DNA from: Actinomyces trachealis
GTDB taxonomy: Bacteria > Actinomycetota > Actinomycetes > Actinomycetales > Actinomycetaceae
Direction: 5' to 3'
DNA length: 64,000 nucleotides
Assembly: GCF_015711475.1 (NCBI RefSeq)
Contig: NZ_CP065027.1
Coordinates: forward strand, 186,001 to 250,000
The notes under the pieces are model-generated. The model had not been told where the DNA came from and ran no database searches. It was given only the letters and a program-made list of their open reading frames with translations. The position numbers were made by a program, and so were the translations under genes. Shown here piece after piece: positions 1 through 64,000 of the stretch. Position 1 is the first letter of the stretch. Each line of letters opens with the position of its first letter.

Positions 1-568
1 GTGCGGGCGCATTGATGGACACCTCTGGCTCGATTATCGGGACCAGCCCCGCCTCCATGATCCGGTTGGCCACCTCAAACTGCTGCGCCACCAGCGCTTT
101 GATGCCTTTGGGGTCAGCCCGCAGGATCACGGACCGCATCTTGGTGCCAAAGACCTGCGCCTCTGCGGCTTTAGCCAGCAACTCGTCTAGACCGTCTATC
201 GGTTTCATGAGGCGCACGCCGTCCGCCTCCTCTTCCAGACCCTTGTCTACCTTCAGGATCGGCACCACGCCCCTGACACCCCACAGGTAGTCGGCGGTGG
301 AACGCCCCTCCACCTGGCTGTCTAGGGTGCGCTCAAACAGGATCGCGGCCAGGATGCGCCGCGAGTCGAAGGCGGGGGAGGTCATGACCCGCGTACGCAT
401 GCCGTGCACTAGGTCAAACATCTCCTCCTCGGTCCTCCAGGCGTCGGGGCCGACGCCGTACCCCGCCAGCGCGCGCGGGGTAGAACCGCCGGACTGGTCC
501 AGCGCGGCAATGAATCCGGCACCGCCGCGCATCCTGCTCATCTGCTCAGACCTCATTTGCTTAGACAC
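1..568 (-). CDS. fda: Class I fructose-bisphosphate aldolase (partial, 3' end outside window)
   Basis: Reverse-strand translation of the first 568 bases is open throughout and reads as a class I fructose-1,6-bisphosphate aldolase. This is the cytoplasmic enzyme that reversibly splits fructose-1,6-bisphosphate through a lysine Schiff base. The visible 189 residues contain the N-terminal phrase [15 protein letters not shown] and the segment [12 protein letters not shown], both typical of this family; the Schiff-base lysine would lie beyond the window edge. The start is taken as GTG at 568 because AGGAGG sits 5 bases before it. An in-frame ATG at 556 lies too far from that ribosome site. The product name is secure; the C-terminal half cannot be checked. 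Confidence 0.88.
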
Positions 569-794
569 GATGACCTCCTGCTGGCGTGGTCTGTGGGGCC
601 GTCCCCATTAATCGCCCCCACCATCAGTGTATGTGGCCTGGGTCTCAGGTGGCAGGGGCGGTCGTGTTGCTGCTGGTGGCGTTCTCAATCCGTTCGACGC
701 CGTTGGAGTCTCTTGTCCTTGGTGAGCAGGCACCTGCTGCCTGAGGTTTCTAAGCCGCTGCCGGTGATCGGACCGCATGCGGCAAACTGGCCTC

Positions 795-1283
795 ATGCTC
801 CAGAAACTGCCCCGCACCGGCATCGGCACCGACGTGCACGCTTTTGCCACCGACCCCAGCACCCCGCTGCACCTGGCCTGCCTCCAGTGGCCGGGGGAGA
901 CGGGCCTGGAAGGGCACTCTGACGGCGACGTCGTGGCCCACGCCTGCTGTGACGCCTTGTTCTCTGCGGCCGGGCTGGGGGATCTGGGCTCCAACTTCGG
1001 CACCGCTGAGCCGCAGTGGAAAGGCGCCGCCGGGGCGGTGCTGCTGGCGGAGGCCGCCCGGCGTGTGCGTGCGGCCGGGTTCGAGATCGGCAACGTGGCG
1101 GTGCAGCTGGTGGGGGCGCGCCCGCGCATCGCCGCCCGTATGGGCGAGGCCCAGGCGGCGCTGTCGCGGGCCGCAAAGGCAGACGTTTCCTTCTCGGCGA
1201 CGACGACCGACCACCTGGGCTTCCTGGGCCGTGAGGAGGGGCTGCTGGCCGTGGCCACCGCCCTGGTCTACCCCGTGGGCTGA
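795..1283 (+). CDS. ispF: 2-C-methyl-D-erythritol 2,4-cyclodiphosphate synthase
   Basis: IspF of the non-mevalonate isoprenoid pathway closes CDP-methylerythritol 2-phosphate to the 2,4-cyclodiphosphate. The 162-residue size is normal. Visible family signatures are GIGTDVH near residue 10 (Asp and His are metal ligands), [10 protein letters not shown] near residue 40 (further ligand His), and the C-terminal [14 protein letters not shown]. An upstream in-frame ATG at 777 would add MRQTGL. I prefer 795 because family members begin only a few residues before the GxGxDVH motif. The gene leads an ispF-cysS-rlmB block in one direction, an arrangement common in actinobacteria; ispD is not in the window. 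Confidence 0.93.
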
Positions 1284-1374
1284 CCCCCGCCCACCGGCCT
1301 CGGAGCCGTACTGGGCCTACCCCGCTGCGGCGGCTGCCTGCCGTACTCTAGAGGGGGCCAGGTATGTTTGGGAT

Positions 1375-2949
1375 GTGAGTGCTCTCCAGCCTGAACCCCT
1401 TGAACTGCGCCTGTACGACTCGGCCGTGCACGCCGTCGTGCCCCTGGCCCCCACGGCCATCCCCGGCGTGGTCAAGATCTACCTGTGCGGTGCCACCGTG
1501 CAGGGCTCACCCCACATCGGTCACATGCGCTCCGCCATTGCTTTTGACGTGCTGCGCCGCTGGCTGGAGCGCTGCGGCCAGCAGGTGGTGCTCATCCGCA
1601 ACGTCACGGACATTGACGATAAGATCCTGGCCAAGTCCGCTGCCGCCGACCCGCCCGTGCCGTGGTGGGCCTGGGCCCAGCGCCACGAGCGTGAGTTCGA
1701 CGCCGCCTACCGCGCCCTGGGCGTCCAGCCCCCCACCTATGAGCCGCGCGCCACCGGACACATCCCGGAGATGATCGACCTGATCTCCCGGCTGATCGAG
1801 CGCGGTCACGCCTACGTGGGCAGCCCCGGCAACGTCTACTTCGATGTCGCCTCCCTGCCAGGCTACGGCTCCCTGACCAACCAGCGCCCCCAGGACCTGA
1901 CCAGCACGGAGGAGGAGTCCCAGGTGGACGCCGCCGTGGAGGCTGGCAAGCGCGACCCCCGCGACTTCGCCCTGTGGAAGGCCGTCAAGGTGGGGGAGCC
2001 CGCCGACGCCGCCTGGGACACCCCCTGGGGCCGGGGGCGTCCCGGCTGGCACCTGGAGTGCTCAGCTATGAGCCACCGCTACCTGGGGGAGGAGTTCGAC
2101 ATCCACGGCGGGGGTATCGACCTGCGCTTCCCCCACCATGAGAACGAGCAGGCCCAGTCCCACGGGGCGGGCTGGGGCTTCGCCAAGCATTGGGTGCACA
2201 ACGCCTGGGTGACCATCAAGGGTGAGAAGATGAGCAAGTCCCTGGGCAATTCACTGGTGGTCAGCGAGCTGCTGTGCCACCATGAGCCCGCCGTGCTGCG
2301 CCTAGCCCTGGGGACCGTCCACCACCGCTCCACCGTGGAGTTCTCTGAGGAGAGCCTGGCCGACGCCGCCGCCCTGTGGGAGCGGCTCACGGGTGCGTTG
2401 CTGCGGGCGCGGGAGGTCTCCACCGCGATCGACGCCGCCGACACCGCCGCCCTGCGTGCGCGTGCCCTCCCGACGGAGTTCACCGCCGCTATGAACGAGG
2501 ACCTGAACTTGGCCGGGGCGATGACGGTGGTCCACGCGACCCTCAAGCGTCTCAACATGGCGCTCGCGAACTCAGGACAGCCGGGGGCGGCGCACGCGGG
2601 CTTCGCCGCGGCCCAGGATGCCTCCGATGCCGCCACGTCCAGCACCGCCACGGACAGCAGCGACCTGGTCACCGGCACGGCCCTGGACCTGCGCGCTCAG
2701 CTCGACGTGCTGGGGCTGGACCCCCTGGCTGAGCCCTGGCGCGCCAGTGTGCTGGGTGCCGGGGGCGCCAGTGGTGCCGACGCCGCCATGAGTGCCCTGG
2801 ATCACCTGGTCACCGTCCTGATAGGCGAGCGGGCGCAGGCCCGCGCCGCCAGGGACTGGGCGCGCGCCGACGCGTTGCGTGACCAGTTGACGGCGGCCGG
2901 TGTCGTCGTCGAGGACTCCGCCTCTGGTGCCCGCTGGCACCTAGGCTGA
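1375..2949 (+). CDS. cysS: Cysteinyl-tRNA synthetase
   Basis: Class I aminoacyl-tRNA synthetase that charges tRNA-Cys. The HIGH motif appears as [10 protein letters not shown] at about residues 45-54 and the KMSKS loop as [10 protein letters not shown] at about 282-291. Zinc-site residues are visible in [15 protein letters not shown] and HHENEQAQ. At 524 residues it is longer than the usual 460-470. The extra length is an Ala/Ser/Thr-rich insertion around residues 400-440, so it is a true CysS and not the shorter mycothiol ligase MshC. The reading frame is open far upstream, but that stretch overlaps ispF in another frame. GTG at 1375 is chosen because homology begins just after it and a TATGTT hexamer lies 6 bases upstream, which suits a leaderless start. 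Confidence 0.94.
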
Positions 2950-3065
2950 CTGCCACCCGAGCCGCCCCAACCACCAGATCGCTAACCAACCACGCCGCTG
3001 TGGCGCCCTAGATATCCGGGGCGCCCGGCTCCAGCCACAGACCACCCCCGAACACGGAGGACCAC

Positions 3066-4055
3066 ATGCCCGGCAATGACCGTGTCCACGGCGCTATGCG
3101 CAAACCCGGCTCCAAGAAGGGCCCCCTCAAGGGCTCCGGCGGACAGAAGAAGCACGCCCTAGAAGGCAAGGGACCCACTCCCCGGGCGGAGAACCGCGTC
3201 GGTCACCCCAAGGCGCGGGCCAAGGCCCGGGCGGAAGCCCGCGAGGCCCAGCCCAGCCGCGTCAAGCAGCTGGAGAAGCTCAAGCGGCGCTTCAACGTGC
3301 CTGAAGGCCACGAGATCGTCTGCGGGCGCAACGCCGTGGCGGAGGCCGCCCGGGCCGGAGTGCCCATCTCCCGCGTCTTCATGGCGGTCTCCGCGGAGAA
3401 CGACGACCGCCTGGGGGCCGTGGTGCGGCGGGCCGCCCTGCTGGGTGCTCCCGTCTTGGAGACCACCAAACTAGACCTGGAGGCGCTGACGGACGGCGCT
3501 GTCCACCAGGGCGTGGCCATTGAGGTGCCCGCCTACGAGTACTGTGAGGCCGCCGACCTGCTGGAGCGTGCCCGTGCCGTCGGCCACACGCCCCTGTTCA
3601 TCGCCCTGGACCAGGTCACTGACCCCCACAACCTGGGGGCCGTGCTGCGCAGCGCCGGAGCTTTTGGGGCCGACGGCGTCGTCATCCCGGAGCGTCGCAG
3701 CGTGGGCGTGAACGCCACCGTCTGGAAGGTCTCCGCCGGGGCTGCCGCCCGCGTGCCTGTGGCCCGTGAGACCAACCTGGTGCGCGCCCTGCAGGCCCTC
3801 AAGAAGGAAGGCTGCTTTGTGGTGGGCCTGGACGGCGGCAGCGAAACCCTGGTGGAGGAACTGGGCTTCGCGGATGCGCCGCTGGTGCTGGTTACTGGTG
3901 CGGAGGGGGCAGGCTTGTCCCGCCTGGTGCGCGAGACTTGCGACGTGATCGCCTCCATCCCCATCAACGGGCATGTGGAGTCTCTCAACGCGGCCGTGGC
4001 CACAGGTATCAGCTTGTATGAGGTGGACCGGCTGCGGCGTCGAGCCACCAACTAA
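3066..4055 (+). CDS. rlmB: 23S rRNA (guanosine-2'-O)-methyltransferase RlmB (TrmH family)
   Basis: SPOUT-class, S-adenosylmethionine-dependent rRNA methyltransferase that modifies a guanosine in the peptidyl-transferase loop of 23S rRNA. The first 75 residues are a Lys/Arg/Gly-rich, probably disordered RNA-binding extension. The substrate-binding domain begins at about residue 80 (VCGRNAVAEA). The knotted catalytic domain carries DQVTDPHNLGAVLRSA, a glycine-rich LVTGAEGAGLS and the terminal NGHVESLNAAVA motif. AGGACCAC precedes the ATG. It lies 116 bases after cysS in the same direction. Family membership is certain; the exact modified nucleotide is inferred from E. coli RlmB. Confidence 0.92.
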   Translation: MPGNDRVHGAMRKPGSKKGPLKGSGGQKKHALEGKGPTPRAENRVGHPKARAKARAEAREAQPSRVKQLEKLKRRFNVPEGHEIVCGRNAVAEAARAGVPISRVFMAVSAENDDRLGAVVRRAALLGAPVLETTKLDLEALTDGAVHQGVAIEVPAYEYCEAADLLERARAVGHTPLFIALDQVTDPHNLGAVLRSAGAFGADGVVIPERRSVGVNATVWKVSAGAAARVPVARETNLVRALQALKKEGCFVVGLDGGSETLVEELGFADAPLVLVTGAEGAGLSRLVRETCDVIASIPINGHVESLNAAVATGISLYEVDRLRRRATN

Positions 4056-4130
4056 GCCACCCCTTCACTCCCAGCGCCCCAATGGCACAATGGGGTTAGA
4101 CCGGACCACCGCCGGACCAAGGAGGCTCAC

Positions 4131-5372
4131 ATGACTAAGGACGCGACCGAGAGCTGGAACCGCACCGAGGGTGTGCTTGTCGCACCCGGCACAGCCCCCG
4201 AGACGGTGGCGCAGTTCCTGACTGTGCGCAACGTGGTTGGGCGCCTGGAGTGGTACCCCAGCACCCCGCACCTGCTGTCTCTGACCCTGGCCTGCGACGT
4301 GCAGGGCCGCGTGGCAGTCACCCCCACCGGCCGTGGCGGTGTGGTAGCCGGGCCTGGCGTCAGCGAATTCACTGAGGCCCTGGCCCGTGAGTTCCACGCC
4401 GACGTCACTATTGGCCCGGCCTCTTTCAACAGCCTGCCGGAGGGTGTTGAGCTACCCGCCATCAGCGGCTCTAGCAGCCCCACCGCACGGACGGTGGTGG
4501 TCTCCCCGCTGAGCGCCTATACCGTGCCCCTGCAGGCCACTCTCCTGGAGCGTTCACTGGCGGTGGCCTCTGCCCCCGGCATGGACCGTCGTCTAGTCAT
4601 GTATGCGGGGGAGGGGCAGGCGCTGGGCACCTTTGGTTGGGATGACGATTCCCTGCCCGCCTTGGTGTTGACTGTGGACGAGCACGACATGGCGGTGCGC
4701 GCGATCACCTCTACTGAGGGTGAGGACGACGCCGTCTTCTCCTGGGGCATGAGTTCGCGCTACGTCATGGGTGGGGTGGCTGACGCTGACCCTTCCCTGG
4801 TGGCTTTTGTGAAAGACCTGCTGGAGGACCGCACCGATGCTTCCGTGATCGCTGCCGCCGTGCCTGGTGCGGATGCGGCCGAGGTGTCCAAGGCAATCCA
4901 GACTCCTGGGATCGTGGGGATGCTAGCGCTAGTGGAGGCCTTGGGGCTGCCGGACTTTGTGGGCTCCGTGCTGACGGGGCGGCTGGCTCCGGCTGAGGTG
5001 CCTGGTGCGGTGGTGCATGAGCCGCGTGGCCTGTCCAACGCCGTGTCCCGCTCGGTGGGGCTCATGCTGCAGGATCCCTCGACGCCGGGGGCGGGCTTCT
5101 GGCGTTCCTACGTGCACGCGGTCACGGATAATGCGTGGATTGTGCGCGCGGGGCTGGCCCTGGAGGCTGGCCTGGGTGGTGCGCTGTTGGGGACGGCGCT
5201 GCGACGTCGGGGCCGCACCGGTGTGACGCCGCGCTGGTTGCTGGCTGGTGGCGTGCTGTTGCTGCTTGACTCGGTGGTTGAGGCCTCTACGTCCTCCTGG
5301 GTGCGGCACCTGGAGTTGCGGCGCCGGGCTGACGAGGAGATGGCCCTGGTAGCGGAGGAACTTGGGGCTTAG
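4131..5372 (+). CDS. Conserved hypothetical protein with C-terminal membrane segments
   Basis: A 413-residue protein I do not recognise. AAGGAGG five bases before the ATG supports the start. The first 310 residues are mostly soluble-looking, Val/Ala/Thr-rich and acidic. Near the C terminus are two hydrophobic stretches (ALEAGLGGALLGTAL and WLLAGGVLLLLDSVV, about residues 340-385) flanked by arginines, so the tail is probably membrane-inserted with the bulk on one face. Composition and codon use match neighbouring housekeeping genes, which argues for a lineage-specific core gene. No catalytic motif is evident. Confidence 0.7.
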   Translation: MTKDATESWNRTEGVLVAPGTAPETVAQFLTVRNVVGRLEWYPSTPHLLSLTLACDVQGRVAVTPTGRGGVVAGPGVSEFTEALAREFHADVTIGPASFNSLPEGVELPAISGSSSPTARTVVVSPLSAYTVPLQATLLERSLAVASAPGMDRRLVMYAGEGQALGTFGWDDDSLPALVLTVDEHDMAVRAITSTEGEDDAVFSWGMSSRYVMGGVADADPSLVAFVKDLLEDRTDASVIAAAVPGADAAEVSKAIQTPGIVGMLALVEALGLPDFVGSVLTGRLAPAEVPGAVVHEPRGLSNAVSRSVGLMLQDPSTPGAGFWRSYVHAVTDNAWIVRAGLALEAGLGGALLGTALRRRGRTGVTPRWLLAGGVLLLLDSVVEASTSSWVRHLELRRRADEEMALVAEELGA

Positions 5373-5609
5373 AGCCTGGCGTCCCGGGTGGTTTGGAAGC
5401 GGTTTTGGCTCTTTACCCAGGGCTGGTCTCGGACCCATGCCTGGGGAGCAGGGAACCACTCCATTGGTTGGACGGTGCTGCCTACACGGCAACATCGCCA
5501 ACCTCACGCCCTCCTATCGTCGACGGTGATGTACAGGGCGGTGGTGTGGGATGGCCCCACTCGGCGCCGCACTGCCGTCACCGACGGCCACGGCCGCCCT
5601 GGCCGTTAC

Positions 5610-5650
5610 GCCCCTCTAAGGGGCGCTACTCATAAAGGCCGTTAGAGGGG
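5610..5650. repeat. Overlapping inverted repeats just upstream of the 5661 gene
   Basis: Two mutually exclusive hairpins share the same bases. GCCCC/GGGGC (5610-5614 with 5620-5624) encloses a 5-base loop. CCCCTCTAA/TTAGAGGGG (5611-5619 with 5642-5650) forms a longer arm that ends in the ribosome-binding region of the next gene. The rest of the 288-base gap (5373-5660) shows no gene that I can support. The alternative pairing could regulate translation of the 5661 gene or simply be a terminator; there is no T tract. Confidence 0.4.
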
Positions 5651-5660
5651 GAGTTGAAGA

Positions 5661-6203
5661 GTGTTATCGCAGAAGCACTGTGGGCAGGGTCGTAGGTTTG
5701 CGACTTGGAGCGTAGATGCGGTGGAGGGGGCTACTGGTTGGTTTTCCCCGTCTCATTCTCCTGAGAAGACGCTTGAGGAGTTCGCCCCAGGGTTGACTGC
5801 ACCTTCCTACATGACTGAGGGCGGGACTTTTGCGATGGGGTTGTGGGCGTTGCCGGAGGGGGTGGGTGCGGTCAGTAAGGTGCGTAAGTCTGATCCTGCT
5901 CGTGGCAGCTATATGCAGTGTGCGGGCTCTTGGCAGGCGATGACTGTGGAGGTCCGTATACAGCGTCTTGACGGCAGCCACGAGCACTATGTCGTGGCCC
6001 GTGAGGCTGTAGGGGGCTCCCAGGAGTGGGTCACCATCACTTATGTTTCGGACATCTCGTTCAGTGGGGCTACCCAGACCCGTGAGATACGACTGCATCC
6101 CCAGGAGGTTTTTACTGGTCAGCAGGCGGTAGAGGTCTTTGCCGACTACGTCCTTCACGCTACTTTGCCTCCCAAGCACCTACTACGCCCCCTCGACGTC
6201 TAA
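5661..6203 (+). CDS. Hypothetical protein
   Basis: A 180-residue open frame starting at GTG, with a purine-rich AGGGGGAG about 8 bases upstream. No signal peptide, membrane segment or recognised domain is visible. The sequence alternates charged and aromatic residues (for example YMQCAGSWQAMTVEVRIQRLDG), compatible with a small beta-rich soluble fold. Its coding strand is less GC-rich than those of the flanking genes and it has its own structured upstream region, so it may be an acquired gene. It stands alone and convergent with the DUF4032 gene. Confidence 0.5.
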   Translation: MLSQKHCGQGRRFATWSVDAVEGATGWFSPSHSPEKTLEEFAPGLTAPSYMTEGGTFAMGLWALPEGVGAVSKVRKSDPARGSYMQCAGSWQAMTVEVRIQRLDGSHEHYVVAREAVGGSQEWVTITYVSDISFSGATQTREIRLHPQEVFTGQQAVEVFADYVLHATLPPKHLLRPLDV

Positions 6204-6309
6204 GAGGTTGCGCCGTTTGGTGGGGTCATGGCTGTCAGGCAGTTCATGTCCGCCGCATGGACACCAGTGGCGTGCATCACTGGCGGCTGACCCCTGTCCG
6301 ACACCTCAC

Positions 6310-6356
6310 CCCGTTTCCGACACCTCAGTTGCTGCAACCAGGGTGTCGCAAACGGG
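6310..6356. terminator. Strong hairpin between convergent genes
   Basis: CCCGTTTCCGACACC (6310-6324) pairs with GGTGTCGCAAACGGG (6342-6356) with one mismatch. The intervening bases contain a further GTTG/CAAC stem. It sits between the end of the 5661 gene and the end of the DUF4032 gene, so it could end transcription from both sides. There is no U-tract. The sequence CCGACACCTCA also occurs just upstream as a direct repeat, so a repetitive-element origin is possible. Confidence 0.5.
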
Positions 6357-6404
6357 TCCGGCTGCGTAGGGTCCTGGCTGCCGCCCAGGCATGGTCATAG
6401 GCGC

Positions 6405-7784
6405 TTACTCTCCCTTGAAACGCATCCCGGCGGTGAAACCCAGGGGGTTCTGGGCGTACTCGGACAGGGACTCTTGGTCGCGGGCGGAAAACTCTGCGTC
6501 GTCCACCAGTTCCTCTTCGTCGGCCTTCTCCGTAAAGATCTGCTCCATCTCCTGCGTGTCACCCAGAGACAAGTAGGACTGCTCATCCCAGTGCTGGGGC
6601 AGCACGGAGCACACGTAGTCCTCCACAGCATCCTGCATGGTGACGTCGTGCCCGGCCCGCTCAGACATGTACCAGCGGTGCTCCAGCACTTCATGGAAGA
6701 TCTCTGCCGGCTCCAGTTTGCGGCGCAGCTCAGCCGGTACAGCGGCGATAGTTGGCTCAAAGACATCCGCCATCCAGGCGTGTGACACCAATTCCAGCGG
6801 GTCGTGATTACGGCCGGTCAAGGCGCGGTAGGACTTCAGGTCATTGAGCATCCGCTGACCCTGGCGTTCCTGCACGTCCAAGCCGGTCAGGCGCATGACT
6901 TGGCGGTGGTAGTGCCCGGCGTCCACCACTTTGGGCTGAATAGAAATGCGCGTGTCACCGTCAGCGGTGGTGGTGGACATATCCAACTCGCCGACGTCAT
7001 AGCCCAACTCGTTAAGCTTCTCAATTCGGGAAGCCACCCGCCACCGCTCACCCATGGAAAAGGACTCCTTAGCCGTCAGCACGTCCCACAGCTCGGAGTA
7101 GCGCGACACGATCCGGTCACCCACCTCAATCGTGTCCACGCTGGGCTCCAGCAAGGCACCAGCCTGCAGGTCCATGAGTTCACCGATGATGTTGGTGCGG
7201 GCCACGTCAATGTCATAGAGCCGCTTACCCTCGGTTAGCCCCTCCGTGTAGAGCTCACCGGTCTCCGCATCCACCAGGTAAGCAGCAAAAGCTCCGGCGT
7301 CGCGGCGGAACAGGGTGTTGGACAGGGACACATCACCCCAGTAGAAGCCCAGCAGGTGCAAGCGCACCAACAGCACAGCCAGCGCGTCGATCAGGCGGGT
7401 GGCGGTCTCGGGGCGCATGTACTGGCTGAACAGGGCACGATAGGGCAGTGAATAGGCTAGGTGCTCCGTGACCAGCACGGAGTTGAGCTCTTCGCAGGCA
7501 CTGTTCCGCCGCCCGGTGATGACGGCGGTGGGGGTGACGCAGGGCGCGCCCACCCGCACCAGGTCGCGCAGCATCTCGTACTCGCGGTAGGCCACGTGCT
7601 CACCGATCTCTTTCACGGCGATCACCCGCCCGGAAAGCTTGGCAAAACGCACCACGTGCCGTGACAGACCACGCGGTAAGGCAGCCAGTACCTCAGCTGG
7701 CCAGTCCTCCAGGGGGATCTCCCAGGGCAGGTCCAGCAGGGCGGGGTCCACCGTGGCGGCGGTAATCTTCAAAGCCGAAGGCAT
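6405..7784 (-). CDS. DUF4032 domain protein with kinase-like N-terminal half
   Basis: A 459-residue protein with the architecture of actinobacterial DUF4032 proteins. The N-terminal half resembles the lipopolysaccharide kinase/Kdo kinase fold: an Ala-Val-Lys in VIAVKEIGEHVAYREYEML and a catalytic-loop-like GFYWGDVSLSNTLFRRDAG near residues 145-165. The DUF4032 region follows, ending in an acidic tail. Family members are annotated as unknown; phosphotransfer on a small molecule is only inferred from the fold. It is followed by a hairpin shared with the convergent 5661 gene and is transcribed alone. Confidence 0.78.
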   Translation of the reverse strand: MPSALKITAATVDPALLDLPWEIPLEDWPAEVLAALPRGLSRHVVRFAKLSGRVIAVKEIGEHVAYREYEMLRDLVRVGAPCVTPTAVITGRRNSACEELNSVLVTEHLAYSLPYRALFSQYMRPETATRLIDALAVLLVRLHLLGFYWGDVSLSNTLFRRDAGAFAAYLVDAETGELYTEGLTEGKRLYDIDVARTNIIGELMDLQAGALLEPSVDTIEVGDRIVSRYSELWDVLTAKESFSMGERWRVASRIEKLNELGYDVGELDMSTTTADGDTRISIQPKVVDAGHYHRQVMRLTGLDVQERQGQRMLNDLKSYRALTGRNHDPLELVSHAWMADVFEPTIAAVPAELRRKLEPAEIFHEVLEHRWYMSERAGHDVTMQDAVEDYVCSVLPQHWDEQSYLSLGDTQEMEQIFTEKADEEELVDDAEFSARDQESLSEYAQNPLGFTAGMRFKGE

Positions 7785-7893
7785 AGGCGCATTCTTTCAG
7801 GTAGTTCGTCCTAGTTGTGCGGTGGCGAGCCTCACCGCCAGCACAGGCATTTCTAACGACGGCGGTGGCGTGGCTGCTCATGGGTGTAAGACC

Positions 7894-7932
7894 GAACCCC
7901 GCCGTCGACCACTGGGGACGACGGCGGGGTTC
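7894..7932 (-). terminator. Rho-independent-like terminator after the ABC ATPase gene
   Basis: A perfect 14-bp stem (GAACCCCGCCGTCG at 7894-7907, CGACGGCGGGGTTC at 7919-7932) with an 11-base loop lies about 60 bases beyond the stop of the leftward UgpC/MsiK gene. Only a weak T-rich run follows, which is usual in GC-rich actinobacteria. Confidence 0.75.
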
Positions 7933-7992
7933 AGGGCGTCAGCGCTTCCCGAACTGGCCGGGCACGTGACGGATGCCGTTACGGCTAGTACC

Positions 7993-9120
7993 TCAGGCGG
8001 GCAAGCGCTTGCCGGTGGAGGCGGAGAAGATGTGCGCATGGCCGGGGCGGATACGCACGTGGATGATCTCGCCGGGGGCTGGGGCGGTACGCGGAGGCAC
8101 ACGGACGATGATCTGGCTGGAGTCCTCACCCGAACCGAGCTTATTCTCCGAGCCCTCAGCACCCTCAAGCTCACCGTAGACGTAGGCGTCCGAGCCCAGC
8201 TCCTCCACGAAGGACAGGCGCACCGGGATGGAGTCCTGGTCCGCGGCGGAGACGACATCCAGGGCCTCTGGACGGAAGCCGATGGTGACCTTGTTGTTGT
8301 CCTCTGGGGTGATGGCGTCCAGCGTGGCACGGGACAGGCGGACTCGGGCCTTACCGATGGTGGCCACCTCGCCCTGCACGTCGAACAGGCCCAGGTTCAT
8401 GGCAGGGGAGCCGATGAAGCCAGCCACGAACTCGTTGGCAGGAGCGTCGTACATCTCCCGGGGGGTGCCGACCTGCTGCAGGATGCCGTCCTTGAGGACC
8501 GCGATGCGGTCACCCATGGTCAGGGCCTCCGTCTGATCGTGGGTCACGTAGACGGTGGTGACACCAAGCGAGCGCTGCAAGGAGGCGATCTGGGTGCGGG
8601 TCTGCACACGCAGCTTCGCGTCCAGGTTAGACAGCGGCTCATCCATCAGGAAGACCTTGGGCTTGCGCACGATGGCACGGCCCATGGCCACACGCTGACG
8701 CTGACCACCGGAGAGGGCCTTCGGCTTACGGTCCAGGTACTCGGTCAGGCCCAGGATCTTGGCGGCCTCACGGACGCGCTTGTCGATCTCCTCCTTGGGG
8801 GTGCCAGCGATCTTCAGAGCGAAGCCCATGTTGTCGTGCACCGTCATGTGGGGGTACAGGGCGTAGTTCTGGAAGACCATAGCGATGTCGCGGTCCTTGG
8901 GCTGGACGTCGGTGACGTCGCGGTCGCCAATGAGGATGCGACCAGAGTTGACATCCTCCAGACCCGCGAGCATGCGCAGGGAGGTGGACTTACCGCAGCC
9001 AGAAGGGCCAACCAAAACAAGGAACTCGCCGTCTGCGATTTCAAGGTTCAACTGGTCCACAGAGGGGCGGTCATTGCCCGGGTAGACGCGGGTTGCGTGA
9101 TCAAAAGTCACGGTTGCCAT
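7993..9120 (-). CDS. ugpC: Carbohydrate ABC transporter ATP-binding protein (UgpC/MsiK type)
   Basis: Cytoplasmic ATPase that powers sugar-type ABC importers. It has a Walker A GPSGCGKST at about residues 37-45, a Q-loop in VFQNYALYPHMTV, the signature LSGGQRQRVAMGRA, Walker B VFLMDEPLSNLDAK and an H-loop in VTHDQTEA. The C-terminal third is the OB-fold regulatory domain seen in MalK/UgpC/MsiK. The 375-residue length is standard. No permease or binding-protein gene is adjacent. That isolation is typical of MsiK, a shared ATPase that serves several sugar importers, so a multi-sugar role is more likely than glycerol-3-phosphate alone. Confidence 0.9.
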   Translation of the reverse strand: MATVTFDHATRVYPGNDRPSVDQLNLEIADGEFLVLVGPSGCGKSTSLRMLAGLEDVNSGRILIGDRDVTDVQPKDRDIAMVFQNYALYPHMTVHDNMGFALKIAGTPKEEIDKRVREAAKILGLTEYLDRKPKALSGGQRQRVAMGRAIVRKPKVFLMDEPLSNLDAKLRVQTRTQIASLQRSLGVTTVYVTHDQTEALTMGDRIAVLKDGILQQVGTPREMYDAPANEFVAGFIGSPAMNLGLFDVQGEVATIGKARVRLSRATLDAITPEDNNKVTIGFRPEALDVVSAADQDSIPVRLSFVEELGSDAYVYGELEGAEGSENKLGSGEDSSQIIVRVPPRTAPAPGEIIHVRIRPGHAHIFSASTGKRLPA

Positions 9121-9341
9121 ATTCGCTTCCCTTCACCGGCGGTACGTGCCGGACGATCCTTCGTGAAAGGTGCCTATGCGTTGTGTCCGCATTGACACTG
9201 TACGCCGTCGACCATCGACGGCAGGCTCATCCTTACACACTCCCGCAAGATGCGATAGGTCTACGGGCAGGCGAGTTCGCACCACAGTCAATAGGGAACG
9301 CACCGCACCCACCTTAAAACGGGACCTTTGCCACGGGCCGG

Positions 9342-9347
9342 TAGTCT
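9342..9347 (+). promoter_or_regulatory. Leaderless-type -10 element before the kinase gene
   Basis: TAGTCT is separated by 7 bases from the ATG at 9355 and no Shine-Dalgarno sequence precedes that ATG. This is the layout of actinobacterial leaderless transcripts, and it favours 9355 over the upstream TTG at 9328 as the start. Confidence 0.5.
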
Positions 9348-9354
9348 GAGCACT

Positions 9355-11523
9355 ATGACGAGCAGCCCAGGTCCCGTAGGCAGTGCGGCGCAGCTGCCGC
9401 ACGCCCTGCGTGGGTTGCGCGAAGGCTCTGTGGTTGGTGGTTACCGGCTGGTGCGCCGCATGGGTGCTGGCGGTATGGGTGTTGTTTGGGACGCTACCGA
9501 CGGCGGAGGTAGGCACGTAGCCATCAAGGTTCTCCACCCCCAGGTGGCCGCAGACCCGGTGTCACGCCGTCGCCTGGAGCGTGAGGCCGCCGTCCTCAGC
9601 CGCGTAAAGGACGAGCGCGTCGCCCGCATCCTGGACATTGAGCCCGCCCCCGATGGAGACAGCCCTGCCTTCGTTGTCACTGAGCTGGTTGACGGCCCCA
9701 CACTCCAGTATGAAGTGGACCATGAGGGCCCTTACGACCCCGCCCAGGACGCCGTCGAGCTGGCAGACCTGGCGCACGGGCTGGTCGGCGCGCTAGCCGC
9801 CGTCCACCAGGCTGGCGTCATCCACCGCGACCTCAAGCCCTCCAACGTCATGCTTGGCGCCAAGGGCCCCGTGTTGATCGACTTCGGCATCGCCCAGAGT
9901 GAGGACGACACCCGCCTCACCCGCACCGGTCAGGTAACCGGAACCCCCGGCTTCATCCCCCCCGAGATGCTTGACGGTGGTCAGCCCGACGCGGAGGTGG
10001 ACCGCTACGCCTGCGTAGGGGTGATCCTCTTTGCCCTCACCGGGCAGGCACCTTTCGGCTCCGGCCCCTGGCAGACCGTCTTCCGACGTGTCTACGACGG
10101 CACCCCTGAGCTTGGCGACCTGCCAGAGAAGTGGCCTGCGCTCGCGGTGGCCTTCACCAACGCCCTGCACCCGCGCGTTGACCGGCGCATGCGGGTTGAA
10201 GACCTGCTCACGGTCCTGGATGAGGTTGCCGACGGCGGCACCGGTGAGTGGGCTGTCAAGGAGATCCTAGGGCCGGACGCTCTAGGGGTGGACGAGGAGG
10301 AGACGGACACTGGCTCCTTCCCCGTGGTGCACTACGCGGGCGCAGGCCCGCAGGCCAGCTCCCCAGGCCAGACTGACGCCGCCTACGGTTCCACGGGATA
10401 TAGCGCGGGATCGGGCCAGCCATCTGCGCTAGCTGATTCCGCAGCGGCGTCGGCGCCGTCTCCTGCACCATCCACCGCCTCCGCCCAGTCCAGCGGGTAC
10501 GGCGTCTACGGCAACAGTGGGGTCCTGCCGCCAGCGATCCTGCCGGGCGGCCAGTACGGCTCTGTGTCCACCCCCAGCCCACAGGTCCTAGCCTCGGCAG
10601 GAAGTGCTGGTGGCGCTTGGGCGCAGCAGCACGCCGCCCAGAGCGTCCAGGCCGACCCGAAGGGGGCCATGTACGGTGGCACTCCAGTGGCGCACGCTGT
10701 ACCTTCAGCGCCTTCACTGCCTTCAGTGGTGGCCTACTACGGGGCGGGCGGGGCTCCTTCCGCCTTCACCGGGGCAGAGGCGGTCTCGACGCCCAGTGCA
10801 CAGTCTGCCGCCTATGCGCAAAATGACCGATGGGGTGTCGGTACGACCGGCGGTTACGGGCCTGGCGTTGGTGCACTGGGCTACGCCGCCGTTGGTCAGG
10901 AGGCGCTGCCTGGTGTGCTCCCCGAATGGGCGCGTGGGCCAGAAAAGTGCTCAGGGCTTACCGCAGCGGTCGGCGTCTTCTTGCTGATTCTGGCACTGAT
11001 GCGACCCTTCTGGGTGATGATCCTGGTGGCGTTGTGGGAGGTCATCGCCGGTGTGGTCGGTCGGGCCGACGACGCCCTGCGCTGGCGGCGCCTGCAGCAA
11101 GGGCGCACTGACGGTGACACTGCGGGCCAACTCCTGCGCTCACCCTGGTACCTGCTGCGCTCACTCCTGGCGGCGTTCTTCACCCAGCTGGTGGGGCTGC
11201 TGGTGGCCGGGGTCTGCTTCATGTTAGCGTCCAACTGGATCGGGTTTGACGGGGAAGGGATCCCGCACCTGACACTGCGGCAAACGTACTCGCGTATCGC
11301 CTTGATGATGGTGGGCGTGACCGCCTGCTACATGCTGGTCACTTGGTTCGTGCCCTGGGGCAAGCCGACCCGTCGAGGGTCGGCGATCATGCTGGGGCGG
11401 GCGGTGCCCAAGGGTTGGCTGCGCGTGCTGGTGGGCCTGGTGGTGCTCATGCTGGCTGTACTCTCCACGATTCTGCTGGCGCAGGGCTACCTGCCACCGA
11501 TGACGCTCTCCCCGCTGCGGTGA
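9355..11523 (+). CDS. Membrane-anchored Hanks-type serine/threonine protein kinase
   Basis: Eukaryotic-like Ser/Thr kinase. Residues about 25-290 are the kinase domain: glycine loop MGAGGMGVVW, ATP-anchoring Lys in HVAIKVL (about residue 57), catalytic HRDLKPSN (about 156) and IDFGIAQ in place of canonical DFG-A/L (about 177). A low-complexity Ser/Ala/Gly/Pro/Tyr linker of roughly 220 residues follows. The last 190 residues contain about four hydrophobic helices. PknB proteins usually have one membrane pass plus PASTA repeats; this one has a multi-pass tail and no PASTA domain, so its input signal differs. Phosphorylation targets such as the FHA proteins elsewhere in the window are only a suggestion. 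Confidence 0.88.
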   Translation: MTSSPGPVGSAAQLPHALRGLREGSVVGGYRLVRRMGAGGMGVVWDATDGGGRHVAIKVLHPQVAADPVSRRRLEREAAVLSRVKDERVARILDIEPAPDGDSPAFVVTELVDGPTLQYEVDHEGPYDPAQDAVELADLAHGLVGALAAVHQAGVIHRDLKPSNVMLGAKGPVLIDFGIAQSEDDTRLTRTGQVTGTPGFIPPEMLDGGQPDAEVDRYACVGVILFALTGQAPFGSGPWQTVFRRVYDGTPELGDLPEKWPALAVAFTNALHPRVDRRMRVEDLLTVLDEVADGGTGEWAVKEILGPDALGVDEEETDTGSFPVVHYAGAGPQASSPGQTDAAYGSTGYSAGSGQPSALADSAAASAPSPAPSTASAQSSGYGVYGNSGVLPPAILPGGQYGSVSTPSPQVLASAGSAGGAWAQQHAAQSVQADPKGAMYGGTPVAHAVPSAPSLPSVVAYYGAGGAPSAFTGAEAVSTPSAQSAAYAQNDRWGVGTTGGYGPGVGALGYAAVGQEALPGVLPEWARGPEKCSGLTAAVGVFLLILALMRPFWVMILVALWEVIAGVVGRADDALRWRRLQQGRTDGDTAGQLLRSPWYLLRSLLAAFFTQLVGLLVAGVCFMLASNWIGFDGEGIPHLTLRQTYSRIALMMVGVTACYMLVTWFVPWGKPTRRGSAIMLGRAVPKGWLRVLVGLVVLMLAVLSTILLAQGYLPPMTLSPLR

Positions 11524-11696
11524 GTGGCCTGCGCGGCCTCGCCTAGGGGCGGGGGGTTGTGCGGGTACAGGCACTTCCCCGAGCGGTGCTGCGAGAACGT
11601 GACCCGCCTCCCTGGCAAAATCTGGTCAGCATCGCTAGTTTCAAGTACTGGACGTCTGGTCATTGACCACCAACTATGCCTGTTTGAGGAGCACCC

Positions 11697-12533
11697 GTGG
11701 CAGCTGCATCATCCCGTAACTCCAAGACCCAGCTGCGTGAGCAGGCGCGAGCGCAGGCCCAGGCATTGCGGGAGCAGCAGGAACTCGCGGAGCGCCGTCG
11801 TAAGATCACGCGGCGCAGCCTGATCGGCGGCGCGGCCGTGGTGGTGGTTGGTGGCATTGGCGGGGTCGTCTACCTGGACAAGTCGACCACAGGGGAATCG
11901 GTGCCCGCCCAGGCGGACGCGACCGGTGCGCTGACCTTCGGCAAGGGCATGAAGGTCGGCACCACCAACAGTGGGGCCAAGCTCCTGGACCTGTACTTCG
12001 ACTACTCCTGCAGCCACTGCGCCCAGTTCGAGGCGCTGCACCTTGATGAGATCAAGAAGCTCGTGGAGGAAGGCACGGTCACCTTTGTGCTGCACCCGTG
12101 CAAGATCCTGGGCTCCGGCTGGACTGACGTGGCCATCAACGCCTTGGGCGTGGTGCTCGATGAATCCCCGGAGCATGCCTACGACTTCCACAGGGCGGTC
12201 TTTGACGTGTTCCTGCAGGCCGTGCAGGCCAAGGACCAGTCCCGGCTGAAGGTCCAGACGTTGAAGGCTGCGGCAGAGGCCCTGGGCGTGAGTGCGAGCG
12301 TGACCAAGAAGTTCGACAAGGCCGTGGAAAAGAACCAGTACAAGGCCTGGACTTCCGCGAGCACCAAAGCCTTCCTGGACAAAGGGTTCACGGGTACCCC
12401 GGTGGTCTCCTACAACGGGACGGTGCTGGAACTGGGGCAGGTTGCTTCCCCCACTGGCCTGACGGAGGCGATCAAGGCCGCTGAGGGCGGAAACGCTTCC
12501 ACGGCGACGCCGGAGGCCACCCCCGACCAATGA
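11697..12533 (+). CDS. DsbA-family thiol-disulfide oxidoreductase, membrane-anchored
   Basis: A 278-residue thioredoxin-fold protein. A basic N terminus (residues 1-40) precedes one membrane segment (SLIGGAAVVVVGGIGGVVYL, about 41-60), which places the catalytic domain outside the cell. The redox motif CSHC lies at about residues 105-108 in LYFDYSCSHCAQFE, and the cis-Pro loop is GFTGTPVVSYNG. This matches the DsbA_4/thioredoxin_4 group that actinobacteria use for oxidative folding of exported proteins such as fimbrial subunits. The start is GTG, with GAGGAG six bases upstream. It stands alone between the kinase gene and tRNA-Thr. Confidence 0.85.
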   Translation: MAAASSRNSKTQLREQARAQAQALREQQELAERRRKITRRSLIGGAAVVVVGGIGGVVYLDKSTTGESVPAQADATGALTFGKGMKVGTTNSGAKLLDLYFDYSCSHCAQFEALHLDEIKKLVEEGTVTFVLHPCKILGSGWTDVAINALGVVLDESPEHAYDFHRAVFDVFLQAVQAKDQSRLKVQTLKAAAEALGVSASVTKKFDKAVEKNQYKAWTSASTKAFLDKGFTGTPVVSYNGTVLELGQVASPTGLTEAIKAAEGGNASTATPEATPDQ

Positions 12534-12630
12534 GTCCGGGGGTGCCCGGGCACGCGCCGGGGCGCTGTGCTTCCGGCACGCGCCGACGCCATTCGGTGAA
12601 GCGGGACTGAACAGGTAGGCTTCACTGCAC

Positions 12631-12706
12631 GCCGTGTTAGCTCAGTTGGTAGAGCAGCTGTCTTGTAAACAGCAGGTCATCGGTTCGAGTCCGATACGCG
12701 GCTCCA
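12631..12706 (+). tRNA. tRNA-Thr (anticodon TGT)
   Basis: A 76-nt cloverleaf. The acceptor stem is GCCGTGT/ACGCGGC and the D-loop contains AGTTGGT. The anticodon stem GCTGT/ACAGC encloses the loop CTTGTAA with anticodon TGT, and the T arm is ATCGG-TTCGAGT-CCGAT. The discriminator base T is followed by an encoded CCA. A TAGGCT hexamer at 12616-12621 is a plausible -10 element. Confidence 0.95.
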
Positions 12707-12795
12707 CTTTTCGGTGCGTGGTCACACCGGCTTTGATAGCAAAAGCAAACGGTACCGGTGCTGGGAAAGCAGCCCCCTCCCGATCCACTCCAACC

Positions 12796-13479
12796 TTAGG
12801 GCAGGCGCCAGTCCACGGGCTCGGCACCCTGCGCCACCAGCAGCTCGTTGGCCTGGGAGAAGGGCCGTGACCCAAAGAAGCCCCGAGAGGCGCTCAACGG
12901 TGAGGGATGCGGGGAGGCCACCACCGGCGTCGCCCCCAACAAGGGCTGCAAGGACTGCGCCTGGCGCCCCCACAAGATCGCCACCAAGGGTCCGCCGCGC
13001 TCCACCAACGCCTCAATGGCCCGCTGTGTCACCTGCTCCCAGCCCCAGCCCTGGTGTGAGGCAGGCGCCCCCGGACGCACCGTCAGCACCCGGTTCAGCA
13101 GCATCACACCGGCCTGCGCCCACGGCGTCAGGTCGCCAGAAGTTGGCCTAGGCACTCCCAGGTCAGCCACCAGCTCAGTGAAAATGTTCTCCAAGCTACG
13201 CGGCGGCTTGACCCCAGGCGCCACGGAGAAGCTCAAACCCATGGGGTGCCCCGGCGTCGGGTAGGGGTCCTGCCCCACGATCAAGACGCGCACGCCCTCC
13301 AACGGGTAGGTGAATGCCCGCAGCACATCGGTTCCGGCAGGAAGGTAGCCGCGCCCCGCCGTCGTCTCCTGACGCAAGCGTGCACCAATCGCATGCACCA
13401 CGGGTTCTACCGGGGCTAGGGCGCGTGCCCAGGAAGGGTCGATGATCTCAGACAGGGGCTTGGCGTTGCTCACGTCCAT
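12796..13479 (-). CDS. ung: Uracil-DNA glycosylase (family 1)
   Basis: Base-excision repair enzyme that removes uracil from DNA. The water-activating motif GQDPYPTPG is at about residues 66-74 and the DNA-intercalation loop HPSPLSA at about 189-195; [12 protein letters not shown] and the uracil-binding LVAILWG are also present. An upstream in-frame GTG at 13521 would add 14 residues, but a possible -10 element (TAAGCT on the reverse strand at 13529-13524) would start the transcript inside that extension. ATG at 13479 is therefore chosen. Length 227 residues, normal for the family. Confidence 0.92.
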
Positions 13480-13562
13480 GAGCGTAGACGAGTTATGGCA
13501 CAGGTCGGCTACAAGCACCACAGAGCTTATGTGTCCTGGCGTGCCGCAGTGGCGAATGCCGG

Positions 13563-13568
13563 TAGCCT
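13563..13568 (+). promoter_or_regulatory. Leaderless-type -10 element before the LytR_C gene
   Basis: TAGCCT is 6 bases before the GTG start at 13575 and no ribosome site intervenes, as expected for a leaderless actinobacterial message. Confidence 0.4.
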
Positions 13569-13574
13569 AACCCT

Positions 13575-14189
13575 GTGAGTCCGTACAGCTATTCACCCGA
13601 CGAGTTCGACGCTGACGATGATGGCATCTCTCCCGTCGGCGTGCATCGCGCCCAGCTTCCCGCTTGGCGCAGCTGGCTGCCCCTTTTGCTGGTCATTGTC
13701 ATTGCGCCGGTGCTCGCCTGGGGTGCCGTCACCATGCTGGGTGACTCCGCAGGCAGCACCTCCACCAATACGAGCAGCAAGGCCACCACTACCCCACAGG
13801 CTGAGGAGCCCAGCGTCTCGCCCACTGCATCCATCGGCAACGTGGCCCCGGAGACCGGGGCATCCAGTGAGGCGACCGCGAGCAGTGCCCACGCCTCCAC
13901 GGACTTCACCCTGGGTGTGACTGTGCACAACGGCACCACCATCTCCGGCCTGGCTGGCCGCACCGGCGACCGCCTCCGCAACGCGGGCTACACCGCCGTA
14001 ACCGTCTCCCAGGGGATCTACTCTGGCACGGACCCAATGACTTCCACGGTCTTCTACGGGGATGAAAAGAACCAGCCTACGGCCCGTGCCCTGGCTGACA
14101 CCCTCGGCATCCAGAACGTGCAGCAGTCTGTGGACGCTACCGGCTCCAACCCGCTGGTGGTCGTGTTGCGCGCAGACTTCCAGGAGTGA
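13575..14189 (+). CDS. LytR C-terminal domain protein, single-pass membrane
   Basis: A 204-residue protein. It has an acidic cytoplasmic N terminus, one membrane helix (about residues 35-55, SWLPLLLVIVIAPVLAWGAV), a Ser/Thr/Ala-rich extracytoplasmic linker, and then a LytR_C domain (about 112-203: LGVTVHNGTTISGLAGRTGDRL through VVVLRADFQ). Stand-alone LytR_C proteins are thought to act at the actinobacterial cell envelope, but their biochemical role is not settled. The GTG start follows a -10-like hexamer. It is 9 bases upstream of the GH15-like gene, probably co-transcribed. Confidence 0.85.
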   Translation: MSPYSYSPDEFDADDDGISPVGVHRAQLPAWRSWLPLLLVIVIAPVLAWGAVTMLGDSAGSTSTNTSSKATTTPQAEEPSVSPTASIGNVAPETGASSEATASSAHASTDFTLGVTVHNGTTISGLAGRTGDRLRNAGYTAVTVSQGIYSGTDPMTSTVFYGDEKNQPTARALADTLGIQNVQQSVDATGSNPLVVVLRADFQE

Positions 14190-14198
14190 AAACTGGGA

Positions 14199-15581
14199 TT
14201 GCGACGCCGTAGCCTCCTGCTCGGTGCCACCTACCTGCCCGCCGCAGCTCTCCTAGGTGGCCTTGGTGTGCGCGCATTGGTGCAGCGCCCCACCCCCACA
14301 CTGCTTTGCGGTGGCGTGGCCGTTGGCGCCGACGGCGTGCTGTGGCCCTTGGCTCCCGGCCTTGCGCCCACCTACCTGTCGGATAGTCGCGTACCCGCCG
14401 ACGACGCCGCCTGCCCCCTGAACCTGGACGCGGCTGAGCGCGAGCAACTGGCGCAGGCGGCCCGTGAGCGCCGGGCCGGGGCACAGCTGCCATCGGGCCG
14501 TTGGGAGCAGCTGTGCTCTGTGGCCCTAGACGACCTACTGGCTCTGACTAGCCCGGTGCTGGCTGACACCGTGTGCGGGGCTGGTACCGCCGCCACGGCG
14601 CCAGCTATAACTACCTACCCGCGTGGTGCTGTCGTGGCGGGGCCAGTGAGCTGGTGGCGCTACACCTGGCCGCGTGACGCTTCCTTCGTCGCCCTGGCCC
14701 TAGCTCGCTGCGGGCTGCACGGTGAGGCGCTGGAGGTGCTCACTCACCTGGCGGGCCTGCAGGGGGCTGACGGCACCTTCGCTGCCCGCTACACCGCCAC
14801 CGGTGGCCTGCCCGACGCCCGCCCACCACAGACCGACGGCGTCGGTTACTTCGCCTGGGCTATCGCGGGGGTGCTCACCACCCTGCCAGCAGGCACACGG
14901 CCCGACGCCGTCGCCACCCTGGAGGCGGCTTTGACTCGCTGCGCCGACCGGCTGGTGCATCTGACCGCTGGGCCCACCGGCCTGCCCCCAGCCAGCCCCG
15001 ACTACTGGGAGGTGCGGGAGCGCTTCACCACCCTCGGCACCGCCGCCGCCACCCTCTTGGGCCTGGAGGCTGCGGCAACCCAGACGAAGCTTTCGGACGG
15101 GATCAGCGACCATGCCGCCGTGAGTGCCGCCCGACTGAGGGAGGCCATCCACAGCGCCTACGGAGTTACCTGGGGCAGGTACCCGGATACGGTGGCCGCC
15201 GCCGTCGGCTCTCCCGGTCAGATCGACGCCGCCATCGCCCTGGTCCTTCCGCCCTTCACCGCCGCCCTGCCTGGGGCGCTGGAGGTGCGGGAGACGGCGG
15301 TGTCACGTATGGGTCGGCTAGCCGGTGGCGTGGCTCCAGGGGAGGGCTGGCGCCGCGACGGCGTTTCCTGGACCCCGGAGACCGCCCTACTGGCTTGGTC
15401 CGCAGCCGGGCTGGGATGGCGGGATGAGGCGGAGGCGTTGCTGAGCTGGTTGGAGTCTCACCGCACGACGGTCGGGGCCTTGCCCGAGAAGGTGCTGGCT
15501 GACGGCAGTCCCGCCGGGCCCGCACCCTTGGCCTGGACCTGCGCCCTGGTGCTCCTAGCCGTCCACGAGCTGGCGGACTAG
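14199..15581 (+). CDS. Exported glycoside hydrolase family 15-like protein
   Basis: A 460-residue protein. The TTG start gives MRRRSLLLGATYLPAAALLGG, which looks like a twin-arginine or Sec signal. The rest resembles the (alpha/alpha)6 barrel of GH15 glucoamylases: WWRYTWPRDASFVALALARCG near residue 150, a WEVRERF helix near 270, and the C-terminal PEKVLADGSPAGPAPLAWTCAL segment. GH15 enzymes cleave alpha-glucans or trehalose. The catalytic glutamates cannot be placed with certainty here, so substrate and activity remain open. It follows the LytR_C gene by 9 bases. Confidence 0.75.
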   Translation: MRRRSLLLGATYLPAAALLGGLGVRALVQRPTPTLLCGGVAVGADGVLWPLAPGLAPTYLSDSRVPADDAACPLNLDAAEREQLAQAARERRAGAQLPSGRWEQLCSVALDDLLALTSPVLADTVCGAGTAATAPAITTYPRGAVVAGPVSWWRYTWPRDASFVALALARCGLHGEALEVLTHLAGLQGADGTFAARYTATGGLPDARPPQTDGVGYFAWAIAGVLTTLPAGTRPDAVATLEAALTRCADRLVHLTAGPTGLPPASPDYWEVRERFTTLGTAAATLLGLEAAATQTKLSDGISDHAAVSAARLREAIHSAYGVTWGRYPDTVAAAVGSPGQIDAAIALVLPPFTAALPGALEVRETAVSRMGRLAGGVAPGEGWRRDGVSWTPETALLAWSAAGLGWRDEAEALLSWLESHRTTVGALPEKVLADGSPAGPAPLAWTCALVLLAVHELAD

Positions 15582-15659
15582 AGGAGCATGGTTCAACGTT
15601 GGGCTGGAGTGCGGTGGGCTCTGGTGTGCTGGGCTGGAATGTGCCAGCTTCAGTGCCTT

Positions 15660-16184
15660 TCAGTGCCGGGCTTGTATCCGCTGGGCGTGCTTGAGAGTGC
15701 GGTTGTAGTCCGGCCCCAGGGCCTCGTGCGTGACGGGTACGCCGTCGTGGGACCACGAGATGAGGTTCTCCACTTTGAAGCGGCGTGAGCAGCGCGCGCA
15801 GGCCAGGGGCGTGGAGGGGCGGCGGGTGCGGTCCACCTCGTGCCCAGCTGGGCAGCGCCCCACCCAACGCCCCTTAATGCGCGGGGCGGTGCGGGGGACC
15901 AAGCGTGCGCCGGTGGCTCCGATCTGCCGGGCTCTCGCGGCCCAGACGGCGTCGTGAGCGTGCTGGTTGCCGACGAGTGCGTGCGCCACCTCGTGCAGGA
16001 TGGTTTCGCGGACCTCCTCCTCCGTGTAAAGCTCCATCAGGTGCCGGGAGACGGTGATGCGGCGGTTGCGCTCATCGCACTGGCCGGCGCGGCGTCGGGC
16101 CCGGTCCAGGCCCACTTCCCAGTCGTGCAGACCATGTTGGGCCAGGAGCTGGTTGGCTAGGCTCAGGACCTCGGGCAGCTGCAT
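15660..16184 (-). CDS. SprT-like zinc metalloprotease-domain protein
   Basis: A 174-residue protein with HEVAH at about residues 63-67 (ILHEVAHALVG), the zinc-binding HExxH of the SprT/Spartan fold. A C-terminal zinc-ribbon-like part has a CxxC (LACARCSRRF) after GRCPAGHEVDRTRR. In eukaryotes SprT-type proteases cut DNA-protein crosslinks; the bacterial role is less defined. It is convergent with the GH15-like gene, 78 bases apart. Confidence 0.85.
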   Translation of the reverse strand: MQLPEVLSLANQLLAQHGLHDWEVGLDRARRRAGQCDERNRRITVSRHLMELYTEEEVRETILHEVAHALVGNQHAHDAVWAARARQIGATGARLVPRTAPRIKGRWVGRCPAGHEVDRTRRPSTPLACARCSRRFKVENLISWSHDGVPVTHEALGPDYNRTLKHAQRIQARH

Positions 16185-16286
16185 GGCGGCATCCTAAGGC
16201 GGCGTGCGGCGGGGGCTGGACCTTATGGGACCTGGCTGGCTCTCCGAACCTGTTCGGGGCTCCTGCGCAGTCAGCAAGACCGCATA

Positions 16287-16314
16287 TTGACACTAAAAAT
16301 CAACATGCTAGGAT
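16287..16314 (+). promoter_or_regulatory. Promoter candidate for the 16321 transcript
   Basis: TTGACA (16287-16292) and TAGGAT (16309-16314) are separated by 16 bases. This is one of the best -35/-10 pairs seen by eye in the window, and it points into the gene-free stretch before the cardiolipin synthase gene. Confidence 0.5.
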
Positions 16315-16320
16315 AGTAGA

Positions 16321-16587
16321 TTGACAGGACGTTTTGCCAGAGAGTTCCCAGGGATAGGCTGGGCGTACTTCCAGGTGTCCTGTGCATAGTTGTCTCACCG
16401 CCGAACGGTGATGGCCCGGAGGTGCTGGGGAGCGCTGATGAAGGGTCATCAACGGGACAAGCTCATGGTTAAGGGAACATGAAGGTCCACTCGGTGAAGG
16501 AGGGATCCACTTCCGGTCGGGAGCTGGATGGAGGACCTCGTTGCGAAGGGCCCGCCCCGGGTGATCCAACCGGGTGCGGGCCTTCGC
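16321..16587 (+). ncRNA. Candidate non-coding RNA or long structured leader
   Basis: The 508-base gap 16185-16692 has no convincing protein gene. A sigma70-like promoter at 16287-16314 would start a transcript near 16320, and a strong hairpin at 16543-16587 would end it, giving roughly 265 nt. Internal complementary stretches (for example CACCG/CGGTG and GATGA/TCATC) suggest structure. I could not match it to tmRNA, RNase P RNA, SRP RNA or a known riboswitch. It may be an independent small RNA, or a leader for the cls gene that starts 106 bases after the hairpin. Confidence 0.4.
16543..16587 (+). terminator. GC-rich hairpin ending the candidate RNA
   Basis: GCGAAGGGCCCGCCCCGGGT (16543-16562) pairs with ACCGGGTGCGGGCCTTCGC (16569-16587) apart from a bulge and one or two mismatches. 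CTTGCCT follows, only weakly T-rich. Confidence 0.6.
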
Positions 16588-16692
16588 CTTGCCTGGGCGC
16601 CGCCGCCGATAACCCGATAATCCGGAGCTAGTGTAAACCGGCTCAACCGCACGCCTCCTTGCAACGATTCTCCAGAGTGGAAGGATGAGCCC

Positions 16693-18204
16693 ATGAGCTG
16701 GGATTCACAGTCATTCCTCGCGACGACCTGGGTGGTGGGGGACTACCTCATCAAACTCATCGCGCTGGGCACGGTGCCTGAGAACCGGCGCCCCTCCTCA
16801 TCCACCGCCTGGCTCCTGGCCATCTTCCTGCTCCCCTTGATCGGACTTCCGCTCTACGTCTTCTTGGGCAGTCCCTGGGTTCACGGGCGGCGTCGCCAGC
16901 AGCAAGATGATGTCACTCACCTGGCCCACCAGTTTACCGCCGGTCGTCCCCTGCTGCCCGAGGGGGCCAGCGCCACCCCTCAACTCACCGGCATGCTGCG
17001 CATGAACCACAACCTCACTGGCCTGCCTTGTGTGACCGGGGAAGTGGTGGCCGTGCACGTGGACAGCCGCGCCATGTACCTGGAGATGGCACGCGCCGTA
17101 GACAAAGCCCGCCACCACGTGCACGTCGAGTTCTACATTCAGGCCTGGGATGAAACCACCGATGTCTTCTACCAGGCCCTCGCCCGGGCTGTGCAGCGCG
17201 GCGTCCAGGTGCGCCTGCTGGTGGACCACCTGGGGTCGCGCAAATATCCCGGCTGGCGCCGCTTCGGGGACCGGCTGGATGCGATTGGTGTGACCTGGCG
17301 GCTCACCATGCCGCTGCTGCCCCACAAATGCCGCTTCCGCCGCCCAGACCTACGCAACCACCGCAAGCTCCTGACCATTGACTCCGAGCGGGCCTTCATC
17401 GGCTCCCACAACATCATTGACCCGCACTACCTGTCCCGCCGCAACCTTCACACCGGACGCAAATGGGAGGACTTGAGTGTGGAGGTCACCGGGGAAATCG
17501 TGCTGGAGGCGGAGGCTGTGTTCAGCATGGACTGGTTCTTCGAGGCGGGTGAGGACCTCTCCACCCAGGGGGTCCTCCCGCTGGTCGCCCAGGCCCACAC
17601 CACCGAGCCAGTGGGTGCTCCGGCCCCGCAGCCTGGGCGGCCCGACGCCGTCGTCAACGCCATGCAGCTGGTGCCCTCCGGGCCGGGCTACCCCACCGAG
17701 CCCAACTTGCGCATGTTCCTCACGCTGATCGCCAACGCCACACGCAAGGTCTCCATAACCAGCCCCTACTTCATCCCCGACGAGGCACTGCTATCTGCCT
17801 TGACGACGGCGTCGTACCGTGGCGTGGAGGTGGATCTGTTCGTGGGGTTGGAGTCCGACCACTTCATTGTCAACCATGCGCAACGCTCCTACTACGGGGC
17901 GCTGCTGGCTGCGGGCGTGCGCATCTTCCGCTACCCCGCGCCCACCGTGCTGCACTCCAAGTACATGACTGTGGACGATGAGGTGGCCGTGATCGGCTCG
18001 TCAAACATGGACTTCCGGTCCTTCGCCTTGAACTACGAGGTCATGCTGCTGACCTTCGGCGGCGACCTGGACGACCTGCTGCGCGCCAACGACGCCGTCT
18101 ACCGCGAGCGCTCCACCGAGCTGACCGCCGAGCAGTGGGCCAATGAGCCCTGGTACCGCCGCTACGTGGACAACGTCTGCCGCCTGGTGTCAGCAGTGCT
18201 GTGA
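16693..18204 (+). CDS. cls: Cardiolipin synthase (phospholipase D family)
   Basis: A 503-residue membrane enzyme that joins phosphatidyl groups to form cardiolipin. Two N-terminal membrane helices (about residues 10-28 and 36-58) are followed by two PLD domains. The HKD motifs are HRKLLTID at about 223-230, followed by FIGSHNI, and HSKYMTVDD at about 421-429, followed by IGSSNMD. Both catalytic histidines and lysines are present. The size matches bacterial ClsA-type enzymes. It is convergent with hrpA, with 64 bases between them. Confidence 0.9.
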   Translation: MSWDSQSFLATTWVVGDYLIKLIALGTVPENRRPSSSTAWLLAIFLLPLIGLPLYVFLGSPWVHGRRRQQQDDVTHLAHQFTAGRPLLPEGASATPQLTGMLRMNHNLTGLPCVTGEVVAVHVDSRAMYLEMARAVDKARHHVHVEFYIQAWDETTDVFYQALARAVQRGVQVRLLVDHLGSRKYPGWRRFGDRLDAIGVTWRLTMPLLPHKCRFRRPDLRNHRKLLTIDSERAFIGSHNIIDPHYLSRRNLHTGRKWEDLSVEVTGEIVLEAEAVFSMDWFFEAGEDLSTQGVLPLVAQAHTTEPVGAPAPQPGRPDAVVNAMQLVPSGPGYPTEPNLRMFLTLIANATRKVSITSPYFIPDEALLSALTTASYRGVEVDLFVGLESDHFIVNHAQRSYYGALLAAGVRIFRYPAPTVLHSKYMTVDDEVAVIGSSNMDFRSFALNYEVMLLTFGGDLDDLLRANDAVYRERSTELTAEQWANEPWYRRYVDNVCRLVSAVL

Positions 18205-18268
18205 CGAGGTGGTGCCGCGTGGTGCGGACCTCGGGCATGCCGTCGTAGCCGCCGCCAAAGGTGTTGCG

Positions 18269-21200
18269 TCAGACCCTCGCCAGCAGCTTGCTGATGCGCT
18301 GCACACTTACCTTCCGGCTGGTGCCCAGGGTTTGGGCGAACAGGCTCACCCGCAGCTCCTCCAACATCCAGCGCGCCTCGGCCAGCACCGCCTCATTCCC
18401 GGCGTCGGCAGTATGCGCCGCTGCCCGCGAACGTGCCGCCGCCACCATCTCTTCGGCCTGGTGCACCTGGTAGACCAGTGCCGCGTCCTGGTGGGGGGAG
18501 GTCTGTGCCTTCTCCACACGCAGGGTCAGCGCCCGCAGGAAACGCGGCAGATGCGCCAACTGCTCGGCGGGCGTCGCGGCCACGAAGCCGTCGTAGACGA
18601 GCGTGGCCGCATGCTCACGCACCTCCTGCAGCGTGCCCAGCAGCGTCAGGGAGGTCGACGCCGTCACCGTCCTCTCCACCTCCCGCAGGGCGGTCAAGGT
18701 CACCGCCACCTGCTGGACCACCCGGTAGACCTCGTCTTCCAGATCACGGCGCATCACGGTCACAAGCTGCTCGAAAGCCTCCCGCTCGCGCAGCCCCGAC
18801 AGCTTGGTCTCCGTCAACCCAGCCCCGTCCAACTTGGCTTGTTCCACCCAGTGCGCGGCGACGATGCGAGCTGCCGCCAGCTGGATATCCGCCACCAGGG
18901 TCTCGGTGCTCCGGTAGGGGGATGCCGCGAGCGCCAGCGTCTCCTTAGCGTTCCAACGGCTCGTCACCCGGACTGTGGGCAGCACCGTGCGCGCCAGCGC
19001 CAGAGCAATCACGCCCGCACTGTGCTCGCGCGCCTGTGCGGCGGCGTCACCCAGGATCCGCAGATCCGCGCTCAGGGGGCCCGTGGCCACCAGAGCCGGG
19101 TAGCCACGCACCACCAGCCCCGCCCGGCCCGTGGTCTCCACGACCTGGGGGATGGTGCTGCGCGTTGGCCCCTCCAGCCCGATGACCCCCGTGGGCCAGT
19201 CGTTCAAGCCTGTCTTCTCCGCTAGGCCCGAGCGTGGGGCACCGTTGCGGCCACCAGCTGCCTTGCCCGAAGCCCCGCCACTGCCAGCAGAGCCAGTCCC
19301 TGATACGCTGGCGCCGTCCCTGCCGTGCCCTTTGCCGCTTTGGCGCCCACGCTTGCGGTTCTCGCGTTGCTGCGCCTCGGCCATGGCCTGCGCCAGGGCG
19401 CCACGCACCACCGAGCGCACCGCCTGCTGCGAGCGGCCCGCCAGGCGCTTCTGCAAGGCCACCAGGTCCTTGTCCCGCCCGATCTCCCTACTAGCGGCGT
19501 CCAGCGCCACAAAGGACATGCGCAGGTACTTGGGCAGCCGGTCTTCGGCTTCTGCCCAGTCGGCTTCCGTGATTTCTACGTCCCGTAGGCGCGAGACAAC
19601 CGTACTGAATGCCTCCCGGAAGCTCACCTCCGGTGCGTTTGCCTGCGCACCCAATGACGGTGCTGCCCCACCGTCGGGTGCAATGTCACCAGCGGTTTGC
19701 GCTCCCGCACTCGCACTACCTGCGACTCTGCCAGAGCCAACAGTACGTCCAACAATACTTCCGGCCCCGTACTCCTTACGCAGCACCGCCCAGACCTGGG
19801 CGCCCACATCCGGGGCAGGCACCAGCTGGCGGCGCACCCGCTTGGGCAGCGCCCGGATCGTGGCCACCACCAGCTCGGGGCGCATACCCGGCACCAGCCA
19901 GTCAAAGCCGCCCGGCTCCAGCCGCCCCAGCACCTCCACCGGCACCAGCAGGCTCACCCCGTCAGCTGGGTGTCCGGGCTCGAACACGTACTCCAAGCCC
20001 AGGGTCAGGTCCCCCTGGACCCACTGATCCGGGTAGGCGTGCTCAAGGTCGACGTCGTCTCCCCCAGGCAGCAGCAACTCGCGCGTGTAGTCCAGCAGCT
20101 GGGGGTGGCGGCTCTTCTCCCGCTTCCACCAGGCGTCAAAGTCGTTGGCCCCGTAGACCGTCTCCGGCAGCAGGTCGTCATAGAAGGCGAACAGGGCGGA
20201 GTCGTCGGCCAGCAGCCCGTGCTCACGCCGACGCCGCTCCACGTCCCCCAGCTCCTCCACCAGCTCCCGGTTGCGCTGCACGAAACCGTGCCGGGCGTGC
20301 CAGTCGCCCTCCACCAGGGCGGAGCGAATGAACATCTCCCGGGCCACCTCGCGTGCGGAGGCTGAGTCGACGCTGGCCAGCGTAACCGGCCGGTCGGCCA
20401 CCAGCGTCATGCCGTACAGCAGCACCTTCTCGTGCACCATCGCGGCCCCGTGGCGCGTGGACCAGTAGGGCTCGCCGTGCACCCGCTTGAGCAGGCCCGC
20501 GCGCCCGGCCACCTCCTCCACCCAGCGGGAATCCACCTTGGCCACGGTGCGGGCGAACAAGCGGCTGGTCTCCACCAGCTCCGCCGTCATCACCCAGTCG
20601 TAGGTCTTGCGGCGCAGCCCTGAGCCCGGCCAGACCGTGAAGCGGGTACCGCGTGCCCCGGCGTACTCGCGCCGTCGCTCATCCCAGTTACCCACGTTGG
20701 ACAGCAGCCCCACCAGCAGGGAGCGGTGGATCGCGTCGGCGTCGGGGGTGTCGGCGCTGCGCCCCAGGGCAACGACGGCAGCCGCCACGTCCCCATGGGC
20801 GATCTGGGCGGCGTGCGTGCCCGGCTCCAGGGCCTGCCCGGCGACCCGGATGGCGCGGGCGGTGGGCAGCTCCACGGGGGCGGCGTCCAGCCCCAGGGGG
20901 CGGGCCAGCTGACGCAGCTGGGTGTGGACGTCCTGCCATTCACGCACCCGCAGGTAGTGCAGGAACTCGTTGCGGCACATCCGGCGGAAGGCGGAGCCGG
21001 AGAGTTCGCGCTGCTGGGTGCGCAGGTAGCGCCACAGGTTCAGGTAGGTCAGGAAGTCGCTGCTGGTGTCGGCGAAGCGCCGGTGCAGGGCGTCGGCGGC
21101 CTCCTGGCGGTCTACCGGGCGCTCGCGCACGTCCTGGATGGACAGCGCCGAGACGATCACCATGACCTCTCCGACGCAGCCCAGCTCCCCAGCCTCCAGC

Positions 21201-22930
21201 AGCATCCGGCCCAGGCGGGGGTCGATAGGCAGGCGGGCCAGGCGGCGGCCGACGGCGGTCAGGCGGGGCCCCCGGCGGCTGGGGCGGGTGGTGGCGGCGT
21301 CTGGGGGCTCGATGGCCCCGATCTCGGTGAGCAGTTGCACGCCATCGCGGATGGAACGGGTCTCTGGGGAGTCGATGAAGGGAAAGTTTTCCACGGCCCC
21401 CAGGCCCAGGGCCGCCATCTGCAAGATCACGGAGGCCAGGGAGGTGCGCAGGATTTCCGGCTCGGTGTACTCGGGGCGCGCCGCGAAGTCCGCCTCCGAG
21501 TAGAGCCGGATGGTGACGCCGTCGGCCACACGCCCACAGCGGCCTGAGCGCTGGGAAGCGCTGGCTTGGCTGATCGGCTCAATGGGCAGGCGCTGCACCT
21601 TGGTGCGGTTGGAGTAGCGGGAGATGCGCGCCAGGCCGGGGTCCACTACGTAGCGGATGCCGGGGACGGTCAGGGCGGTCTCCGCAACGTTGGTGGCCAG
21701 CACGATGCGGCGGCAGCTGTGCGGCTCGAAGACGCGGTGCTGCTCGGCGGCGCTCAGGCGGGAGAAAAGCGGCACCACCTCCACTGCGCCGGGGGTGCGG
21801 CTGCGGCCATCGGGGGTGTAGCGGGGGCCCAGGTGGTCCATGAGGGCGGACTCAGTGTCGCGGATGTCCCGCTCACCGGCCAGGAACACCAGGATGTCGC
21901 CGGGGCCGGTAGCCATGAGTTCGTCGACGGCGTCCAGGATGCCGGTGACCTGGTCGCGTTCCTCTTCGGCCTGATGCGGTGCGGAACCGGTGCGGCCATG
22001 CCCCTTGCCGTTACTGCCGGGAGCACCGCCTGCGCCGTCGTGTTCATTGGTGCCTGATGCCGTTGCGGCCCCGGCGTCGGGAACCAAGGGCCGGTAGCGG
22101 ATCTCAACGGGGTAGGTGCGCCCGGAGACCTCGACCACGGGCACGGGCTGGCGGCTGGCTGATCCCGGCTCGCCCGCCGCGTGGCGCCCGAAGTGCTTGG
22201 CGAAGCGCGCCGAGTCGATGGTGGCGGAGGTAATGATGACTTTGAGGTCGGGGCGCTGGGGCAGCAGCCGGGCCAGGTAGCCCAGGATGAAGTCGATGTT
22301 GAGGCTGCGCTCGTGCGCCTCGTCCACGATGATCGTGTCGTAGCGGCGCAGCTGGGGGTCGGACTGGATTTCGGCCAGGAGAATGCCGTCGGTCATGAGT
22401 TTGACCAGGGTCTGGGGGCCGACCTCCTCGGTGAAGCGCACCTGGTAGCCGACCACCCCGTCGCGCCCGATGGGGGTGCCCAGCTCATGGGCGATGCGTT
22501 CGGCTACGGAGCGGGCGGCGATGCGGCGCGGCTGGGTGTGCCCGATCATGCCGTCCACGCCTCGGCCTAGCTCCAGGCAGATCTTGGGCAGCTGGGTGGT
22601 CTTGCCTGAGCCCGTCTCCCCGGCCACGATCACCACCTGGTTGTCGCGGATCGCGGCGGCGATCTCCTCGCGGCGGGCGCTGACGGGCAGCTCGGCGGGG
22701 TAGGAGATGGTGGGGACGGCGGCGGCACGTGCCGCCAACTGCTGGGGGGTGAAGCCGGGCCAGGTGCTGGGCCGCTTAGGGCGGTGCGTCCCGGGGCGGC
22801 CGGGGCGGCCAGGCCCGGCGTGGTGGTGCCGACGGCGGGGGCAGGGCTGCTCGCTGTGCTCACTGGGACGGTCCATAGATGGCCTATTGTCACCCAGGCC
22901 GACCGCAGGCCGCGATATGCCGATATCCAC
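18269..22930 (-). CDS. hrpA: DEAH-box ATP-dependent RNA helicase HrpA
   Basis: A 1553-residue DExH helicase. Walker A GETGSGKTT is at about residues 102-110, DEAH (IIVDEAHERSLNIDF) at about 198, motif III as SAT, and motif VI in SQASASQRSGRCGRV. Winged-helix, ratchet and OB-fold regions follow, then a long DUF3418 C-terminal domain as in HrpA. Two low-complexity Gly/Ser/Ala-rich insertions (about residues 290-325 and 1195-1245) lengthen it beyond the usual 1300. The first 60 residues are His/Pro/Arg-rich; an ATG at 22876 is an alternative start. HrpA is linked to mRNA processing and stalled-ribosome rescue in other bacteria. Confidence 0.92.
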   Translation of the reverse strand: MDIGISRPAVGLGDNRPSMDRPSEHSEQPCPRRRHHHAGPGRPGRPGTHRPKRPSTWPGFTPQQLAARAAAVPTISYPAELPVSARREEIAAAIRDNQVVIVAGETGSGKTTQLPKICLELGRGVDGMIGHTQPRRIAARSVAERIAHELGTPIGRDGVVGYQVRFTEEVGPQTLVKLMTDGILLAEIQSDPQLRRYDTIIVDEAHERSLNIDFILGYLARLLPQRPDLKVIITSATIDSARFAKHFGRHAAGEPGSASRQPVPVVEVSGRTYPVEIRYRPLVPDAGAATASGTNEHDGAGGAPGSNGKGHGRTGSAPHQAEEERDQVTGILDAVDELMATGPGDILVFLAGERDIRDTESALMDHLGPRYTPDGRSRTPGAVEVVPLFSRLSAAEQHRVFEPHSCRRIVLATNVAETALTVPGIRYVVDPGLARISRYSNRTKVQRLPIEPISQASASQRSGRCGRVADGVTIRLYSEADFAARPEYTEPEILRTSLASVILQMAALGLGAVENFPFIDSPETRSIRDGVQLLTEIGAIEPPDAATTRPSRRGPRLTAVGRRLARLPIDPRLGRMLLEAGELGCVGEVMVIVSALSIQDVRERPVDRQEAADALHRRFADTSSDFLTYLNLWRYLRTQQRELSGSAFRRMCRNEFLHYLRVREWQDVHTQLRQLARPLGLDAAPVELPTARAIRVAGQALEPGTHAAQIAHGDVAAAVVALGRSADTPDADAIHRSLLVGLLSNVGNWDERRREYAGARGTRFTVWPGSGLRRKTYDWVMTAELVETSRLFARTVAKVDSRWVEEVAGRAGLLKRVHGEPYWSTRHGAAMVHEKVLLYGMTLVADRPVTLASVDSASAREVAREMFIRSALVEGDWHARHGFVQRNRELVEELGDVERRRREHGLLADDSALFAFYDDLLPETVYGANDFDAWWKREKSRHPQLLDYTRELLLPGGDDVDLEHAYPDQWVQGDLTLGLEYVFEPGHPADGVSLLVPVEVLGRLEPGGFDWLVPGMRPELVVATIRALPKRVRRQLVPAPDVGAQVWAVLRKEYGAGSIVGRTVGSGRVAGSASAGAQTAGDIAPDGGAAPSLGAQANAPEVSFREAFSTVVSRLRDVEITEADWAEAEDRLPKYLRMSFVALDAASREIGRDKDLVALQKRLAGRSQQAVRSVVRGALAQAMAEAQQRENRKRGRQSGKGHGRDGASVSGTGSAGSGGASGKAAGGRNGAPRSGLAEKTGLNDWPTGVIGLEGPTRSTIPQVVETTGRAGLVVRGYPALVATGPLSADLRILGDAAAQAREHSAGVIALALARTVLPTVRVTSRWNAKETLALAASPYRSTETLVADIQLAAARIVAAHWVEQAKLDGAGLTETKLSGLREREAFEQLVTVMRRDLEDEVYRVVQQVAVTLTALREVERTVTASTSLTLLGTLQEVREHAATLVYDGFVAATPAEQLAHLPRFLRALTLRVEKAQTSPHQDAALVYQVHQAEEMVAAARSRAAAHTADAGNEAVLAEARWMLEELRVSLFAQTLGTSRKVSVQRISKLLARV

Positions 22931-23072
22931 TCCCAGGGCTGGGGCCTGGGAGCGCAGCTGGGCTTAGGTGGACAACCTGCGGGCTGGCAGGCGTCGCAAT
23001 GCCTTCCCACGCCCTATCATCCACCGTCATCTGTGAAGAGCCAGGAATCAGTCCAGACTTACGCCCGCCAAG

Positions 23073-23390
23073 TCACGTTGGCTTGAAACCAGTGACCGCA
23101 TCACCGGGGGCGATGACGATCAGGAACTGGTTGTGCAGGCTGTGCTGGAGGTACTTCCCGTACTCGATCCTGTCCCTGGTGCGCCCGTTGCGTAGATCCG
23201 TGGGGATGAAGGCGCCTGCGTGCGGGCTGGTGAAGTGCGCACCGTGATAGGACCGGAATCGGAGACATGCAAAGCAGCCGTCGCATCCCTAAACCGGCAC
23301 TTGTGGGTCTTCTCGCTTCTCCACAAACATGTTGTATTTCCCCAGTGTGATGTCCTTGCCACCAATGGTTATGGACTGGCATTTGTTATC
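23073..23390 (-). pseudogene. Degraded fragment of an unrecognised protein, interrupted by TAG
   Basis: The reverse strand reads as one frame broken by a TAG at 23289-23291. Upstream of the stop are residues such as SITIGGKDITLGKYN and VEKREDPQVPV. Downstream are SPHAGAFIPTDLRNGRTRDR and HNQFLIVIAPGDAVTGF, then a stop at 23073. The composition is protein-like, unlike the other frames, but I could not assign a family. The 5' end abuts an oppositely oriented exonuclease fragment with no start codon of its own. It is probably a remnant left by a rearrangement. Confidence 0.4.
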
Positions 23391-23394
23391 CGCC

Positions 23395-23650
23395 ACCGGC
23401 AAGCTCCGCCCCACCATCCTCGGCGTGCACCCGCTGCCACCCAGCGAAAGCAATATGAGGCCGTGGCGCCAGCAGCTGGCCAAAGTCGTCGCCCAACATC
23501 AGCCGGGGACCATGCCAGCCGGGCTGATCGTGGCCGGGGACTTCAACGCCACCTTGGACACCGGGCCCCTACGGAACCTGGGCTCCTACGCCGACGCCGG
23601 GGTGCAGGCGGGAATCAGTGGGGCCGGTTGCGCGAGCCATATGTCCCGAA
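23395..23650 (+). pseudogene. Fragment of an endonuclease/exonuclease/phosphatase family gene
   Basis: The frame reads TILGVHPLPP, then W-R-Q-Q-L, then LIVAGDFNATLDTGPLRNLG. This is the C-terminal half of the endonuclease/exonuclease/phosphatase (EEP) fold, where VHPLPP and GDFNAT are catalytic-site phrases. The N-terminal catalytic part and the terminal DHV segment are both missing, and the frame runs on into the antisense of the hydrolase gene. It is a truncated remnant with no plausible start. Confidence 0.65.
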
Positions 23651-23668
23651 CCTGCGGAGGTGATGGGC

Positions 23669-24499
23669 TCAGGCTAAATGCCGCACCATCCAGTCCACGC
23701 CCAGCCGCGCCACCTCAGCCAGGGCCTGCTCGTGGTTGTCGGCCTGCACCTGCGCCATCTGGGAACCCTGGGGCAGCATCTGGAAGCCCTGCGCCGCCGC
23801 CTCCGCCGTGTCCGGGAACTCATTGGCCAGCGCCCCATGCAACAGCAGCACCGGCCACGGCACCTCTGCCAGCACCTTCTCCGGCTCCTGCATGGACACA
23901 TCCACCAGAGTTTCCTTGCTCAGCACGTCCCACTGGCGCCCATTGGCGTTGTCATCGGGGACGCGCGTCAACCCGTGCTGGTCCAGCTCGTCAAGCTGCT
24001 CAGGGGAGAAGACCTCCTCCCACAGGATCGACTGCGGCCCCATGATCGTGCCCACCGCCACCGCCGCGCGCACCAGTTCCGGGCTGGCCAGCAGCGCCGC
24101 CGTCGCCCCGAAACCGTTCGCGTGCACACCCTGGCGCGTGAAACCCCGCTCCGCCAGCCAACCAGACACCGCCCGCAGGTCCTCCACCTCACCAGCCAAG
24201 GTGATGACGTCGTCATCAGACTCACCCAGGCCAGAGAAGTCAAAAGCTAAAGTAGCTAAGTCAGCCTCCCGATAGGCGGCCCCCACGTGGTCCAGCCGCC
24301 CCGCCAACCCATGCCGGTCCGTCAGGAAGTCATGCACCAGGATCACCACACCCAGGTCCCGGGCGGCATCCTGCCCAGCCGCCTTCACTGCGGCAGCGTC
24401 CTCAAGCGCCTCGGGGACGAGGGGCTCAGCACCCTCTGGCAGCTCCAAAGTGGCGGCAAGAGTGATGCCGCGGGGGGTGTCGATACGAATGTCAGGCAT
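23669..24499 (-). CDS. Alpha/beta hydrolase
   Basis: A 276-residue serine hydrolase-like protein. It shows the fold's oxyanion/HG-like LGVVILVHDFLTDRHG, a strand ending in LAFDFSGLGES, a nucleophile-elbow position reading HANGFGATA (Gly in place of the usual catalytic Ser), and late LLLHGALANEFPDT and ADNHEQA segments where acid and His usually lie. The altered elbow (GxGxxA rather than GxSxG) means catalysis is doubtful. ATG at 24499 is chosen because homology-like sequence (PDIRIDTPRGITLAATLELP) starts there; an in-frame start at 24568 would add 23 residues. It is divergent from the riboswitch-metF unit. Confidence 0.75.
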   Translation of the reverse strand: MPDIRIDTPRGITLAATLELPEGAEPLVPEALEDAAAVKAAGQDAARDLGVVILVHDFLTDRHGLAGRLDHVGAAYREADLATLAFDFSGLGESDDDVITLAGEVEDLRAVSGWLAERGFTRQGVHANGFGATAALLASPELVRAAVAVGTIMGPQSILWEEVFSPEQLDELDQHGLTRVPDDNANGRQWDVLSKETLVDVSMQEPEKVLAEVPWPVLLLHGALANEFPDTAEAAAQGFQMLPQGSQMAQVQADNHEQALAEVARLGVDWMVRHLA

Positions 24500-24638
24500 A
24501 CGTCCAAAGTAAGGCAGACCAGCCTCGCCCAACGAGATGATTTGTTGCGCTCGAAGCGTGACCCCCAACTTGCGGCCCCGCCCCAGTTATGGACGCCGCT
24601 TGCACCAGGACCAACGGTCCCGTTATTGTCCAAGCCGT

Positions 24639-24718
24639 CCATCCAGAGCGGCTGAGAGACCTGGCTCAATGACGCCGCAGCAACCCCACAAGGCGGGTGC
24701 TTCAGCCAGGACCGATGG
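24639..24718 (+). promoter_or_regulatory. SAM-I (S-box) riboswitch upstream of metF
   Basis: The core CCAGAGCGGCTGAGAGA, then CTGGCTCAATGACGCC, then CAGCAACC, then GGTGC matches the S-box aptamer that binds S-adenosylmethionine. P1 pairs CCATC (24639-24643) with GATGG (24714-24718). The GGAG ribosome site of metF (24717-24720) overlaps the 3' strand of P1. Ligand-stabilised P1 would therefore mask translation start directly, with no separate terminator. The P4 arm is unusually short. Confidence 0.85.
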
Positions 24719-24725
24719 AGAGCAA

Positions 24726-25751
24726 ATGACAGAAGCCACCCAAACCACCAAACCGCCAGGCTCCATCCCTACCCTGTCCATGGAGCTGTTCCCACCGCGC
24801 CCCGGGCGCCTGTCCTCCCAGACCTGGGGTGCCCTGGACCGCCTGCTTGGCATGGTGCCTGACTTCGTTTCCGTCACCTACCGGCCCATCTTCACCACCA
24901 GTGCCACCCCCACCGGGCTCGCCAACCCCGTTAGCGTGCTCCCGCAACGCAACCCCTCCGAGGACGTCATCACCCACGTCATCGCCACCACCCAGGTGCC
25001 CCTCATGGCGCACCTGACCTGCATCGGCTACACCAAACGGGATGTGGTGGGCATCGTGCGCAGCTTCCTGGACCTGGGCGTGCGCCGTTTCCTGGCCCTG
25101 CGCGGCGACCCACCTCCCGGCTGCCGCATTGACCAACTCTCCGGAGAGCTGCGCTACGCCCACGAACTGGTGGAAGTCATCCGGGAGGTCGAGGCCGAGT
25201 ACTTCGACGACGGCGCCCAGCACGTGCAGATCGCCGTCGCCGCCTACCCCGCCGCCATGGACCATGGCCAAGAGGTTGAGATCCTAGGTGTCAAACAGGC
25301 TGCTGGCGCGGACCTGGCCATCACCCAGGTCTTCTACGACCCAGACGACTACCTGGCCCTCACCCGAGCCTGCACCTACTCCGGCGTCACCCTACCGATC
25401 CTGCCCGGCCTCATGCCCCTGACCGACCTGGGACGCCTCACCCGCCTGGAGTCCCTCACCGGCGTCAACGTACCCAACCACCTGCGCCAGGCACTGGCCG
25501 GTGAGCGCAGCGCCGCCCAGTTCTCCCGCGGCATTGACGCCACCCTCCAACTGGCCACCGACCTCATTGCCGGAGGGGCCCCCGGTCTGCACCTCTACAC
25601 CTTCAACCGCGCCCGCCCCACGATCGACGTCGTCAGCCAGCTGCGGGTGGGAGGCATCCTGGGCGGCAACCCGCCCAACCGGCGCACCCGCCGCGAGGTC
25701 GTCCACGCCTACCTCAACGCCACCCCCGGCGGAGACCGCCGAATGCCGTAG
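24726..25751 (+). CDS. metF: 5,10-methylenetetrahydrofolate reductase
   Basis: FAD enzyme that makes 5-methyltetrahydrofolate, the methyl donor for methionine synthesis. It is a TIM barrel beginning SMELFPPRPG (catalytic Glu), followed by VSVTYRP, LMAHLTCIG, FLALRGDPPPG and DLAITQVFYDPD, the conserved order for MetF. At 341 residues it carries a modest C-terminal extension. The ATG at 24726 has GGAG five bases upstream. That ribosome site lies within the riboswitch P1 stem, so translation should fall when SAM is plentiful. It is followed 71 bases later by metE, which uses its product. Confidence 0.93.
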   Translation: MTEATQTTKPPGSIPTLSMELFPPRPGRLSSQTWGALDRLLGMVPDFVSVTYRPIFTTSATPTGLANPVSVLPQRNPSEDVITHVIATTQVPLMAHLTCIGYTKRDVVGIVRSFLDLGVRRFLALRGDPPPGCRIDQLSGELRYAHELVEVIREVEAEYFDDGAQHVQIAVAAYPAAMDHGQEVEILGVKQAAGADLAITQVFYDPDDYLALTRACTYSGVTLPILPGLMPLTDLGRLTRLESLTGVNVPNHLRQALAGERSAAQFSRGIDATLQLATDLIAGGAPGLHLYTFNRARPTIDVVSQLRVGGILGGNPPNRRTRREVVHAYLNATPGGDRRMP

Positions 25752-25822
25752 GCGGCCCCCACACCACCAACGGCGCCGCCAGGCGCCCCAAACCCCAACC
25801 AAGAAACCGAGAAAGCACCACC

Positions 25823-28234
25823 ATGACCGCTTCCACCCCGGCCCCCACTGTCGCCCCCACCGTCCCCAACCAGCCACTGCCACCAGCCACCATCCTCGGC
25901 TACCCACGCATTGGCGCCGACCGTGAACTCAAGCGCGCCGTCGAGGCCTACTGGAAGGGCACCCTGGACGAGACCGACCTGCGTGCCACCGCCGCCGAAC
26001 TACGCCAAACCACCCGCACCCACCTGCGTGAACTCGGCCTGACCGGCACCGCCGCCGTCCCCGCCGACTTCACCTACTACGACCAGGTTCTTCAGGTCAC
26101 CACTGCCTTTGGCGCCCTGCCCGAGCGCTTCGTTGACCTGCGTGGCACTGCCGCCGAGGGCCACCCCGGCACCAACCTGCCTGGCTTCTTCACCGCCGCC
26201 CGCGGCGAAGGTGACAAAGCAGCCATGGAGATGACCAAATGGCTTGACTCCAACTACCACTACCTGGTCCCCGAAGTCGGCCAGGACACCGGCTTTGACT
26301 ACGTACCCGGCTTCGGCGCCGTAGACCCCACCGACGGCCCCACCGCCCAGTACCTTGAGGCCACAAACAGCGGTGAGGAGGCGCCACGCCCCGTCGTCGT
26401 GGGCCCCGTCACCTACCTGCTGCTCGCCAAGGCCACCGACGGCTCCCCCAAGAGCTTCCGCCCCCTGGACCGCCTGGACGACATCCTCCACGCCTACGGC
26501 CACCTCCTGGCCGACCTGTGGGCCGCTGGCGCCCCCTGGGTCCAGCTTGACGAGCCCGCCCTCGTCTCTGACGCCTGGGACGTGCCCCGCAGCGAGGTGC
26601 TCGCCGCCGTGCGCCGCGCCTACACCTGGATCGCCGCCATCACCGAGCGCCCCCAGGTGCTCGTCGCCGCCGGTTACGGAAGCCTTGGCGACGCCCTGCC
26701 GGTCCTCGCCCACACTGAGGTTGAGGCCATCGGCATCGACCTGGTGGCCGGGCAGGTCCCTCACGCCGACGACCTTGCCCTCCTGGGTGGCCGCACCCTC
26801 GTGGCCGGAGTCGTCTCTGGGCGCAATATCTGGCGCTGCGACCTGGCCGCCGCCCTGGACACCCTGGAGTCCCTGCGCGCCGCCCTGCCCACCGACACCA
26901 GGATCGTCGTCTCCACCTCCACCTCACTGCAGCACGTCCCCCACGACGCCGCCCGCGAGACCTCCATCCCCGAGGACATCCGCTCCTGGCTCGCCTTCGC
27001 CGACCAGAAAGTCGCGGAGGTCCGTGTGCTCGCCACCGCCCTGGAACAGGGGCGCGACGCCGTCGCCCCCGAACTGGAACTCGATGCCCGTCTGCGCGCC
27101 GAACGCGCCGCCCACCCCGGCGTGAACCGTCCCGAGGTGCGTGCCGCCGTCGCCGCCATCACCGATGCCGACCGCACCCGCGCCCCCTACGCCAAGCGCA
27201 AAGCCGCCCAGGACAAGCGCCTAGGCCTGCCCCTCCTGCCCACCACCACCATCGGCTCATTCCCCCAGACTGCCGAGATTCGCAAGGCCCGCGCCGCCCA
27301 CCGCAAAGGTGAACTCGAAGACGCCGTTTACCAGCAGGCCATGCGTGAGGAGATCGCCAGGGTTGTGCGCCTCCAGGAGGAGATTGGCCTGGACGTGCTA
27401 GTCCACGGTGAAGCCGAGCGCAACGACATGGTGCAGTACTTCGCCGAGCTGCTCGACGGCTGCGCCACCACCGAGCACGGCTGGGTCCAGTCCTACGGCT
27501 CCCGCTGTACTCGTCCCTCCATCCTCTGGGGTGACATCACCCGCCCCGCGCCCATGACCGTCAAGTGGAGTGCCTACGCGCAGTCCCTCACTGAGAAACC
27601 TATGAAGGGTATGCTCACCGGGCCAGTCACCATCATGGCTTGGTCCTACGTGCGTGACGACGTGCCCCGGGCCCTGGTGGCAGACGAGCTTGGCCTCGCT
27701 CTGCGCGAGGAGGTGAAGGACCTGGAGGAGGCTGGGATCCCAGTGATCCAGGTGGATGAGCCCGCCATCCGCGAGACCCTGCCGCTGCGCCTGGCTGACC
27801 GCCCCGAATACCTCAAGTGGTCCGTCGGCTCCTTTCGTTTAGCCACCGGCTCTGCCGAGCCCACCACCCAGATCCACACGCACCTGTGCTACTCCGAGTT
27901 CGATGTGGTGATCGACGCCGTCGACCATCTGGACGCTGACGTGACCTCCATCGAGGCCTCCCGGTCCCGTATGGACATACTGCCAGCCGTGGCAGAGCAC
28001 GGTTTTGAGCGTCAACTCGGACCAGGTGTGTGGGACATCCACTCCCCGCGTGTGCCCAGTGTGGAGGAGTGCACCAGGCTGCTGGAGCGCGCCGTGGACG
28101 CCCTGGGGATCGAAAAACTGTGGTCCAACCCGGACTGTGGTCTGAAGACCCGCGCCTATGAGGAGACCCAGGCGAGCCTGCGCAACCTCGTGGCGGCCAC
28201 GGTGGCTGTGCGTGCAGCGCACGGCATGGACTGA
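25823..28234 (+). CDS. metE: Cobalamin-independent methionine synthase
   Basis: Transfers the methyl group from 5-methyltetrahydrofolate-triglutamate to homocysteine. The 803 residues form the usual double barrel: N-terminal ILGYPRIGADRELK and C-terminal LPTTTIGSFPQT. Zinc ligands are visible in HTHLCYSEF (His, Cys) and NPDCGLKTR (Cys), with the catalytic EVDEPAIRE-like segment written here as QVDEPAIRE. It lies directly after metF in the same unit, so it probably shares the SAM-responsive leader. It is convergent with cutC. Confidence 0.95.
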   Translation: MTASTPAPTVAPTVPNQPLPPATILGYPRIGADRELKRAVEAYWKGTLDETDLRATAAELRQTTRTHLRELGLTGTAAVPADFTYYDQVLQVTTAFGALPERFVDLRGTAAEGHPGTNLPGFFTAARGEGDKAAMEMTKWLDSNYHYLVPEVGQDTGFDYVPGFGAVDPTDGPTAQYLEATNSGEEAPRPVVVGPVTYLLLAKATDGSPKSFRPLDRLDDILHAYGHLLADLWAAGAPWVQLDEPALVSDAWDVPRSEVLAAVRRAYTWIAAITERPQVLVAAGYGSLGDALPVLAHTEVEAIGIDLVAGQVPHADDLALLGGRTLVAGVVSGRNIWRCDLAAALDTLESLRAALPTDTRIVVSTSTSLQHVPHDAARETSIPEDIRSWLAFADQKVAEVRVLATALEQGRDAVAPELELDARLRAERAAHPGVNRPEVRAAVAAITDADRTRAPYAKRKAAQDKRLGLPLLPTTTIGSFPQTAEIRKARAAHRKGELEDAVYQQAMREEIARVVRLQEEIGLDVLVHGEAERNDMVQYFAELLDGCATTEHGWVQSYGSRCTRPSILWGDITRPAPMTVKWSAYAQSLTEKPMKGMLTGPVTIMAWSYVRDDVPRALVADELGLALREEVKDLEEAGIPVIQVDEPAIRETLPLRLADRPEYLKWSVGSFRLATGSAEPTTQIHTHLCYSEFDVVIDAVDHLDADVTSIEASRSRMDILPAVAEHGFERQLGPGVWDIHSPRVPSVEECTRLLERAVDALGIEKLWSNPDCGLKTRAYEETQASLRNLVAATVAVRAAHGMD

Positions 28235-28281
28235 GGTGAGGTAGCGGCGGTGTGAGGAGGTGAGCGTTAGGGGCGGCGTCC

Positions 28282-29211
28282 TCAGCGCTTGATGGCGTGA
28301 ACCAGGTTGGTGATACGGCGAACCTCATCCTCGTCAGTGACCTGGGGGACGTCGTTGGCCAGGTTCGGCATAGGGCAGCGCAGATGCACCTCGTCCGTGC
28401 CGGTGGCGCTGATGACCTCAGTGGCGTTATGCGTGCGTACGCCACCGGCCACGATCACGCTCGGTCCGGTGTTGTCGCGCGAGAGTGCCACCAGCCGCGT
28501 CAGGGATTTGGCGCCAGCCAAAGCCTTCCCCTTAGCTGCGGCGCCCCCGGAGCTCAGCACCCGGTGTACACCCAAACCCAGCAGGCTCCTGTAGGCGGCC
28601 TCGATATCGGGCACCTGGTCAATCGCTTTGTGGAACGTGACGGGTGCGCCGTCGGCAGTGTCCGCTAGGAGGCGTACCAGGCCGCGGTCGACCTCACCGC
28701 CTGGGGTGAGGGCGCCGATCACGAAGCCGAGTTCAACGGCGGGAGGCAGGTCGCGTCTGGCTGCGGAGGTCGGCACGGGGCGGGTGTAGTTGGCCAGCTC
28801 ATCGGACAGACTGGCGATGCGCCGCACATCCGCCACCATCGCGCGACGCTCGTCGTTATCAAAGGTGAAGTTGCCGCCGCGCGGCCGGATCATCACCTGC
28901 ACACCGAAGGGTGCGGCGTCAGGTAGCCCGGACCAGTTGGGGCCCAAAGCCTGCCTACGCGCCTCCACCTGCTCGGCAGCAGCCAGCACAGCAGCCTCAA
29001 CTGCACCGATCGACGGCGTCGTACCGCCTACGGCCAGGTTGTCGCAGAGTTCGGCGCGGTCTGCCCCAGCGCGGGCGGCTGAACGCACCCCGGCCACGGA
29101 CTCGACGCAGACCTCGACGCGCACGCGCGTGGCCTTGGCGGGCTGGTACGGACGGAGGGCGGCGTGATCCCGGCGGGGCTGCGTTGCCCCGGCCACTCGC
29201 TTGGCGCACAT
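28282..29211 (-). CDS. cutC: CutC family protein
   Basis: A TIM-barrel protein of the CutC family, historically tied to copper homeostasis; more recent work questions that role. Family phrases are VEVCVESVAGVRSAARAGADRAELC, GVQVMIRPRGGNF, FVIGALTPGGEVD, VTFHKAIDQ, RVLSSGGAA and VIVAGGVRTHN. At 309 residues it is longer than the usual 240-250 because of a basic N-terminal extension; an in-frame GTG at 29124 would remove it. No metal-transport partner is adjacent. Confidence 0.88.
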   Translation of the reverse strand: MCAKRVAGATQPRRDHAALRPYQPAKATRVRVEVCVESVAGVRSAARAGADRAELCDNLAVGGTTPSIGAVEAAVLAAAEQVEARRQALGPNWSGLPDAAPFGVQVMIRPRGGNFTFDNDERRAMVADVRRIASLSDELANYTRPVPTSAARRDLPPAVELGFVIGALTPGGEVDRGLVRLLADTADGAPVTFHKAIDQVPDIEAAYRSLLGLGVHRVLSSGGAAAKGKALAGAKSLTRLVALSRDNTGPSVIVAGGVRTHNATEVISATGTDEVHLRCPMPNLANDVPQVTDEDEVRRITNLVHAIKR

Positions 29212-29308
29212 GGGCCTAGTGAATCATGAGCTTGGCTCCAGGTCAGCGAAGCGGTGACCCATTAAGCAAAGAATTTCTGAGTGCCTCATTTGTCCGGGCC
29301 GGTGAGCC

Positions 29309-29530
29309 TCAGGCCGTTGTGCTGATTCGCTGGCCGCAGGGGTTGTCACGGATCAAAAATCTAGAAATAATCGCCAGCAATGGTATTGCTAAGAAAATCT
29401 TGTAAGGCAACAGCCGGTTTTGTGGCTCTTCATAATCGAGGCCGTTCAGTGCGTTCTGCACCTCCACCAGTGACGAATTAGCGGGCGAAGACCATAAGAG
29501 TGCCCCGCTAATGAGTACAGCTCTTATCAT
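29309..29530 (-). CDS. Possible small membrane protein
   Basis: A 73-residue frame with two hydrophobic stretches (MIRAVLISGALLW and YKIFLAIPLLAIISRFLI). The stretch is clearly more AT-rich than its surroundings. No ribosome site is evident and no homologue is recognised. It could be a genuine small gene, a remnant, or chance. The rest of the 408-base gap 29212-29619 holds the iron box upstream of the ABC pair and nothing else I can support. Confidence 0.28.
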   Translation of the reverse strand: MIRAVLISGALLWSSPANSSLVEVQNALNGLDYEEPQNRLLPYKIFLAIPLLAIISRFLIRDNPCGQRISTTA

Positions 29531-29558
29531 TGTTGTTACTTGTGGATTAGATCCCAGC

Positions 29559-29577
29559 GAACGTTAGGCTAACCTTT
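29559..29577 (+). promoter_or_regulatory. DtxR/IdeR-type iron box
   Basis: GAACGTTAGGCTAACCTTT contains the perfect palindrome GTTAGGCTAAC (29563-29573) and matches 14 of 19 positions of the DtxR/IdeR consensus. It ends 42 bases before the ATG of the ABC transporter gene at 29620, a suitable place for iron-dependent repression. Confidence 0.75.
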
Positions 29578-29619
29578 GCTTGCGCTCTGACCACTGGTGA
29601 TGCCACAGTCCAGGACACG

Positions 29620-31410
29620 ATGACCGCACATTCCCCCGCCACAGAACCAAGCCACCCTGCCAGTGCCGGGTCCACCAGCGCGCACGGCCCAAGCCCCCGA
29701 GACCTCCAGGGCAAGACCTCCAAGATCCCAGTGGGAACTCGCGCAGGCAAGATCGCGAACCTGGCCTCCGTCTGCCTGGGGGTGCTCAGCTCACTGGCAC
29801 AGGCTTGGACCCTCATCAGCCTCGGACGCGGCCTAGGCGCACTCGCCCGCACCACCACCGACCCCCAGCTCCCCGGTGCCTTCAACACCTACCTTTTACA
29901 GGCCGCTGTCGCCGCCCTTCTGACCGGCGCCTGCCAGGTGTCCGTGGAACTGATCTCCCGCACCTCCGCCATGCGTGAAGAGGCCCACTTGCGCCGCCGC
30001 GTCCTAGCCCACCTGCTGGACCTCGGCCCCGCCCGCGCCACCCACCTGCGCACCGGCTCTACCGCCTCCCTACTCACCGACGGCGCCGAGCGCGTGGCCA
30101 CCTACCGCCAGACCTTCCTGGCCTCCGCCGTCGCCTCCCTACTCACCCCAGTCCTGGTGCTAGCGCTCCTCGCGGCAGCCGTGGACCCGCTCTCCGCTCT
30201 GGTTCTGTCCACTGGAATCGTGGCAGTGCCAGCCTTAATCGGTTTCTTCCACAGATTCTCGCGCCGCTCCTCGGCGGGCTCACGGCGCGAACGTATGCGC
30301 CTGGCTGGCGCCTACCTAGACGCCATCCAAGGCCTGACCACCCTTGTGCTCGCGCGCGCCGCCGAACGCACCGCCGCCAGCCTGCGCCAGGCCGGTGAGG
30401 CCAACCGCCAAGCAGTCATGCGGATGTTGGCAGGGAACCAACGCATCATCTTCCTCACCGACTCCTTGTTCTCCCTGTTCTTCATCGCCGCCACCGCAGC
30501 ACTCGCCTTGGCCCGCCTGGGCTCTGGTGCGATCAACTTGGGTGGGGCGCTGGCCCTGACGTTCAGTTCCTTCGTGCTGCTGGAGCCCTTAGACCGGATG
30601 GGGGCGTTCTTCTACGTGGGCATGGGTGGGAGGGCCAACCAGCGTGCCATCCGCCGCATCTTGACCACACGCCGCCCCGGAGCACAGGCCCCGGCTGCCG
30701 ACGTCGTAGCCAGCCGTGGCGACAGCACTGCCCAGACCACCCAAACCCCCAGTGCTGTGAGCCTGTCAGGGGTCACCGCCGCATGGGAGCCGGGCCGCCC
30801 TGTGATCACTGGCGTGAACCTGCAGGTGGCCCCAGGTGAGCGCGTGGCCCTGACCGGCCCGTCCGGCGCGGGCAAGTCCACCCTCCTGGCCCTAGCCGCC
30901 GGAGACCTGCTTCCTGCCGCCGGGACCGTGCAGGTAGCCGGGCTCACCCTCAGTGCCGCCAACCAGGACGCGGTGCGCGCTTGCAGCGCCGTCGTCGCCC
31001 AGAGCACCTGGCTGTTTTGCGGCACGATCGCCGACAACCTACGTCTCGCCAACCCGCAGGCCACCACCGCGCAGATGTGGCGAGCCTTGGAGAATGCGAA
31101 CTTGGCCCAGGAGGTCCGGCGGATGCCTGAGGGCCTGGACACGCGCGTAGGAGAGCAAGGCATAGGCCTGTCAGGTGGGCAAGCCCAGCGGGTCTCTTTG
31201 GCCCGCGCCTTCCTGGCCGACCGCCCCCTGCTGCTCCTGGACGAACCCACCAGCCAGGTGGACCTGGCCGGGGAAGCACAGATCCTCCATGCGATTGAGC
31301 GGCTCTCCCAGGGGCGCACAGTGCTGATGAACTCGCACCGGCAAGGCGCAGTCGAGGCCGCCGAACGGGTGCTACAGGTAGCAGCCGGTCACGTTCAGGA
31401 GGTGGCCTGA
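29620..31410 (+). CDS. ABC transporter permease/ATP-binding half, CydD-like (iron-box regulated)
   Basis: A 596-residue exporter-fold half transporter. Six membrane helices occupy about residues 45-330. The nucleotide-binding domain has Walker A GPSGAGKST (about 412-420), signature LSGGQAQR (about 517) and Walker B LLLLDEPTS (about 537), with His in NSHRQ. It forms a heterodimer candidate with the next gene, one base after its stop. The pair resembles CydDC, but no cydAB oxidase genes are near. The DtxR/IdeR box upstream points instead to siderophore or haem traffic, as for exporter-fold importers of the IrtAB/YbtPQ kind. The substrate is inferred, not shown. Confidence 0.82.
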   Translation: MTAHSPATEPSHPASAGSTSAHGPSPRDLQGKTSKIPVGTRAGKIANLASVCLGVLSSLAQAWTLISLGRGLGALARTTTDPQLPGAFNTYLLQAAVAALLTGACQVSVELISRTSAMREEAHLRRRVLAHLLDLGPARATHLRTGSTASLLTDGAERVATYRQTFLASAVASLLTPVLVLALLAAAVDPLSALVLSTGIVAVPALIGFFHRFSRRSSAGSRRERMRLAGAYLDAIQGLTTLVLARAAERTAASLRQAGEANRQAVMRMLAGNQRIIFLTDSLFSLFFIAATAALALARLGSGAINLGGALALTFSSFVLLEPLDRMGAFFYVGMGGRANQRAIRRILTTRRPGAQAPAADVVASRGDSTAQTTQTPSAVSLSGVTAAWEPGRPVITGVNLQVAPGERVALTGPSGAGKSTLLALAAGDLLPAAGTVQVAGLTLSAANQDAVRACSAVVAQSTWLFCGTIADNLRLANPQATTAQMWRALENANLAQEVRRMPEGLDTRVGEQGIGLSGGQAQRVSLARAFLADRPLLLLDEPTSQVDLAGEAQILHAIERLSQGRTVLMNSHRQGAVEAAERVLQVAAGHVQEVA

Positions 31411-31411
31411 G

Positions 31412-33355
31412 ATGAGCGGGCAGAACCAGCAGCAACTGACGGCGACCTCGCCCACCCAGAACACCGCAACACCCCCGACCCGCCCCGAACTTCTCGCCTG
31501 GCTGCTGCGCACCACCCGCCCGGTGCTCGCGCCGCTGGCCGCCTCCACCGTCTGCCGCATTGGCGACCTGCTAACCGGAGTGGGTCTTTACGCCCTGGGC
31601 GCCTACGCCGTCGTCGCCACCGCCCCTGCCACCGCCACTGCCCGGGCCAGCGGCACCCCCACCCCCTCACTGTGGCTGGTGGTGGCCGCGATGGCGGGCC
31701 TGAGCCTGCTCAAAGCCATCCTGCGTTACGGCGAGCACTTCCTCGGGCACCTAGTGGCCTTCAAGGCCCTGGAACTGCTGCGTGGGGAGATCTTCCGTGC
31801 CCTGATCCCGCGCGCGCCCAAGGTTATGGCCACCGCCCGTTCCGGGGACCTGCTGACCTGCGCCACCAAGGACGTGGATCGCATCGAGGTGGTCTTCGCG
31901 CACACCGTCGCGCCGCTGGTCTCCGCCCTGGTCGTCCCCACCGCCGTGTTGGTGACGGTCGGCTGGGCGACGTCGTGGACCATAGCGGGCGCAGCCCTGC
32001 CCTGGCTGCTGGTGGCCCTGCTCGTGGCGCCGCTAGTCGGCTGGCGCAACGCCCTGGTCTCTTCACGCAGCACGACCGCTGCGCGCGCCGCCTTGACCAG
32101 TCACGTCACCGACACGATTCAGGGCATGAGCGAGGTGGTCGGCTATGGTCGCACCGCAGAGCGCCTGGCTGAGACCACCGCGCTGGACGACGCCGTCGCC
32201 ACAGCTTTTCGGCCTTCCGCCACCTCCGCCTCGCTGCGGCGCGGTGTCACTGCCTTAATGGTGCTGGCCGGGCCGGTGGCCCTGCTCGCCGTCGGCGGGC
32301 CCCAGGTGGCTGCGGGCCAGGTGAGGCTAGGCGCACTGGCGGCGGCAATCGCTGCGGTGGTGCGGCTGACCGAGTGCGTGCGCGGCGTGGAAGAGTTCTC
32401 CTCCTACCTGAACCACTCCTTCGCTGCGGCTGAGCGCGTGTATGCCGTGGTGCACGGGCCCGTGGAGGTGGCGGACGGAAGCATGGAGCTGCGGCCGCGC
32501 AGCGGGGTGCCCACAGCAGGCGAGGCACGCGCAGCAGCCAGCGCAAGGACTGCGACCAGCAGGGCGGCTATCCCCGAGCCAGCGCAAACGATTGCCGCCC
32601 ACCGGTTTGGCCCGGAGTTCTCCTGGCAGGACGTCACCTACACCTACCCCGATGCGAGGACCCCCGCCTTGCGCGGCGCCAGCCTGACCGCTCCCGCCGG
32701 GCAATGGACCAGCTTGGTGGGCGTCTCCGGCTCCGGTAAAACCACCCTGGCCCAACTGGCCCTGCGCTTCGACGACCCCACCACCGGTACCATCCGCGTG
32801 GACGGGCACGACCTACGCCAGTTCACCGCCGACTCCCTGCGCCGAGCAGTCCAGCTAGTGCCCCAACGCGCTCACCTGCTGCGCGCCAGCATTGCAGACA
32901 ACCTGCGCCTAGCGGCCCCTGCTGCTAGCGACGCGGCCTTGGAGGCTGCCTGCCGCACCGCCTGCATCCACGCCGATATCTCAGCCATGGCCTCCGGTTA
33001 CAACACCACCGTCGGTGAGCACGGGGGTGCGCTGTCTGGCGGGCAGCGCCAGCGTCTCGCCCTGGCTCGCGCCCTGCTGGCTGAGCCCATCGCCTTGGTG
33101 CTAGATGAGTTCACCTCCCACCTGGACCCAGACCTGGAGGCACAACTGCGCGAGAACCTGCGCGCCTGGGCTGCCTCGCGCGGCGCCACCGTCGTCGAGA
33201 TCACCCACCGGCTGCGGTGGATTGAGTGCGCCGACCACGTCGTCGTCCTAGACGGCGGGGCAGTGCTGCAAGCCGGTGCACCTGCCGTCCTGCTGGCAGT
33301 GGAGGGTCCGCTGCGGTGCCTGGCTGCCCGTGAGGGCCTGCCGGTAGGTTTCTGA
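31412..33355 (+). CDS. ABC transporter permease/ATP-binding half, CydC-like
   Basis: A 647-residue partner of the preceding gene; the TGA and this ATG are separated by a single base. The membrane part carries RYGEHFLGHLVAFKALELLRGEIFRALIP, a phrase typical of CydC-type subunits. A 60-residue Ala/Ser-rich linker precedes the nucleotide-binding domain: Walker A GVSGSGKTT (about 436), signature LSGGQRQR (about 541), Walker B LVLDEFTS with Phe in place of the usual Pro, and H-loop EITHRL. Both ATP sites look intact. Expected role: the second half of an iron-regulated heterodimeric transporter. Confidence 0.82.
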   Translation: MSGQNQQQLTATSPTQNTATPPTRPELLAWLLRTTRPVLAPLAASTVCRIGDLLTGVGLYALGAYAVVATAPATATARASGTPTPSLWLVVAAMAGLSLLKAILRYGEHFLGHLVAFKALELLRGEIFRALIPRAPKVMATARSGDLLTCATKDVDRIEVVFAHTVAPLVSALVVPTAVLVTVGWATSWTIAGAALPWLLVALLVAPLVGWRNALVSSRSTTAARAALTSHVTDTIQGMSEVVGYGRTAERLAETTALDDAVATAFRPSATSASLRRGVTALMVLAGPVALLAVGGPQVAAGQVRLGALAAAIAAVVRLTECVRGVEEFSSYLNHSFAAAERVYAVVHGPVEVADGSMELRPRSGVPTAGEARAAASARTATSRAAIPEPAQTIAAHRFGPEFSWQDVTYTYPDARTPALRGASLTAPAGQWTSLVGVSGSGKTTLAQLALRFDDPTTGTIRVDGHDLRQFTADSLRRAVQLVPQRAHLLRASIADNLRLAAPAASDAALEAACRTACIHADISAMASGYNTTVGEHGGALSGGQRQRLALARALLAEPIALVLDEFTSHLDPDLEAQLRENLRAWAASRGATVVEITHRLRWIECADHVVVLDGGAVLQAGAPAVLLAVEGPLRCLAAREGLPVGF

Positions 33356-33373
33356 GCAGCCTGGTCACGCGCT

Positions 33374-33393
33374 GCGGCGGAGAGGGCCGCCGC
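33374..33393. terminator. Short GC hairpin between convergent genes
   Basis: GCGGCGG (33374-33380) and CCGCCGC (33387-33393) form a 7-bp stem with a 6-base loop in the 65-base gap between the ABC pair and the leftward cation-efflux gene. No T tract. Confidence 0.4.
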
Positions 33394-33420
33394 TAGAGCA
33401 GCGGTCCACGGCCCAGGGTC

Positions 33421-34338
33421 TCAAACGTCCTTCTCGTCCTCATAGCTCTTGGGGTCCTCGATGGGCTCCAGATGCGCGGAGACCCGCAGATCTGGGTCCA
33501 CCGCAACTAGCTCGTCAATCAGCGCCTCGGTGTAGTCGTGGCCGCGTTTGACGCTCCAGTCGCCGGGCACCAGCACATGCAGCTCCGCGAAACGCTTGTT
33601 TCCTGCCTCGCGTACCCGCACCGCGTGGAAGTCTGTGACGCCCTCCTCCTGATGGCGGGAGAGCACCGAGCGGATGTGAGCCAAGGACTCGTGAGAAGGA
33701 GCGATATCCATGAGGCCACCCACAGAGCTGCGGATCAAAGTGAAACCCACCCACATGATGTTCAGGCCCGCCGCTAGGGCTACCACCGCGTCCAACACCG
33801 GCGAGCGGAAAATCGCCACCAGGGCCACCCCCGCCAGCACCGCGATGGAGGTCATGACGTCGGTGGCTAGGTGCTTGGCGTCTGCCACCAGGGTGGCTGA
33901 TCTCTCCTGCGTACCTTTGTGGTACAGCACCCACGCTACCCCGGCGTTGATCACGGATGCGACCACAGAGATCAGCAGGCCAATTCCCAGCCGCTCCGGC
34001 ATCGACGGCGTAATGATGCGTTGCACAGCGGTGAAGACGATGAAAGCCGCTGCCACGAAGATCATCACGCCCTCACTGATGGCGGAGAAATACTCGGCCT
34101 TGGAGTGGCCGAACTGGTGGTCGTCGTCAGCCGGGCGGATGGAGATGCGTAGGACCACCAGGGCGACCACTGCAGCCACCAGGTTGACCAGGGATTCAGC
34201 TGCGTCGGAGAACAGGCCCACTGAACCGGTTAGCCAGGCGGCCCCGCCTTTGAGGGTGATGGTGGCTACCGCCGCGCCGATGGACAGCCACGCGTAGGCG
34301 GATAAGTCCTTGGGTGGTGAGTAGCGCGGCGAGGTCAC
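33421..34338 (-). CDS. Cation diffusion facilitator family transporter
   Basis: A 305-residue proton/metal antiporter of the CDF family, which exports Zn, Fe, Co or Mn from the cytoplasm. Membrane helices cover about residues 15-205. Metal-site phrases are GLFSDAAESLVN in helix II and ADAKHLATDVMTS in helix V. The cytoplasmic C-terminal domain (about 210-290) has FHAVRVREAGNKRFAELHVLVPGDWSV. The helix II metal motif reads SDAAE rather than the common HxxxD of zinc transporters, so an iron or manganese substrate is possible. Its position beside an iron-regulated transporter fits but does not prove this. Confidence 0.87.
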   Translation of the reverse strand: MTSPRYSPPKDLSAYAWLSIGAAVATITLKGGAAWLTGSVGLFSDAAESLVNLVAAVVALVVLRISIRPADDDHQFGHSKAEYFSAISEGVMIFVAAAFIVFTAVQRIITPSMPERLGIGLLISVVASVINAGVAWVLYHKGTQERSATLVADAKHLATDVMTSIAVLAGVALVAIFRSPVLDAVVALAAGLNIMWVGFTLIRSSVGGLMDIAPSHESLAHIRSVLSRHQEEGVTDFHAVRVREAGNKRFAELHVLVPGDWSVKRGHDYTEALIDELVAVDPDLRVSAHLEPIEDPKSYEDEKDV

Positions 34339-34598
34339 CAGGCGATTCTCGTGCGGCCAGGCACAGGGGGCAAGGCGGCGTCAGCAAAGCAGCGGGTAGC
34401 AGTTGCACCCGCGCGCACCCGGCACCCCAGTCTCAGCACCCGGGGCTACTACCTACAGCCGCCAGACCCCGCTAGTGTGGCACCGGTCCGCGGCAGAGCA
34501 CGGAGGTCCAGCGCCATACGGTTCAGCCCCAGCCGCCAGCCCCATCCGGGGCAACCCGCCGCGCAGCCCAGCCACCCAGCTCTTCCAGGAGACTCACC

Positions 34599-35399
34599 GT
34601 GACGCTTCCCGACACACTGCCGGAGGTCTTCCGCGTTGTTGACCTCTCCGGAGTGCTGCTCAACGGGATCCTGGGTGGGTTGATAGCACGCCGTAAAAAC
34701 TTTGACGTGGTGGGTTTTGTGGTCCTAGCGATCCTCACCGCCACCGCAGGCGGCATTCTGCGCGACGTAATGATCCAGGCCGGGCCGCCCTTCGCCCTAA
34801 CCGACCCGTACTACCTGTACACGGCCTGCGTGGGTGCGCTGGTGGCCTGGTTCGCCCGCTTCGAGTCTCGGCCCGCCCGCCGTTTACTCGTGGGGGCGGA
34901 TGCTGTTGTGCTGGGCACCTGGGCGGCCACCGGCGCCTACAAGGCCTTGAACGCTGACCTCGGTGTGATGCCCGCGCTGCTGCTGGGCTGCGTGACAGCC
35001 GTGGGCGGTTCCATGATCCGAGACGTGGCAGTGGGGGAGACCCCGGCGGTATTCGGTGGCAACAAGCTCTACGCCATCCCGGCTTTCTGTGCGGCCCTGA
35101 CTCAGGTAGCGCTGGTACGGGTGGGCTGGGACGCCGACCTGGCTCTGTTGGCCGCCACCTGTGTGGGCGCAAGTCTGTGCTTGCTCGCCTACTGGCGCTC
35201 CTGGAAACTGCCGGTGGTCTCTGACCGGGAGCAGCGCCGCGTGGAGCGGCAGGTTGCTGACGCTGTGGCGCCCGCACGGTTGGGCGTGTTGCGACGCCGT
35301 TGGCCCGGCGTAGTAGCCCGCACAGTACTGAACCCAACAGTGCTGAGCCCAGGCGAGCCCGACAGTGCGGATGCGGGGAAGGACCCCAGCGGGCGCTGA
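34599..35399 (+). CDS. TRIC cation channel family (UPF0126/YicG-like) membrane protein
   Basis: A 266-residue protein with about seven membrane helices arranged as two copies of the TRIC/UPF0126 repeat. Each copy has the glycine-rich TATAGGILRDVM and TAVGGSMIRDVA element, followed by PFALTDPYYLY and PAVFGGNKLYA. Bacterial TRIC homologues form trimeric monovalent-cation channels. An extra 60-residue Arg-rich cytoplasmic tail is present. The GTG start has GGAG 8 bases upstream. The 260-base gap before it (34339-34598) shows nothing else I can support. Confidence 0.88.
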   Translation: MTLPDTLPEVFRVVDLSGVLLNGILGGLIARRKNFDVVGFVVLAILTATAGGILRDVMIQAGPPFALTDPYYLYTACVGALVAWFARFESRPARRLLVGADAVVLGTWAATGAYKALNADLGVMPALLLGCVTAVGGSMIRDVAVGETPAVFGGNKLYAIPAFCAALTQVALVRVGWDADLALLAATCVGASLCLLAYWRSWKLPVVSDREQRRVERQVADAVAPARLGVLRRRWPGVVARTVLNPTVLSPGEPDSADAGKDPSGR

Positions 35400-35400
35400 T

Positions 35401-35715
35401 TCAGTCGAGGGGACGCAGGGTGCCTTCTCCAGCGTCCACGGTGCTGCCCTTGATGGGGGCAACGGTGGGTTCATTGCGGGGGCCAAAGAAGCGATCCTTG
35501 ACGGCGTCGGCCACCTTGTCCGTAACGGTCTCTCCCTGACGGCGGACAGCCTCTGAGACCCGGGCCTGGGCGGCGTCCACACGTTCACGGACGGCGGGAT
35601 TCTCGGCGAGGTGGGCGGCAGCGGACTTGATGCGCTCGTACTGGGCACGTCCGGCGCGGGTACCCAGGACGTAGCCGGCACCGAGCCCGATGATGAAGGG
35701 AATCTTGCTGGCCAT
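35401..35715 (-). CDS. YtxH-like small membrane-anchored protein
   Basis: A 104-residue protein starting with a glycine-rich hydrophobic segment (KIPFIIGLGAGYVLGTRAGRAQYERI), followed by an amphipathic, charged helical region with Ala/Glu/Arg heptad character (about 35-80). This resembles YtxH/DUF-type envelope stress proteins common in actinobacteria. AGGAGAG five bases before the ATG fixes the start at 35715. It lies downstream of the T7SS genes in the same direction, 134 bases after the 35850 gene, and may be separately transcribed. Confidence 0.72.
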   Translation of the reverse strand: MASKIPFIIGLGAGYVLGTRAGRAQYERIKSAAAHLAENPAVRERVDAAQARVSEAVRRQGETVTDKVADAVKDRFFGPRNEPTVAPIKGSTVDAGEGTLRPLD

Positions 35716-35849
35716 AAGAACTCTCCTGCATGGTGGGAGTATTGGGGTGCGGTGACAGCTTACGGCCTGGCCGCCGTGGCGGCGCTCCCGGGGGTCTGTC
35801 TCCGCGCCAGGCGAACCTGGGGGACGGCCGACGCACGGCCGCCGCGTCA

Positions 35850-36332
35850 TTAACGCGCCCGCTCCGCCTCCTGGCGGGCGTTGTACCTGGCCACGTTCTG
35901 GTCCACCCAGGCCTCGTCGGCACACCAGCGGCCGTCCTCGCCCTTGTACCAGGGCCAAGGCTCAGGTAGCGGCACCACTTTGCCAACATCCACCGCAAAT
36001 CCGTTGCACATGCGAGCCACGTCGGCGACGATCTGCACCCACATGTCATAGAACTCGCCGTGCGGCACATAGCACTGCGTCATGATGCAGGGGACCCACT
36101 GTGCAGGCGGGCGTACACCCACCAGACGCTCCACCTCCCGACCGTCAACAACGATCATCGGGTGAGGTACCTCCAAAGCCGGGCGCTCTGGCCGCTCATG
36201 CGGCACCAGTCCGAAGAGAGACTCATCAAGGGCCGGACTGATAGTGAACTGCGGCGTGCGCACGATCGTGGCCCCCAAAAACAGGTTTACCTCAGGGACA
36301 TCGGGTGAGACGATTGTGATTACGCGGGGCAC
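35850..36332 (-). CDS. Hypothetical protein at the end of the T7SS unit
   Basis: A 160-residue soluble-looking protein, Pro- and Trp-rich (for example PLPEPWPWYKGEDGRW), with no signal peptide or recognised domain. The GTG start at 36332 is preceded by AAAGGAG at 5 bases. It begins 41 bases after eccC ends and runs in the same direction, so it is probably part of the secretion operon; a chaperone or accessory role is only a guess from position. Confidence 0.6.
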   Translation of the reverse strand: MPRVITIVSPDVPEVNLFLGATIVRTPQFTISPALDESLFGLVPHERPERPALEVPHPMIVVDGREVERLVGVRPPAQWVPCIMTQCYVPHGEFYDMWVQIVADVARMCNGFAVDVGKVVPLPEPWPWYKGEDGRWCADEAWVDQNVARYNARQEAERAR

Positions 36333-36373
36333 GGCTGCTCCTTTGCTTGGCTGCTTCAGCGTTGATTTAAGAT

Positions 36374-39300
36374 CTAGTTGCTGGCTTGGCTCTGGTCGGT
36401 GAAATTCGCGACTTGGCAAAGCCGGGGGCGTCTGCCTCGGCGGATCCACCATCCGCGCCCGGGCTTGAGGTGCTCGGGCCGCATGCCGAATACATTGCCT
36501 TCCGAGCGGTCACCATCCATGAGTAGGCAGGTACCACCGGTGTCGCGCAGCGCCTGGAAGGTGGAGTCGAACATGGCGCTCGCGCTTCCGGCAACAGGTC
36601 GGGAGAGGACCACGTTCAGGTTGAGGTCGCGGGCGGAGGGCAGGTAGGGCAGCACCGGTGTGAGGATGCCAGTGCCACCAGCGGAGAGGATCTCGTAGTC
36701 GTCCACAACCAGGACGATCCGGGGGCCCTCAACTGGTTTGCCCTCAGCTAGGGCTTCAGCCCGCTTGGTGAGTTCGGAGCCAATAGCTGTGGACAAGCCC
36801 AGGGCAGTATTTGAGGAAGTCGCGTGCCCACCCAGGTACGCGTCCGGGCAGGCGGAGACCGTGTTGCGACGAACGTCGTACAGTCCGATCACCAGCTCTT
36901 CGGGGGTGTGGCGTTCGATCAGCTGCTCGATCACGCCACGCAGCACCGTGGTCTTCCCGCATCCGGGGTCGCCCAGCACGATCAGGTGGGTGTCCAAGGT
37001 CTGTGGGTCCATGGCTATCGGCTGCATGGTGTCCTGGAACAGGCCTAGCGGCAGCTGGTCCGGCATCTCTTCGCCGTCCGGCAAGGTGGCGGGGTCGAGC
37101 ACCTCGGGCAGCAGGCGGACTGCGGCCGGTGAGGCGCCTGCCCAGGTCTCACTCACACCCAGGGCCAGCTCCTCGACAGCGGGGCCGATCGCCGTCGCCC
37201 CTTCATCCAACACCGGCAGAGCCACATGAGCGAAGAGCTTGTCTGGCCGCAGCACCCGCCCGGGCGTGTCCGCGCGCAGCGTCTGGGAGAGCTTGCGGGC
37301 GATCATAGAGTCGGTTGGGTCGTTCAGGCGCAGCTCCAGGCGGGTGCCGACCAGTGGCTGCTGCGCCATACGCAGGTCGTTGTTGCGGGACAAGGTGGTC
37401 ACCAAGTGCACGCCCAGGCCACCGCCGCGGCGAAGCACCTCGTCCACCAGGTCCTCTAACTCTGAGAAGTCGGCACGCAACAGGCCCAGGCCGTCAATCA
37501 GCAGGACCACGTCCGCGCTGGCGAGTTCAGGGACCCGCCCCTGCGCGTGGAACCCGCGGAGCATTTCCAGGGAATCAATTCGGTAGCGGGACATCACTTC
37601 CTCCCGCAGCGTCAGCATGGCCACCGTTTCCTCTAGCACGCGGCGCATCCGCTCCCGGTCGCCCCTGGTGGCCACGCCACCTACATTTGGCAGGTCGGCG
37701 ATGCGCGAGAGCCCGCCACCAGTGGCGTCCACCCCGTAGAAGGCCAGGCGGGTGGGGGAGATGGTCAGAGCAGCAGCTGCCGTCAGGGTCCATAGGAAGG
37801 TGGTGCGGCCGGACTGGGGCGCACCCAGGATGGAGACGTGCCCGCCCCCGACGGTCAGGTCAAGCTCCCACTGTTCTTGCAACTGGTGGGCTGGATCGTC
37901 AACCAGACCGATAGGCACCCGCAGTCCCTCGCTGTAACGGTCCCGGTGCGGAGCGGACAAGGTGGTTGGGCCGCCAGCAAGCTCGCTGCCAAACATTCCT
38001 GGCAGGGTCAGGCGCCTAGGCAGGGGCTCAAGCCAGACCGGTTGTGGGCGGGTGGCCGCTTTGGCTAGCTGCTCGGAGACGACGTCGATCACCGTGCGCC
38101 GTACCGTGTGCCCCGCTGGTATGGCCTCCTCACCGGATGGGGCTTGGGGGGAGGCGTCTAGCCCGTTGTGCACGGGCAGGAGTAGGGGCTCCTTCAGCTC
38201 GATGTCGTCTGGGAGTGAGTCGTTGGAGAGTTCATCTGCGGGGCAGGAGACGAATCCGGAACGGAACCGGGTGAAGATGCTGGTGTCCACCTTGAGGAAT
38301 CCGTAGCCCGGCGCGGCTGGGAGGTTGAAGGCGTCACCGGAGCCGATCACGGTGGAGGACTCCGCCTCGGTGAAGGTGCGCAGGCAGATGCGGTAGGACA
38401 GGTAGGTGTCCAGGCCGCGCAGCTTGCCACCCTCGATCCGCTGGCTGGACAGGAGCAGGTGCACACCGATTGACCGCCCGATGCGCCCGATGGTCAGCAG
38501 CAGGTCCACAAAGTCTGGGCTCGCAGTGAGTAGCTCACCGAACTCGTCGATGATGACGAACAGGTGCGGCATCGGTGCCAGGCGCGGGTTCTTCTCACGC
38601 AGCTGCCGGTAGTGCGTGATGTCAGGGGAGGAGCCAGCGTCACGCAGCTGCTTTTGACGGCGCACCACCTCCCCCGCGATCGAGGCGCGGGCGCGTTCCA
38701 CCAGGCCGACGTCCTCAGCCAGGTTGTCCATCAGGCCCACGACGTGCGGCAGGTTGGTGAACGGTGCGAAAGCGGCGCCGCCCTTGTAGTCCACGAGGAT
38801 CATGGTGAGGTCCTCGGGGCCGTGCGTGGTGGCCAGGTCGGTGACTAGGGTGCGCAGTAGCTCGGATTTACCGGAGCCGGTGGCACCCACGCATAAGCCA
38901 TGCGGCCCCATGCCCAGCTGGGCGGCCTCTTTGAGGTCCAGGAGCAGGGGGTGGCCTTCGTCGTCGGAGCCGATGGGGACCCGCAGGAAGTCGCGGGGGG
39001 AGCGCGGCGCCCAGGCGCGTTGCACGTTGATCGCTAGTGGGTCCGGCACCCCCAGTAGGTCCTGCAGGGAGGTGGAGGTGGCGGAGTCGTCCATTCGTTC
39101 GGCGGCCCGCCCAAGGCTGTAGGGCGCCAGTGCCCGGCTGATTCCTTCTGTAAGCGCGGGCCCGGCGGCGTCCGGGTGGCAACGCACCAGTGGCCTGGGT
39201 TTTGGGCGTTCACCGGGTGCTGGCGGATCGATGCGCAGATCCTCAACGTCCACGCTGCCGTCCTCACGGATCGTCAGGCGCAGGGCCGGGTCGCTGGGCT

Positions 39301-40378
39301 CGTCCAGCCGGTCGGTGACCAGGTGCAGCTCCGTGATCCCGAGAGCAGCGGCGTTGAGGTTGTTGTCTGGCAGGGACAGGTACTGGGAGGCCCCCGCGCC
39401 CTCGATCACGGCTAGGAGGCGGCAGCCTGTGGGCTTGCTCGGGCGGCCCCCCGTGCCTCGCAAGGCACGAGACGCGATCCGTGAGGCATCCACCAGTTCG
39501 GGACGTAGCACCTCCGATAGTTCCCAGACGTCAGCGGCGGTGCGGCGTCTGGCTACAGGGCCGTCGAATGCGCCGTGAATCCGTAGGTGCGGCAGGCGGG
39601 AGAGGCAGTCCCACTCGGCGGCGTTCTTCAGGTCGTAGGCCAGGGCAATGTGCAGGTCCTCGGGAGCGTGCAGCACAGCTGCCTGCATCAGCAGCACACG
39701 GGCCAAGGCGCGAGTGGCCTCCCGGGAACCGACGACGGACACCGGCCCAGCGCAGTCCAGGTCTAGCACATGGGGGGCGCGGGACAGGATCCGGTGGGCA
39801 TTCGCGATGACCTGGGCCTGCCCCAGCAGGACCGGGTCAACGTCACCGGCGTTGACTTCCTTGGCCATGACGGCTAGCGGCAGCGGCAGGTCAGCGGTGC
39901 CGAGGCGCAGGTGCAGGAAGTCGGCGTCGCTGCGGCGCCTTTCCCAACGCCGCTCCGGAGCGGTTACCAGCCTGGCCAAGGCGTTGATGCTGGGGTGGGT
40001 GCGGGACAGTGCCCGGCGCAAAGTGTCCGCCAGCTTGGTGGCGTTCTCGTCGGCCTCCAGGAGCTGGTCCATGTACTGTTCGCGGCGCTCAGCTTGCGTG
40101 CGTACTGTCGCGGCTCTGCGGGATACCAAGGCAGAGAGCATGCCTACGGTGGTGACTACCATCATGACGGCACCGATCAAGGAGAAGATCGGGTTGGTGC
40201 GCAGCACCGTCATCATCAGCATGGAGGAGCCTGCGCCGACCAGTGGCATGAGCATTTGGAAGGGGAAGCCCTGCTTGGCACCCGTGTCGCCCAGGCGTGG
40301 GGGTGCTGGGACGGTTATCGGATCTGGGGCAGGAACTGGATGAACGATCCTGCCGGGCCGGTGCAGGACCTCGATCAT
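36374..40378 (-). CDS. eccC: Type VII secretion ATPase EccC (FtsK/SpoIIIE family)
   Basis: The 1334-residue motor of a type VII secretion system, fused as a single EccCa-EccCb chain. Two membrane helices lie at about residues 42-85. Three ATPase domains follow, with P-loops GATGSGKSE (about 500), GAPQSGRTT (about 850) and GDPGCGKTT (about 1135). The first also has Walker B LFVIIDEFGELL. The second P-loop has Arg in place of the catalytic Lys, as is common for the less active EccC domains. It drives WXG100 substrates across the membrane. The ATG overlaps the stop of the preceding MinD-like gene by four bases. Confidence 0.92.
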   Translation of the reverse strand: MIEVLHRPGRIVHPVPAPDPITVPAPPRLGDTGAKQGFPFQMLMPLVGAGSSMLMMTVLRTNPIFSLIGAVMMVVTTVGMLSALVSRRAATVRTQAERREQYMDQLLEADENATKLADTLRRALSRTHPSINALARLVTAPERRWERRRSDADFLHLRLGTADLPLPLAVMAKEVNAGDVDPVLLGQAQVIANAHRILSRAPHVLDLDCAGPVSVVGSREATRALARVLLMQAAVLHAPEDLHIALAYDLKNAAEWDCLSRLPHLRIHGAFDGPVARRRTAADVWELSEVLRPELVDASRIASRALRGTGGRPSKPTGCRLLAVIEGAGASQYLSLPDNNLNAAALGITELHLVTDRLDEPSDPALRLTIREDGSVDVEDLRIDPPAPGERPKPRPLVRCHPDAAGPALTEGISRALAPYSLGRAAERMDDSATSTSLQDLLGVPDPLAINVQRAWAPRSPRDFLRVPIGSDDEGHPLLLDLKEAAQLGMGPHGLCVGATGSGKSELLRTLVTDLATTHGPEDLTMILVDYKGGAAFAPFTNLPHVVGLMDNLAEDVGLVERARASIAGEVVRRQKQLRDAGSSPDITHYRQLREKNPRLAPMPHLFVIIDEFGELLTASPDFVDLLLTIGRIGRSIGVHLLLSSQRIEGGKLRGLDTYLSYRICLRTFTEAESSTVIGSGDAFNLPAAPGYGFLKVDTSIFTRFRSGFVSCPADELSNDSLPDDIELKEPLLLPVHNGLDASPQAPSGEEAIPAGHTVRRTVIDVVSEQLAKAATRPQPVWLEPLPRRLTLPGMFGSELAGGPTTLSAPHRDRYSEGLRVPIGLVDDPAHQLQEQWELDLTVGGGHVSILGAPQSGRTTFLWTLTAAAALTISPTRLAFYGVDATGGGLSRIADLPNVGGVATRGDRERMRRVLEETVAMLTLREEVMSRYRIDSLEMLRGFHAQGRVPELASADVVLLIDGLGLLRADFSELEDLVDEVLRRGGGLGVHLVTTLSRNNDLRMAQQPLVGTRLELRLNDPTDSMIARKLSQTLRADTPGRVLRPDKLFAHVALPVLDEGATAIGPAVEELALGVSETWAGASPAAVRLLPEVLDPATLPDGEEMPDQLPLGLFQDTMQPIAMDPQTLDTHLIVLGDPGCGKTTVLRGVIEQLIERHTPEELVIGLYDVRRNTVSACPDAYLGGHATSSNTALGLSTAIGSELTKRAEALAEGKPVEGPRIVLVVDDYEILSAGGTGILTPVLPYLPSARDLNLNVVLSRPVAGSASAMFDSTFQALRDTGGTCLLMDGDRSEGNVFGMRPEHLKPGRGWWIRRGRRPRLCQVANFTDQSQASN

Positions 40379-41235
40379 GCGCGGACCTCGCTTGCAGCCG
40401 CACTCACGATTGCTGCCGCAAGCCGGGCTATGGCGGTGCCTGTGCGCCTGGAGAGCAACCCGGGAGCCTTGGTGTGATATGCGGTGGTTTGAGCTAGGAC
40501 GGTGTCGTATGGAACCAGGTGCTCCTCTGGTTGCAGGCGGGGTACGAGCACGGGGCCAGGTTGCTTAGCGACGACGGCGTGTAGCAGGCGGGGGCGGTGC
40601 GGGGAGCGCAGGCTGGGACCCCGGTTGTCGATCTCGGCCTGCACCTTGCCCAGAAGGTCCCGCCCAGATTCGACGTCGCCTCTGTTTGCGGGGCTGACCA
40701 GCACGATCGCGTGGACCTGGCCCGCGGAGGCTACCAGACTGTTTTGGTCTAGCGGACCTGCGTGGGTGGTGACGGTGTCGTAGAAGCGGAAGAGTTTGGT
40801 GCGGGCGTCGTCCCAGGCGGCCGGGCGTTCCCCGAACCACTCTGGCAGGCGGAGCTGGCCAAGCAGCCCATCCTTTCCGGTGCCTACCAGCGTGTGGGTT
40901 TCGATGGCGCTAGCTGGCGCTGCTGCGCCTTCCACTGTGTGCCAAACGGGGATGCTTTCCTCGGCATTAGGTGAGGCGTCAAGGAGCAGGCCCGGTAGCG
41001 TCCGGCTGCGGGTGAGTATTCCTGCGATTTGGTGGGCGATGGTCCGCGAGCCACTGTGCGGAGCGCTGGGGACGATCAGGCAGCGGCATCCCAGGGGCAC
41101 TGGCCGGTTGAGCTGCTGGGCCAGGTCGGCGGTCTCTGTGCGCCATGAGGCGGCTCCGGTAGCGAAGATGACGGCTGCGTCCAACCAGGGGTGTGGGACC
41201 CGGATAGGTGAGGATGGGCTGGGACCTTTGGGCAT
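40375..41235 (-). CDS. MinD/ParA-like P-loop protein of the T7SS locus
   Basis: A 286-residue protein. Near residue 55 it has LIVPSAPHSGSRTIAHQIA, which resembles a deviant Walker A lacking the expected GK; later strands such as VHAIVLVSPANRGD fit a ParA/MinD Rossmann order. Comparable ATPases accompany ESX loci (EspI-type), but the missing P-loop lysine makes ATP binding doubtful. ATG at 41235 shares its A with the TGA of eccD, and its own TGA overlaps eccC, so the three are translationally coupled. Family assignment is moderate. Confidence 0.6.
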   Translation of the reverse strand: MPKGPSPSSPIRVPHPWLDAAVIFATGAASWRTETADLAQQLNRPVPLGCRCLIVPSAPHSGSRTIAHQIAGILTRSRTLPGLLLDASPNAEESIPVWHTVEGAAAPASAIETHTLVGTGKDGLLGQLRLPEWFGERPAAWDDARTKLFRFYDTVTTHAGPLDQNSLVASAGQVHAIVLVSPANRGDVESGRDLLGKVQAEIDNRGPSLRSPHRPRLLHAVVAKQPGPVLVPRLQPEEHLVPYDTVLAQTTAYHTKAPGLLSRRTGTAIARLAAAIVSAAASEVRA

Positions 41236-42560
41236 CAGAACAACCTCAATAGGTGGTTGAAGGTGCCTTGCATCCCGCACAGCAGGGGCAGGGTGGCGAC
41301 GACGCACAAGGTCTCTAGTCGGTTTCCGATTCGTCTGAGCCGAATACGATTATGGGCTGAGGGGCTGTATAGGCTCACGGAGGCCGCGAGAGCCGCAGCC
41401 GCTACGAGTACGGTAGCGCGCATGGTCTGGTCGGGTACCAGGCTGCTCAATGCCAGGACAGCGGGGATGCTGCTGGCCCAGAGCGCCAGCACCTCCAGCT
41501 TTAAGGGGTATGCGCGGGACCGCAAGACGGTGGCTAGGACGACGGCGATGGCCAATGTGCGCGCCCAGGAGTTTCCTGACATTGCCAGGTGGCGTGTAGA
41601 CCACGCAATCGCTGCCGCGCAAGCCAGTGAGGTTGAGGCTACCGTGTCGTGGGAGCGCAGCAGGGCCAGGTCTACCCGACGGCGTGCGGGGAGCTGGCCT
41701 GCCAGGGCTTCGTCGTCGAGACGGGAGGCACCGGAGACCAGCAGCGCGAACCAGGGCAGTAGGCCAAGTAGGATCAGCACCGCAACCGCGATGAGCCCAG
41801 TGACCAGTTCGACGTCGTGCGTGACCGACTCCAGGATCGCACGCAGGATGATGATTCCTCCAGCGGTCAGTGCACCGTAGGACCAGGCTTCCCTTCTGAC
41901 GCCAACGGCGGTGCAGCTTGCAGCGATCAGTGCTGCAGCTAGTGCCGCGGTGATGCCTTGCGCCGTGTCGGTGCCGGTGGCTAGGGAGTGCAGGCTGGGC
42001 AGGAGTAGCCCGGCTCCCAGGCATTGCAGGAGAATACCGCCCCCGCGCAGGGGCTTGGTATGACGGCTGCGGCCCGCCTCACGCACCATCAGGGCGCCTA
42101 TGAGGATGACCAGTAGGCCAGGCAGTACCTGCAGCCAGGCGGTGGCGGCGTGGAGCTGGGTGCTAAGCAGTGTACGCATGAGGATCGCACCGGACAGCAG
42201 CAGCAGTGTGCCAGTGCCGATCAGACGGTCGGAGGGCTTCCACCGCCAGGGGTGGGAGTCGGTGGCGTCAGTGAGCGCACCTGACAGGTCGGAGATCTCC
42301 GCTGGTGGAGGCACCTCGTCGTCTGGCAGGAGGCGCAACAACTCGCCGTCTGGCACCTGCTGGGCGGCTAGGTCCTGCTCCAGGTCGATGATCGTGCCGT
42401 CGGGGCGTACCAGGCGCAGTGGCGGGAGTTCGTCCCCGTCCGTGACTCCCAACAGCTGCAGGATGTAGGGGTACTGGGTGCCGACGGCCTCGTCCGAGGG
42501 CATGACGATCTCCGCCCGCCGGTTGGGGGCAGCGATCGTCACTCTGGTGTAGGGGATCAT
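41235..42560 (-). CDS. eccD: Type VII secretion integral membrane protein EccD
   Basis: A 441-residue channel subunit. An N-terminal ubiquitin-like YukD domain (about residues 1-80, TRVTIAAPNRRAEIVMPSDE and DELPPLRLVRPDGTIID) is followed by about eleven hydrophobic helices from residue 120 to the end, the EccD arrangement. The ATG at 42560 overlaps the end of the small membrane gene upstream by four bases. Together with EccC it identifies the locus as an actinobacterial T7SS. Confidence 0.88.
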   Translation of the reverse strand: MIPYTRVTIAAPNRRAEIVMPSDEAVGTQYPYILQLLGVTDGDELPPLRLVRPDGTIIDLEQDLAAQQVPDGELLRLLPDDEVPPPAEISDLSGALTDATDSHPWRWKPSDRLIGTGTLLLLSGAILMRTLLSTQLHAATAWLQVLPGLLVILIGALMVREAGRSRHTKPLRGGGILLQCLGAGLLLPSLHSLATGTDTAQGITAALAAALIAASCTAVGVRREAWSYGALTAGGIIILRAILESVTHDVELVTGLIAVAVLILLGLLPWFALLVSGASRLDDEALAGQLPARRRVDLALLRSHDTVASTSLACAAAIAWSTRHLAMSGNSWARTLAIAVVLATVLRSRAYPLKLEVLALWASSIPAVLALSSLVPDQTMRATVLVAAAALAASVSLYSPSAHNRIRLRRIGNRLETLCVVATLPLLCGMQGTFNHLLRLF

Positions 42561-42814
42561 GGTGCGCTTCCGGTCGTGGCCCCTGTGGTCTGGTTGGGCG
42601 TCATGCCGCCCTTCGCGGCCGGCAGGTGGGTGCTCACGAAGGAGTAGCCGACGCAGGCCGCGCACATGAGGGCAGCGGTTACGAGTGAGGCGAGGACCTT
42701 CGGGAAGACCTTGCGGTTGCGGCCGGGCATGGAGCCGCGTTCCAGCGCGGACAGGAGGCGCTCGCGGTGGACTCTGGTGGCGTCAAGGACTGCTGAGTCC
42801 GTGTCACGGGGCAT
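42557..42814 (-). CDS. Small single-pass membrane protein in the T7SS operon
   Basis: An 85-residue protein with a basic cytoplasmic N terminus (RVHRERLLSALERG), one membrane helix (VLASLVTAALMCAACVGYSFV, about residues 41-61) and a short Thr/Gly-rich outer tail. It lies 3 bases after the DUF6177-like gene and overlaps eccD by 4 bases, so it is a genuine, translationally coupled member of the operon. It does not resemble EccB or EccE, which are larger. Confidence 0.72.
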   Translation of the reverse strand: MPRDTDSAVLDATRVHRERLLSALERGSMPGRNRKVFPKVLASLVTAALMCAACVGYSFVSTHLPAAKGGMTPNQTTGATTGSAP

Positions 42815-42817
42815 GGC

Positions 42818-43882
42818 TCAGGCCTTCTGGCTGTTGGGTAGGGTCGGTTCGTTTGCGGGCTGCAGGATGCGGGTGACTTTGCCGGTGTCGCCTTCAAGCG
42901 TCTGCACGAGTGCGGACAGGGCCGACCAGTCTCCCACGGTGGGTGAGTCCAAGGGCACCAGAATGCCGCGGCGCCGTCCGCGCCCAGTCAGGGAGCCACC
43001 GTGCTGGTTGATGATCTGGGCGGGGTCCACCCCGAGCTGCTTGATGCCGGGGGCGCCGATGAGTATCGCGAGGGGGGTTGGTGCCATGCGGGTCGTTGTG
43101 GGGATGGAGCCGTCGGGGTGTCCGAAGGTGCGGAATGCCAGGGCGAACTGTGGCTTGAGTTCGGAGCTGACAGCGTCCAGGAATGCGCAGACGTGGTTTG
43201 CCCACTCGCTCACCGGCAGACTTGGTAACGCGAGGTTGACCTCCAGGTACTCTTCCAGTCCGTTGGAGGTGCGGGCCACCTGCATGATTCCGGTGGCTAC
43301 GGAGCCGTCCTGTGCGTGTCCGGCCAGGGTGAAGAAGGTTTCTGGCATGTTCTTGCGCGCGAGCTTGGTGAGTTCGCGCCGGTCCCAGAACGCGCCAGCT
43401 GGCTCGTAGCGGCCCCAGCCGAGTACGGTGTCTTGGGGCATGAGGTGCTGGCACATGAGTTCGGCTGCCCGTCCGAGTACCGTGCCGTGTCGGGTCGGGT
43501 GGTAGATGGAGACTGACAGGGTGATGAGGGGGACGTGGGTCTGTGGCTTGAAGCGCCGTTCTGACAGGATGGTTCGTGGGGTGTTGGGATTCCGGACGAT
43601 TGAGTCAATATCCTGGGACCAGCGGCCATTGCGGGCATCGCGGTAGCCGGATTCCTCGCGTACCAGCACGTAGCAGCCCGCTGACTCCGTGACCAGGTCA
43701 AACACTGGTGTCATGCGGGCACCATCGGGGATGGTGATGACGATCTGCTTCTTCGTGGTGGTGCGCACGCTGTAGATAAGGTCTGACAACCCTTCGCTGA
43801 GATAGGCGCAGGGGTCGTCCAGGTTGGTGACCGTGGCTAGGTCGGCCACCTTCATGTCGAAGAATGGGTGCGGGTACGGCAT
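42818..43882 (-). CDS. DUF6177-like protein of T7SS loci
   Basis: A 354-residue soluble protein without signal or membrane segments. Sequence order and context (PTRHGTVLGRAAELMCQHLMPQ, PAGAFWDRRELTKLAR, then a C-terminal RRRGILVPLDSPTVGDWSALSALVQTL) resemble DUF6177 proteins that accompany actinobacterial T7SS genes. No enzymatic motif is clear. Its ribosome site (GGAG) lies within the last codons of the FHA/RDD gene just upstream, indicating coupled translation. Family name given from memory of similar loci; function unknown. Confidence 0.65.
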   Translation of the reverse strand: MPYPHPFFDMKVADLATVTNLDDPCAYLSEGLSDLIYSVRTTTKKQIVITIPDGARMTPVFDLVTESAGCYVLVREESGYRDARNGRWSQDIDSIVRNPNTPRTILSERRFKPQTHVPLITLSVSIYHPTRHGTVLGRAAELMCQHLMPQDTVLGWGRYEPAGAFWDRRELTKLARKNMPETFFTLAGHAQDGSVATGIMQVARTSNGLEEYLEVNLALPSLPVSEWANHVCAFLDAVSSELKPQFALAFRTFGHPDGSIPTTTRMAPTPLAILIGAPGIKQLGVDPAQIINQHGGSLTGRGRRRGILVPLDSPTVGDWSALSALVQTLEGDTGKVTRILQPANEPTLPNSQKA

Positions 43883-43885
43883 CTG

Positions 43886-45034
43886 TTACTCCTGCGTCAC
43901 CTTGAGGGCCATCCCCCCAAGGGCCAATGTGAACGGTGTGAGCACGTCCCACGTGCCGCCAGATGGACAGAATGTGGGCGGTGAGCCTGGCACGAGGATT
44001 GCGGTGTTGATGGCGGACCCGAGGTCGGTGATGGTTGCCCCGCCGTGTGCTGGGCTGAGGATGACGTGGTTTGCTGCGCATTGGCGCCCTAGGTCTGGTA
44101 CCGCCAGGACTGAGTAGATGCCACGATCTGGCTGTGGCAGTGGGCCGCGTCCCAGGACGGTGGGGCCGGTGATTACGGCCTCCCATCCGTTGGTGGAGGT
44201 GATCCGCAGGTTGCGTGGCGCTGAGGCACCGTAGACGGTGGCGTGCGCGTCCTCCCGTACAGGTTCCATGACCTCGGTGTTAGTGCCCGGAGGCTGACTG
44301 GCGTAGGTGTTTGGCGTCTGGTCGCCGGATGCGGGGGACGCTGACGGCGCGGCTGCGGTGGGGGTCGGTGGCGGTGGGGTTGGCATCGTGCCATAGACGG
44401 GTGCTGCTGGAGCTGCGGGTGCTGCGGGAGTCGGCTGAGGGGAGGGCACGGTTGGAGGCGAGGCCGCTGGCCCGCTTGGCCCGGTCTCAGTGGGGGCCTG
44501 CTTGGTGCGACGGCGTCGGTGTTTCGTTTTTTCCTGGCTTGCTAGGCGTAGTGCGCGCCGGGTGGCGCGGTCAGGAGCCGAGGTCTGGGTCGTCTCTACT
44601 GCTGTGGCTGTAGCCGCCGGGGGCGCTGAAGCTGGTGCCTTAGCAGTTTGGAGGTCCTGCAAGCTGCCTGCGCTGGGGTCTGCGCCGTGCCTGGTGGAGT
44701 AGACGGTGGCGCCTGCGTTGCTACCGCCTAGGAGGACCGCCCGCAGGGCTCTAGGGGAACCGGGTGGCAGGCCGGCGTCGTCGTCAACGGTTCGCAGGCT
44801 CAGGAGAAGCCCGCCCAGGCCGCGGCCTCGTAGGCAGTGTGCGTAGGGCAAGGAGAGTGCCACCAGGAGGGTCATTGTGACCAGCGCCAGGCGGAGGGCT
44901 GCTGGAAGCATGGGCACAGCCAGGCTGACAGCCGCAGGGGTGACCAGAGCGGCCAGGTCAATGAGGGTGGAGCACACGACCATGCCAGTTCCTGCCCGTC
45001 TGCAGGCGGGCCAGGCGTTGGGTTGCTCAGGCAA
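43886..45034 (-). CDS. RDD/FHA domain membrane protein, first gene of the T7SS operon
   Basis: A 382-residue protein. Residues about 12-75 form two hydrophobic helices followed by LRGRGLGGLLLSLRTVDDDAG, typical of RDD proteins. A Pro/Ala/Thr-rich linker of about 150 residues comes next. The C-terminal 110 residues form an FHA-like fold (VLGRGPLPQPDRG, then ATITDLGSAINTAIL) that would read phosphothreonine. The start is TTG, with a strong AGGAGG 8 bases upstream. FHA proteins regulate assembly in several secretion systems; here the partner kinase is unknown. It is divergent from the WXG100 genes, with a 220-base intergenic promoter region. Confidence 0.78.
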   Translation of the reverse strand: MPEQPNAWPACRRAGTGMVVCSTLIDLAALVTPAAVSLAVPMLPAALRLALVTMTLLVALSLPYAHCLRGRGLGGLLLSLRTVDDDAGLPPGSPRALRAVLLGGSNAGATVYSTRHGADPSAGSLQDLQTAKAPASAPPAATATAVETTQTSAPDRATRRALRLASQEKTKHRRRRTKQAPTETGPSGPAASPPTVPSPQPTPAAPAAPAAPVYGTMPTPPPPTPTAAAPSASPASGDQTPNTYASQPPGTNTEVMEPVREDAHATVYGASAPRNLRITSTNGWEAVITGPTVLGRGPLPQPDRGIYSVLAVPDLGRQCAANHVILSPAHGGATITDLGSAINTAILVPGSPPTFCPSGGTWDVLTPFTLALGGMALKVTQE

Positions 45035-45254
45035 TGGGTGAGCCTCCTCAGGGACTGGTACTCAGGCGTGTTGCTCCCGCAGGTCAGGGGCGCGGGTGTG
45101 GACATCATAGGCCGGACCTGTTGATCGCGTCTGTGAGAGGGATCCCGAGGGAATGGGTACTTTTCACCTAGCGGATATCTGACTGGCGGTGGTTATGATT
45201 CGGTTATCTGTCCCGTACCTGGCGGGGCCTGATCAGTGTGTCTGGGAGGCACGA

Positions 45255-45590
45255 ATGAAGTTCGACATGGGTGCCAGTACTCTGGGTGACCTGACCAAGC
45301 AGACCTCTTCGTCAAGTGACGACCTGGGTGCGCAGGTGCGGCAGCTGGCGGTTGCTGGCGAGCCGCTGGAGGGGAAGTTCAACGGTGCTGGCCGCGGTGA
45401 GTGGGACCGGTTCAAGTCCCGTGTGGATGAGGTCGCAACGGAGCTGAGTTCCTCTCTGGCGAGCGTCCTCAGCGGCATCGTGGGGATGGACCGGGCTTTC
45501 ACACAGGGTGAGCAGGAGATGGTCGATGTGACCCGCGCAGCTGCCTCAAGCTCTGACTTTGACGCCGCACGGTTTGGCGGCCAGGCCTGA
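45255..45590 (+). CDS. WXG100-type secreted protein (first of three)
   Basis: A 111-residue, largely alpha-helical protein of ESAT-6/CFP-10 size. Helix 1 covers about residues 8-45. A G-AGRGEWDRF turn at about 50-58 stands where the WXG motif would be, and helix 2 runs to about 95. Such proteins leave the cell as helical-hairpin dimers through the EccC motor. ATG at 45255 has GGGAGG five bases upstream; upstream in-frame codons lack a ribosome site. It opens the rightward secreted-substrate unit, divergent from the secretion-machine operon. No YxxxD/E tail motif is seen. Confidence 0.75.
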   Translation: MKFDMGASTLGDLTKQTSSSSDDLGAQVRQLAVAGEPLEGKFNGAGRGEWDRFKSRVDEVATELSSSLASVLSGIVGMDRAFTQGEQEMVDVTRAAASSSDFDAARFGGQA

Positions 45591-45629
45591 GGGTCGAGTT
45601 TCACATCACGTCTTTTAGGAGGATTTGCT

Positions 45630-45941
45630 ATGGCTAACAATTCCGAGATGCGTTCTTATGACATTGGTGCGTCCGAGTCTGCGCAGGCGAACTTTGAAAG
45701 CGTGGCTTCGCGGCTGGAAGCGCTGATTTCGCAGCGTGACTCTGACGTTCGCAACGCGATGTCACAGTACCAGGCCGATGGAGTCTCTGACGAGTACCAG
45801 GCTAAGGAAGCGCGCTGGAACAAGGCTGCCACCGAGGTCCGCAGCATCATCACCACTCTGCGCAACTCTATGCAGAGCACCGATGAGACTGCCTCGACCG
45901 CGCTGACTCAGGCCAAGTCTGCCGTCGACCAGATGGGCTGA
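45630..45941 (+). CDS. WXG100-type secreted protein (second of three)
   Basis: A 103-residue helical hairpin protein. The helices flank residues about 48-62 (YQADGVSDEYQAKEARW), where the WXG turn would lie, though the canonical W-x-G is replaced. Its ribosome site, AGGAGG 7 bases before the ATG, is among the strongest in the window, suggesting high expression as for other ESX substrates. It lies 39 bases after the first WXG100-like gene and 4 bases before the third, so the three are likely co-transcribed and could pair as heterodimers. Confidence 0.8.
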   Translation: MANNSEMRSYDIGASESAQANFESVASRLEALISQRDSDVRNAMSQYQADGVSDEYQAKEARWNKAATEVRSIITTLRNSMQSTDETASTALTQAKSAVDQMG

Positions 45942-45945
45942 AGTC

Positions 45946-46263
45946 GTGAGCGGCTGGGATATTGATCCTAATGGCGTGTCTGGTGTGCTGTCGGGGCTTA
46001 AGACCGAGGTAGATGACCATCTCAGTCCGGGCCTGACGGGTTGCGTTGACGCGCTGAACGGCGTCATAACAGCTACGAACGGTGAGGGCAGAGCGATGCT
46101 GGTTGCGAGCGCGGTCAGTGAGTGGTCCTCAACGCATGAGGCTGATTTCACCGGGATCGGCAATAGGATTGGGAATATCACGTCCAACACGATCCAAGCT
46201 GTTGTTGCTTACCAGCAGCATGATGAGTCTGCTGCCTTGGAGTTCCAGCGCAACGCAAAGTGA
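45946..46263 (+). CDS. WXG100-size protein with C-terminal YxxxD motif (DUF6507-like)
   Basis: A 105-residue protein starting at GTG four bases after the previous stop. It is helical, with WDIDPNGVSGVLSGLKTEVDDHL at the N terminus resembling DUF6507 proteins found in T7SS loci. Near the end it carries YQQHD (residues 89-93), fitting the YxxxD/E general secretion signal that directs the bearing partner of an Esx pair to EccC. This makes it the likely signal-bearing partner for one of the two preceding proteins. Confidence 0.72.
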   Translation: MSGWDIDPNGVSGVLSGLKTEVDDHLSPGLTGCVDALNGVITATNGEGRAMLVASAVSEWSSTHEADFTGIGNRIGNITSNTIQAVVAYQQHDESAALEFQRNAK

Positions 46264-46328
46264 GCCGCTGTCCCCTGATAGGCGGTGAGCTCGTGGAGTC
46301 ATTTTAGTTTGTTTCCCTGGAGTGTCCT

Positions 46329-49300
46329 GTGAGTATTGATACCAGTAAGTTGCCTGCGCTCAACCTTGATGTTGCTTCGCTGCGCACGAATGCCTCCGAT
46401 CTCAAAACGAAGGCAGGAGATGTCCGGACCTCGGGTGCGTCGCTCAATACGACGTGGGGCGGCATGTCATCATGCTACAAGGCCCCTGAGCAGGAGACCT
46501 TGTACGGGGCGATGAAGCCGGTAGAGACTGACTGTGACTCACTTGCCGATAACCTGGAGTCGATCGCCGGAGCGTTGAGCACCTTCGCGGATACGGCAGA
46601 TCAGATCAAGAAGGACTCAGAGAACCTCAAGAGCCGCGCGGATTCTTTCTTGACCTCGATCAGTGGTGACGCTGAGTGGCAGTACGATCAGGACAAGGTT
46701 GACAAGCACAACGGGTTCCTGAACGAGGCGAATGCGTTGCAGATTCGCATGTGGGACGCGGAGCGTACCTGTGCGAATGCGATCCGCGCTCTGGATTGTC
46801 TGGTTGCATACCATGCTGATCCGACGAGCGATGATGACCAGTTCGCCTACGGGCTGTCAAAGATCCCGGATGGTACTGCGGGGTTGCCGTGGGGTGAGCC
46901 TGTTGAGCGGCAGGACCATTGCCCGAAGAAGGCTGGTGTTTCCATCAAACGTGCTGTCTGGGATGACTTCTGCCTAGGTACCGTCAACGGCTTGACCAAT
47001 CTGGTCGGATTCAAGGTTGGTGGACCTGACTGGGGCTTCAGCTGGGAGACTTTTTCCAACACTTGGAGCGGCCTGTCAACGCTGGTGGGTGCCGGTTATG
47101 ACGAGTACGGCAACTTCACAGGGTTTAGCTGGAGCAATGCGGGGAACTCCTGGAAGGGGTTGGTTAAAGGCTGCCTTCACTGGGACGAGTGGAAAACTGA
47201 TCCGTTGCGGGCGCTTACTGGAACCGTGTTGGATGTCGGCTCCTTGCTGATCCCAGTGGTGGGAGAGGCGTCCAAGGTGCAGAAGTTCGGCAAGGCTGGT
47301 TCGGCTTTGGAGAAGGTTGGTAAGGCTGCACAGGTTGCTGACAAGGTTTTGTCATTCATGGACCCGCTGGGGACTTTGGCTGGAAAAGCGGTCAGCAAGG
47401 TCGCTGGGCCTGCTGTTGACTTAGTCAAGAATGCCCTGAAGATCGACTTCAGCCTCCCAGACCTGATTGGTAAGTGGACTAAGGCTGATGTATCTGTCCA
47501 TCCTGAGACGCGTACTGTCTCCGGGACGGCAGGTGCCAGGGTGCCGGAGGCTTCCACCTCTGTCGGCGCGGGATCGTCGGCTGCGGGCGACAACATCATT
47601 GGGTCCGAGATGAAGGAACGTTTTGCTGAAGCGAAGGATCCTTCGAGTGCTCACAAGGCTGATTTCGAGAACAGGCCGGAGTATTCCTCATCTCGCGAGG
47701 TGCGGGAGCCTGTTCCGGTTGGTGCATCGACCGCTGACCGTGTGGTCGATTCTGGTACGCATGCGAAGGCTGGCGGTAACTCCGCCTCTGAGCCCGCGCA
47801 CGCGGCTGCCGGTCGTGCGCACACGGATGCTTCAGCGCATGGCGCGACCGGAGGGCACGCCAGCCACAGCTCCGGCGGTGCCAACCACGGTGCGGGCAGT
47901 GACGTTGGTGCCGGTGGTGACCACCATGGCGCGGGTAGTGAGTCCGTCGGTCACAGTGGTGAGCCCGTAACCTCGGGCGGGGGTCACGACGCAGGTCCGG
48001 TCGCCGAACGTGGTGGCTCGGGTACCGGTGCAGCCGACGGCACTGCTGGGGGCTCGTCGCACGGCCACGCTGGCGACGGCCACACTGGCGGTGACGCTGG
48101 AGGCCACACTGGCGGCGAAGCTGGAGGTCGCTCTGGCGGTGACGCTGGAGGCCACGCGGACAACGCAGGTCATGGGGATTCCGGCAATGCTGCGCGCCGT
48201 GACGCCGATGCCTCTCAGCACCATGAGGGCGACGCGTCCGACAAGGGCCACCCTCAGCAAGGCGCGCACCACAGTGCCGATCATGCGGACGATGCTGCCG
48301 CCCACGGCTCCGGTGATGGCCACGCTAGCGGAGGCTCCGGCCACGATTTCGGTGATGGTTACGGTGCTGGTGATGGTCACGCAAATGGAGGCTCCGACCA
48401 CGGGGCTGGTGACGGTGACAGGCCGCTCGATGGCGGAGATGACGTCACGACGTCCCCTGCTGATCCGCGGAACTATAAGATGGAAGATGGGACAAGCTAC
48501 GACACCCAATTCGCTCCCGAGCAGGTGCGACAAGAGTTGAGCACCTACGAGAGACTCAAGGCAGACCTGGCTGCCAATGATGTGCGAATGGCGGATGGTT
48601 CGGAGGCCACTGTAGAGAAGGTTCGTGAGGTGGCAGGTAAGTCCCTCAATGAACTGACCGTCGGCGACGCGAAGCTCCTGCGAAAAGTAAACGACATACG
48701 AGCTTTCTATACGCCGGACGTGCTACAGAAGGTCGTGGAGCCGACGCAGCTGCTGAATGACTTTACGCCTGACGAGCTTGACGAACTGGTTTCCCGGGGA
48801 GTGCTTGAAGAGGATTCTGTGAAGGCCTGGCGCGATGCCGAGAAGAAGGCTACGTATCCGACTTCAAGAATGTCGGGTAGTGTCGCCGGATCGCCAGACG
48901 CCAATGTGTCACGTTCAGAAGTGGATCTCAATAGCAGTGACACCGGTCCCATGAAAGCTGACGACGGTCGAGATATATACGGGCTCGACTATCCTGACTC
49001 GAACCATCGCCCAAGAACTCCAAAGCTAACAGGTGGTTTAGAGCGTCACTCCCAGATTGAGGTGCGAATGGGTAGTGACCCGTTCCGGGGTAAGGTGTAT
49101 GTTCCTGATGCGGACATGCGTACCGTGATGGATGAGGCGGCCAATTATGTGGACCTGGACGCTATGCCGCAGGACGCAAACCTCTGGGAGCAGTTGCCGC
49201 AAAGCGTTCAGGACAGGCTCAAGGAGGGTGGTGAATCTAGTATTGGTCGGGCCGTCGATCCGGATAATCCTTGGCGTGGCACAGGTTTTGCGGGAAGTGT

Positions 49301-49460
49301 GAATAGTCCGAATATTGCGACTCCTGAGTTGATGATCGATGTCGATGACTACGTGGACATGGCGGATGTGGGTCCCGCTGAGATGTGGGTGCGTGGCTAT
49401 GATGGTAGTCAGGAGCTGCTCGCTGTGTTCAAGGAAGGTAAGTGGGTGCTGGCGCGATGA
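46329..49460 (+). CDS. Large WXG-fused T7SS effector, candidate polymorphic toxin
   Basis: A 1043-residue protein in modular form. Residues 1-130 form a helical WXG-like domain with TTWGGMSSC (Trp43). Residues about 140-400 form a pre-toxin region with hydrophobic, Lys-rich VGEASKVQKFGKAGSALEKVGKAA, reminiscent of helical pre-toxin domains. Residues about 478-705 are a Gly/His/Asp/Ser-rich linker. Residues about 710-1043 are a globular C-terminal domain with lower GC than the N-terminal part and no recognised catalytic motif. GTG start, no signal peptide. It follows the three WXG100 genes and overlaps the next gene by four bases, the classic toxin-immunity arrangement. Toxicity itself is inferred. 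Confidence 0.75.
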   Translation: MSIDTSKLPALNLDVASLRTNASDLKTKAGDVRTSGASLNTTWGGMSSCYKAPEQETLYGAMKPVETDCDSLADNLESIAGALSTFADTADQIKKDSENLKSRADSFLTSISGDAEWQYDQDKVDKHNGFLNEANALQIRMWDAERTCANAIRALDCLVAYHADPTSDDDQFAYGLSKIPDGTAGLPWGEPVERQDHCPKKAGVSIKRAVWDDFCLGTVNGLTNLVGFKVGGPDWGFSWETFSNTWSGLSTLVGAGYDEYGNFTGFSWSNAGNSWKGLVKGCLHWDEWKTDPLRALTGTVLDVGSLLIPVVGEASKVQKFGKAGSALEKVGKAAQVADKVLSFMDPLGTLAGKAVSKVAGPAVDLVKNALKIDFSLPDLIGKWTKADVSVHPETRTVSGTAGARVPEASTSVGAGSSAAGDNIIGSEMKERFAEAKDPSSAHKADFENRPEYSSSREVREPVPVGASTADRVVDSGTHAKAGGNSASEPAHAAAGRAHTDASAHGATGGHASHSSGGANHGAGSDVGAGGDHHGAGSESVGHSGEPVTSGGGHDAGPVAERGGSGTGAADGTAGGSSHGHAGDGHTGGDAGGHTGGEAGGRSGGDAGGHADNAGHGDSGNAARRDADASQHHEGDASDKGHPQQGAHHSADHADDAAAHGSGDGHASGGSGHDFGDGYGAGDGHANGGSDHGAGDGDRPLDGGDDVTTSPADPRNYKMEDGTSYDTQFAPEQVRQELSTYERLKADLAANDVRMADGSEATVEKVREVAGKSLNELTVGDAKLLRKVNDIRAFYTPDVLQKVVEPTQLLNDFTPDELDELVSRGVLEEDSVKAWRDAEKKATYPTSRMSGSVAGSPDANVSRSEVDLNSSDTGPMKADDGRDIYGLDYPDSNHRPRTPKLTGGLERHSQIEVRMGSDPFRGKVYVPDADMRTVMDEAANYVDLDAMPQDANLWEQLPQSVQDRLKEGGESSIGRAVDPDNPWRGTGFAGSVNSPNIATPELMIDVDDYVDMADVGPAEMWVRGYDGSQELLAVFKEGKWVLAR
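48084..48155 (+). repeat. Three 24-bp tandem repeats in the toxin linker
   Basis: Units at 48084-48107, 48108-48131 and 48132-48155 share the pattern actggcggtgacgctggagg with a few substitutions and encode TGGDAGGH, TGGEAGGR and SGGDAGGH. They keep the frame, so copy number could vary without breaking the protein. Confidence 0.75.
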
Positions 49461-50590
49461 GTGGTGCGTATGCGTCTTTGACTGGTCCGGTGTGGGCGGG
49501 GGAGTATGTGTTCTCTGTTTCTGATATTACTGGGGGGTCTGCGTTCCTGAAGAGGTTGCTGCCGGTTGGGGTGGTGGTGCGGCATGTGCTAGACGATGGG
49601 CGTGGGACGTTTATGGTGCCGGATCAGGTGGCTTGTCCGTCGGGGTTCGTGGGTGACAGTGCGCGGGGTGCTTGGGTGCTGGGGGCGCCGGAGGGAGCGA
49701 TGGCTCACGGTTTTCGGGCGTGTGCGTCGGCGGTGGTAAATGGTGTGGGTGTGGAGGTGCTTGAGGTTTGGGGTGAGCGGGCGCGGGTGCGTGAACTCGC
49801 AGGTGATGACTCAGGGCAGTGGGTTGGTTTGGGTGAGTTGGGGCGGGTGGTGGTTGATCAGACCGCCTTCTTGTCTTGGGACTTTAGGGGAGGTCGGACG
49901 GACGGTTCGAGTAGTCCGCTTAAAAGCCGCCGTTTTCGGCGGGTGTTTCCGGTGGGGTTTGATGCTTGGTCTTCTCCGGAGCGGGTTGGGGGTGTTGGTG
50001 TGGATGTGTGGTCTTCGCATTGGGCTAGTCCGGTTCCGGCGTCGGGTAGCAGTTTTATGGTTTTGGGTGGGGTGCCTTATCCGAAGACCTATGTGATGGA
50101 TCGTGATGCACGGTATGACGGGCCGGCATCCATGGTGTATTTGGATGCGTGGTGTCAGGTGCCGGTTGGTGTGGGTGTGGGGAGGCCGTGGCAAGGTGAG
50201 CTGTGTGGCTCCGATATTTTAAACCGTGACGCTGAGGGGTTTGTTGGGGTTGATTGTGTAAGGGCTATGTGGGGTGGGCGTGCGGTTGAGGTGGTGTACG
50301 TGGCTTATTCCTATGCTTATGTTGTTGCGTTGGAGCGGCCGGAGGCGTGGAGGTCGCGGAAGTCGCTGTGGTCTTTGGATGAGTTGGAGGTTATGGAGGG
50401 GCCGGTGCGGCTTGATGAGTTGGAGGATGTGCGTTTCAGCGTGTACGTGAGGCGTCATCCTGAGGCTGGGTCGTGGTCCTTCTTGAATGCTTGGGGCTTG
50501 CCGGGTGATCTTGAGGGTAGTGCGGAGGCGCGCCTGGAGCGGGGGTGCTGGCCTGCCTGGCCGGTGACCCATGAGATCGGCCCCATCTAA
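49457..50590 (+). CDS. Candidate immunity protein, copy 1
   Basis: A 377-residue protein of unrecognised family whose ATG overlaps the TGA of the large effector (ATGA). It is rich in Val, Gly, Trp and Asp, predicted cytoplasmic, with no signal or membrane helix. Immediate translational coupling to a presumed toxin is the reason for calling it immunity. It is nearly identical to the 51824 gene. Relative to that copy it has Lys32, Arg33, Met82, Ala83, His84 and Asp142. Its coding strand is markedly G+T-rich and C-poor compared with all housekeeping genes here, which suggests horizontal acquisition. Confidence 0.65.
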   Translation: MSGAYASLTGPVWAGEYVFSVSDITGGSAFLKRLLPVGVVVRHVLDDGRGTFMVPDQVACPSGFVGDSARGAWVLGAPEGAMAHGFRACASAVVNGVGVEVLEVWGERARVRELAGDDSGQWVGLGELGRVVVDQTAFLSWDFRGGRTDGSSSPLKSRRFRRVFPVGFDAWSSPERVGGVGVDVWSSHWASPVPASGSSFMVLGGVPYPKTYVMDRDARYDGPASMVYLDAWCQVPVGVGVGRPWQGELCGSDILNRDAEGFVGVDCVRAMWGGRAVEVVYVAYSYAYVVALERPEAWRSRKSLWSLDELEVMEGPVRLDELEDVRFSVYVRRHPEAGSWSFLNAWGLPGDLEGSAEARLERGCWPAWPVTHEIGPI

Positions 50591-50640
50591 GCGCGCTGGG
50601 GTCTATAATTAACACATTACCTACCGGGCTGGGGCGCCCT
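49460..50640 (+). repeat. 1181-bp direct repeat, copy 1
   Basis: Identical to 51881-53061 by eye except for eight bases in three clusters inside the coding region. It begins at the last base of the toxin stop codon, covers the whole immunity gene and ends 50 bases past its stop, including a TATAAT hexamer (first copy near 50604-50609). Offset between copies is 2421 bases. Confidence 0.93.
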
Positions 50641-50670
50641 TGGGGCCCTGGCAGTAAAGGAGCTGACGCT

Positions 50671-51573
50671 ATGCGGTGGTTGAGGAAACTGGTCAACGAG
50701 GAGATGCTGCGCCGGTACCTGAGCGGTGAGAACCTCGTGCACGGGTTCGCGGTTGACTCGGGTTCGCTGGGACTTAATGAGACCTCTGGTGAGATTTTCA
50801 AGGCGCTCTTTATGGAACGGCCTGTGGACGAGTCTGCCGTCGTGGATGAGGTAGCCACCCTGTTGTTCCCGCTCTACCCGACTGACACCGCTGTTCCGGC
50901 TATGGGTGGGAACACCCCAGAACAGTTGGCCATTACGGGTGGGGATTTTCTTCAGCCTGCGCCATTCGATGGCCGCGGCATGGTCAAGCTGCCTGCCGAC
51001 CCGATCGCTACTCACCTGTACGTGGAGCCCACGATGCTGCGCGCGGGAGCTTTCCTTCTTAAACACACGCCGAAGGGTGGCTACACGGAGATGGCACACT
51101 ACTTCGGCCCAAGGCTTGGCTGGGGGGTGCCTAATGGCTTACCCGCTGAGCGGCGTATTCCGCGCATCGGCCCAAACTCCCTGTTCGGACCGCACCTTCA
51201 GCTCAAGGGGGAGACGGGTTTGCGTCCTGCTGACCTGGACGTCGGGGAGGATGGCTCTTTGCAGGGGGCGTATGTCCTGGCGTACCAGGACGGTGATGTG
51301 AAGGGTACCCAGATCGGTCTGGAGGACGTCGCGGAGGCGGGCTTCCTGCGGGCACGCACCACCTGGAACGGTTTGCCGGTGCTGCTGGTGGGCAAGGTGA
51401 GTGGTGAGACTGTTGGCTTCCGCGTGCTGTGCCTGTCCCATGACGCCTATGCCGCCCAGAACGCTGGATTCAGAATGGTTGAGGCCGGCGTGTACGAGGC
51501 GGTCATTCCCGCCAGTCAGATCGGCCAGCCGACCTTCACCCTGTCCACCCCACCGAGCTGGCCCCACAACTGA
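50671..51573 (+). CDS. Hypothetical protein within the immunity array
   Basis: A 300-residue protein with AAAGGAG 9 bases before its ATG. There is no signal peptide; the N terminus is basic (MRWLRKLVNEEMLRRYL) and the rest is a mix of beta-type sequence. No domain is recognised. It lies between the two immunity copies and has the GC-rich codon use of the host genes, unlike those copies. A diverged remnant of its 3' end follows immunity copy 2, so it probably belonged to a repeated two-gene cassette. It could be a second immunity or adaptor protein; function unknown. Confidence 0.6.
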   Translation: MRWLRKLVNEEMLRRYLSGENLVHGFAVDSGSLGLNETSGEIFKALFMERPVDESAVVDEVATLLFPLYPTDTAVPAMGGNTPEQLAITGGDFLQPAPFDGRGMVKLPADPIATHLYVEPTMLRAGAFLLKHTPKGGYTEMAHYFGPRLGWGVPNGLPAERRIPRIGPNSLFGPHLQLKGETGLRPADLDVGEDGSLQGAYVLAYQDGDVKGTQIGLEDVAEAGFLRARTTWNGLPVLLVGKVSGETVGFRVLCLSHDAYAAQNAGFRMVEAGVYEAVIPASQIGQPTFTLSTPPSWPHN

Positions 51574-51612
51574 GTACAGACGCCCACCGTTAAGAATCAG
51601 ATTCTCACCTAG

Positions 51613-51823
51613 TTCTTCGCGCTGTTTGAGTCTGGGGATGAGCAGAAGCTTTTCTGGGGTAAGTCATCTGCTGATGTATGCCTTGGCCAATACTGAGCTG
51701 GCTGCGCGGTACCCGATTGTGGAGTTCCTGATCGGGAGGGACTACCTGGTGGGTCCGCCTGGTTCAGAGGGGCACACGTGTTTGCACGCGCTGTTCTGGC
51801 CGCATGTATGGAGGAATACCTGA
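51613..51823 (+). pseudogene. Frameshifted ankyrin-like fragment
   Basis: One frame reads FFALFESGDEQKLFWGK to about 51663, and the next frame continues HLLMYALANTELAARYPIVEF, then GSEGHTCLHALFW, to a TGA at 51821-51823. The second part has the shape of ankyrin repeats (A-x-x-P-I-V-E-F-L-I and G-H-T-x-L-H). A single-base shift near 51660-51665 joins them, and there is no complete start. Ankyrin proteins occur as immunity proteins in polymorphic toxin arrays, so this is probably a decayed orphan immunity gene. Its stop is directly followed by the ATG of immunity copy 2. Confidence 0.5.
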
Positions 51824-53011
51824 ATGACCATCCCACCAAGTGACAGCGCCAACGCTGCTGGTTCCAACGCCAGCCGCGCAAGTGGTGCGTATGCGTCTTT
51901 GACTGGTCCGGTGTGGGCGGGGGAGTATGTGTTCTCTGTTTCTGATATTACTGGGGGGTCTGCGTTCCTGAGGGAGTTGCTGCCGGTTGGGGTGGTGGTG
52001 CGGCATGTGCTAGACGATGGGCGTGGGACGTTTATGGTGCCGGATCAGGTGGCTTGTCCGTCGGGGTTCGTGGGTGACAGTGCGCGGGGTGCTTGGGTGC
52101 TGGGGGCGCCGGAGGGAGCGCTGGTTGACGGTTTTCGGGCGTGTGCGTCGGCGGTGGTAAATGGTGTGGGTGTGGAGGTGCTTGAGGTTTGGGGTGAGCG
52201 GGCGCGGGTGCGTGAACTCGCAGGTGATGACTCAGGGCAGTGGGTTGGTTTGGGTGAGTTGGGGCGGGTGGTGGTTGATCAGACCGCCTTCTTGTCTTGG
52301 AAATTTAGGGGAGGTCGGACGGACGGTTCGAGTAGTCCGCTTAAAAGCCGCCGTTTTCGGCGGGTGTTTCCGGTGGGGTTTGATGCTTGGTCTTCTCCGG
52401 AGCGGGTTGGGGGTGTTGGTGTGGATGTGTGGTCTTCGCATTGGGCTAGTCCGGTTCCGGCGTCGGGTAGCAGTTTTATGGTTTTGGGTGGGGTGCCTTA
52501 TCCGAAGACCTATGTGATGGATCGTGATGCACGGTATGACGGGCCGGCATCCATGGTGTATTTGGATGCGTGGTGTCAGGTGCCGGTTGGTGTGGGTGTG
52601 GGGAGGCCGTGGCAAGGTGAGCTGTGTGGCTCCGATATTTTAAACCGTGACGCTGAGGGGTTTGTTGGGGTTGATTGTGTAAGGGCTATGTGGGGTGGGC
52701 GTGCGGTTGAGGTGGTGTACGTGGCTTATTCCTATGCTTATGTTGTTGCGTTGGAGCGGCCGGAGGCGTGGAGGTCGCGGAAGTCGCTGTGGTCTTTGGA
52801 TGAGTTGGAGGTTATGGAGGGGCCGGTGCGGCTTGATGAGTTGGAGGATGTGCGTTTCAGCGTGTACGTGAGGCGTCATCCTGAGGCTGGGTCGTGGTCC
52901 TTCTTGAATGCTTGGGGCTTGCCGGGTGATCTTGAGGGTAGTGCGGAGGCGCGCCTGGAGCGGGGGTGCTGGCCTGCCTGGCCGGTGACCCATGAGATCG
53001 GCCCCATCTAA
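51824..53011 (+). CDS. Candidate immunity protein, copy 2
   Basis: A 395-residue duplicate of the 49457 product, with an unrelated 20-residue Ser/Ala/Asn-rich N-terminal extension (MTIPPSDSANAAGSNASRA) fused at the repeat boundary. From SGAYASL onward the two differ at six residues only: Arg, Glu, Leu, Val, Asp and Lys here for Lys32, Arg33, Met82, Ala83, His84 and Asp142 of copy 1. No adjacent toxin domain accompanies it, so it looks like an orphan immunity gene kept against a related toxin of another strain, or a reserve for a replaced toxin tip. Same G+T-rich composition. Confidence 0.6.
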   Translation: MTIPPSDSANAAGSNASRASGAYASLTGPVWAGEYVFSVSDITGGSAFLRELLPVGVVVRHVLDDGRGTFMVPDQVACPSGFVGDSARGAWVLGAPEGALVDGFRACASAVVNGVGVEVLEVWGERARVRELAGDDSGQWVGLGELGRVVVDQTAFLSWKFRGGRTDGSSSPLKSRRFRRVFPVGFDAWSSPERVGGVGVDVWSSHWASPVPASGSSFMVLGGVPYPKTYVMDRDARYDGPASMVYLDAWCQVPVGVGVGRPWQGELCGSDILNRDAEGFVGVDCVRAMWGGRAVEVVYVAYSYAYVVALERPEAWRSRKSLWSLDELEVMEGPVRLDELEDVRFSVYVRRHPEAGSWSFLNAWGLPGDLEGSAEARLERGCWPAWPVTHEIGPI

Positions 53012-53061
53012 GCGCGCTGGGGTCTATAATTAACACATTACCTACCGGGCTGGGGCGCCCT
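51881..53061 (+). repeat. 1181-bp direct repeat, copy 2
   Basis: Second copy of 49460-50640. Similarity stops abruptly at 53061; the sequence after it instead matches, at lower identity, the 3' end of the 50671 gene. Confidence 0.93.
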
Positions 53062-53110
53062 AACCACCCCACCGAACTGGCCCCAAAACCGAGCACAGAC
53101 GTCCACCGCA
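53058..53110 (+). pseudogene. Diverged remnant of the 3' end of a 50671-like gene
   Basis: Aligning this stretch with 51538-51590 gives about 44 of 52 matching bases, covering the codons for STPPSWPHN, the stop region and 20 bases beyond. The rest of the gene is missing, so the cassette copy was deleted up to the repeat edge. Confidence 0.65.
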
Positions 53111-53160
53111 AACTGCCTCATCACCTACGGGACAACAAACATAGGCCAGCCGCACCTGGG

Positions 53161-53179
53161 TGAGGTAAGACTAGCTTTG
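53161..53179 (+). promoter_or_regulatory. Weak DtxR/IdeR-like box before the VIT gene
   Basis: TGAGGTAAGACTAGCTTTG matches 12 of 19 positions of the DtxR/IdeR consensus. A TACTGT -10-like hexamer (53204-53209) lies 6 bases before the ATG. Iron control of an iron-storage transporter would make sense, but the match is weak. Confidence 0.35.
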
Positions 53180-53215
53180 CTATACAGCAAAATTGATCGT
53201 CTTTACTGTTAGTGT

Positions 53216-54070
53216 ATGACTTTCACTGACAGTCCCCTCGCTAGCTCGGTGACGCCCACGCTTGACGCGCGGAACCCGACCCCGATCCCGCCCACCCAGG
53301 AGCTGGCTGACACCCGAGCCAACTGTCCCACCAGCCGCCCCCTCAGCTCACCGGAGGGCTTGGCCGCCCCCACGGAGCCCAAGCGCGACAACTCCAACCT
53401 GGCCTCCCGCCTCAACTGGCTGCGCGCCGGCGTGCTTGGAGCCAACGACGGCATCGTCTCCGTGGCCGGACTGGTGATCGGTGTGGCCGCAGCCAACCCC
53501 AACACCACGGGCGTCATCCTCACCGCCGGTGTCGCCGGCATCCTCGCAGGCGCCGTCTCCATGGCCGCCGGTGAGTACGTCTCCGTCTCCACCCAGTCCG
53601 ACACCGAGCGCGCCGTCGTCGACCGCTACCGCCACACCCTCTCCGAGGACCCCGATTGCGGCATCGACGAACTCGCCTCCCACTACCGCAACAAAGGCCT
53701 AGCCCCCAACACCGCCCGCCAGGTGGCCCTGGAACTAACCGCCCACAACGCCGTCGCCGCTCACCTGGAGGCCGAGTTCGGCATGCGTGAAGACGAGTAC
53801 ACCAACCCCTGGCACGCCGCCCTCTCCAGCGCCATCTCCTTCATCATCGGCTCTATGCTGCCGCTGCTGGCCATCCTCCTGTCGCCCGCCAGCATCGCCA
53901 TCCCCCTAACCTTCGTGGCTGTCCTGGTGGGCCTGGCCCTCACCGGCGGCATCTCCGCCAAACTCGGCGACGCCCCCATCCGCCCCGCAGTCCTGCGCGT
54001 CGTCGTCGGTGGTGCATTCGCCATGGGCGTCACCTGGGGCATCGGGCACCTGATCGGCGTCACCGTCTGA
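53216..54070 (+). CDS. VIT1/CCC1 family iron/manganese transporter
   Basis: A 284-residue membrane protein of the vacuolar iron transporter family. The first 65 residues are a Pro/Thr-rich tail. Helix 1 holds the family phrase RAGVLGANDGIVSVAGLVIGV and helix 2 ILAGAVSMAAGEYVSVSTQSD. A cytoplasmic metal-binding segment (about 120-195, Glu/Asp/His-rich) follows, then three more helices. These proteins move Fe2+ or Mn2+ out of the cytoplasm in exchange for protons. A -10-like TACTGT and the absence of a ribosome site suggest a leaderless message. It is convergent with the App1-like gene. Confidence 0.9.
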   Translation: MTFTDSPLASSVTPTLDARNPTPIPPTQELADTRANCPTSRPLSSPEGLAAPTEPKRDNSNLASRLNWLRAGVLGANDGIVSVAGLVIGVAAANPNTTGVILTAGVAGILAGAVSMAAGEYVSVSTQSDTERAVVDRYRHTLSEDPDCGIDELASHYRNKGLAPNTARQVALELTAHNAVAAHLEAEFGMREDEYTNPWHAALSSAISFIIGSMLPLLAILLSPASIAIPLTFVAVLVGLALTGGISAKLGDAPIRPAVLRVVVGGAFAMGVTWGIGHLIGVTV

Positions 54071-54131
54071 ACGGCGCCCCTAGCGCCAACACGCTACGCC
54101 GCCAGATAGCTCACGCACCTGGCGGCGCCGT
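54071..54131. terminator. Nested inverted repeats between convergent genes
   Basis: Outer arms ACGGCGCC (54071-54078) and GGCGCCGT (54124-54131), and inner arms GCCGCCAG (54098-54105) and CTGGCGGC (54119-54126), are both perfect. They partly compete. Located between the VIT and App1 genes, they are likely a bidirectional terminator. Confidence 0.55.
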
Positions 54132-54144
54132 CATGCGTGGACTG

Positions 54145-55236
54145 TCAGGCCCGGGCCGTGACCTCGCGCGGCAACTGGCGTGCCAGCTCGAAGCCATCCT
54201 GTCCGAAGACAACCGGCACCGGGCACTGACCCAGCGTGCGGGCTCCCGGCTCCAAACCCATAGACCCCGCTAGAAGCTTCTCCCCAGTAGTCAAGCGGCG
54301 GATTGCAATCGCGGCGATCTTCTCAGCGTGGTCGCGCGCCACCTCGCCATAGATCAGCGGATCGTGCTGACCGTCGTCACCCACCAGCAGCCACCGCACA
54401 TCCGGCAGGTCCAGCATGAGGCGCCGCAGCTGGGTGCGCTTGTGCTCAATACCGGAGCGGAACCAGCCGGTATTAGTAGGACCCCAGTCGGTCATGAGCA
54501 TCGGGCCAGCCGGGTAGCCGTGGCGTTGCAGGAAAGAACGCATGGTAGGCACCACGTTCCACGCCCCGGTAGACAGGTAAATCATGGGGGCGCCGTCTTG
54601 GCGGGAGCGCACATGCGTAAGTAACTCAGCCATGCCGGGCACAGGCTCACGCGCCGAGGAGTACTTCACCAGCTGGTTGTAAGCAGCCACCAGGATGCGC
54701 GGCACGTGGGAGACGACGACGGTGTCATCAATGTCCGAGACGATCCCCAGACGCGGACCCGGTGGGACAATCAGCACCGTGCTGGTGACCAGCCTCGACC
54801 CAACAGCCTTAACCTCCACCTGGTGCAGACCCGGCCCCAGGCCGTGACCGCGAACCACCAGATCAATGTACCCGGCACGATCCGCGCGCGTGCGCATGCG
54901 CGCCTGACCGACCTTCACAGTGACAGGCAGGTAGGGCACGGGCGCATCCACGAAGCTGCGCCAGCCGCGCTGCGCCTCCGCGATACCCTGGGCGGCGATA
55001 CCCGCCGCCTGGTGCATGGAGGTAGGCAGCTCCTCGGGCAGGGAACGGAACAAGGGCCCGTCTGCTGGCACGCCCTCGGGACGCAACACCATACGTGCCA
55101 TAACCCGGGCGATCGTGGTGGATCCATAGCCGTCGTAGGCAATCACACGCGGACGCCAGCCCCAGCGCTTGAACACAGGGATCGTGTCTTTATGGAAGCG
55201 GTCCTCCACAGCACGGGCTAGGTCAGACAAAGGCAT
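54145..55236 (-). CDS. App1 family (DUF2183) phosphatase-domain protein
   Basis: A 363-residue protein. The C-terminal half is the App1/DUF2183 HAD-like domain: GIVSDIDDTVVVSHV near residue 165 (Asp nucleophile motif DxDDT), PMIYLSTGAWNVVPTM, and a late LLVGDDGQHDP. The yeast counterpart App1 is a phosphatidate phosphatase; bacterial members lack tested substrates. The N-terminal 150 residues contain a beta-type domain. It lies 9 bases downstream of the GT87 gene stop, in the same direction, and probably forms an operon with it. Confidence 0.82.
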   Translation of the reverse strand: MPLSDLARAVEDRFHKDTIPVFKRWGWRPRVIAYDGYGSTTIARVMARMVLRPEGVPADGPLFRSLPEELPTSMHQAAGIAAQGIAEAQRGWRSFVDAPVPYLPVTVKVGQARMRTRADRAGYIDLVVRGHGLGPGLHQVEVKAVGSRLVTSTVLIVPPGPRLGIVSDIDDTVVVSHVPRILVAAYNQLVKYSSAREPVPGMAELLTHVRSRQDGAPMIYLSTGAWNVVPTMRSFLQRHGYPAGPMLMTDWGPTNTGWFRSGIEHKRTQLRRLMLDLPDVRWLLVGDDGQHDPLIYGEVARDHAEKIAAIAIRRLTTGEKLLAGSMGLEPGARTLGQCPVPVVFGQDGFELARQLPREVTARA

Positions 55237-55245
55237 TCCACGATC

Positions 55246-56739
55246 CTAGAGGATCTCTCTAGCGGGGTGCTCGGCTTCTCTACGCCCCGCCAACAGCTCC
55301 CCGGTGTGCCACCACAGGACAGCCCCGGCGGCCAAGGCCCACAGCGTGTAGGAGGAGCCCGTCACCTTGGCCCACACGGGCCAGCTCAGCTCGACGTGCC
55401 CATGCTCAGGCATCCACCAGTGCATGGCCATCACCATCACCGCCACCCCAGCCACGCTCACCAGCAAGAGCGCCCGTGACCGTTGCCGGTAGGCCAGCAT
55501 CCCCAGCCCCACCAGCGTGGGCAGGCCCCAAACCCAGTGGTGCGACCAGGAGATCGGGGAGATCAACAGGCCCAGAACCATCACCACGCTGGTCTGGAGC
55601 AGCAGCACCAGCGCCTCCGGGCAGTCGCTCTCACGCAGCGCCTCCAACCGCCCGGCCAGCAGCCAGGCCGCCACCAGCACCGCGACCATGCACAACGCCC
55701 ATACGGGCTTCTCCACGGTCTGAGGCAGGAAGCGCACCAGCAACGCCCGCAGGTTCTGGTTCCCACCGTATTCAGCGTTCCCAGCGCGGGTCGGGTCCAG
55801 CATCGTCTTGGTGAAGTACTCCAGGGTCTCGGCGGGAGAGAGCACGGCCGCCAGGACGGTGACCCCCAGGCCAGCACCCACCATCACGCCAGCCGCCCGC
55901 CACTCCCGACGCACCAGTAGGACCAGCAGCGCAATAGCCGGGGTCAGCTTGATCGCAGCAGCGATACCAGACAGAACCCCACGCACGGGTGTCAGCCGTG
56001 CCAGCGGTCCACCTGGCCGCAAGGCCAGCAGGTCCACTGCCACCATCAGCAACAAGATCGCGTTGATCTGCCCGTACTCGATGGACTTCACGAAAGGCTC
56101 AAGCAGAGTACAGGCCGCCAGTGCACCCCAGGGCGCCAGCAAGCTTGCCCGCCCTGGGGATGCCTGGAGTACGCGGGCCAACAGCAGCACCACACCCGCG
56201 GCGCACAGAGGGGTAACAACCGTCAGGAGCACCTGCGCGCTATGTTCATCCACCCAGGTCAGTGGTTTCATCACCCAGGCGGCGAAAGGCGGGTAGGTGA
56301 AGGGGTAGAGGTGCTCCGCAGGGAAGGCCCACCACTGGTACAGGTCCCCGCCGTCCTGCCAGTGCTTGATGGCGTGGTAGTACACCCAAGCGTCAAACTT
56401 GAAGCGTTGGGTACCGTCCTTGGTGATCAGCATGGGGTAGCAGGACAGCGCCAGCAGGATCCAGCCGAGCACCACGGCCACCGGGCCTGCCAGGTCTGCC
56501 AAGTCGTCGGCTGGGTGCGGGTGGCTGGTAGCTACAGCGGGAGCCGGTTTACGGAGACGGCGTCGCCCACCGCGCGGTAGCGGATCTGCGCGGTGGCTCC
56601 CACGCGCCGACGGCGTCGCCCGGTCTGACCCCCGCTCAGCGGTTTGGTCACGGTGGCCTATATCACGCGGGGTGGTCTTTCCCTCTGGGAGTGCCGCGCC
56701 ACCTGGGCGGCCTTCGGGGGAGTCGGTATGCAGGGACAT
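55246..56739 (-). CDS. GT87 family (DUF2029) mannosyltransferase-like membrane protein
   Basis: A 497-residue multi-pass glycosyltransferase of the GT-C fold, using polyprenyl-phosphate-mannose in known actinobacterial relatives. A 75-residue basic/Pro-rich cytoplasmic head precedes about ten membrane helices. The first outer loop carries FDAWVYYHAIKHWQDGGDLYQ, with the Asp expected for catalysis, and HLYPFTYPPFAAWVMKP; later helices have IEYGQINAILLL and SPISWSHHWVW. All are typical of GT87. Likely role: mannosylation of cell-envelope glycolipid or lipoglycan. Confidence 0.87.
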   Translation of the reverse strand: MSLHTDSPEGRPGGAALPEGKTTPRDIGHRDQTAERGSDRATPSARGSHRADPLPRGGRRRLRKPAPAVATSHPHPADDLADLAGPVAVVLGWILLALSCYPMLITKDGTQRFKFDAWVYYHAIKHWQDGGDLYQWWAFPAEHLYPFTYPPFAAWVMKPLTWVDEHSAQVLLTVVTPLCAAGVVLLLARVLQASPGRASLLAPWGALAACTLLEPFVKSIEYGQINAILLLMVAVDLLALRPGGPLARLTPVRGVLSGIAAAIKLTPAIALLVLLVRREWRAAGVMVGAGLGVTVLAAVLSPAETLEYFTKTMLDPTRAGNAEYGGNQNLRALLVRFLPQTVEKPVWALCMVAVLVAAWLLAGRLEALRESDCPEALVLLLQTSVVMVLGLLISPISWSHHWVWGLPTLVGLGMLAYRQRSRALLLVSVAGVAVMVMAMHWWMPEHGHVELSWPVWAKVTGSSYTLWALAAGAVLWWHTGELLAGRREAEHPAREIL

Positions 56740-56772
56740 GCCTCTCCTAGTCAGTGCCGTCAGTTCGTGCCG

Positions 56773-58047
56773 TCATGCTTCGTGCAGGCGGGTGCGGGTG
56801 GGCTGAGCCCGGCGCAGGACCGGTAGCCCCACCAGGGCAGTGGTGGCGGCGGCCCAGGCCATGGCCGCCACAAACAAGAAGCCGCCGTTGGAGCCGTACG
56901 CGTCCAGCAGTATCCCACCCAGATAGGAGCCCAGGGAGACCCCCACGTTCAAGGCGGTGCCCACCCAGGCCAGGCCCTCAGTGAGGGAGCCGACGGGCAC
57001 CGACACCTGCACGATGTTGTTACCGGTGGTGATCGTAGGTGCGATCGCCACTCCAGTCAGCATCATCAGCGCGGCCAGGAAGTACAGCTGGTGTGCCACC
57101 AAGAAACTGGTACAACCCAAAGACAGGGCAACCGAGCCCACCAGGAGCTGCTTCCACAGGGGCCAGGACCAGGACCTAGAACCGTAGATCAAAGCCGACA
57201 CCAGGGAGCCAGCACCAAAGCTGGCCAGCACCACGCCCGCGTAGGACTTGGCGTCCAGCTCGGTGGCGCGGGCCACCACGGAGACGTCGTTGGCACCGAA
57301 CAGGGCGCCGTTGAATAGGAATACGCACAGCACCACCAGCACGGCGCCGTGGCGCAGCACGCCGCGTGGTGACGGGGTGGCTGGGGTCGACGCGTCGCCG
57401 TCACCGGCGGAGGTGGCGACGTGATCGCGCGCGCTCCCTCGCGTCCCCACAGGCGGCTCGGTGGCGGTCTGGGACAGGAACCAGGTCACCCCCACCAACT
57501 GCATCAGCAAGGAAACCACCCAGCCACTTTCCGCGGGCAGGGGAGCGGTGGTGCACAGGACTGTGGCCACCACCGGGCCGATCACAAAGGTCACCTCATC
57601 CAGGGCGGCCTCAAAAGAGAAGGCGGTGTGGATCTCGTCAGGGTTGGAGAGCAGGTGGCTCCACCGGGCGCGCGCCAGGGCTCCAATGGACCCGCCCAGA
57701 CCACCGGCCACAGCAGCCAGCACTGTGAGCAGCCACAAGGGCCCGTGTAGGTGGTTGGTCACGGCCAAGCCAGCCAGACCAGCCACTGAGACCAGGGTGG
57801 CAGGCAGCATGACACGTCGCTGCCCGTGGGCGTCAACCTGGCGGGCCAGCAGGGGGGAGCCAACTGCGGCGGCTACCACTCCGGAGGCGGAGACCAGGCC
57901 GGCTGCCTCATACTGCCCGTAGGTGGACTGCACAGCCAGGATGGTGGAGATCCCCACCATAGACATTGGGAACCTGGCGATCATCCCGGCGATGGAGAAA
58001 CGTAGGGCTCCAGGAGTGCTAAGTAGATGCGCGTAGGTAGAGGACAT
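56773..58047 (-). CDS. Major facilitator superfamily transporter
   Basis: A 424-residue membrane protein with about twelve hydrophobic helices in two halves, divided by a Gly/Ser/Asp-rich loop (about 200-230). The loop between helices 2 and 3 contains RQVDAHGQRRVM, a degenerate form of the MFS motif A. Drug- or sugar-efflux-like, but the substrate cannot be told. It stands 33 bases upstream of the GT87 gene in the same direction. Confidence 0.85.
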   Translation of the reverse strand: MSSTYAHLLSTPGALRFSIAGMIARFPMSMVGISTILAVQSTYGQYEAAGLVSASGVVAAAVGSPLLARQVDAHGQRRVMLPATLVSVAGLAGLAVTNHLHGPLWLLTVLAAVAGGLGGSIGALARARWSHLLSNPDEIHTAFSFEAALDEVTFVIGPVVATVLCTTAPLPAESGWVVSLLMQLVGVTWFLSQTATEPPVGTRGSARDHVATSAGDGDASTPATPSPRGVLRHGAVLVVLCVFLFNGALFGANDVSVVARATELDAKSYAGVVLASFGAGSLVSALIYGSRSWSWPLWKQLLVGSVALSLGCTSFLVAHQLYFLAALMMLTGVAIAPTITTGNNIVQVSVPVGSLTEGLAWVGTALNVGVSLGSYLGGILLDAYGSNGGFLFVAAMAWAAATTALVGLPVLRRAQPTRTRLHEA

Positions 58048-58218
58048 CCCCTAGATGCTAACCGTCTGGCAGGTAGCTGGATGATGTGACATTCCTTAGG
58101 GCGCGGCCACCTGAGGCCAAACTGGAAGCCAAGGTGCCGCAACTTGGTGGGCCGCCAGTCAGTTGCCGGACTGTTCAGCGGCCGGAGGGGCGGTGCCTGG
58201 GTGGTGACTGCCCCTCAT

Positions 58219-59472
58219 TCAGTTACCGGACAGGTTGATCGCCTCTGCGGCCTCGCTGGTCAGGCTGAAGCCCTGCCCGGTGGACTGACTCCAGCACTCC
58301 ATGGCGCCGTTGGCGGAGGTGCAAACGTAGTCTCCTTGGACGGCGGACTGGCCAGCCCCCAGAGGGGAACCATTTGCCTCAAAGCTGCCCGCGCACATGC
58401 CAAAAGGTGCCTTACCGGCAGTGACCGTGGCGCTGTAGGCCACCTCCGCCTCGCAGGATTCTGAGGCGAAGTTGCGGTCCTTGATGGTGCAGCTGGCCTG
58501 CTCACCGCTCAGCACGCAGGAGATGTTTCCGCTGGGGTCTGTGAAAGAGGTCAGGGCGATGGCGTCGGCTGGTGCGGGAGCCACCACCTGGTTGGTTGGT
58601 TCGGCGCTGGACGTGGCCGAGGGGGACTCGGAGGGGGTGGGGGAGGCACTCGGCGTGGCCGTGGGCGTGGGGGTCGCAGTCGTGCTGGGCGCGAGAGTGG
58701 GCGACGGCGTCGGTGCCAGGGTAGGAACGGCAGCCTGAGTGGTGGCGGTTGCGGTGGGTGTGGTGGCCGCCGTTGGCTCAGAGTCGCCGTTACCGGTGAA
58801 AACCACCAGCAGCACCGCCACCAGAACCACGGCCGCTGAGGCCAGCGCGATCCAGGGCAGCTTGGAGTCGTCCAAGGCCTGCGGATCGGGCTCCTCCACC
58901 ACGGACTGGCGCAATGAGTCGAGTCCGGTGACCGTTGGCTCGGGCTCCACTTCCGCGTTGGGGAAGGTGAGGGTGCCCGGGATGATCGGGGTGGTGGTCA
59001 GTTCCGGGCCCACGGTGGCCACCATCGTGTCCGTATCCGGGGCTTCTTCCGTGGAGGAAGTGGCCGTCACTGCCTGGGCTGGGGAGCCCACCTCAGTTGC
59101 GACAGCCGCAGCAGCTGCCTCTGCAGGCAGCACGGTGGTGCCGTCTGGCTCAGACGCGGCGGTGTCACTGGGGCTGGCGGCGGGCTGCGCGTCCGCCTCC
59201 TGCTTGGTCTGGCGGGACGGGATGATGACCGGCGGTAGCATGACGGTGCGCTTAGAGCCGTCTGCACTGGTGGCACTGCGGGCGTTGAGGGCCGCGTCGA
59301 CGGCGGGGTCACCCAGGGCTCCTAGCCATTCCAACAGTGCCGGGTAAGTGCTGGGGTTCAAGGCAATCGCAGGCCGTAGGCCCGGATAGTTCTGAGCCAG
59401 CGAGTGGAGTGTGGTCAGGGGAGTGCGTGGGTCCTGCGCGCGTGCGACGAGATCGTCCTGAGCCTGGGACAT
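58219..59472 (-). CDS. Membrane protein with N-terminal variant leucine-rich repeat domain
   Basis: A 417-residue protein. Residues 1-65 (DLVARAQDPRTPLTTLHSLAQNYPGLRPAIALNP) match the variant leucine-rich repeat domain common in Actinomycetaceae. A 140-residue acidic Thr/Ala-rich region follows, then one membrane helix (LPWIALASAAVVLVAVLLVVFT, about 205-226), a Pro/Thr/Ser stalk with TPTPTATP-like repeats, and an outer domain of about 110 residues with six Cys suited to disulfides. ATG at 59472 is preferred; an in-frame start at 59514 adds 14 residues. It is divergent from the FHA gene. Confidence 0.78.
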   Translation of the reverse strand: MSQAQDDLVARAQDPRTPLTTLHSLAQNYPGLRPAIALNPSTYPALLEWLGALGDPAVDAALNARSATSADGSKRTVMLPPVIIPSRQTKQEADAQPAASPSDTAASEPDGTTVLPAEAAAAAVATEVGSPAQAVTATSSTEEAPDTDTMVATVGPELTTTPIIPGTLTFPNAEVEPEPTVTGLDSLRQSVVEEPDPQALDDSKLPWIALASAAVVLVAVLLVVFTGNGDSEPTAATTPTATATTQAAVPTLAPTPSPTLAPSTTATPTPTATPSASPTPSESPSATSSAEPTNQVVAPAPADAIALTSFTDPSGNISCVLSGEQASCTIKDRNFASESCEAEVAYSATVTAGKAPFGMCAGSFEANGSPLGAGQSAVQGDYVCTSANGAMECWSQSTGQGFSLTSEAAEAINLSGN

Positions 59473-59616
59473 CTGCTGGGGTCCTTTCGGTCCTACCGGG
59501 GAGCGCCGCCCCAACTGACCGCTAGTGGGGCGTGACGAGCCTACCCGTTCCCCGTGGAACCGGTAGTCTCAAGGAGACCCGTAGACCAGCGGGTCTGGCT
59601 GACGACAGGAACCCTG

Positions 59617-60780
59617 ATGAACGAGGGCGCAAAGGCCCAGTTCGCCCCTGACTCCGACGGGGCGCGCGTGTCACGTGGCACGGTAGCTCTGGAGCTGAGT
59701 GCCGTCACCGCTAAGGAAGCTTTGGAGTCTCAAGAGAAATCGAGACAGGAGTGGGTGTTACACGCTCCCTGCGGCAGCGCCGTCCTGGACCCGCGAGTCT
59801 CTCCTGAGGATGCCGCCCGCGTGCAGACCCTGCTGCGTGAGCTGTCCGCAGGGCTTGATACTGCCCCCGAGGACAGGCCCGAACCGGCAGGTTCTGTGAC
59901 GCAAACGGAATCTGACCGTAAGGAAAATGTGCGGCTTTCGTCTCAGAAGCTGGAGCCACAAGAGACTGCGGCACAGGCTGCCGCCTTTGCGGCCGCCCCC
60001 ACTACCCTCCTGGCGCCGTCGAGCCGCTCCGCCGCTTCTGCACCCTCCCCACAGGGGAGCCCCGATCCCGTGGCCGCAGAGACCAGCGTGTGGATCGACC
60101 CCGACTACGCCTACCGGGCTCCGGCCTCCGATGCCAGTGCCGCCAGTGCTGCCACTAATTCCGACGCCTGCACACCTTCAGCCCACTCCGCGAGGTCGGT
60201 CCGCTCGGCGCGCTCCGCCCGTTCTGCCGCCTCCACGATTGGTGACTCCGCCGTCGTGGACCTGCCTGAGCGGCCAGAAGCCAGCACTGAAGCCGCTACT
60301 GAACCCAGCACTGTGGAACCAGCGCCTCCCGCCGCGCCCTACGTCATGGGCTCCTTGTGCGTGGCTGGACACCTAAACCCGCCCGGTTCCATCGCCTGCC
60401 TGCGCTGCACCGCCCCCGTCACCCCCGCCACGGTGCGCGGCTCCCGCCCGCCCCTGGCCAGACTGTCCGTTTCGACCGGGGAAGTCATCTCCGTCAACGG
60501 CTCCGTGGTGGTTGGCCGAGCCCCCAAGGAGCAGAACGGCCCCGCCCAGCTGGTGACCGTACCCAGCCCTACACACCTCATCTCCCGCTCACACCTGCTG
60601 CTAACCACGATGGGCTGGTCGGTGCTGGCCTGCGACCTAGGCTCCTCCAACGGCACGGTACTGGTCCGCGCGGGCGAGGCGCCGGTACTGATAGCAACTG
60701 CCCTGCCTACACCGTTAATCGTGGGAGACTTGTTGGATATTGGTGACGGAGTGACGCTGCGCCTCAACGCCCCAGCATGA
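59617..60780 (+). CDS. FHA domain protein with zinc-ribbon-like motif
   Basis: A 387-residue protein. After a long Ala/Ser-rich disordered part (including repeated SAR triplets), CVAGHLNPPGSIACLRC near residues 248-264 forms a C-x(n)-CxxC ribbon-like motif. The last 100 residues are an FHA domain with VVVGRAP, ISRSHLLL and LGSSNGT, the phosphothreonine-binding signature. ATG at 59617 is chosen: AGGAACC precedes it, and the upstream GTG at 59554 lies before a TAGTCT -10-like element. It heads a rightward cluster running to the MoxR and DUF58 genes. Confidence 0.8.
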   Translation: MNEGAKAQFAPDSDGARVSRGTVALELSAVTAKEALESQEKSRQEWVLHAPCGSAVLDPRVSPEDAARVQTLLRELSAGLDTAPEDRPEPAGSVTQTESDRKENVRLSSQKLEPQETAAQAAAFAAAPTTLLAPSSRSAASAPSPQGSPDPVAAETSVWIDPDYAYRAPASDASAASAATNSDACTPSAHSARSVRSARSARSAASTIGDSAVVDLPERPEASTEAATEPSTVEPAPPAAPYVMGSLCVAGHLNPPGSIACLRCTAPVTPATVRGSRPPLARLSVSTGEVISVNGSVVVGRAPKEQNGPAQLVTVPSPTHLISRSHLLLTTMGWSVLACDLGSSNGTVLVRAGEAPVLIATALPTPLIVGDLLDIGDGVTLRLNAPA

Positions 60781-60817
60781 CCTGGGGGCAGCAGGCATCT
60801 GGAATGGAGGAGAGCCG

Positions 60818-61612
60818 ATGAGTGAGATGACCTGGACCCAGCGCCCTGAGGTGGACCCTGGCCGCCCAGACGAGCTGGTGCTGGACTTCTCTGGCGAAAT
60901 CCACCGCATTGGTCCCGACGACACCTTTGTGATTGGTCGTGGCGGCGACCTGGACATTGACGACAACCCCTACCTACACCGTCGTTTCCTGGTGCTGGCC
61001 CGCGCAGAGGGCCTGTGGTGGGTGGCCAACGAGGGTACACGTCTGTCCGCCACGCTGACCGACGGCGACGGCCTGGTGCAGTCACGCATCGCCCCCGGGG
61101 CCCGCATGCCGCTGGTCTTCCCCCGCATTATCCTGACTTTCTCCGCTGGCCCCACCACCTACGAGATTGACCTGATCTCCGCCGGTGAGGATCACTTCAC
61201 CGTGGTGGAGGGCCGCCAGAGCGGTAACGGAACCGCCACGATCGGCGTCACCCCCATGACCCCCTCCCAGTTGCTGCTGGTGCTGGCCTTGGCTGAGCCG
61301 GTGCTGCGCCGCGCTGGCACGGGTGCCGCAGAGATCCCCTCCTCCAATGCTGCTGCGGCGCGCCTGGGCTGGCCGATCACCAAGTTCAACCGCAAGTTGG
61401 ACAACGTGTGCGAAAAGCTGGACCGGGTTGGAGTGCGTGGCCTGCGCGGAGGACGGGTCGGTGGGGCGGCCTCCAACCGCCGTACCGCCTTGGTGGAGCA
61501 CGCGGTGGCCACCTTGATGGTGACCGCTGACGACCTGTACAAGCTGGACGAGGAACTGGAGCATAACCGTGCCGCCAAGGAGCAGGGCACGCCCGAGGAC
61601 GCAGGTGCCTGA
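60818..61612 (+). CDS. FHA-like/helix-turn-helix protein
   Basis: A 264-residue protein. Residues about 18-115 are FHA-like (FVIGRGGDLDIDDNPYLHRRFLVLA, then WWVANEG). Residues about 145-240 read as a winged-helix region (PSQLLLVLALAEPVLRRAG and SNAAAARLGWPITKFNRKLDNVCEKL). The pairing suggests a phosphorylation-sensing regulator, though DNA binding is not shown. GGAGGAGAG precedes the ATG. Its stop overlaps the start of the DUF2993 gene by eight bases. Confidence 0.7.
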   Translation: MSEMTWTQRPEVDPGRPDELVLDFSGEIHRIGPDDTFVIGRGGDLDIDDNPYLHRRFLVLARAEGLWWVANEGTRLSATLTDGDGLVQSRIAPGARMPLVFPRIILTFSAGPTTYEIDLISAGEDHFTVVEGRQSGNGTATIGVTPMTPSQLLLVLALAEPVLRRAGTGAAEIPSSNAAAARLGWPITKFNRKLDNVCEKLDRVGVRGLRGGRVGGAASNRRTALVEHAVATLMVTADDLYKLDEELEHNRAAKEQGTPEDAGA

Positions 61613-62426
61613 GTCCGAGGTGGGCCGGGGGCCGCTGCTGCCACTGCGCTGGCTGGTGGCCGTGAGCGTGCTACTGGTGCTTGTTCTGGGCGGCGCCTTT
61701 GCCCTAAAGCAGGCTGAGGAGGCTGCTCGCCTAACCGTGCAGGAGCAGGTGCTCGCGGCCTTGCCGGGGCTGTCCACAGACGCCGTGGTGGATTTGGGGC
61801 CGGGGCGGGTGCTGACCCAACTGTGGGACGGCGAGCTGCGCGGATTCACGGTGACGGCCTCCACCCTGCAGGTGGGTGCCGGTTCTGCGCCGACCCAAGG
61901 CTTGGCGGAGCCCACGACCTTAAGCGGCATCAAGGTGCAAGTCTCTGGTATGGGCACCAAGAGCCCGCACCAGACCAGGGCGCTGCAGGCGGGTGGCTCC
62001 CTGTCCTGGGAGCAGGTCTCCTCATTAGCGGCAGCCCATCTGCGGGACGGTAGCCTCGCTGCGGCCAAGGCGGTTACCGGAGTGAAGCTCCAGCAGGTTG
62101 AGGGCGGGACGCCGGACTCCTTGCTGGTGGTGGTTAACGTGCTGGTAGCAACCTTCGAAGCGAAGGGCACCCTGTCTGTCAACCAGCTGGGGGACCTGGT
62201 GCTGAGCCTGTCTGAGGTGGAGGTCAGCAGCGGCCCGCTCCCGGCTGTGGGGGTTCCCGACGACGATGCCTTCCTGGAGACGGTCGGCGTGCCGCAGACG
62301 ATGACAGTGCTCCCGGCGAGTGATCTGCCTGAAGGGCTGAAGGTGGAGTCGGTGGAGACCTCAACAGCGGGCGTGACAGTGGTGCTCAGCGGGCAGGACC
62401 TGGCTCTGGACAGCCTGGGAAAGTAG
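61605..62426 (+). CDS. DUF2993 (LmeA-like) exported lipid-binding-fold protein
   Basis: A 273-residue protein. It has a short N terminus, one signal-anchor helix (LRWLVAVSVLLVLVLGGAFAL, about 13-33), then a beta-rich domain with paired duplicated features (LQVSGMGTKSPHQTRALQAGG, SLSWEQVSSLA). This resembles DUF2993 proteins such as mycobacterial LmeA of lipomannan metabolism. GTG at 61605 with GAGGA upstream is chosen; GTG at 61569 would overlap the previous gene more deeply. Function inferred from the family only. Confidence 0.7.
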   Translation: MPESEVGRGPLLPLRWLVAVSVLLVLVLGGAFALKQAEEAARLTVQEQVLAALPGLSTDAVVDLGPGRVLTQLWDGELRGFTVTASTLQVGAGSAPTQGLAEPTTLSGIKVQVSGMGTKSPHQTRALQAGGSLSWEQVSSLAAAHLRDGSLAAAKAVTGVKLQQVEGGTPDSLLVVVNVLVATFEAKGTLSVNQLGDLVLSLSEVEVSSGPLPAVGVPDDDAFLETVGVPQTMTVLPASDLPEGLKVESVETSTAGVTVVLSGQDLALDSLGK

Positions 62427-62590
62427 TTCTTGCGGCTGCGCTTCGGCCAGACCGTGCGAGGTGCGCAGGTACCCGCCCAGGTAGCACCCCTGTACATGGG
62501 GTGTGCTGCCCGCGACTGTCTTGTGTTCTGGGCAGTAATGTCGCCTATCCTGCGTGGGGCACCCCCTAGCCCCATCCTTGAGGAGCGCTG

Positions 62591-63868
62591 ATGACCATCC
62601 CGCCACATCCGACCAGCAGTGGACAGCCTGCCCACCGCTTCCCGCCCGTGGCCCCGGCAGCTTCGGGTGCGACGACGCAGCCGGATACGGAACGGACGAC
62701 CGTGCTTCCTAGCCGCGTCTCCTCAGGGCGCTCTGCGCAGCCTGCCGTGCCTTCGGCCCCGGTAGTGCCTACCGCGCCCGCCGTGCCTTCAGTGCCCGCT
62801 GCCTCCCCCCACCCCCAGTCCTCCGCACAGCACGGCGCCCCCCGGCTCTCGCGCAAGGACCTGAAGGACCCCAAGGGCAAGGACTCTGCCCCCACCCCGG
62901 AAGACCTGTCCCGGGCCAAAGATCTCCTGGGCCGAGTCACCAAAACCTTTGCCGAGCGCGTCGTAGGGCAGGACCAGTTGCGCATCGCGATGGTCTCCAC
63001 CCTCATCGCTGGCGGACACATCCTGCTGGAGTCCGTGCCCGGGCTGGCCAAGACCACCGCCGCCCAAACTCTCGCGGCCGCCGTCTCCGGTTCCTTCCAC
63101 CGCATCCAGTGCACCCCCGACCTGATGCCCAACGACATTATCGGCACCCAGATCCTCAACTACGCCTCCGGAGAGATGACCACCCAGCTGGGGCCGGTCC
63201 ACGCCAACCTGGTCCTCCTAGACGAGATCAACCGCTCCTCCGCCAAAACCCAGTCCGCCATGCTGGAGGCCATGCAGGAGCGCCAGACCTCCATCGGCGG
63301 CGTCGTCTACCCTCTGCCCAAGCCCTTCATGGTCCTGGCCACCCAGAACCCGATCGAGGAGGAAGGCACCTACATCCTGCCTGAGGCGCAGATGGACCGC
63401 TTCCTTATGAAAGAGGTCCTGACTTACCCCCGGCCCGCAGAGGAGGCCGTCGTCCTGGACCGCGTCTCCAAGGGCACCTTCAACACCCCTATCACCACCA
63501 CCCCCATCACCACGGAGGACGTGCTCTGGCTACAGGCCACGGTGGACCGCGTCTGGGTGGACCCGGTCATCAAGCAGTACATCGTGGCCCTGGTTAACAC
63601 CTCCCGCGGGGGCGGCCCCCGCCCAGTGCCCGGCATCGACCGGCACGTGCGCGTCGGCGCCTCCCCGCGTGGCGGCATCGCCCTGATGAAGGTGGCCCAG
63701 GCGATCGCCCTGCAGGCTGGCCGCACCTACGTCACCCCTGACGACATTGGCCTGCTGCGCCACTCCGTGCTGCGCCACCGCCTGGTCCGCACCTACGACG
63801 CCCTGGCCGACGACGTCGCCCCCGAGTCCATCATCGACGCGATCTTCGCGGCCGTCCCAACACCCTGA
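62591..63868 (+). CDS. MoxR family AAA+ ATPase
   Basis: A 425-residue chaperone-type ATPase. The first 95 residues are Pro/Ala-rich and disordered. The MoxR core has Walker [11 protein letters not shown] (about residue 146), the MoxR-specific [12 protein letters not shown], Walker [14 protein letters not shown] (about 210), sensor 1 [16 protein letters not shown], and sensor 2 in [10 protein letters not shown]. MoxR proteins work with DUF58 and von Willebrand factor A proteins to mature complexes. A DUF58-like gene follows 20 bases later, which supports this. The 164 bases before it (62427-62590) hold no gene. Confidence 0.92.
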
Positions 63869-63888
63869 GTTCAAGCAGACCCAGCCGC

Positions 63889-64000
63889 ATGAGCCCTGAA
63901 GTGCCTCCATTGCCGCACCCACGCGAGACGCCACCCCTGCCTGGTGAGCCCATCTCGCGTGGCTCCCGGCTGGCCCGGGCGCGTGGACGCCTGACCCTAC
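63889..64000 (+). CDS. DUF58 domain protein (partial, continues beyond window)
   Basis: An ATG 20 bases after the MoxR stop opens a frame to the window edge. Its first 37 residues are Pro/Arg-rich (SRGSRLARARGRLTL). DUF58 proteins are the usual partner after MoxR, and the RGRLTL phrase suits the start of their first membrane helix. Assignment rests mainly on context. Confidence 0.5.
   Translation, partial: MSPEVPPLPHPRETPPLPGEPISRGSRLARARGRLTL

Follow-up and report, generated by a model that had tools for sequence, protein, structure and literature searches.

How can two copies of one gene lie close together in a bacterial chromosome, identical at every silent site, and yet differ at a handful of bases that all alter the encoded protein? 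This question is raised by a locus of Actinomyces trachealis located in the 64,000-nucleotide stretch of DNA analysed here (the window). Base-by-base comparison delimited a direct repeat of 1181 bp, present in two copies at an offset of 2421 (Table 1), which differ at eight bases grouped in three clusters, hereafter patches, affecting six codons, and are identical everywhere else. All eight differences are non-synonymous and none is synonymous across the 376 shared codons (282.7 synonymous sites), nor does any difference occur in the 50 bp 3' of the stop codon. The original prediction of eight amino-acid-changing differences in three tight clusters, with silent and intergenic differences absent, is thus borne out. 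Both copies are intact open reading frames, copy 2 carrying 19 other residues in place of Met1 of copy 1, and a protein search of the genome, a single 2.53-Mb contig, returned exactly these two genes, with differing flanks.

Table 1. Features of the locus (window coordinates; codon numbering follows copy 1, and codons are given as copy 1/copy 2).
Feature	Position	Strand	Description
FtsK/SpoIIIE ATPase, read as EccC-like	36377-40378	-	One of the T7SS genes spanning 36377..43882
EccD	41238-42665	-	T7SS gene
DUF6177 gene	42821-43882	-	T7SS gene
Three small genes upstream of toxin	45189..46263	+	133 aa without match; ESAT6_3 family; DUF6507
Polymorphic toxin gene	46329..49460	+	1043 aa; WXG100-like N-terminus, Gly/His-rich linker, C-terminal toxin domain
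toxC, putative C-terminal toxin domain	48429..49457	+	343 aa; without match to a known family
Copy 1, probable cognate immunity gene	49457..50590	+	377 aa; ATG overlaps toxin-gene TGA (ATGA)
Repeat unit, copy 1	49460..50640	+	1181 bp
Patch 1	49551..49554 (copy 2: 51972-51975)	+	Codons 32-33; bases 49551, 49553, 49554; AAG/AGG K32R, AGG/GAG R33E
Patch 2	49700..49706 (copy 2: 52121-52127)	+	Codons 82-84; bases 49700, 49704, 49706; ATG/CTG M82L, GCT/GTT A83V, CAC/GAC H84D
Patch 3	49880..49882 (copy 2: 52301-52303)	+	Codon 142; bases 49880, 49882; GAC/AAA D142K
Gene D	50671..51573	+	300 aa, no family assigned; 3' of immunity-like gene
Ankyrin-like protein fragment	51659..51823	+	54 aa; ankyrin matches just under Pfam cut-offs
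Copy 2, second immunity-like gene	51824..53011	+	395 aa; GGAGGA 8 nt upstream of ATG
Repeat unit, copy 2	51881..53061	+	1181 bp
Gene-D remnant	53058..53108	+	Similar to the 3' terminus of a gene D that has diverged; 86% identity with 51539-51589

Genomic context of the repeated gene

The toxin gene and copy 1 adjoin a set of type VII secretion (T7SS) genes. The N-terminus encoded by the toxin gene scored below threshold against both PF06013 (16.7 bits, cut-off 27.3) and TIGR03930 (22.2 bits, cut-off 44.85), and the three small genes upstream of it are probable secretion partners. The overlap of copy 1 with a toxin gene inside a T7SS locus supports its earlier description as immunity-like, and the C-terminal toxin domain is conserved 5' of genes related to copy 1 in other genomes. 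The protein itself, whose family had not been recognised originally, matched no known family in Pfam or NCBIfam; no Pfam family was reached at E ≤ 1 by either copy, and this includes the YezG-like family (PF04634), to which EsaG belongs.

Synonymous divergence from the sister species G049 is low in toxC (dS 0.21) and copy 1 (0.19) and ranges from 0.42 to 0.88 among the six further genes or portions of genes that were measured; the whole-toxin value (0.465) was left out of this comparison as it includes toxC. The low dS common to toxC and copy 1 suggests that both were exchanged as one module. Copy 2, in turn, lies among remnants, between the ankyrin-like fragment and the gene-D remnant. At another site in G049, which lacks the insert carrying copy 2, a full-length relative of the former adjoins a gene for a GH-E nuclease toxin.

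Relatives in other genomes

The order toxC, immunity-like gene, gene D is shared by the window, G049 and Actinomyces bovis, and recurs outside the genus, in G136, with a 138-aa relative of residues 50-127 in the middle position. Gene D follows the immunity-like gene in all three of these relatives and in A. gerencseriae, which has a fused two-unit gene and no toxC. Four of the 213 genomes of the family, A. trachealis included, carry a toxC homologue, each time followed by an immunity-like gene. Sequence search placed relatives of the immunity gene in seven of the 213; toxC is absent from G011, G015, G019 and G034 among them, and the relatives in G034, G019, G011:C13 and G015:C34 (40-42% identity) have none of the tested locus genes nearby, toxC included; linkage of this protein family to a toxin is therefore not universal. 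Partial matches were also seen in G015:C22, and a fragment in L020, and these were left aside. An order-wide profile search, in which up to four candidates per genome were scored, matched at least three of 396 genomes and missed the G136 relative; a match in G278 was dropped, as it overlaps a gene read as ATP-synthase.

Non-identical paralogues at the toxin locus occur as the two window copies and as two tandem copies in A. bovis. In the latter, variable blocks alternate with four long stretches of identity, and none of 20,000 shuffles reached the summed length of the four longest identical runs; this pair appears as a conversion-like mosaic. The window copies show no breakpoint within the repeat. 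Between the patches and the variable sites of the A. bovis pair there was no significant coincidence (p = 0.49, 0.28 and 0.11 at tolerances of 0, 1 and 2; block tests, p = 0.12-0.45), nor was there any for the half-versus-half differences of the A. gerencseriae gene (p = 0.24-0.78). Across nine relatives, variability is among the highest at columns 32, 33 and 82 and above that of most columns at 84, whereas 83 and 142 fall below the average for a column (percentiles 25 and 35).

Polarisation and clustering of the changes

With the one orthologue that G049 carries, the sole close outgroup, all eight bases could be polarised. One change per patch falls on the branch of copy 1 (49551, 49704, 49880), while the branch of copy 2 bears two, two and one in patches 1 to 3 (49553 and 49554; 49700 and 49706; 49882; copy 1 coordinates). 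Since every patch changed on both branches, the pattern cannot come from a single multinucleotide mutation in each patch. Clustering this tight was seen in none of 200,000 random placements of eight substitutions. Under random placement of the five copy 2 changes, all would lie within 4 nt of a copy 1 change with a probability of about 6e-9, or 1e-5 for three events instead of five changes, the 4-nt limit having been chosen after the data were seen. An all-missense outcome for eight random changes has a probability of 0.03-0.05 when the 50 bp downstream are counted, 0.10 for coding sites only and about 0.3 under three events; the missense excess is therefore weak on its own, and it is the clustering that carries the case for selection.

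Hits on both copies at the same spots are best read as diversifying selection on the immunity protein. The selection on three patches originally proposed is in this respect strengthened. The dN/dS comparison with orthologues suggested alongside it gave 0.40 for the whole gene against G049, a sign of constraint on the gene overall; between the two copies the ratio is undefined, as synonymous changes number zero. At four of the six patch residues copy 1 also departs from G049 (random relocation, p = 0.010, 0.010 and 0.050 at tolerances of 0, 1 and 2; block tests, p = 0.004-0.017). This coincidence is not used as support for selection, being partly circular: any residue at which the copies disagree necessarily departs from G049 in one copy or in both.

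Origin of the two copies

On the basis of these sequences, the account that we consider probable is that copy 1, in an actinobacterial T7SS locus, is the immunity protein that counters the C-terminus of the toxin whose gene directly precedes it, and that copy 2 is a second immunity gene, recently duplicated or transferred from the same source gene and sited further downstream in a small island made up of gene remnants. Since their separation, selection on toxin recognition would have altered both, at the three patches only, these being the putative toxin-binding surface. One of them, whether copy 1 or copy 2, may have kept its fit to the resident toxin, the other guarding against a variant that competitors use. 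A broader and more tentative extension is that the pair represents an undescribed actinobacterial immunity family, possibly built of SH3-like units, that retunes its specificity through small patches, with the six residues acting as a specificity code and each copy pushed independently at the three patches, the duplicates being kept or rendered identical elsewhere.

In a rival model, which follows the original prediction, continuing gene conversion preserves the identity of two old paralogues, and selection removes conversions that cross the patches. The remnants on either side of copy 2, an ankyrin-like fragment and part of a diverged gene D, do suggest an older island that received this copy, and in the alternating mosaic of A. 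bovis silent changes are patchy too, judged by the same sum of runs. For the window copies, however, zero silent change is equally expected from recent duplication, which suffices to explain the data; no silent change flanks any patch, making conversion and recent copying indistinguishable, and patches of 3-7 bases would require tract ends on both sides of each. Conversion between the window copies is thus not upheld, and we regard this model as rather unlikely. Acquisition of copy 2 by recombination as another strain's allele, the eight differences being standing allelic variation, would fit both the apparent exchange of toxC and copy 1 between species and the gene-D-like tail, just 86% identical to the resident gene D; it would call for a very close donor, given the complete identity outside the patches, intergenic 50 bp included, and appears unlikely.

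Recent duplication followed by drift or relaxed constraint, with copy 2 redundant, a few multinucleotide mutations and silent changes absent by chance, draws on the small number of changes, on the all-missense probabilities given above and on the zero count of silent changes in 282.7 synonymous sites, a mark of young copies. It is nevertheless improbable: each patch changed on both branches, both reading frames are intact, and no direct or inverted match of at least 8 bases spanning a whole patch variant was found within 700 bp. Compensation inside the protein, unrelated to toxin binding, is suggested by the charge swap at positions 33 and 142 (R/D in copy 1, E/K in copy 2). In a structure model of medium to low confidence, predicted strands 81-94 and 129-142 are of equal length, and their register, the sole argument here for one surface patch of the kind suggested originally, would bring residues 82-84 near 142; nothing places 33 near 142. 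Since G049 combines R33 with N142, and change in both copies and the turnover of six residues would be left unexplained, this explanation is very doubtful. An assembly artefact, finally, is hardly credible: although 1181-bp repeats can be mis-phased with short reads, the genome is a single contig, flanks differ, frames are intact, and random or silent errors are absent.

Comparison with known immunity systems

The pair offers a natural experiment, in which two immunity-like proteins are identical over the repeat save six residues, so that residues governing toxin choice can be tested directly. According to the portions of the literature available to us, its elements have counterparts elsewhere. 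In Vibrio cholerae, T6SS immunity arrays were explained by effector displacement and horizontal gain, duplication being weighed as an alternative against which phylogenies were set (Kirchberger et al., 2017; PMC5361080); the resemblance is that orphan immunity genes and remnants form an island downstream. In Bacteroidales, extra copies of immunity genes (T6SS/rAID orphan I2 genes) gain non-synonymous changes at the predicted toxin interface, where charged residues are important (Azhieh et al., 2025, preprint; PMC12247911). These resemble the window pair in being additional immunity-gene copies that accumulate such changes, but they belong to T6SS, have SUKH domains and were followed in metagenomes over time, and the available portions of the preprint describe no duplicate pair differing in three patches only.

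A further likeness is with the firmicute T7SSb esaG/tipC arrays, whose members, immunity paralogues for T7SS toxins, recombine and alternate conserved with variable blocks; toxin specificity is speculated to reside in the variable regions (Garrett et al., 2022; PMC9484751). In a word-start search of the main text of that paper, 'gene conversion', 'positive selection' and 'synonymous' were not found; diversifying selection is mentioned for tsaI in its Discussion. Recombining T7SS immunity paralogues are therefore already known in firmicutes. The window pair differs in belonging to another protein family, with no YezG-like match, in an actinobacterial system, and in having diverged by eight bases only, all missense and polarised to both copies. 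As far as these sources describe it, a mode of immunity-gene evolution reported in firmicutes and Bacteroidales is hereby extended to an actinobacterial T7SS and to an unclassified protein family.

Differences between the two copies

The two copies of the immunity-like gene lie in 1181-bp repeats that, compared base by base, are identical except at eight bases, which form three clusters spanning 4, 7 and 3 nt. In copy-1 numbering, the changes from copy 1 to copy 2 are K32R and R33E (patch 1), M82L, A83V and H84D (patch 2), and D142K (patch 3), setting K/R, H and D in copy 1 against R/E, D and K in copy 2 in terms of charge. No silent difference occurs in the repeat, nor any difference in the 50 bp 3′ of the stop codon, which bears out the original observation, made by eye, of exclusively missense differences in three tight clusters, with no silent or intergenic change. 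The 376 shared codons hold 8 non-synonymous and 0 synonymous changes (845.3 and 282.7 sites), leaving dN/dS undefined. The genome is a single contig of 2.53 Mb, in which a whole-genome protein search recovered exactly two copies.

Coordinates of the loci and features discussed
Feature	Sequence	Position	Strand
Toxin gene (1043 aa)	window	46329-49460	
Toxin gene and copy 1, lower GC	window	46329-50590	
Short repeats in Gly/His-rich toxin linker	window	48078-48168	
C-terminal toxin domain (toxC)	window	48429-49457	
Copy 1 (377 aa)	window	49457-50590	+
Repeat, first unit	window	49460-50640	
Gene D	window	50671-51573	
Copy 2 (395 aa)	window	51824-53011	+
Repeat, second unit	window	51881-53061	
Broken start of third copy	A. 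bovis (L021)	8023-8143	-
53-residue fragment	G049 (L020)	8007-8159	
807-residue open frame	G015:C22 (L027)	706-3129	

Under random substitution, eight of eight missense changes have a probability of 0.03-0.05, depending on transition bias and with the downstream 50 bp counted, or about 0.3 if three events are assumed instead of eight; the absence of silent change has a probability of 0.10 on coding sites alone at equal rates. At chances of 0.03-0.10, the missense-only pattern is therefore weak evidence by itself. The clustering, unlike the missense excess, is not: at least five adjacent gaps of 4 nt or less arose in none of 200,000 random placements.

Polarity of the changes

The polarised changes are the strongest result of the analysis. 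The sister species genome, G049, carries one full-length orthologue (87% protein identity) with R32 R33, M82 V83 R84 and N142 at the patches. Its base agrees with copy 1 or copy 2 at all eight differing positions, so that the derived state can be assigned by parsimony with G049 as outgroup: 49551, 49704 and 49880 are derived in copy 1, and 49553, 49554, 49700, 49706 and 49882 (copy-1 coordinates) in copy 2. Since each patch holds derived changes from both lists, every patch has been altered in copy 1 and in copy 2, which a single mutational event per patch cannot yield. Each copy-2 change lies 2-4 nt from a copy-1 change; for random placement over 1181 bp the chance of such proximity is about 6e-9 for five changes and 1e-5 for one event per patch, with the 4-nt limit picked after the data were seen.

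The toxin gene and its locus

The start codon of copy 1 lies inside the stop codon of the toxin gene, which comprises a WXG100-like start (match below curated cut-offs), a low-complexity linker and the C-terminal domain; T7SS genes, EccD and an FtsK/SpoIIIE ATPase interpreted as EccC-like, lie upstream on the opposite strand. toxC is present in 4 of 213 family genomes, and the gene right after it is related to copy 1 in all four. In G136, from a different genus, this gene encodes 138 aa, its profile matches copy-1 residues 50-127 (hhalign E 3e-6, probability 88%), and gene D follows. dS to G049 is 0.21 for toxC and 0.19 for copy 1, and 0.42-0.88 for the ESAT6-like gene, DUF6507, the toxin N-terminus, gene D, VIT1 and the next gene; the low dS common to toxC and copy 1 suggests that they were probably exchanged jointly as a module. 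The lower GC of the toxin N-terminus (0.564), toxC (0.556) and copy 1 (0.605) vs the window (0.662), with low dS in toxC and copy 1 alone, is a further sign of such exchange. The toxin linker contains short repeats; at the same place A. bovis has a long, very different KPEAE-type linker.

In G049, VIT1 directly follows gene D, and the window carries an insert between them. It contains a 54-aa fragment of an ankyrin-like protein (ankyrin matches just below Pfam cut-offs), whose full-length relative in G049 adjoins a GH-E nuclease toxin gene. Copy 2 comes next, in which 19 other residues replace Met1 and a ribosome-binding-like GGAGGA is present; behind it lies a 51-bp stretch with 86% identity to the end of gene D. 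The insert resembles a small island made up of gene remnants. Another remnant, far from the locus in G049, is 53% identical to copy-1 residues 127-179, with one internal stop. Gene-D relatives occur in 43 of 213 family genomes; a gene read as adenylosuccinate lyase lay within about 6 kb in three of six loci viewed, and in one relative a YezG-like match was weak and fell below cut-off (E 0.2).

Relatives of copy 1

Relatives were found in 7 of 213 family genomes. None of the remaining locus genes that were tested turned up around those in G034, G019, G015:C34 and G011:C13, and these four toxC-free settings argue against exclusive toxin linkage of the family. Distant relatives at L023-L026, four places without toxC, follow a gene that we call at about 260-500 aa, with a gene read as glycosyltransferase-like nearby; the one partner gene searched against Pfam gave nothing above cut-off. 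The open frame in G015:C22 appears by eye to join several copy-1-like units to a segment resembling YezG-like immunity proteins; a Pfam search gave no match.

Within the window's own genus, A. bovis (G004) has two tandem copies behind the same toxin domain; between them 299 codons are identical, 50 differ by missense and 36 by silent changes. Variable blocks are interspersed with identical runs of 40, 37, 36 and 30 codons, and the sum of these four longest runs was reached in 0 of 20,000 shuffles; silent differences alone were patchy by the same sum, the longest run not being significant (P 0.06). A broken third start behind the second copy indicates that copy number varies in the array. The overlap of A. 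bovis variable sites with the window patches is partial and not significant (p 0.49, 0.28 and 0.11 at 0, 1 and 2 residues; p 0.12-0.45 for blocks). A. gerencseriae (G011), a member of this genus too, carries a gene of two fused units next to gene D but lacks the toxin there, and differences between its halves do not match the patches (p 0.24-0.78). Across nine relatives, columns 32, 33 and 82 rank with the most variable, 84 is above most, and 83 and 142 are below average.

Predicted structure

AlphaFold2 (six sequences) gave a mean pLDDT of 59 and a pTM of 0.56; in blocks of ten, residues 11-130 average 61-79 and residues 131-150 average 57. All three patches lie inside the first of two apparent units, a reading adopted because the profiles of the two units match each other weakly (E 8e-4, probability 24%) and because of the single-unit relative in G136. 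Strands 81-94 and 129-142 are equal in length in the predicted secondary-structure string and, if paired antiparallel, would place 82-84 opposite 140-142. The best-ranked fold matches, all weak, include KOW, Tudor and MBT barrels, which we take to be SH3-like folds.

Discussion

The explanation we favour, with moderate confidence, is that copy 1 confers immunity to the resident toxin and that the patches were selected in both copies. Gene overlap, T7SS neighbours, toxC linkage and joint low dS all fit an immunity protein. Judged from sequence, copy 1 would most likely bind and block the resident toxC, the three patches most likely belonging to the toxin recognition surface, and their charge contrast is as expected for fitting different toxin surfaces. 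Alternatively, residues 33 and 142 may represent an internal charge swap in place of toxin matching. The patches call for selection or, at every one of them, a strong mutational hot spot; within 700 bp, no direct or inverted match of at least 8 bases covers a patch variant. Gene conversion had been proposed to keep the copies identical; for the window copies, a recent duplication is equally possible from one genome, and it is the A. bovis mosaic that is conversion-like. That mosaic is what gene conversion with retained variable blocks would give, as judged by codon-run shuffles.

The family, unrecognised at the outset, has no description in Pfam, NCBIfam, PADLOC or PDB sequence, nor in the portions of the literature covered by our search. 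The process is already known; within the libraries covered, the protein family and its setting appear to be new. Orphan immunity genes of the Bacteroidales T6SS are reported to carry non-synonymous changes at a predicted interface (PMC12247911). The closest case described in the parts of the literature seen is that of firmicute T7SSb, whose esaG/tipC paralogues recombine and whose variable regions are speculated to set specificity (PMC9484751).
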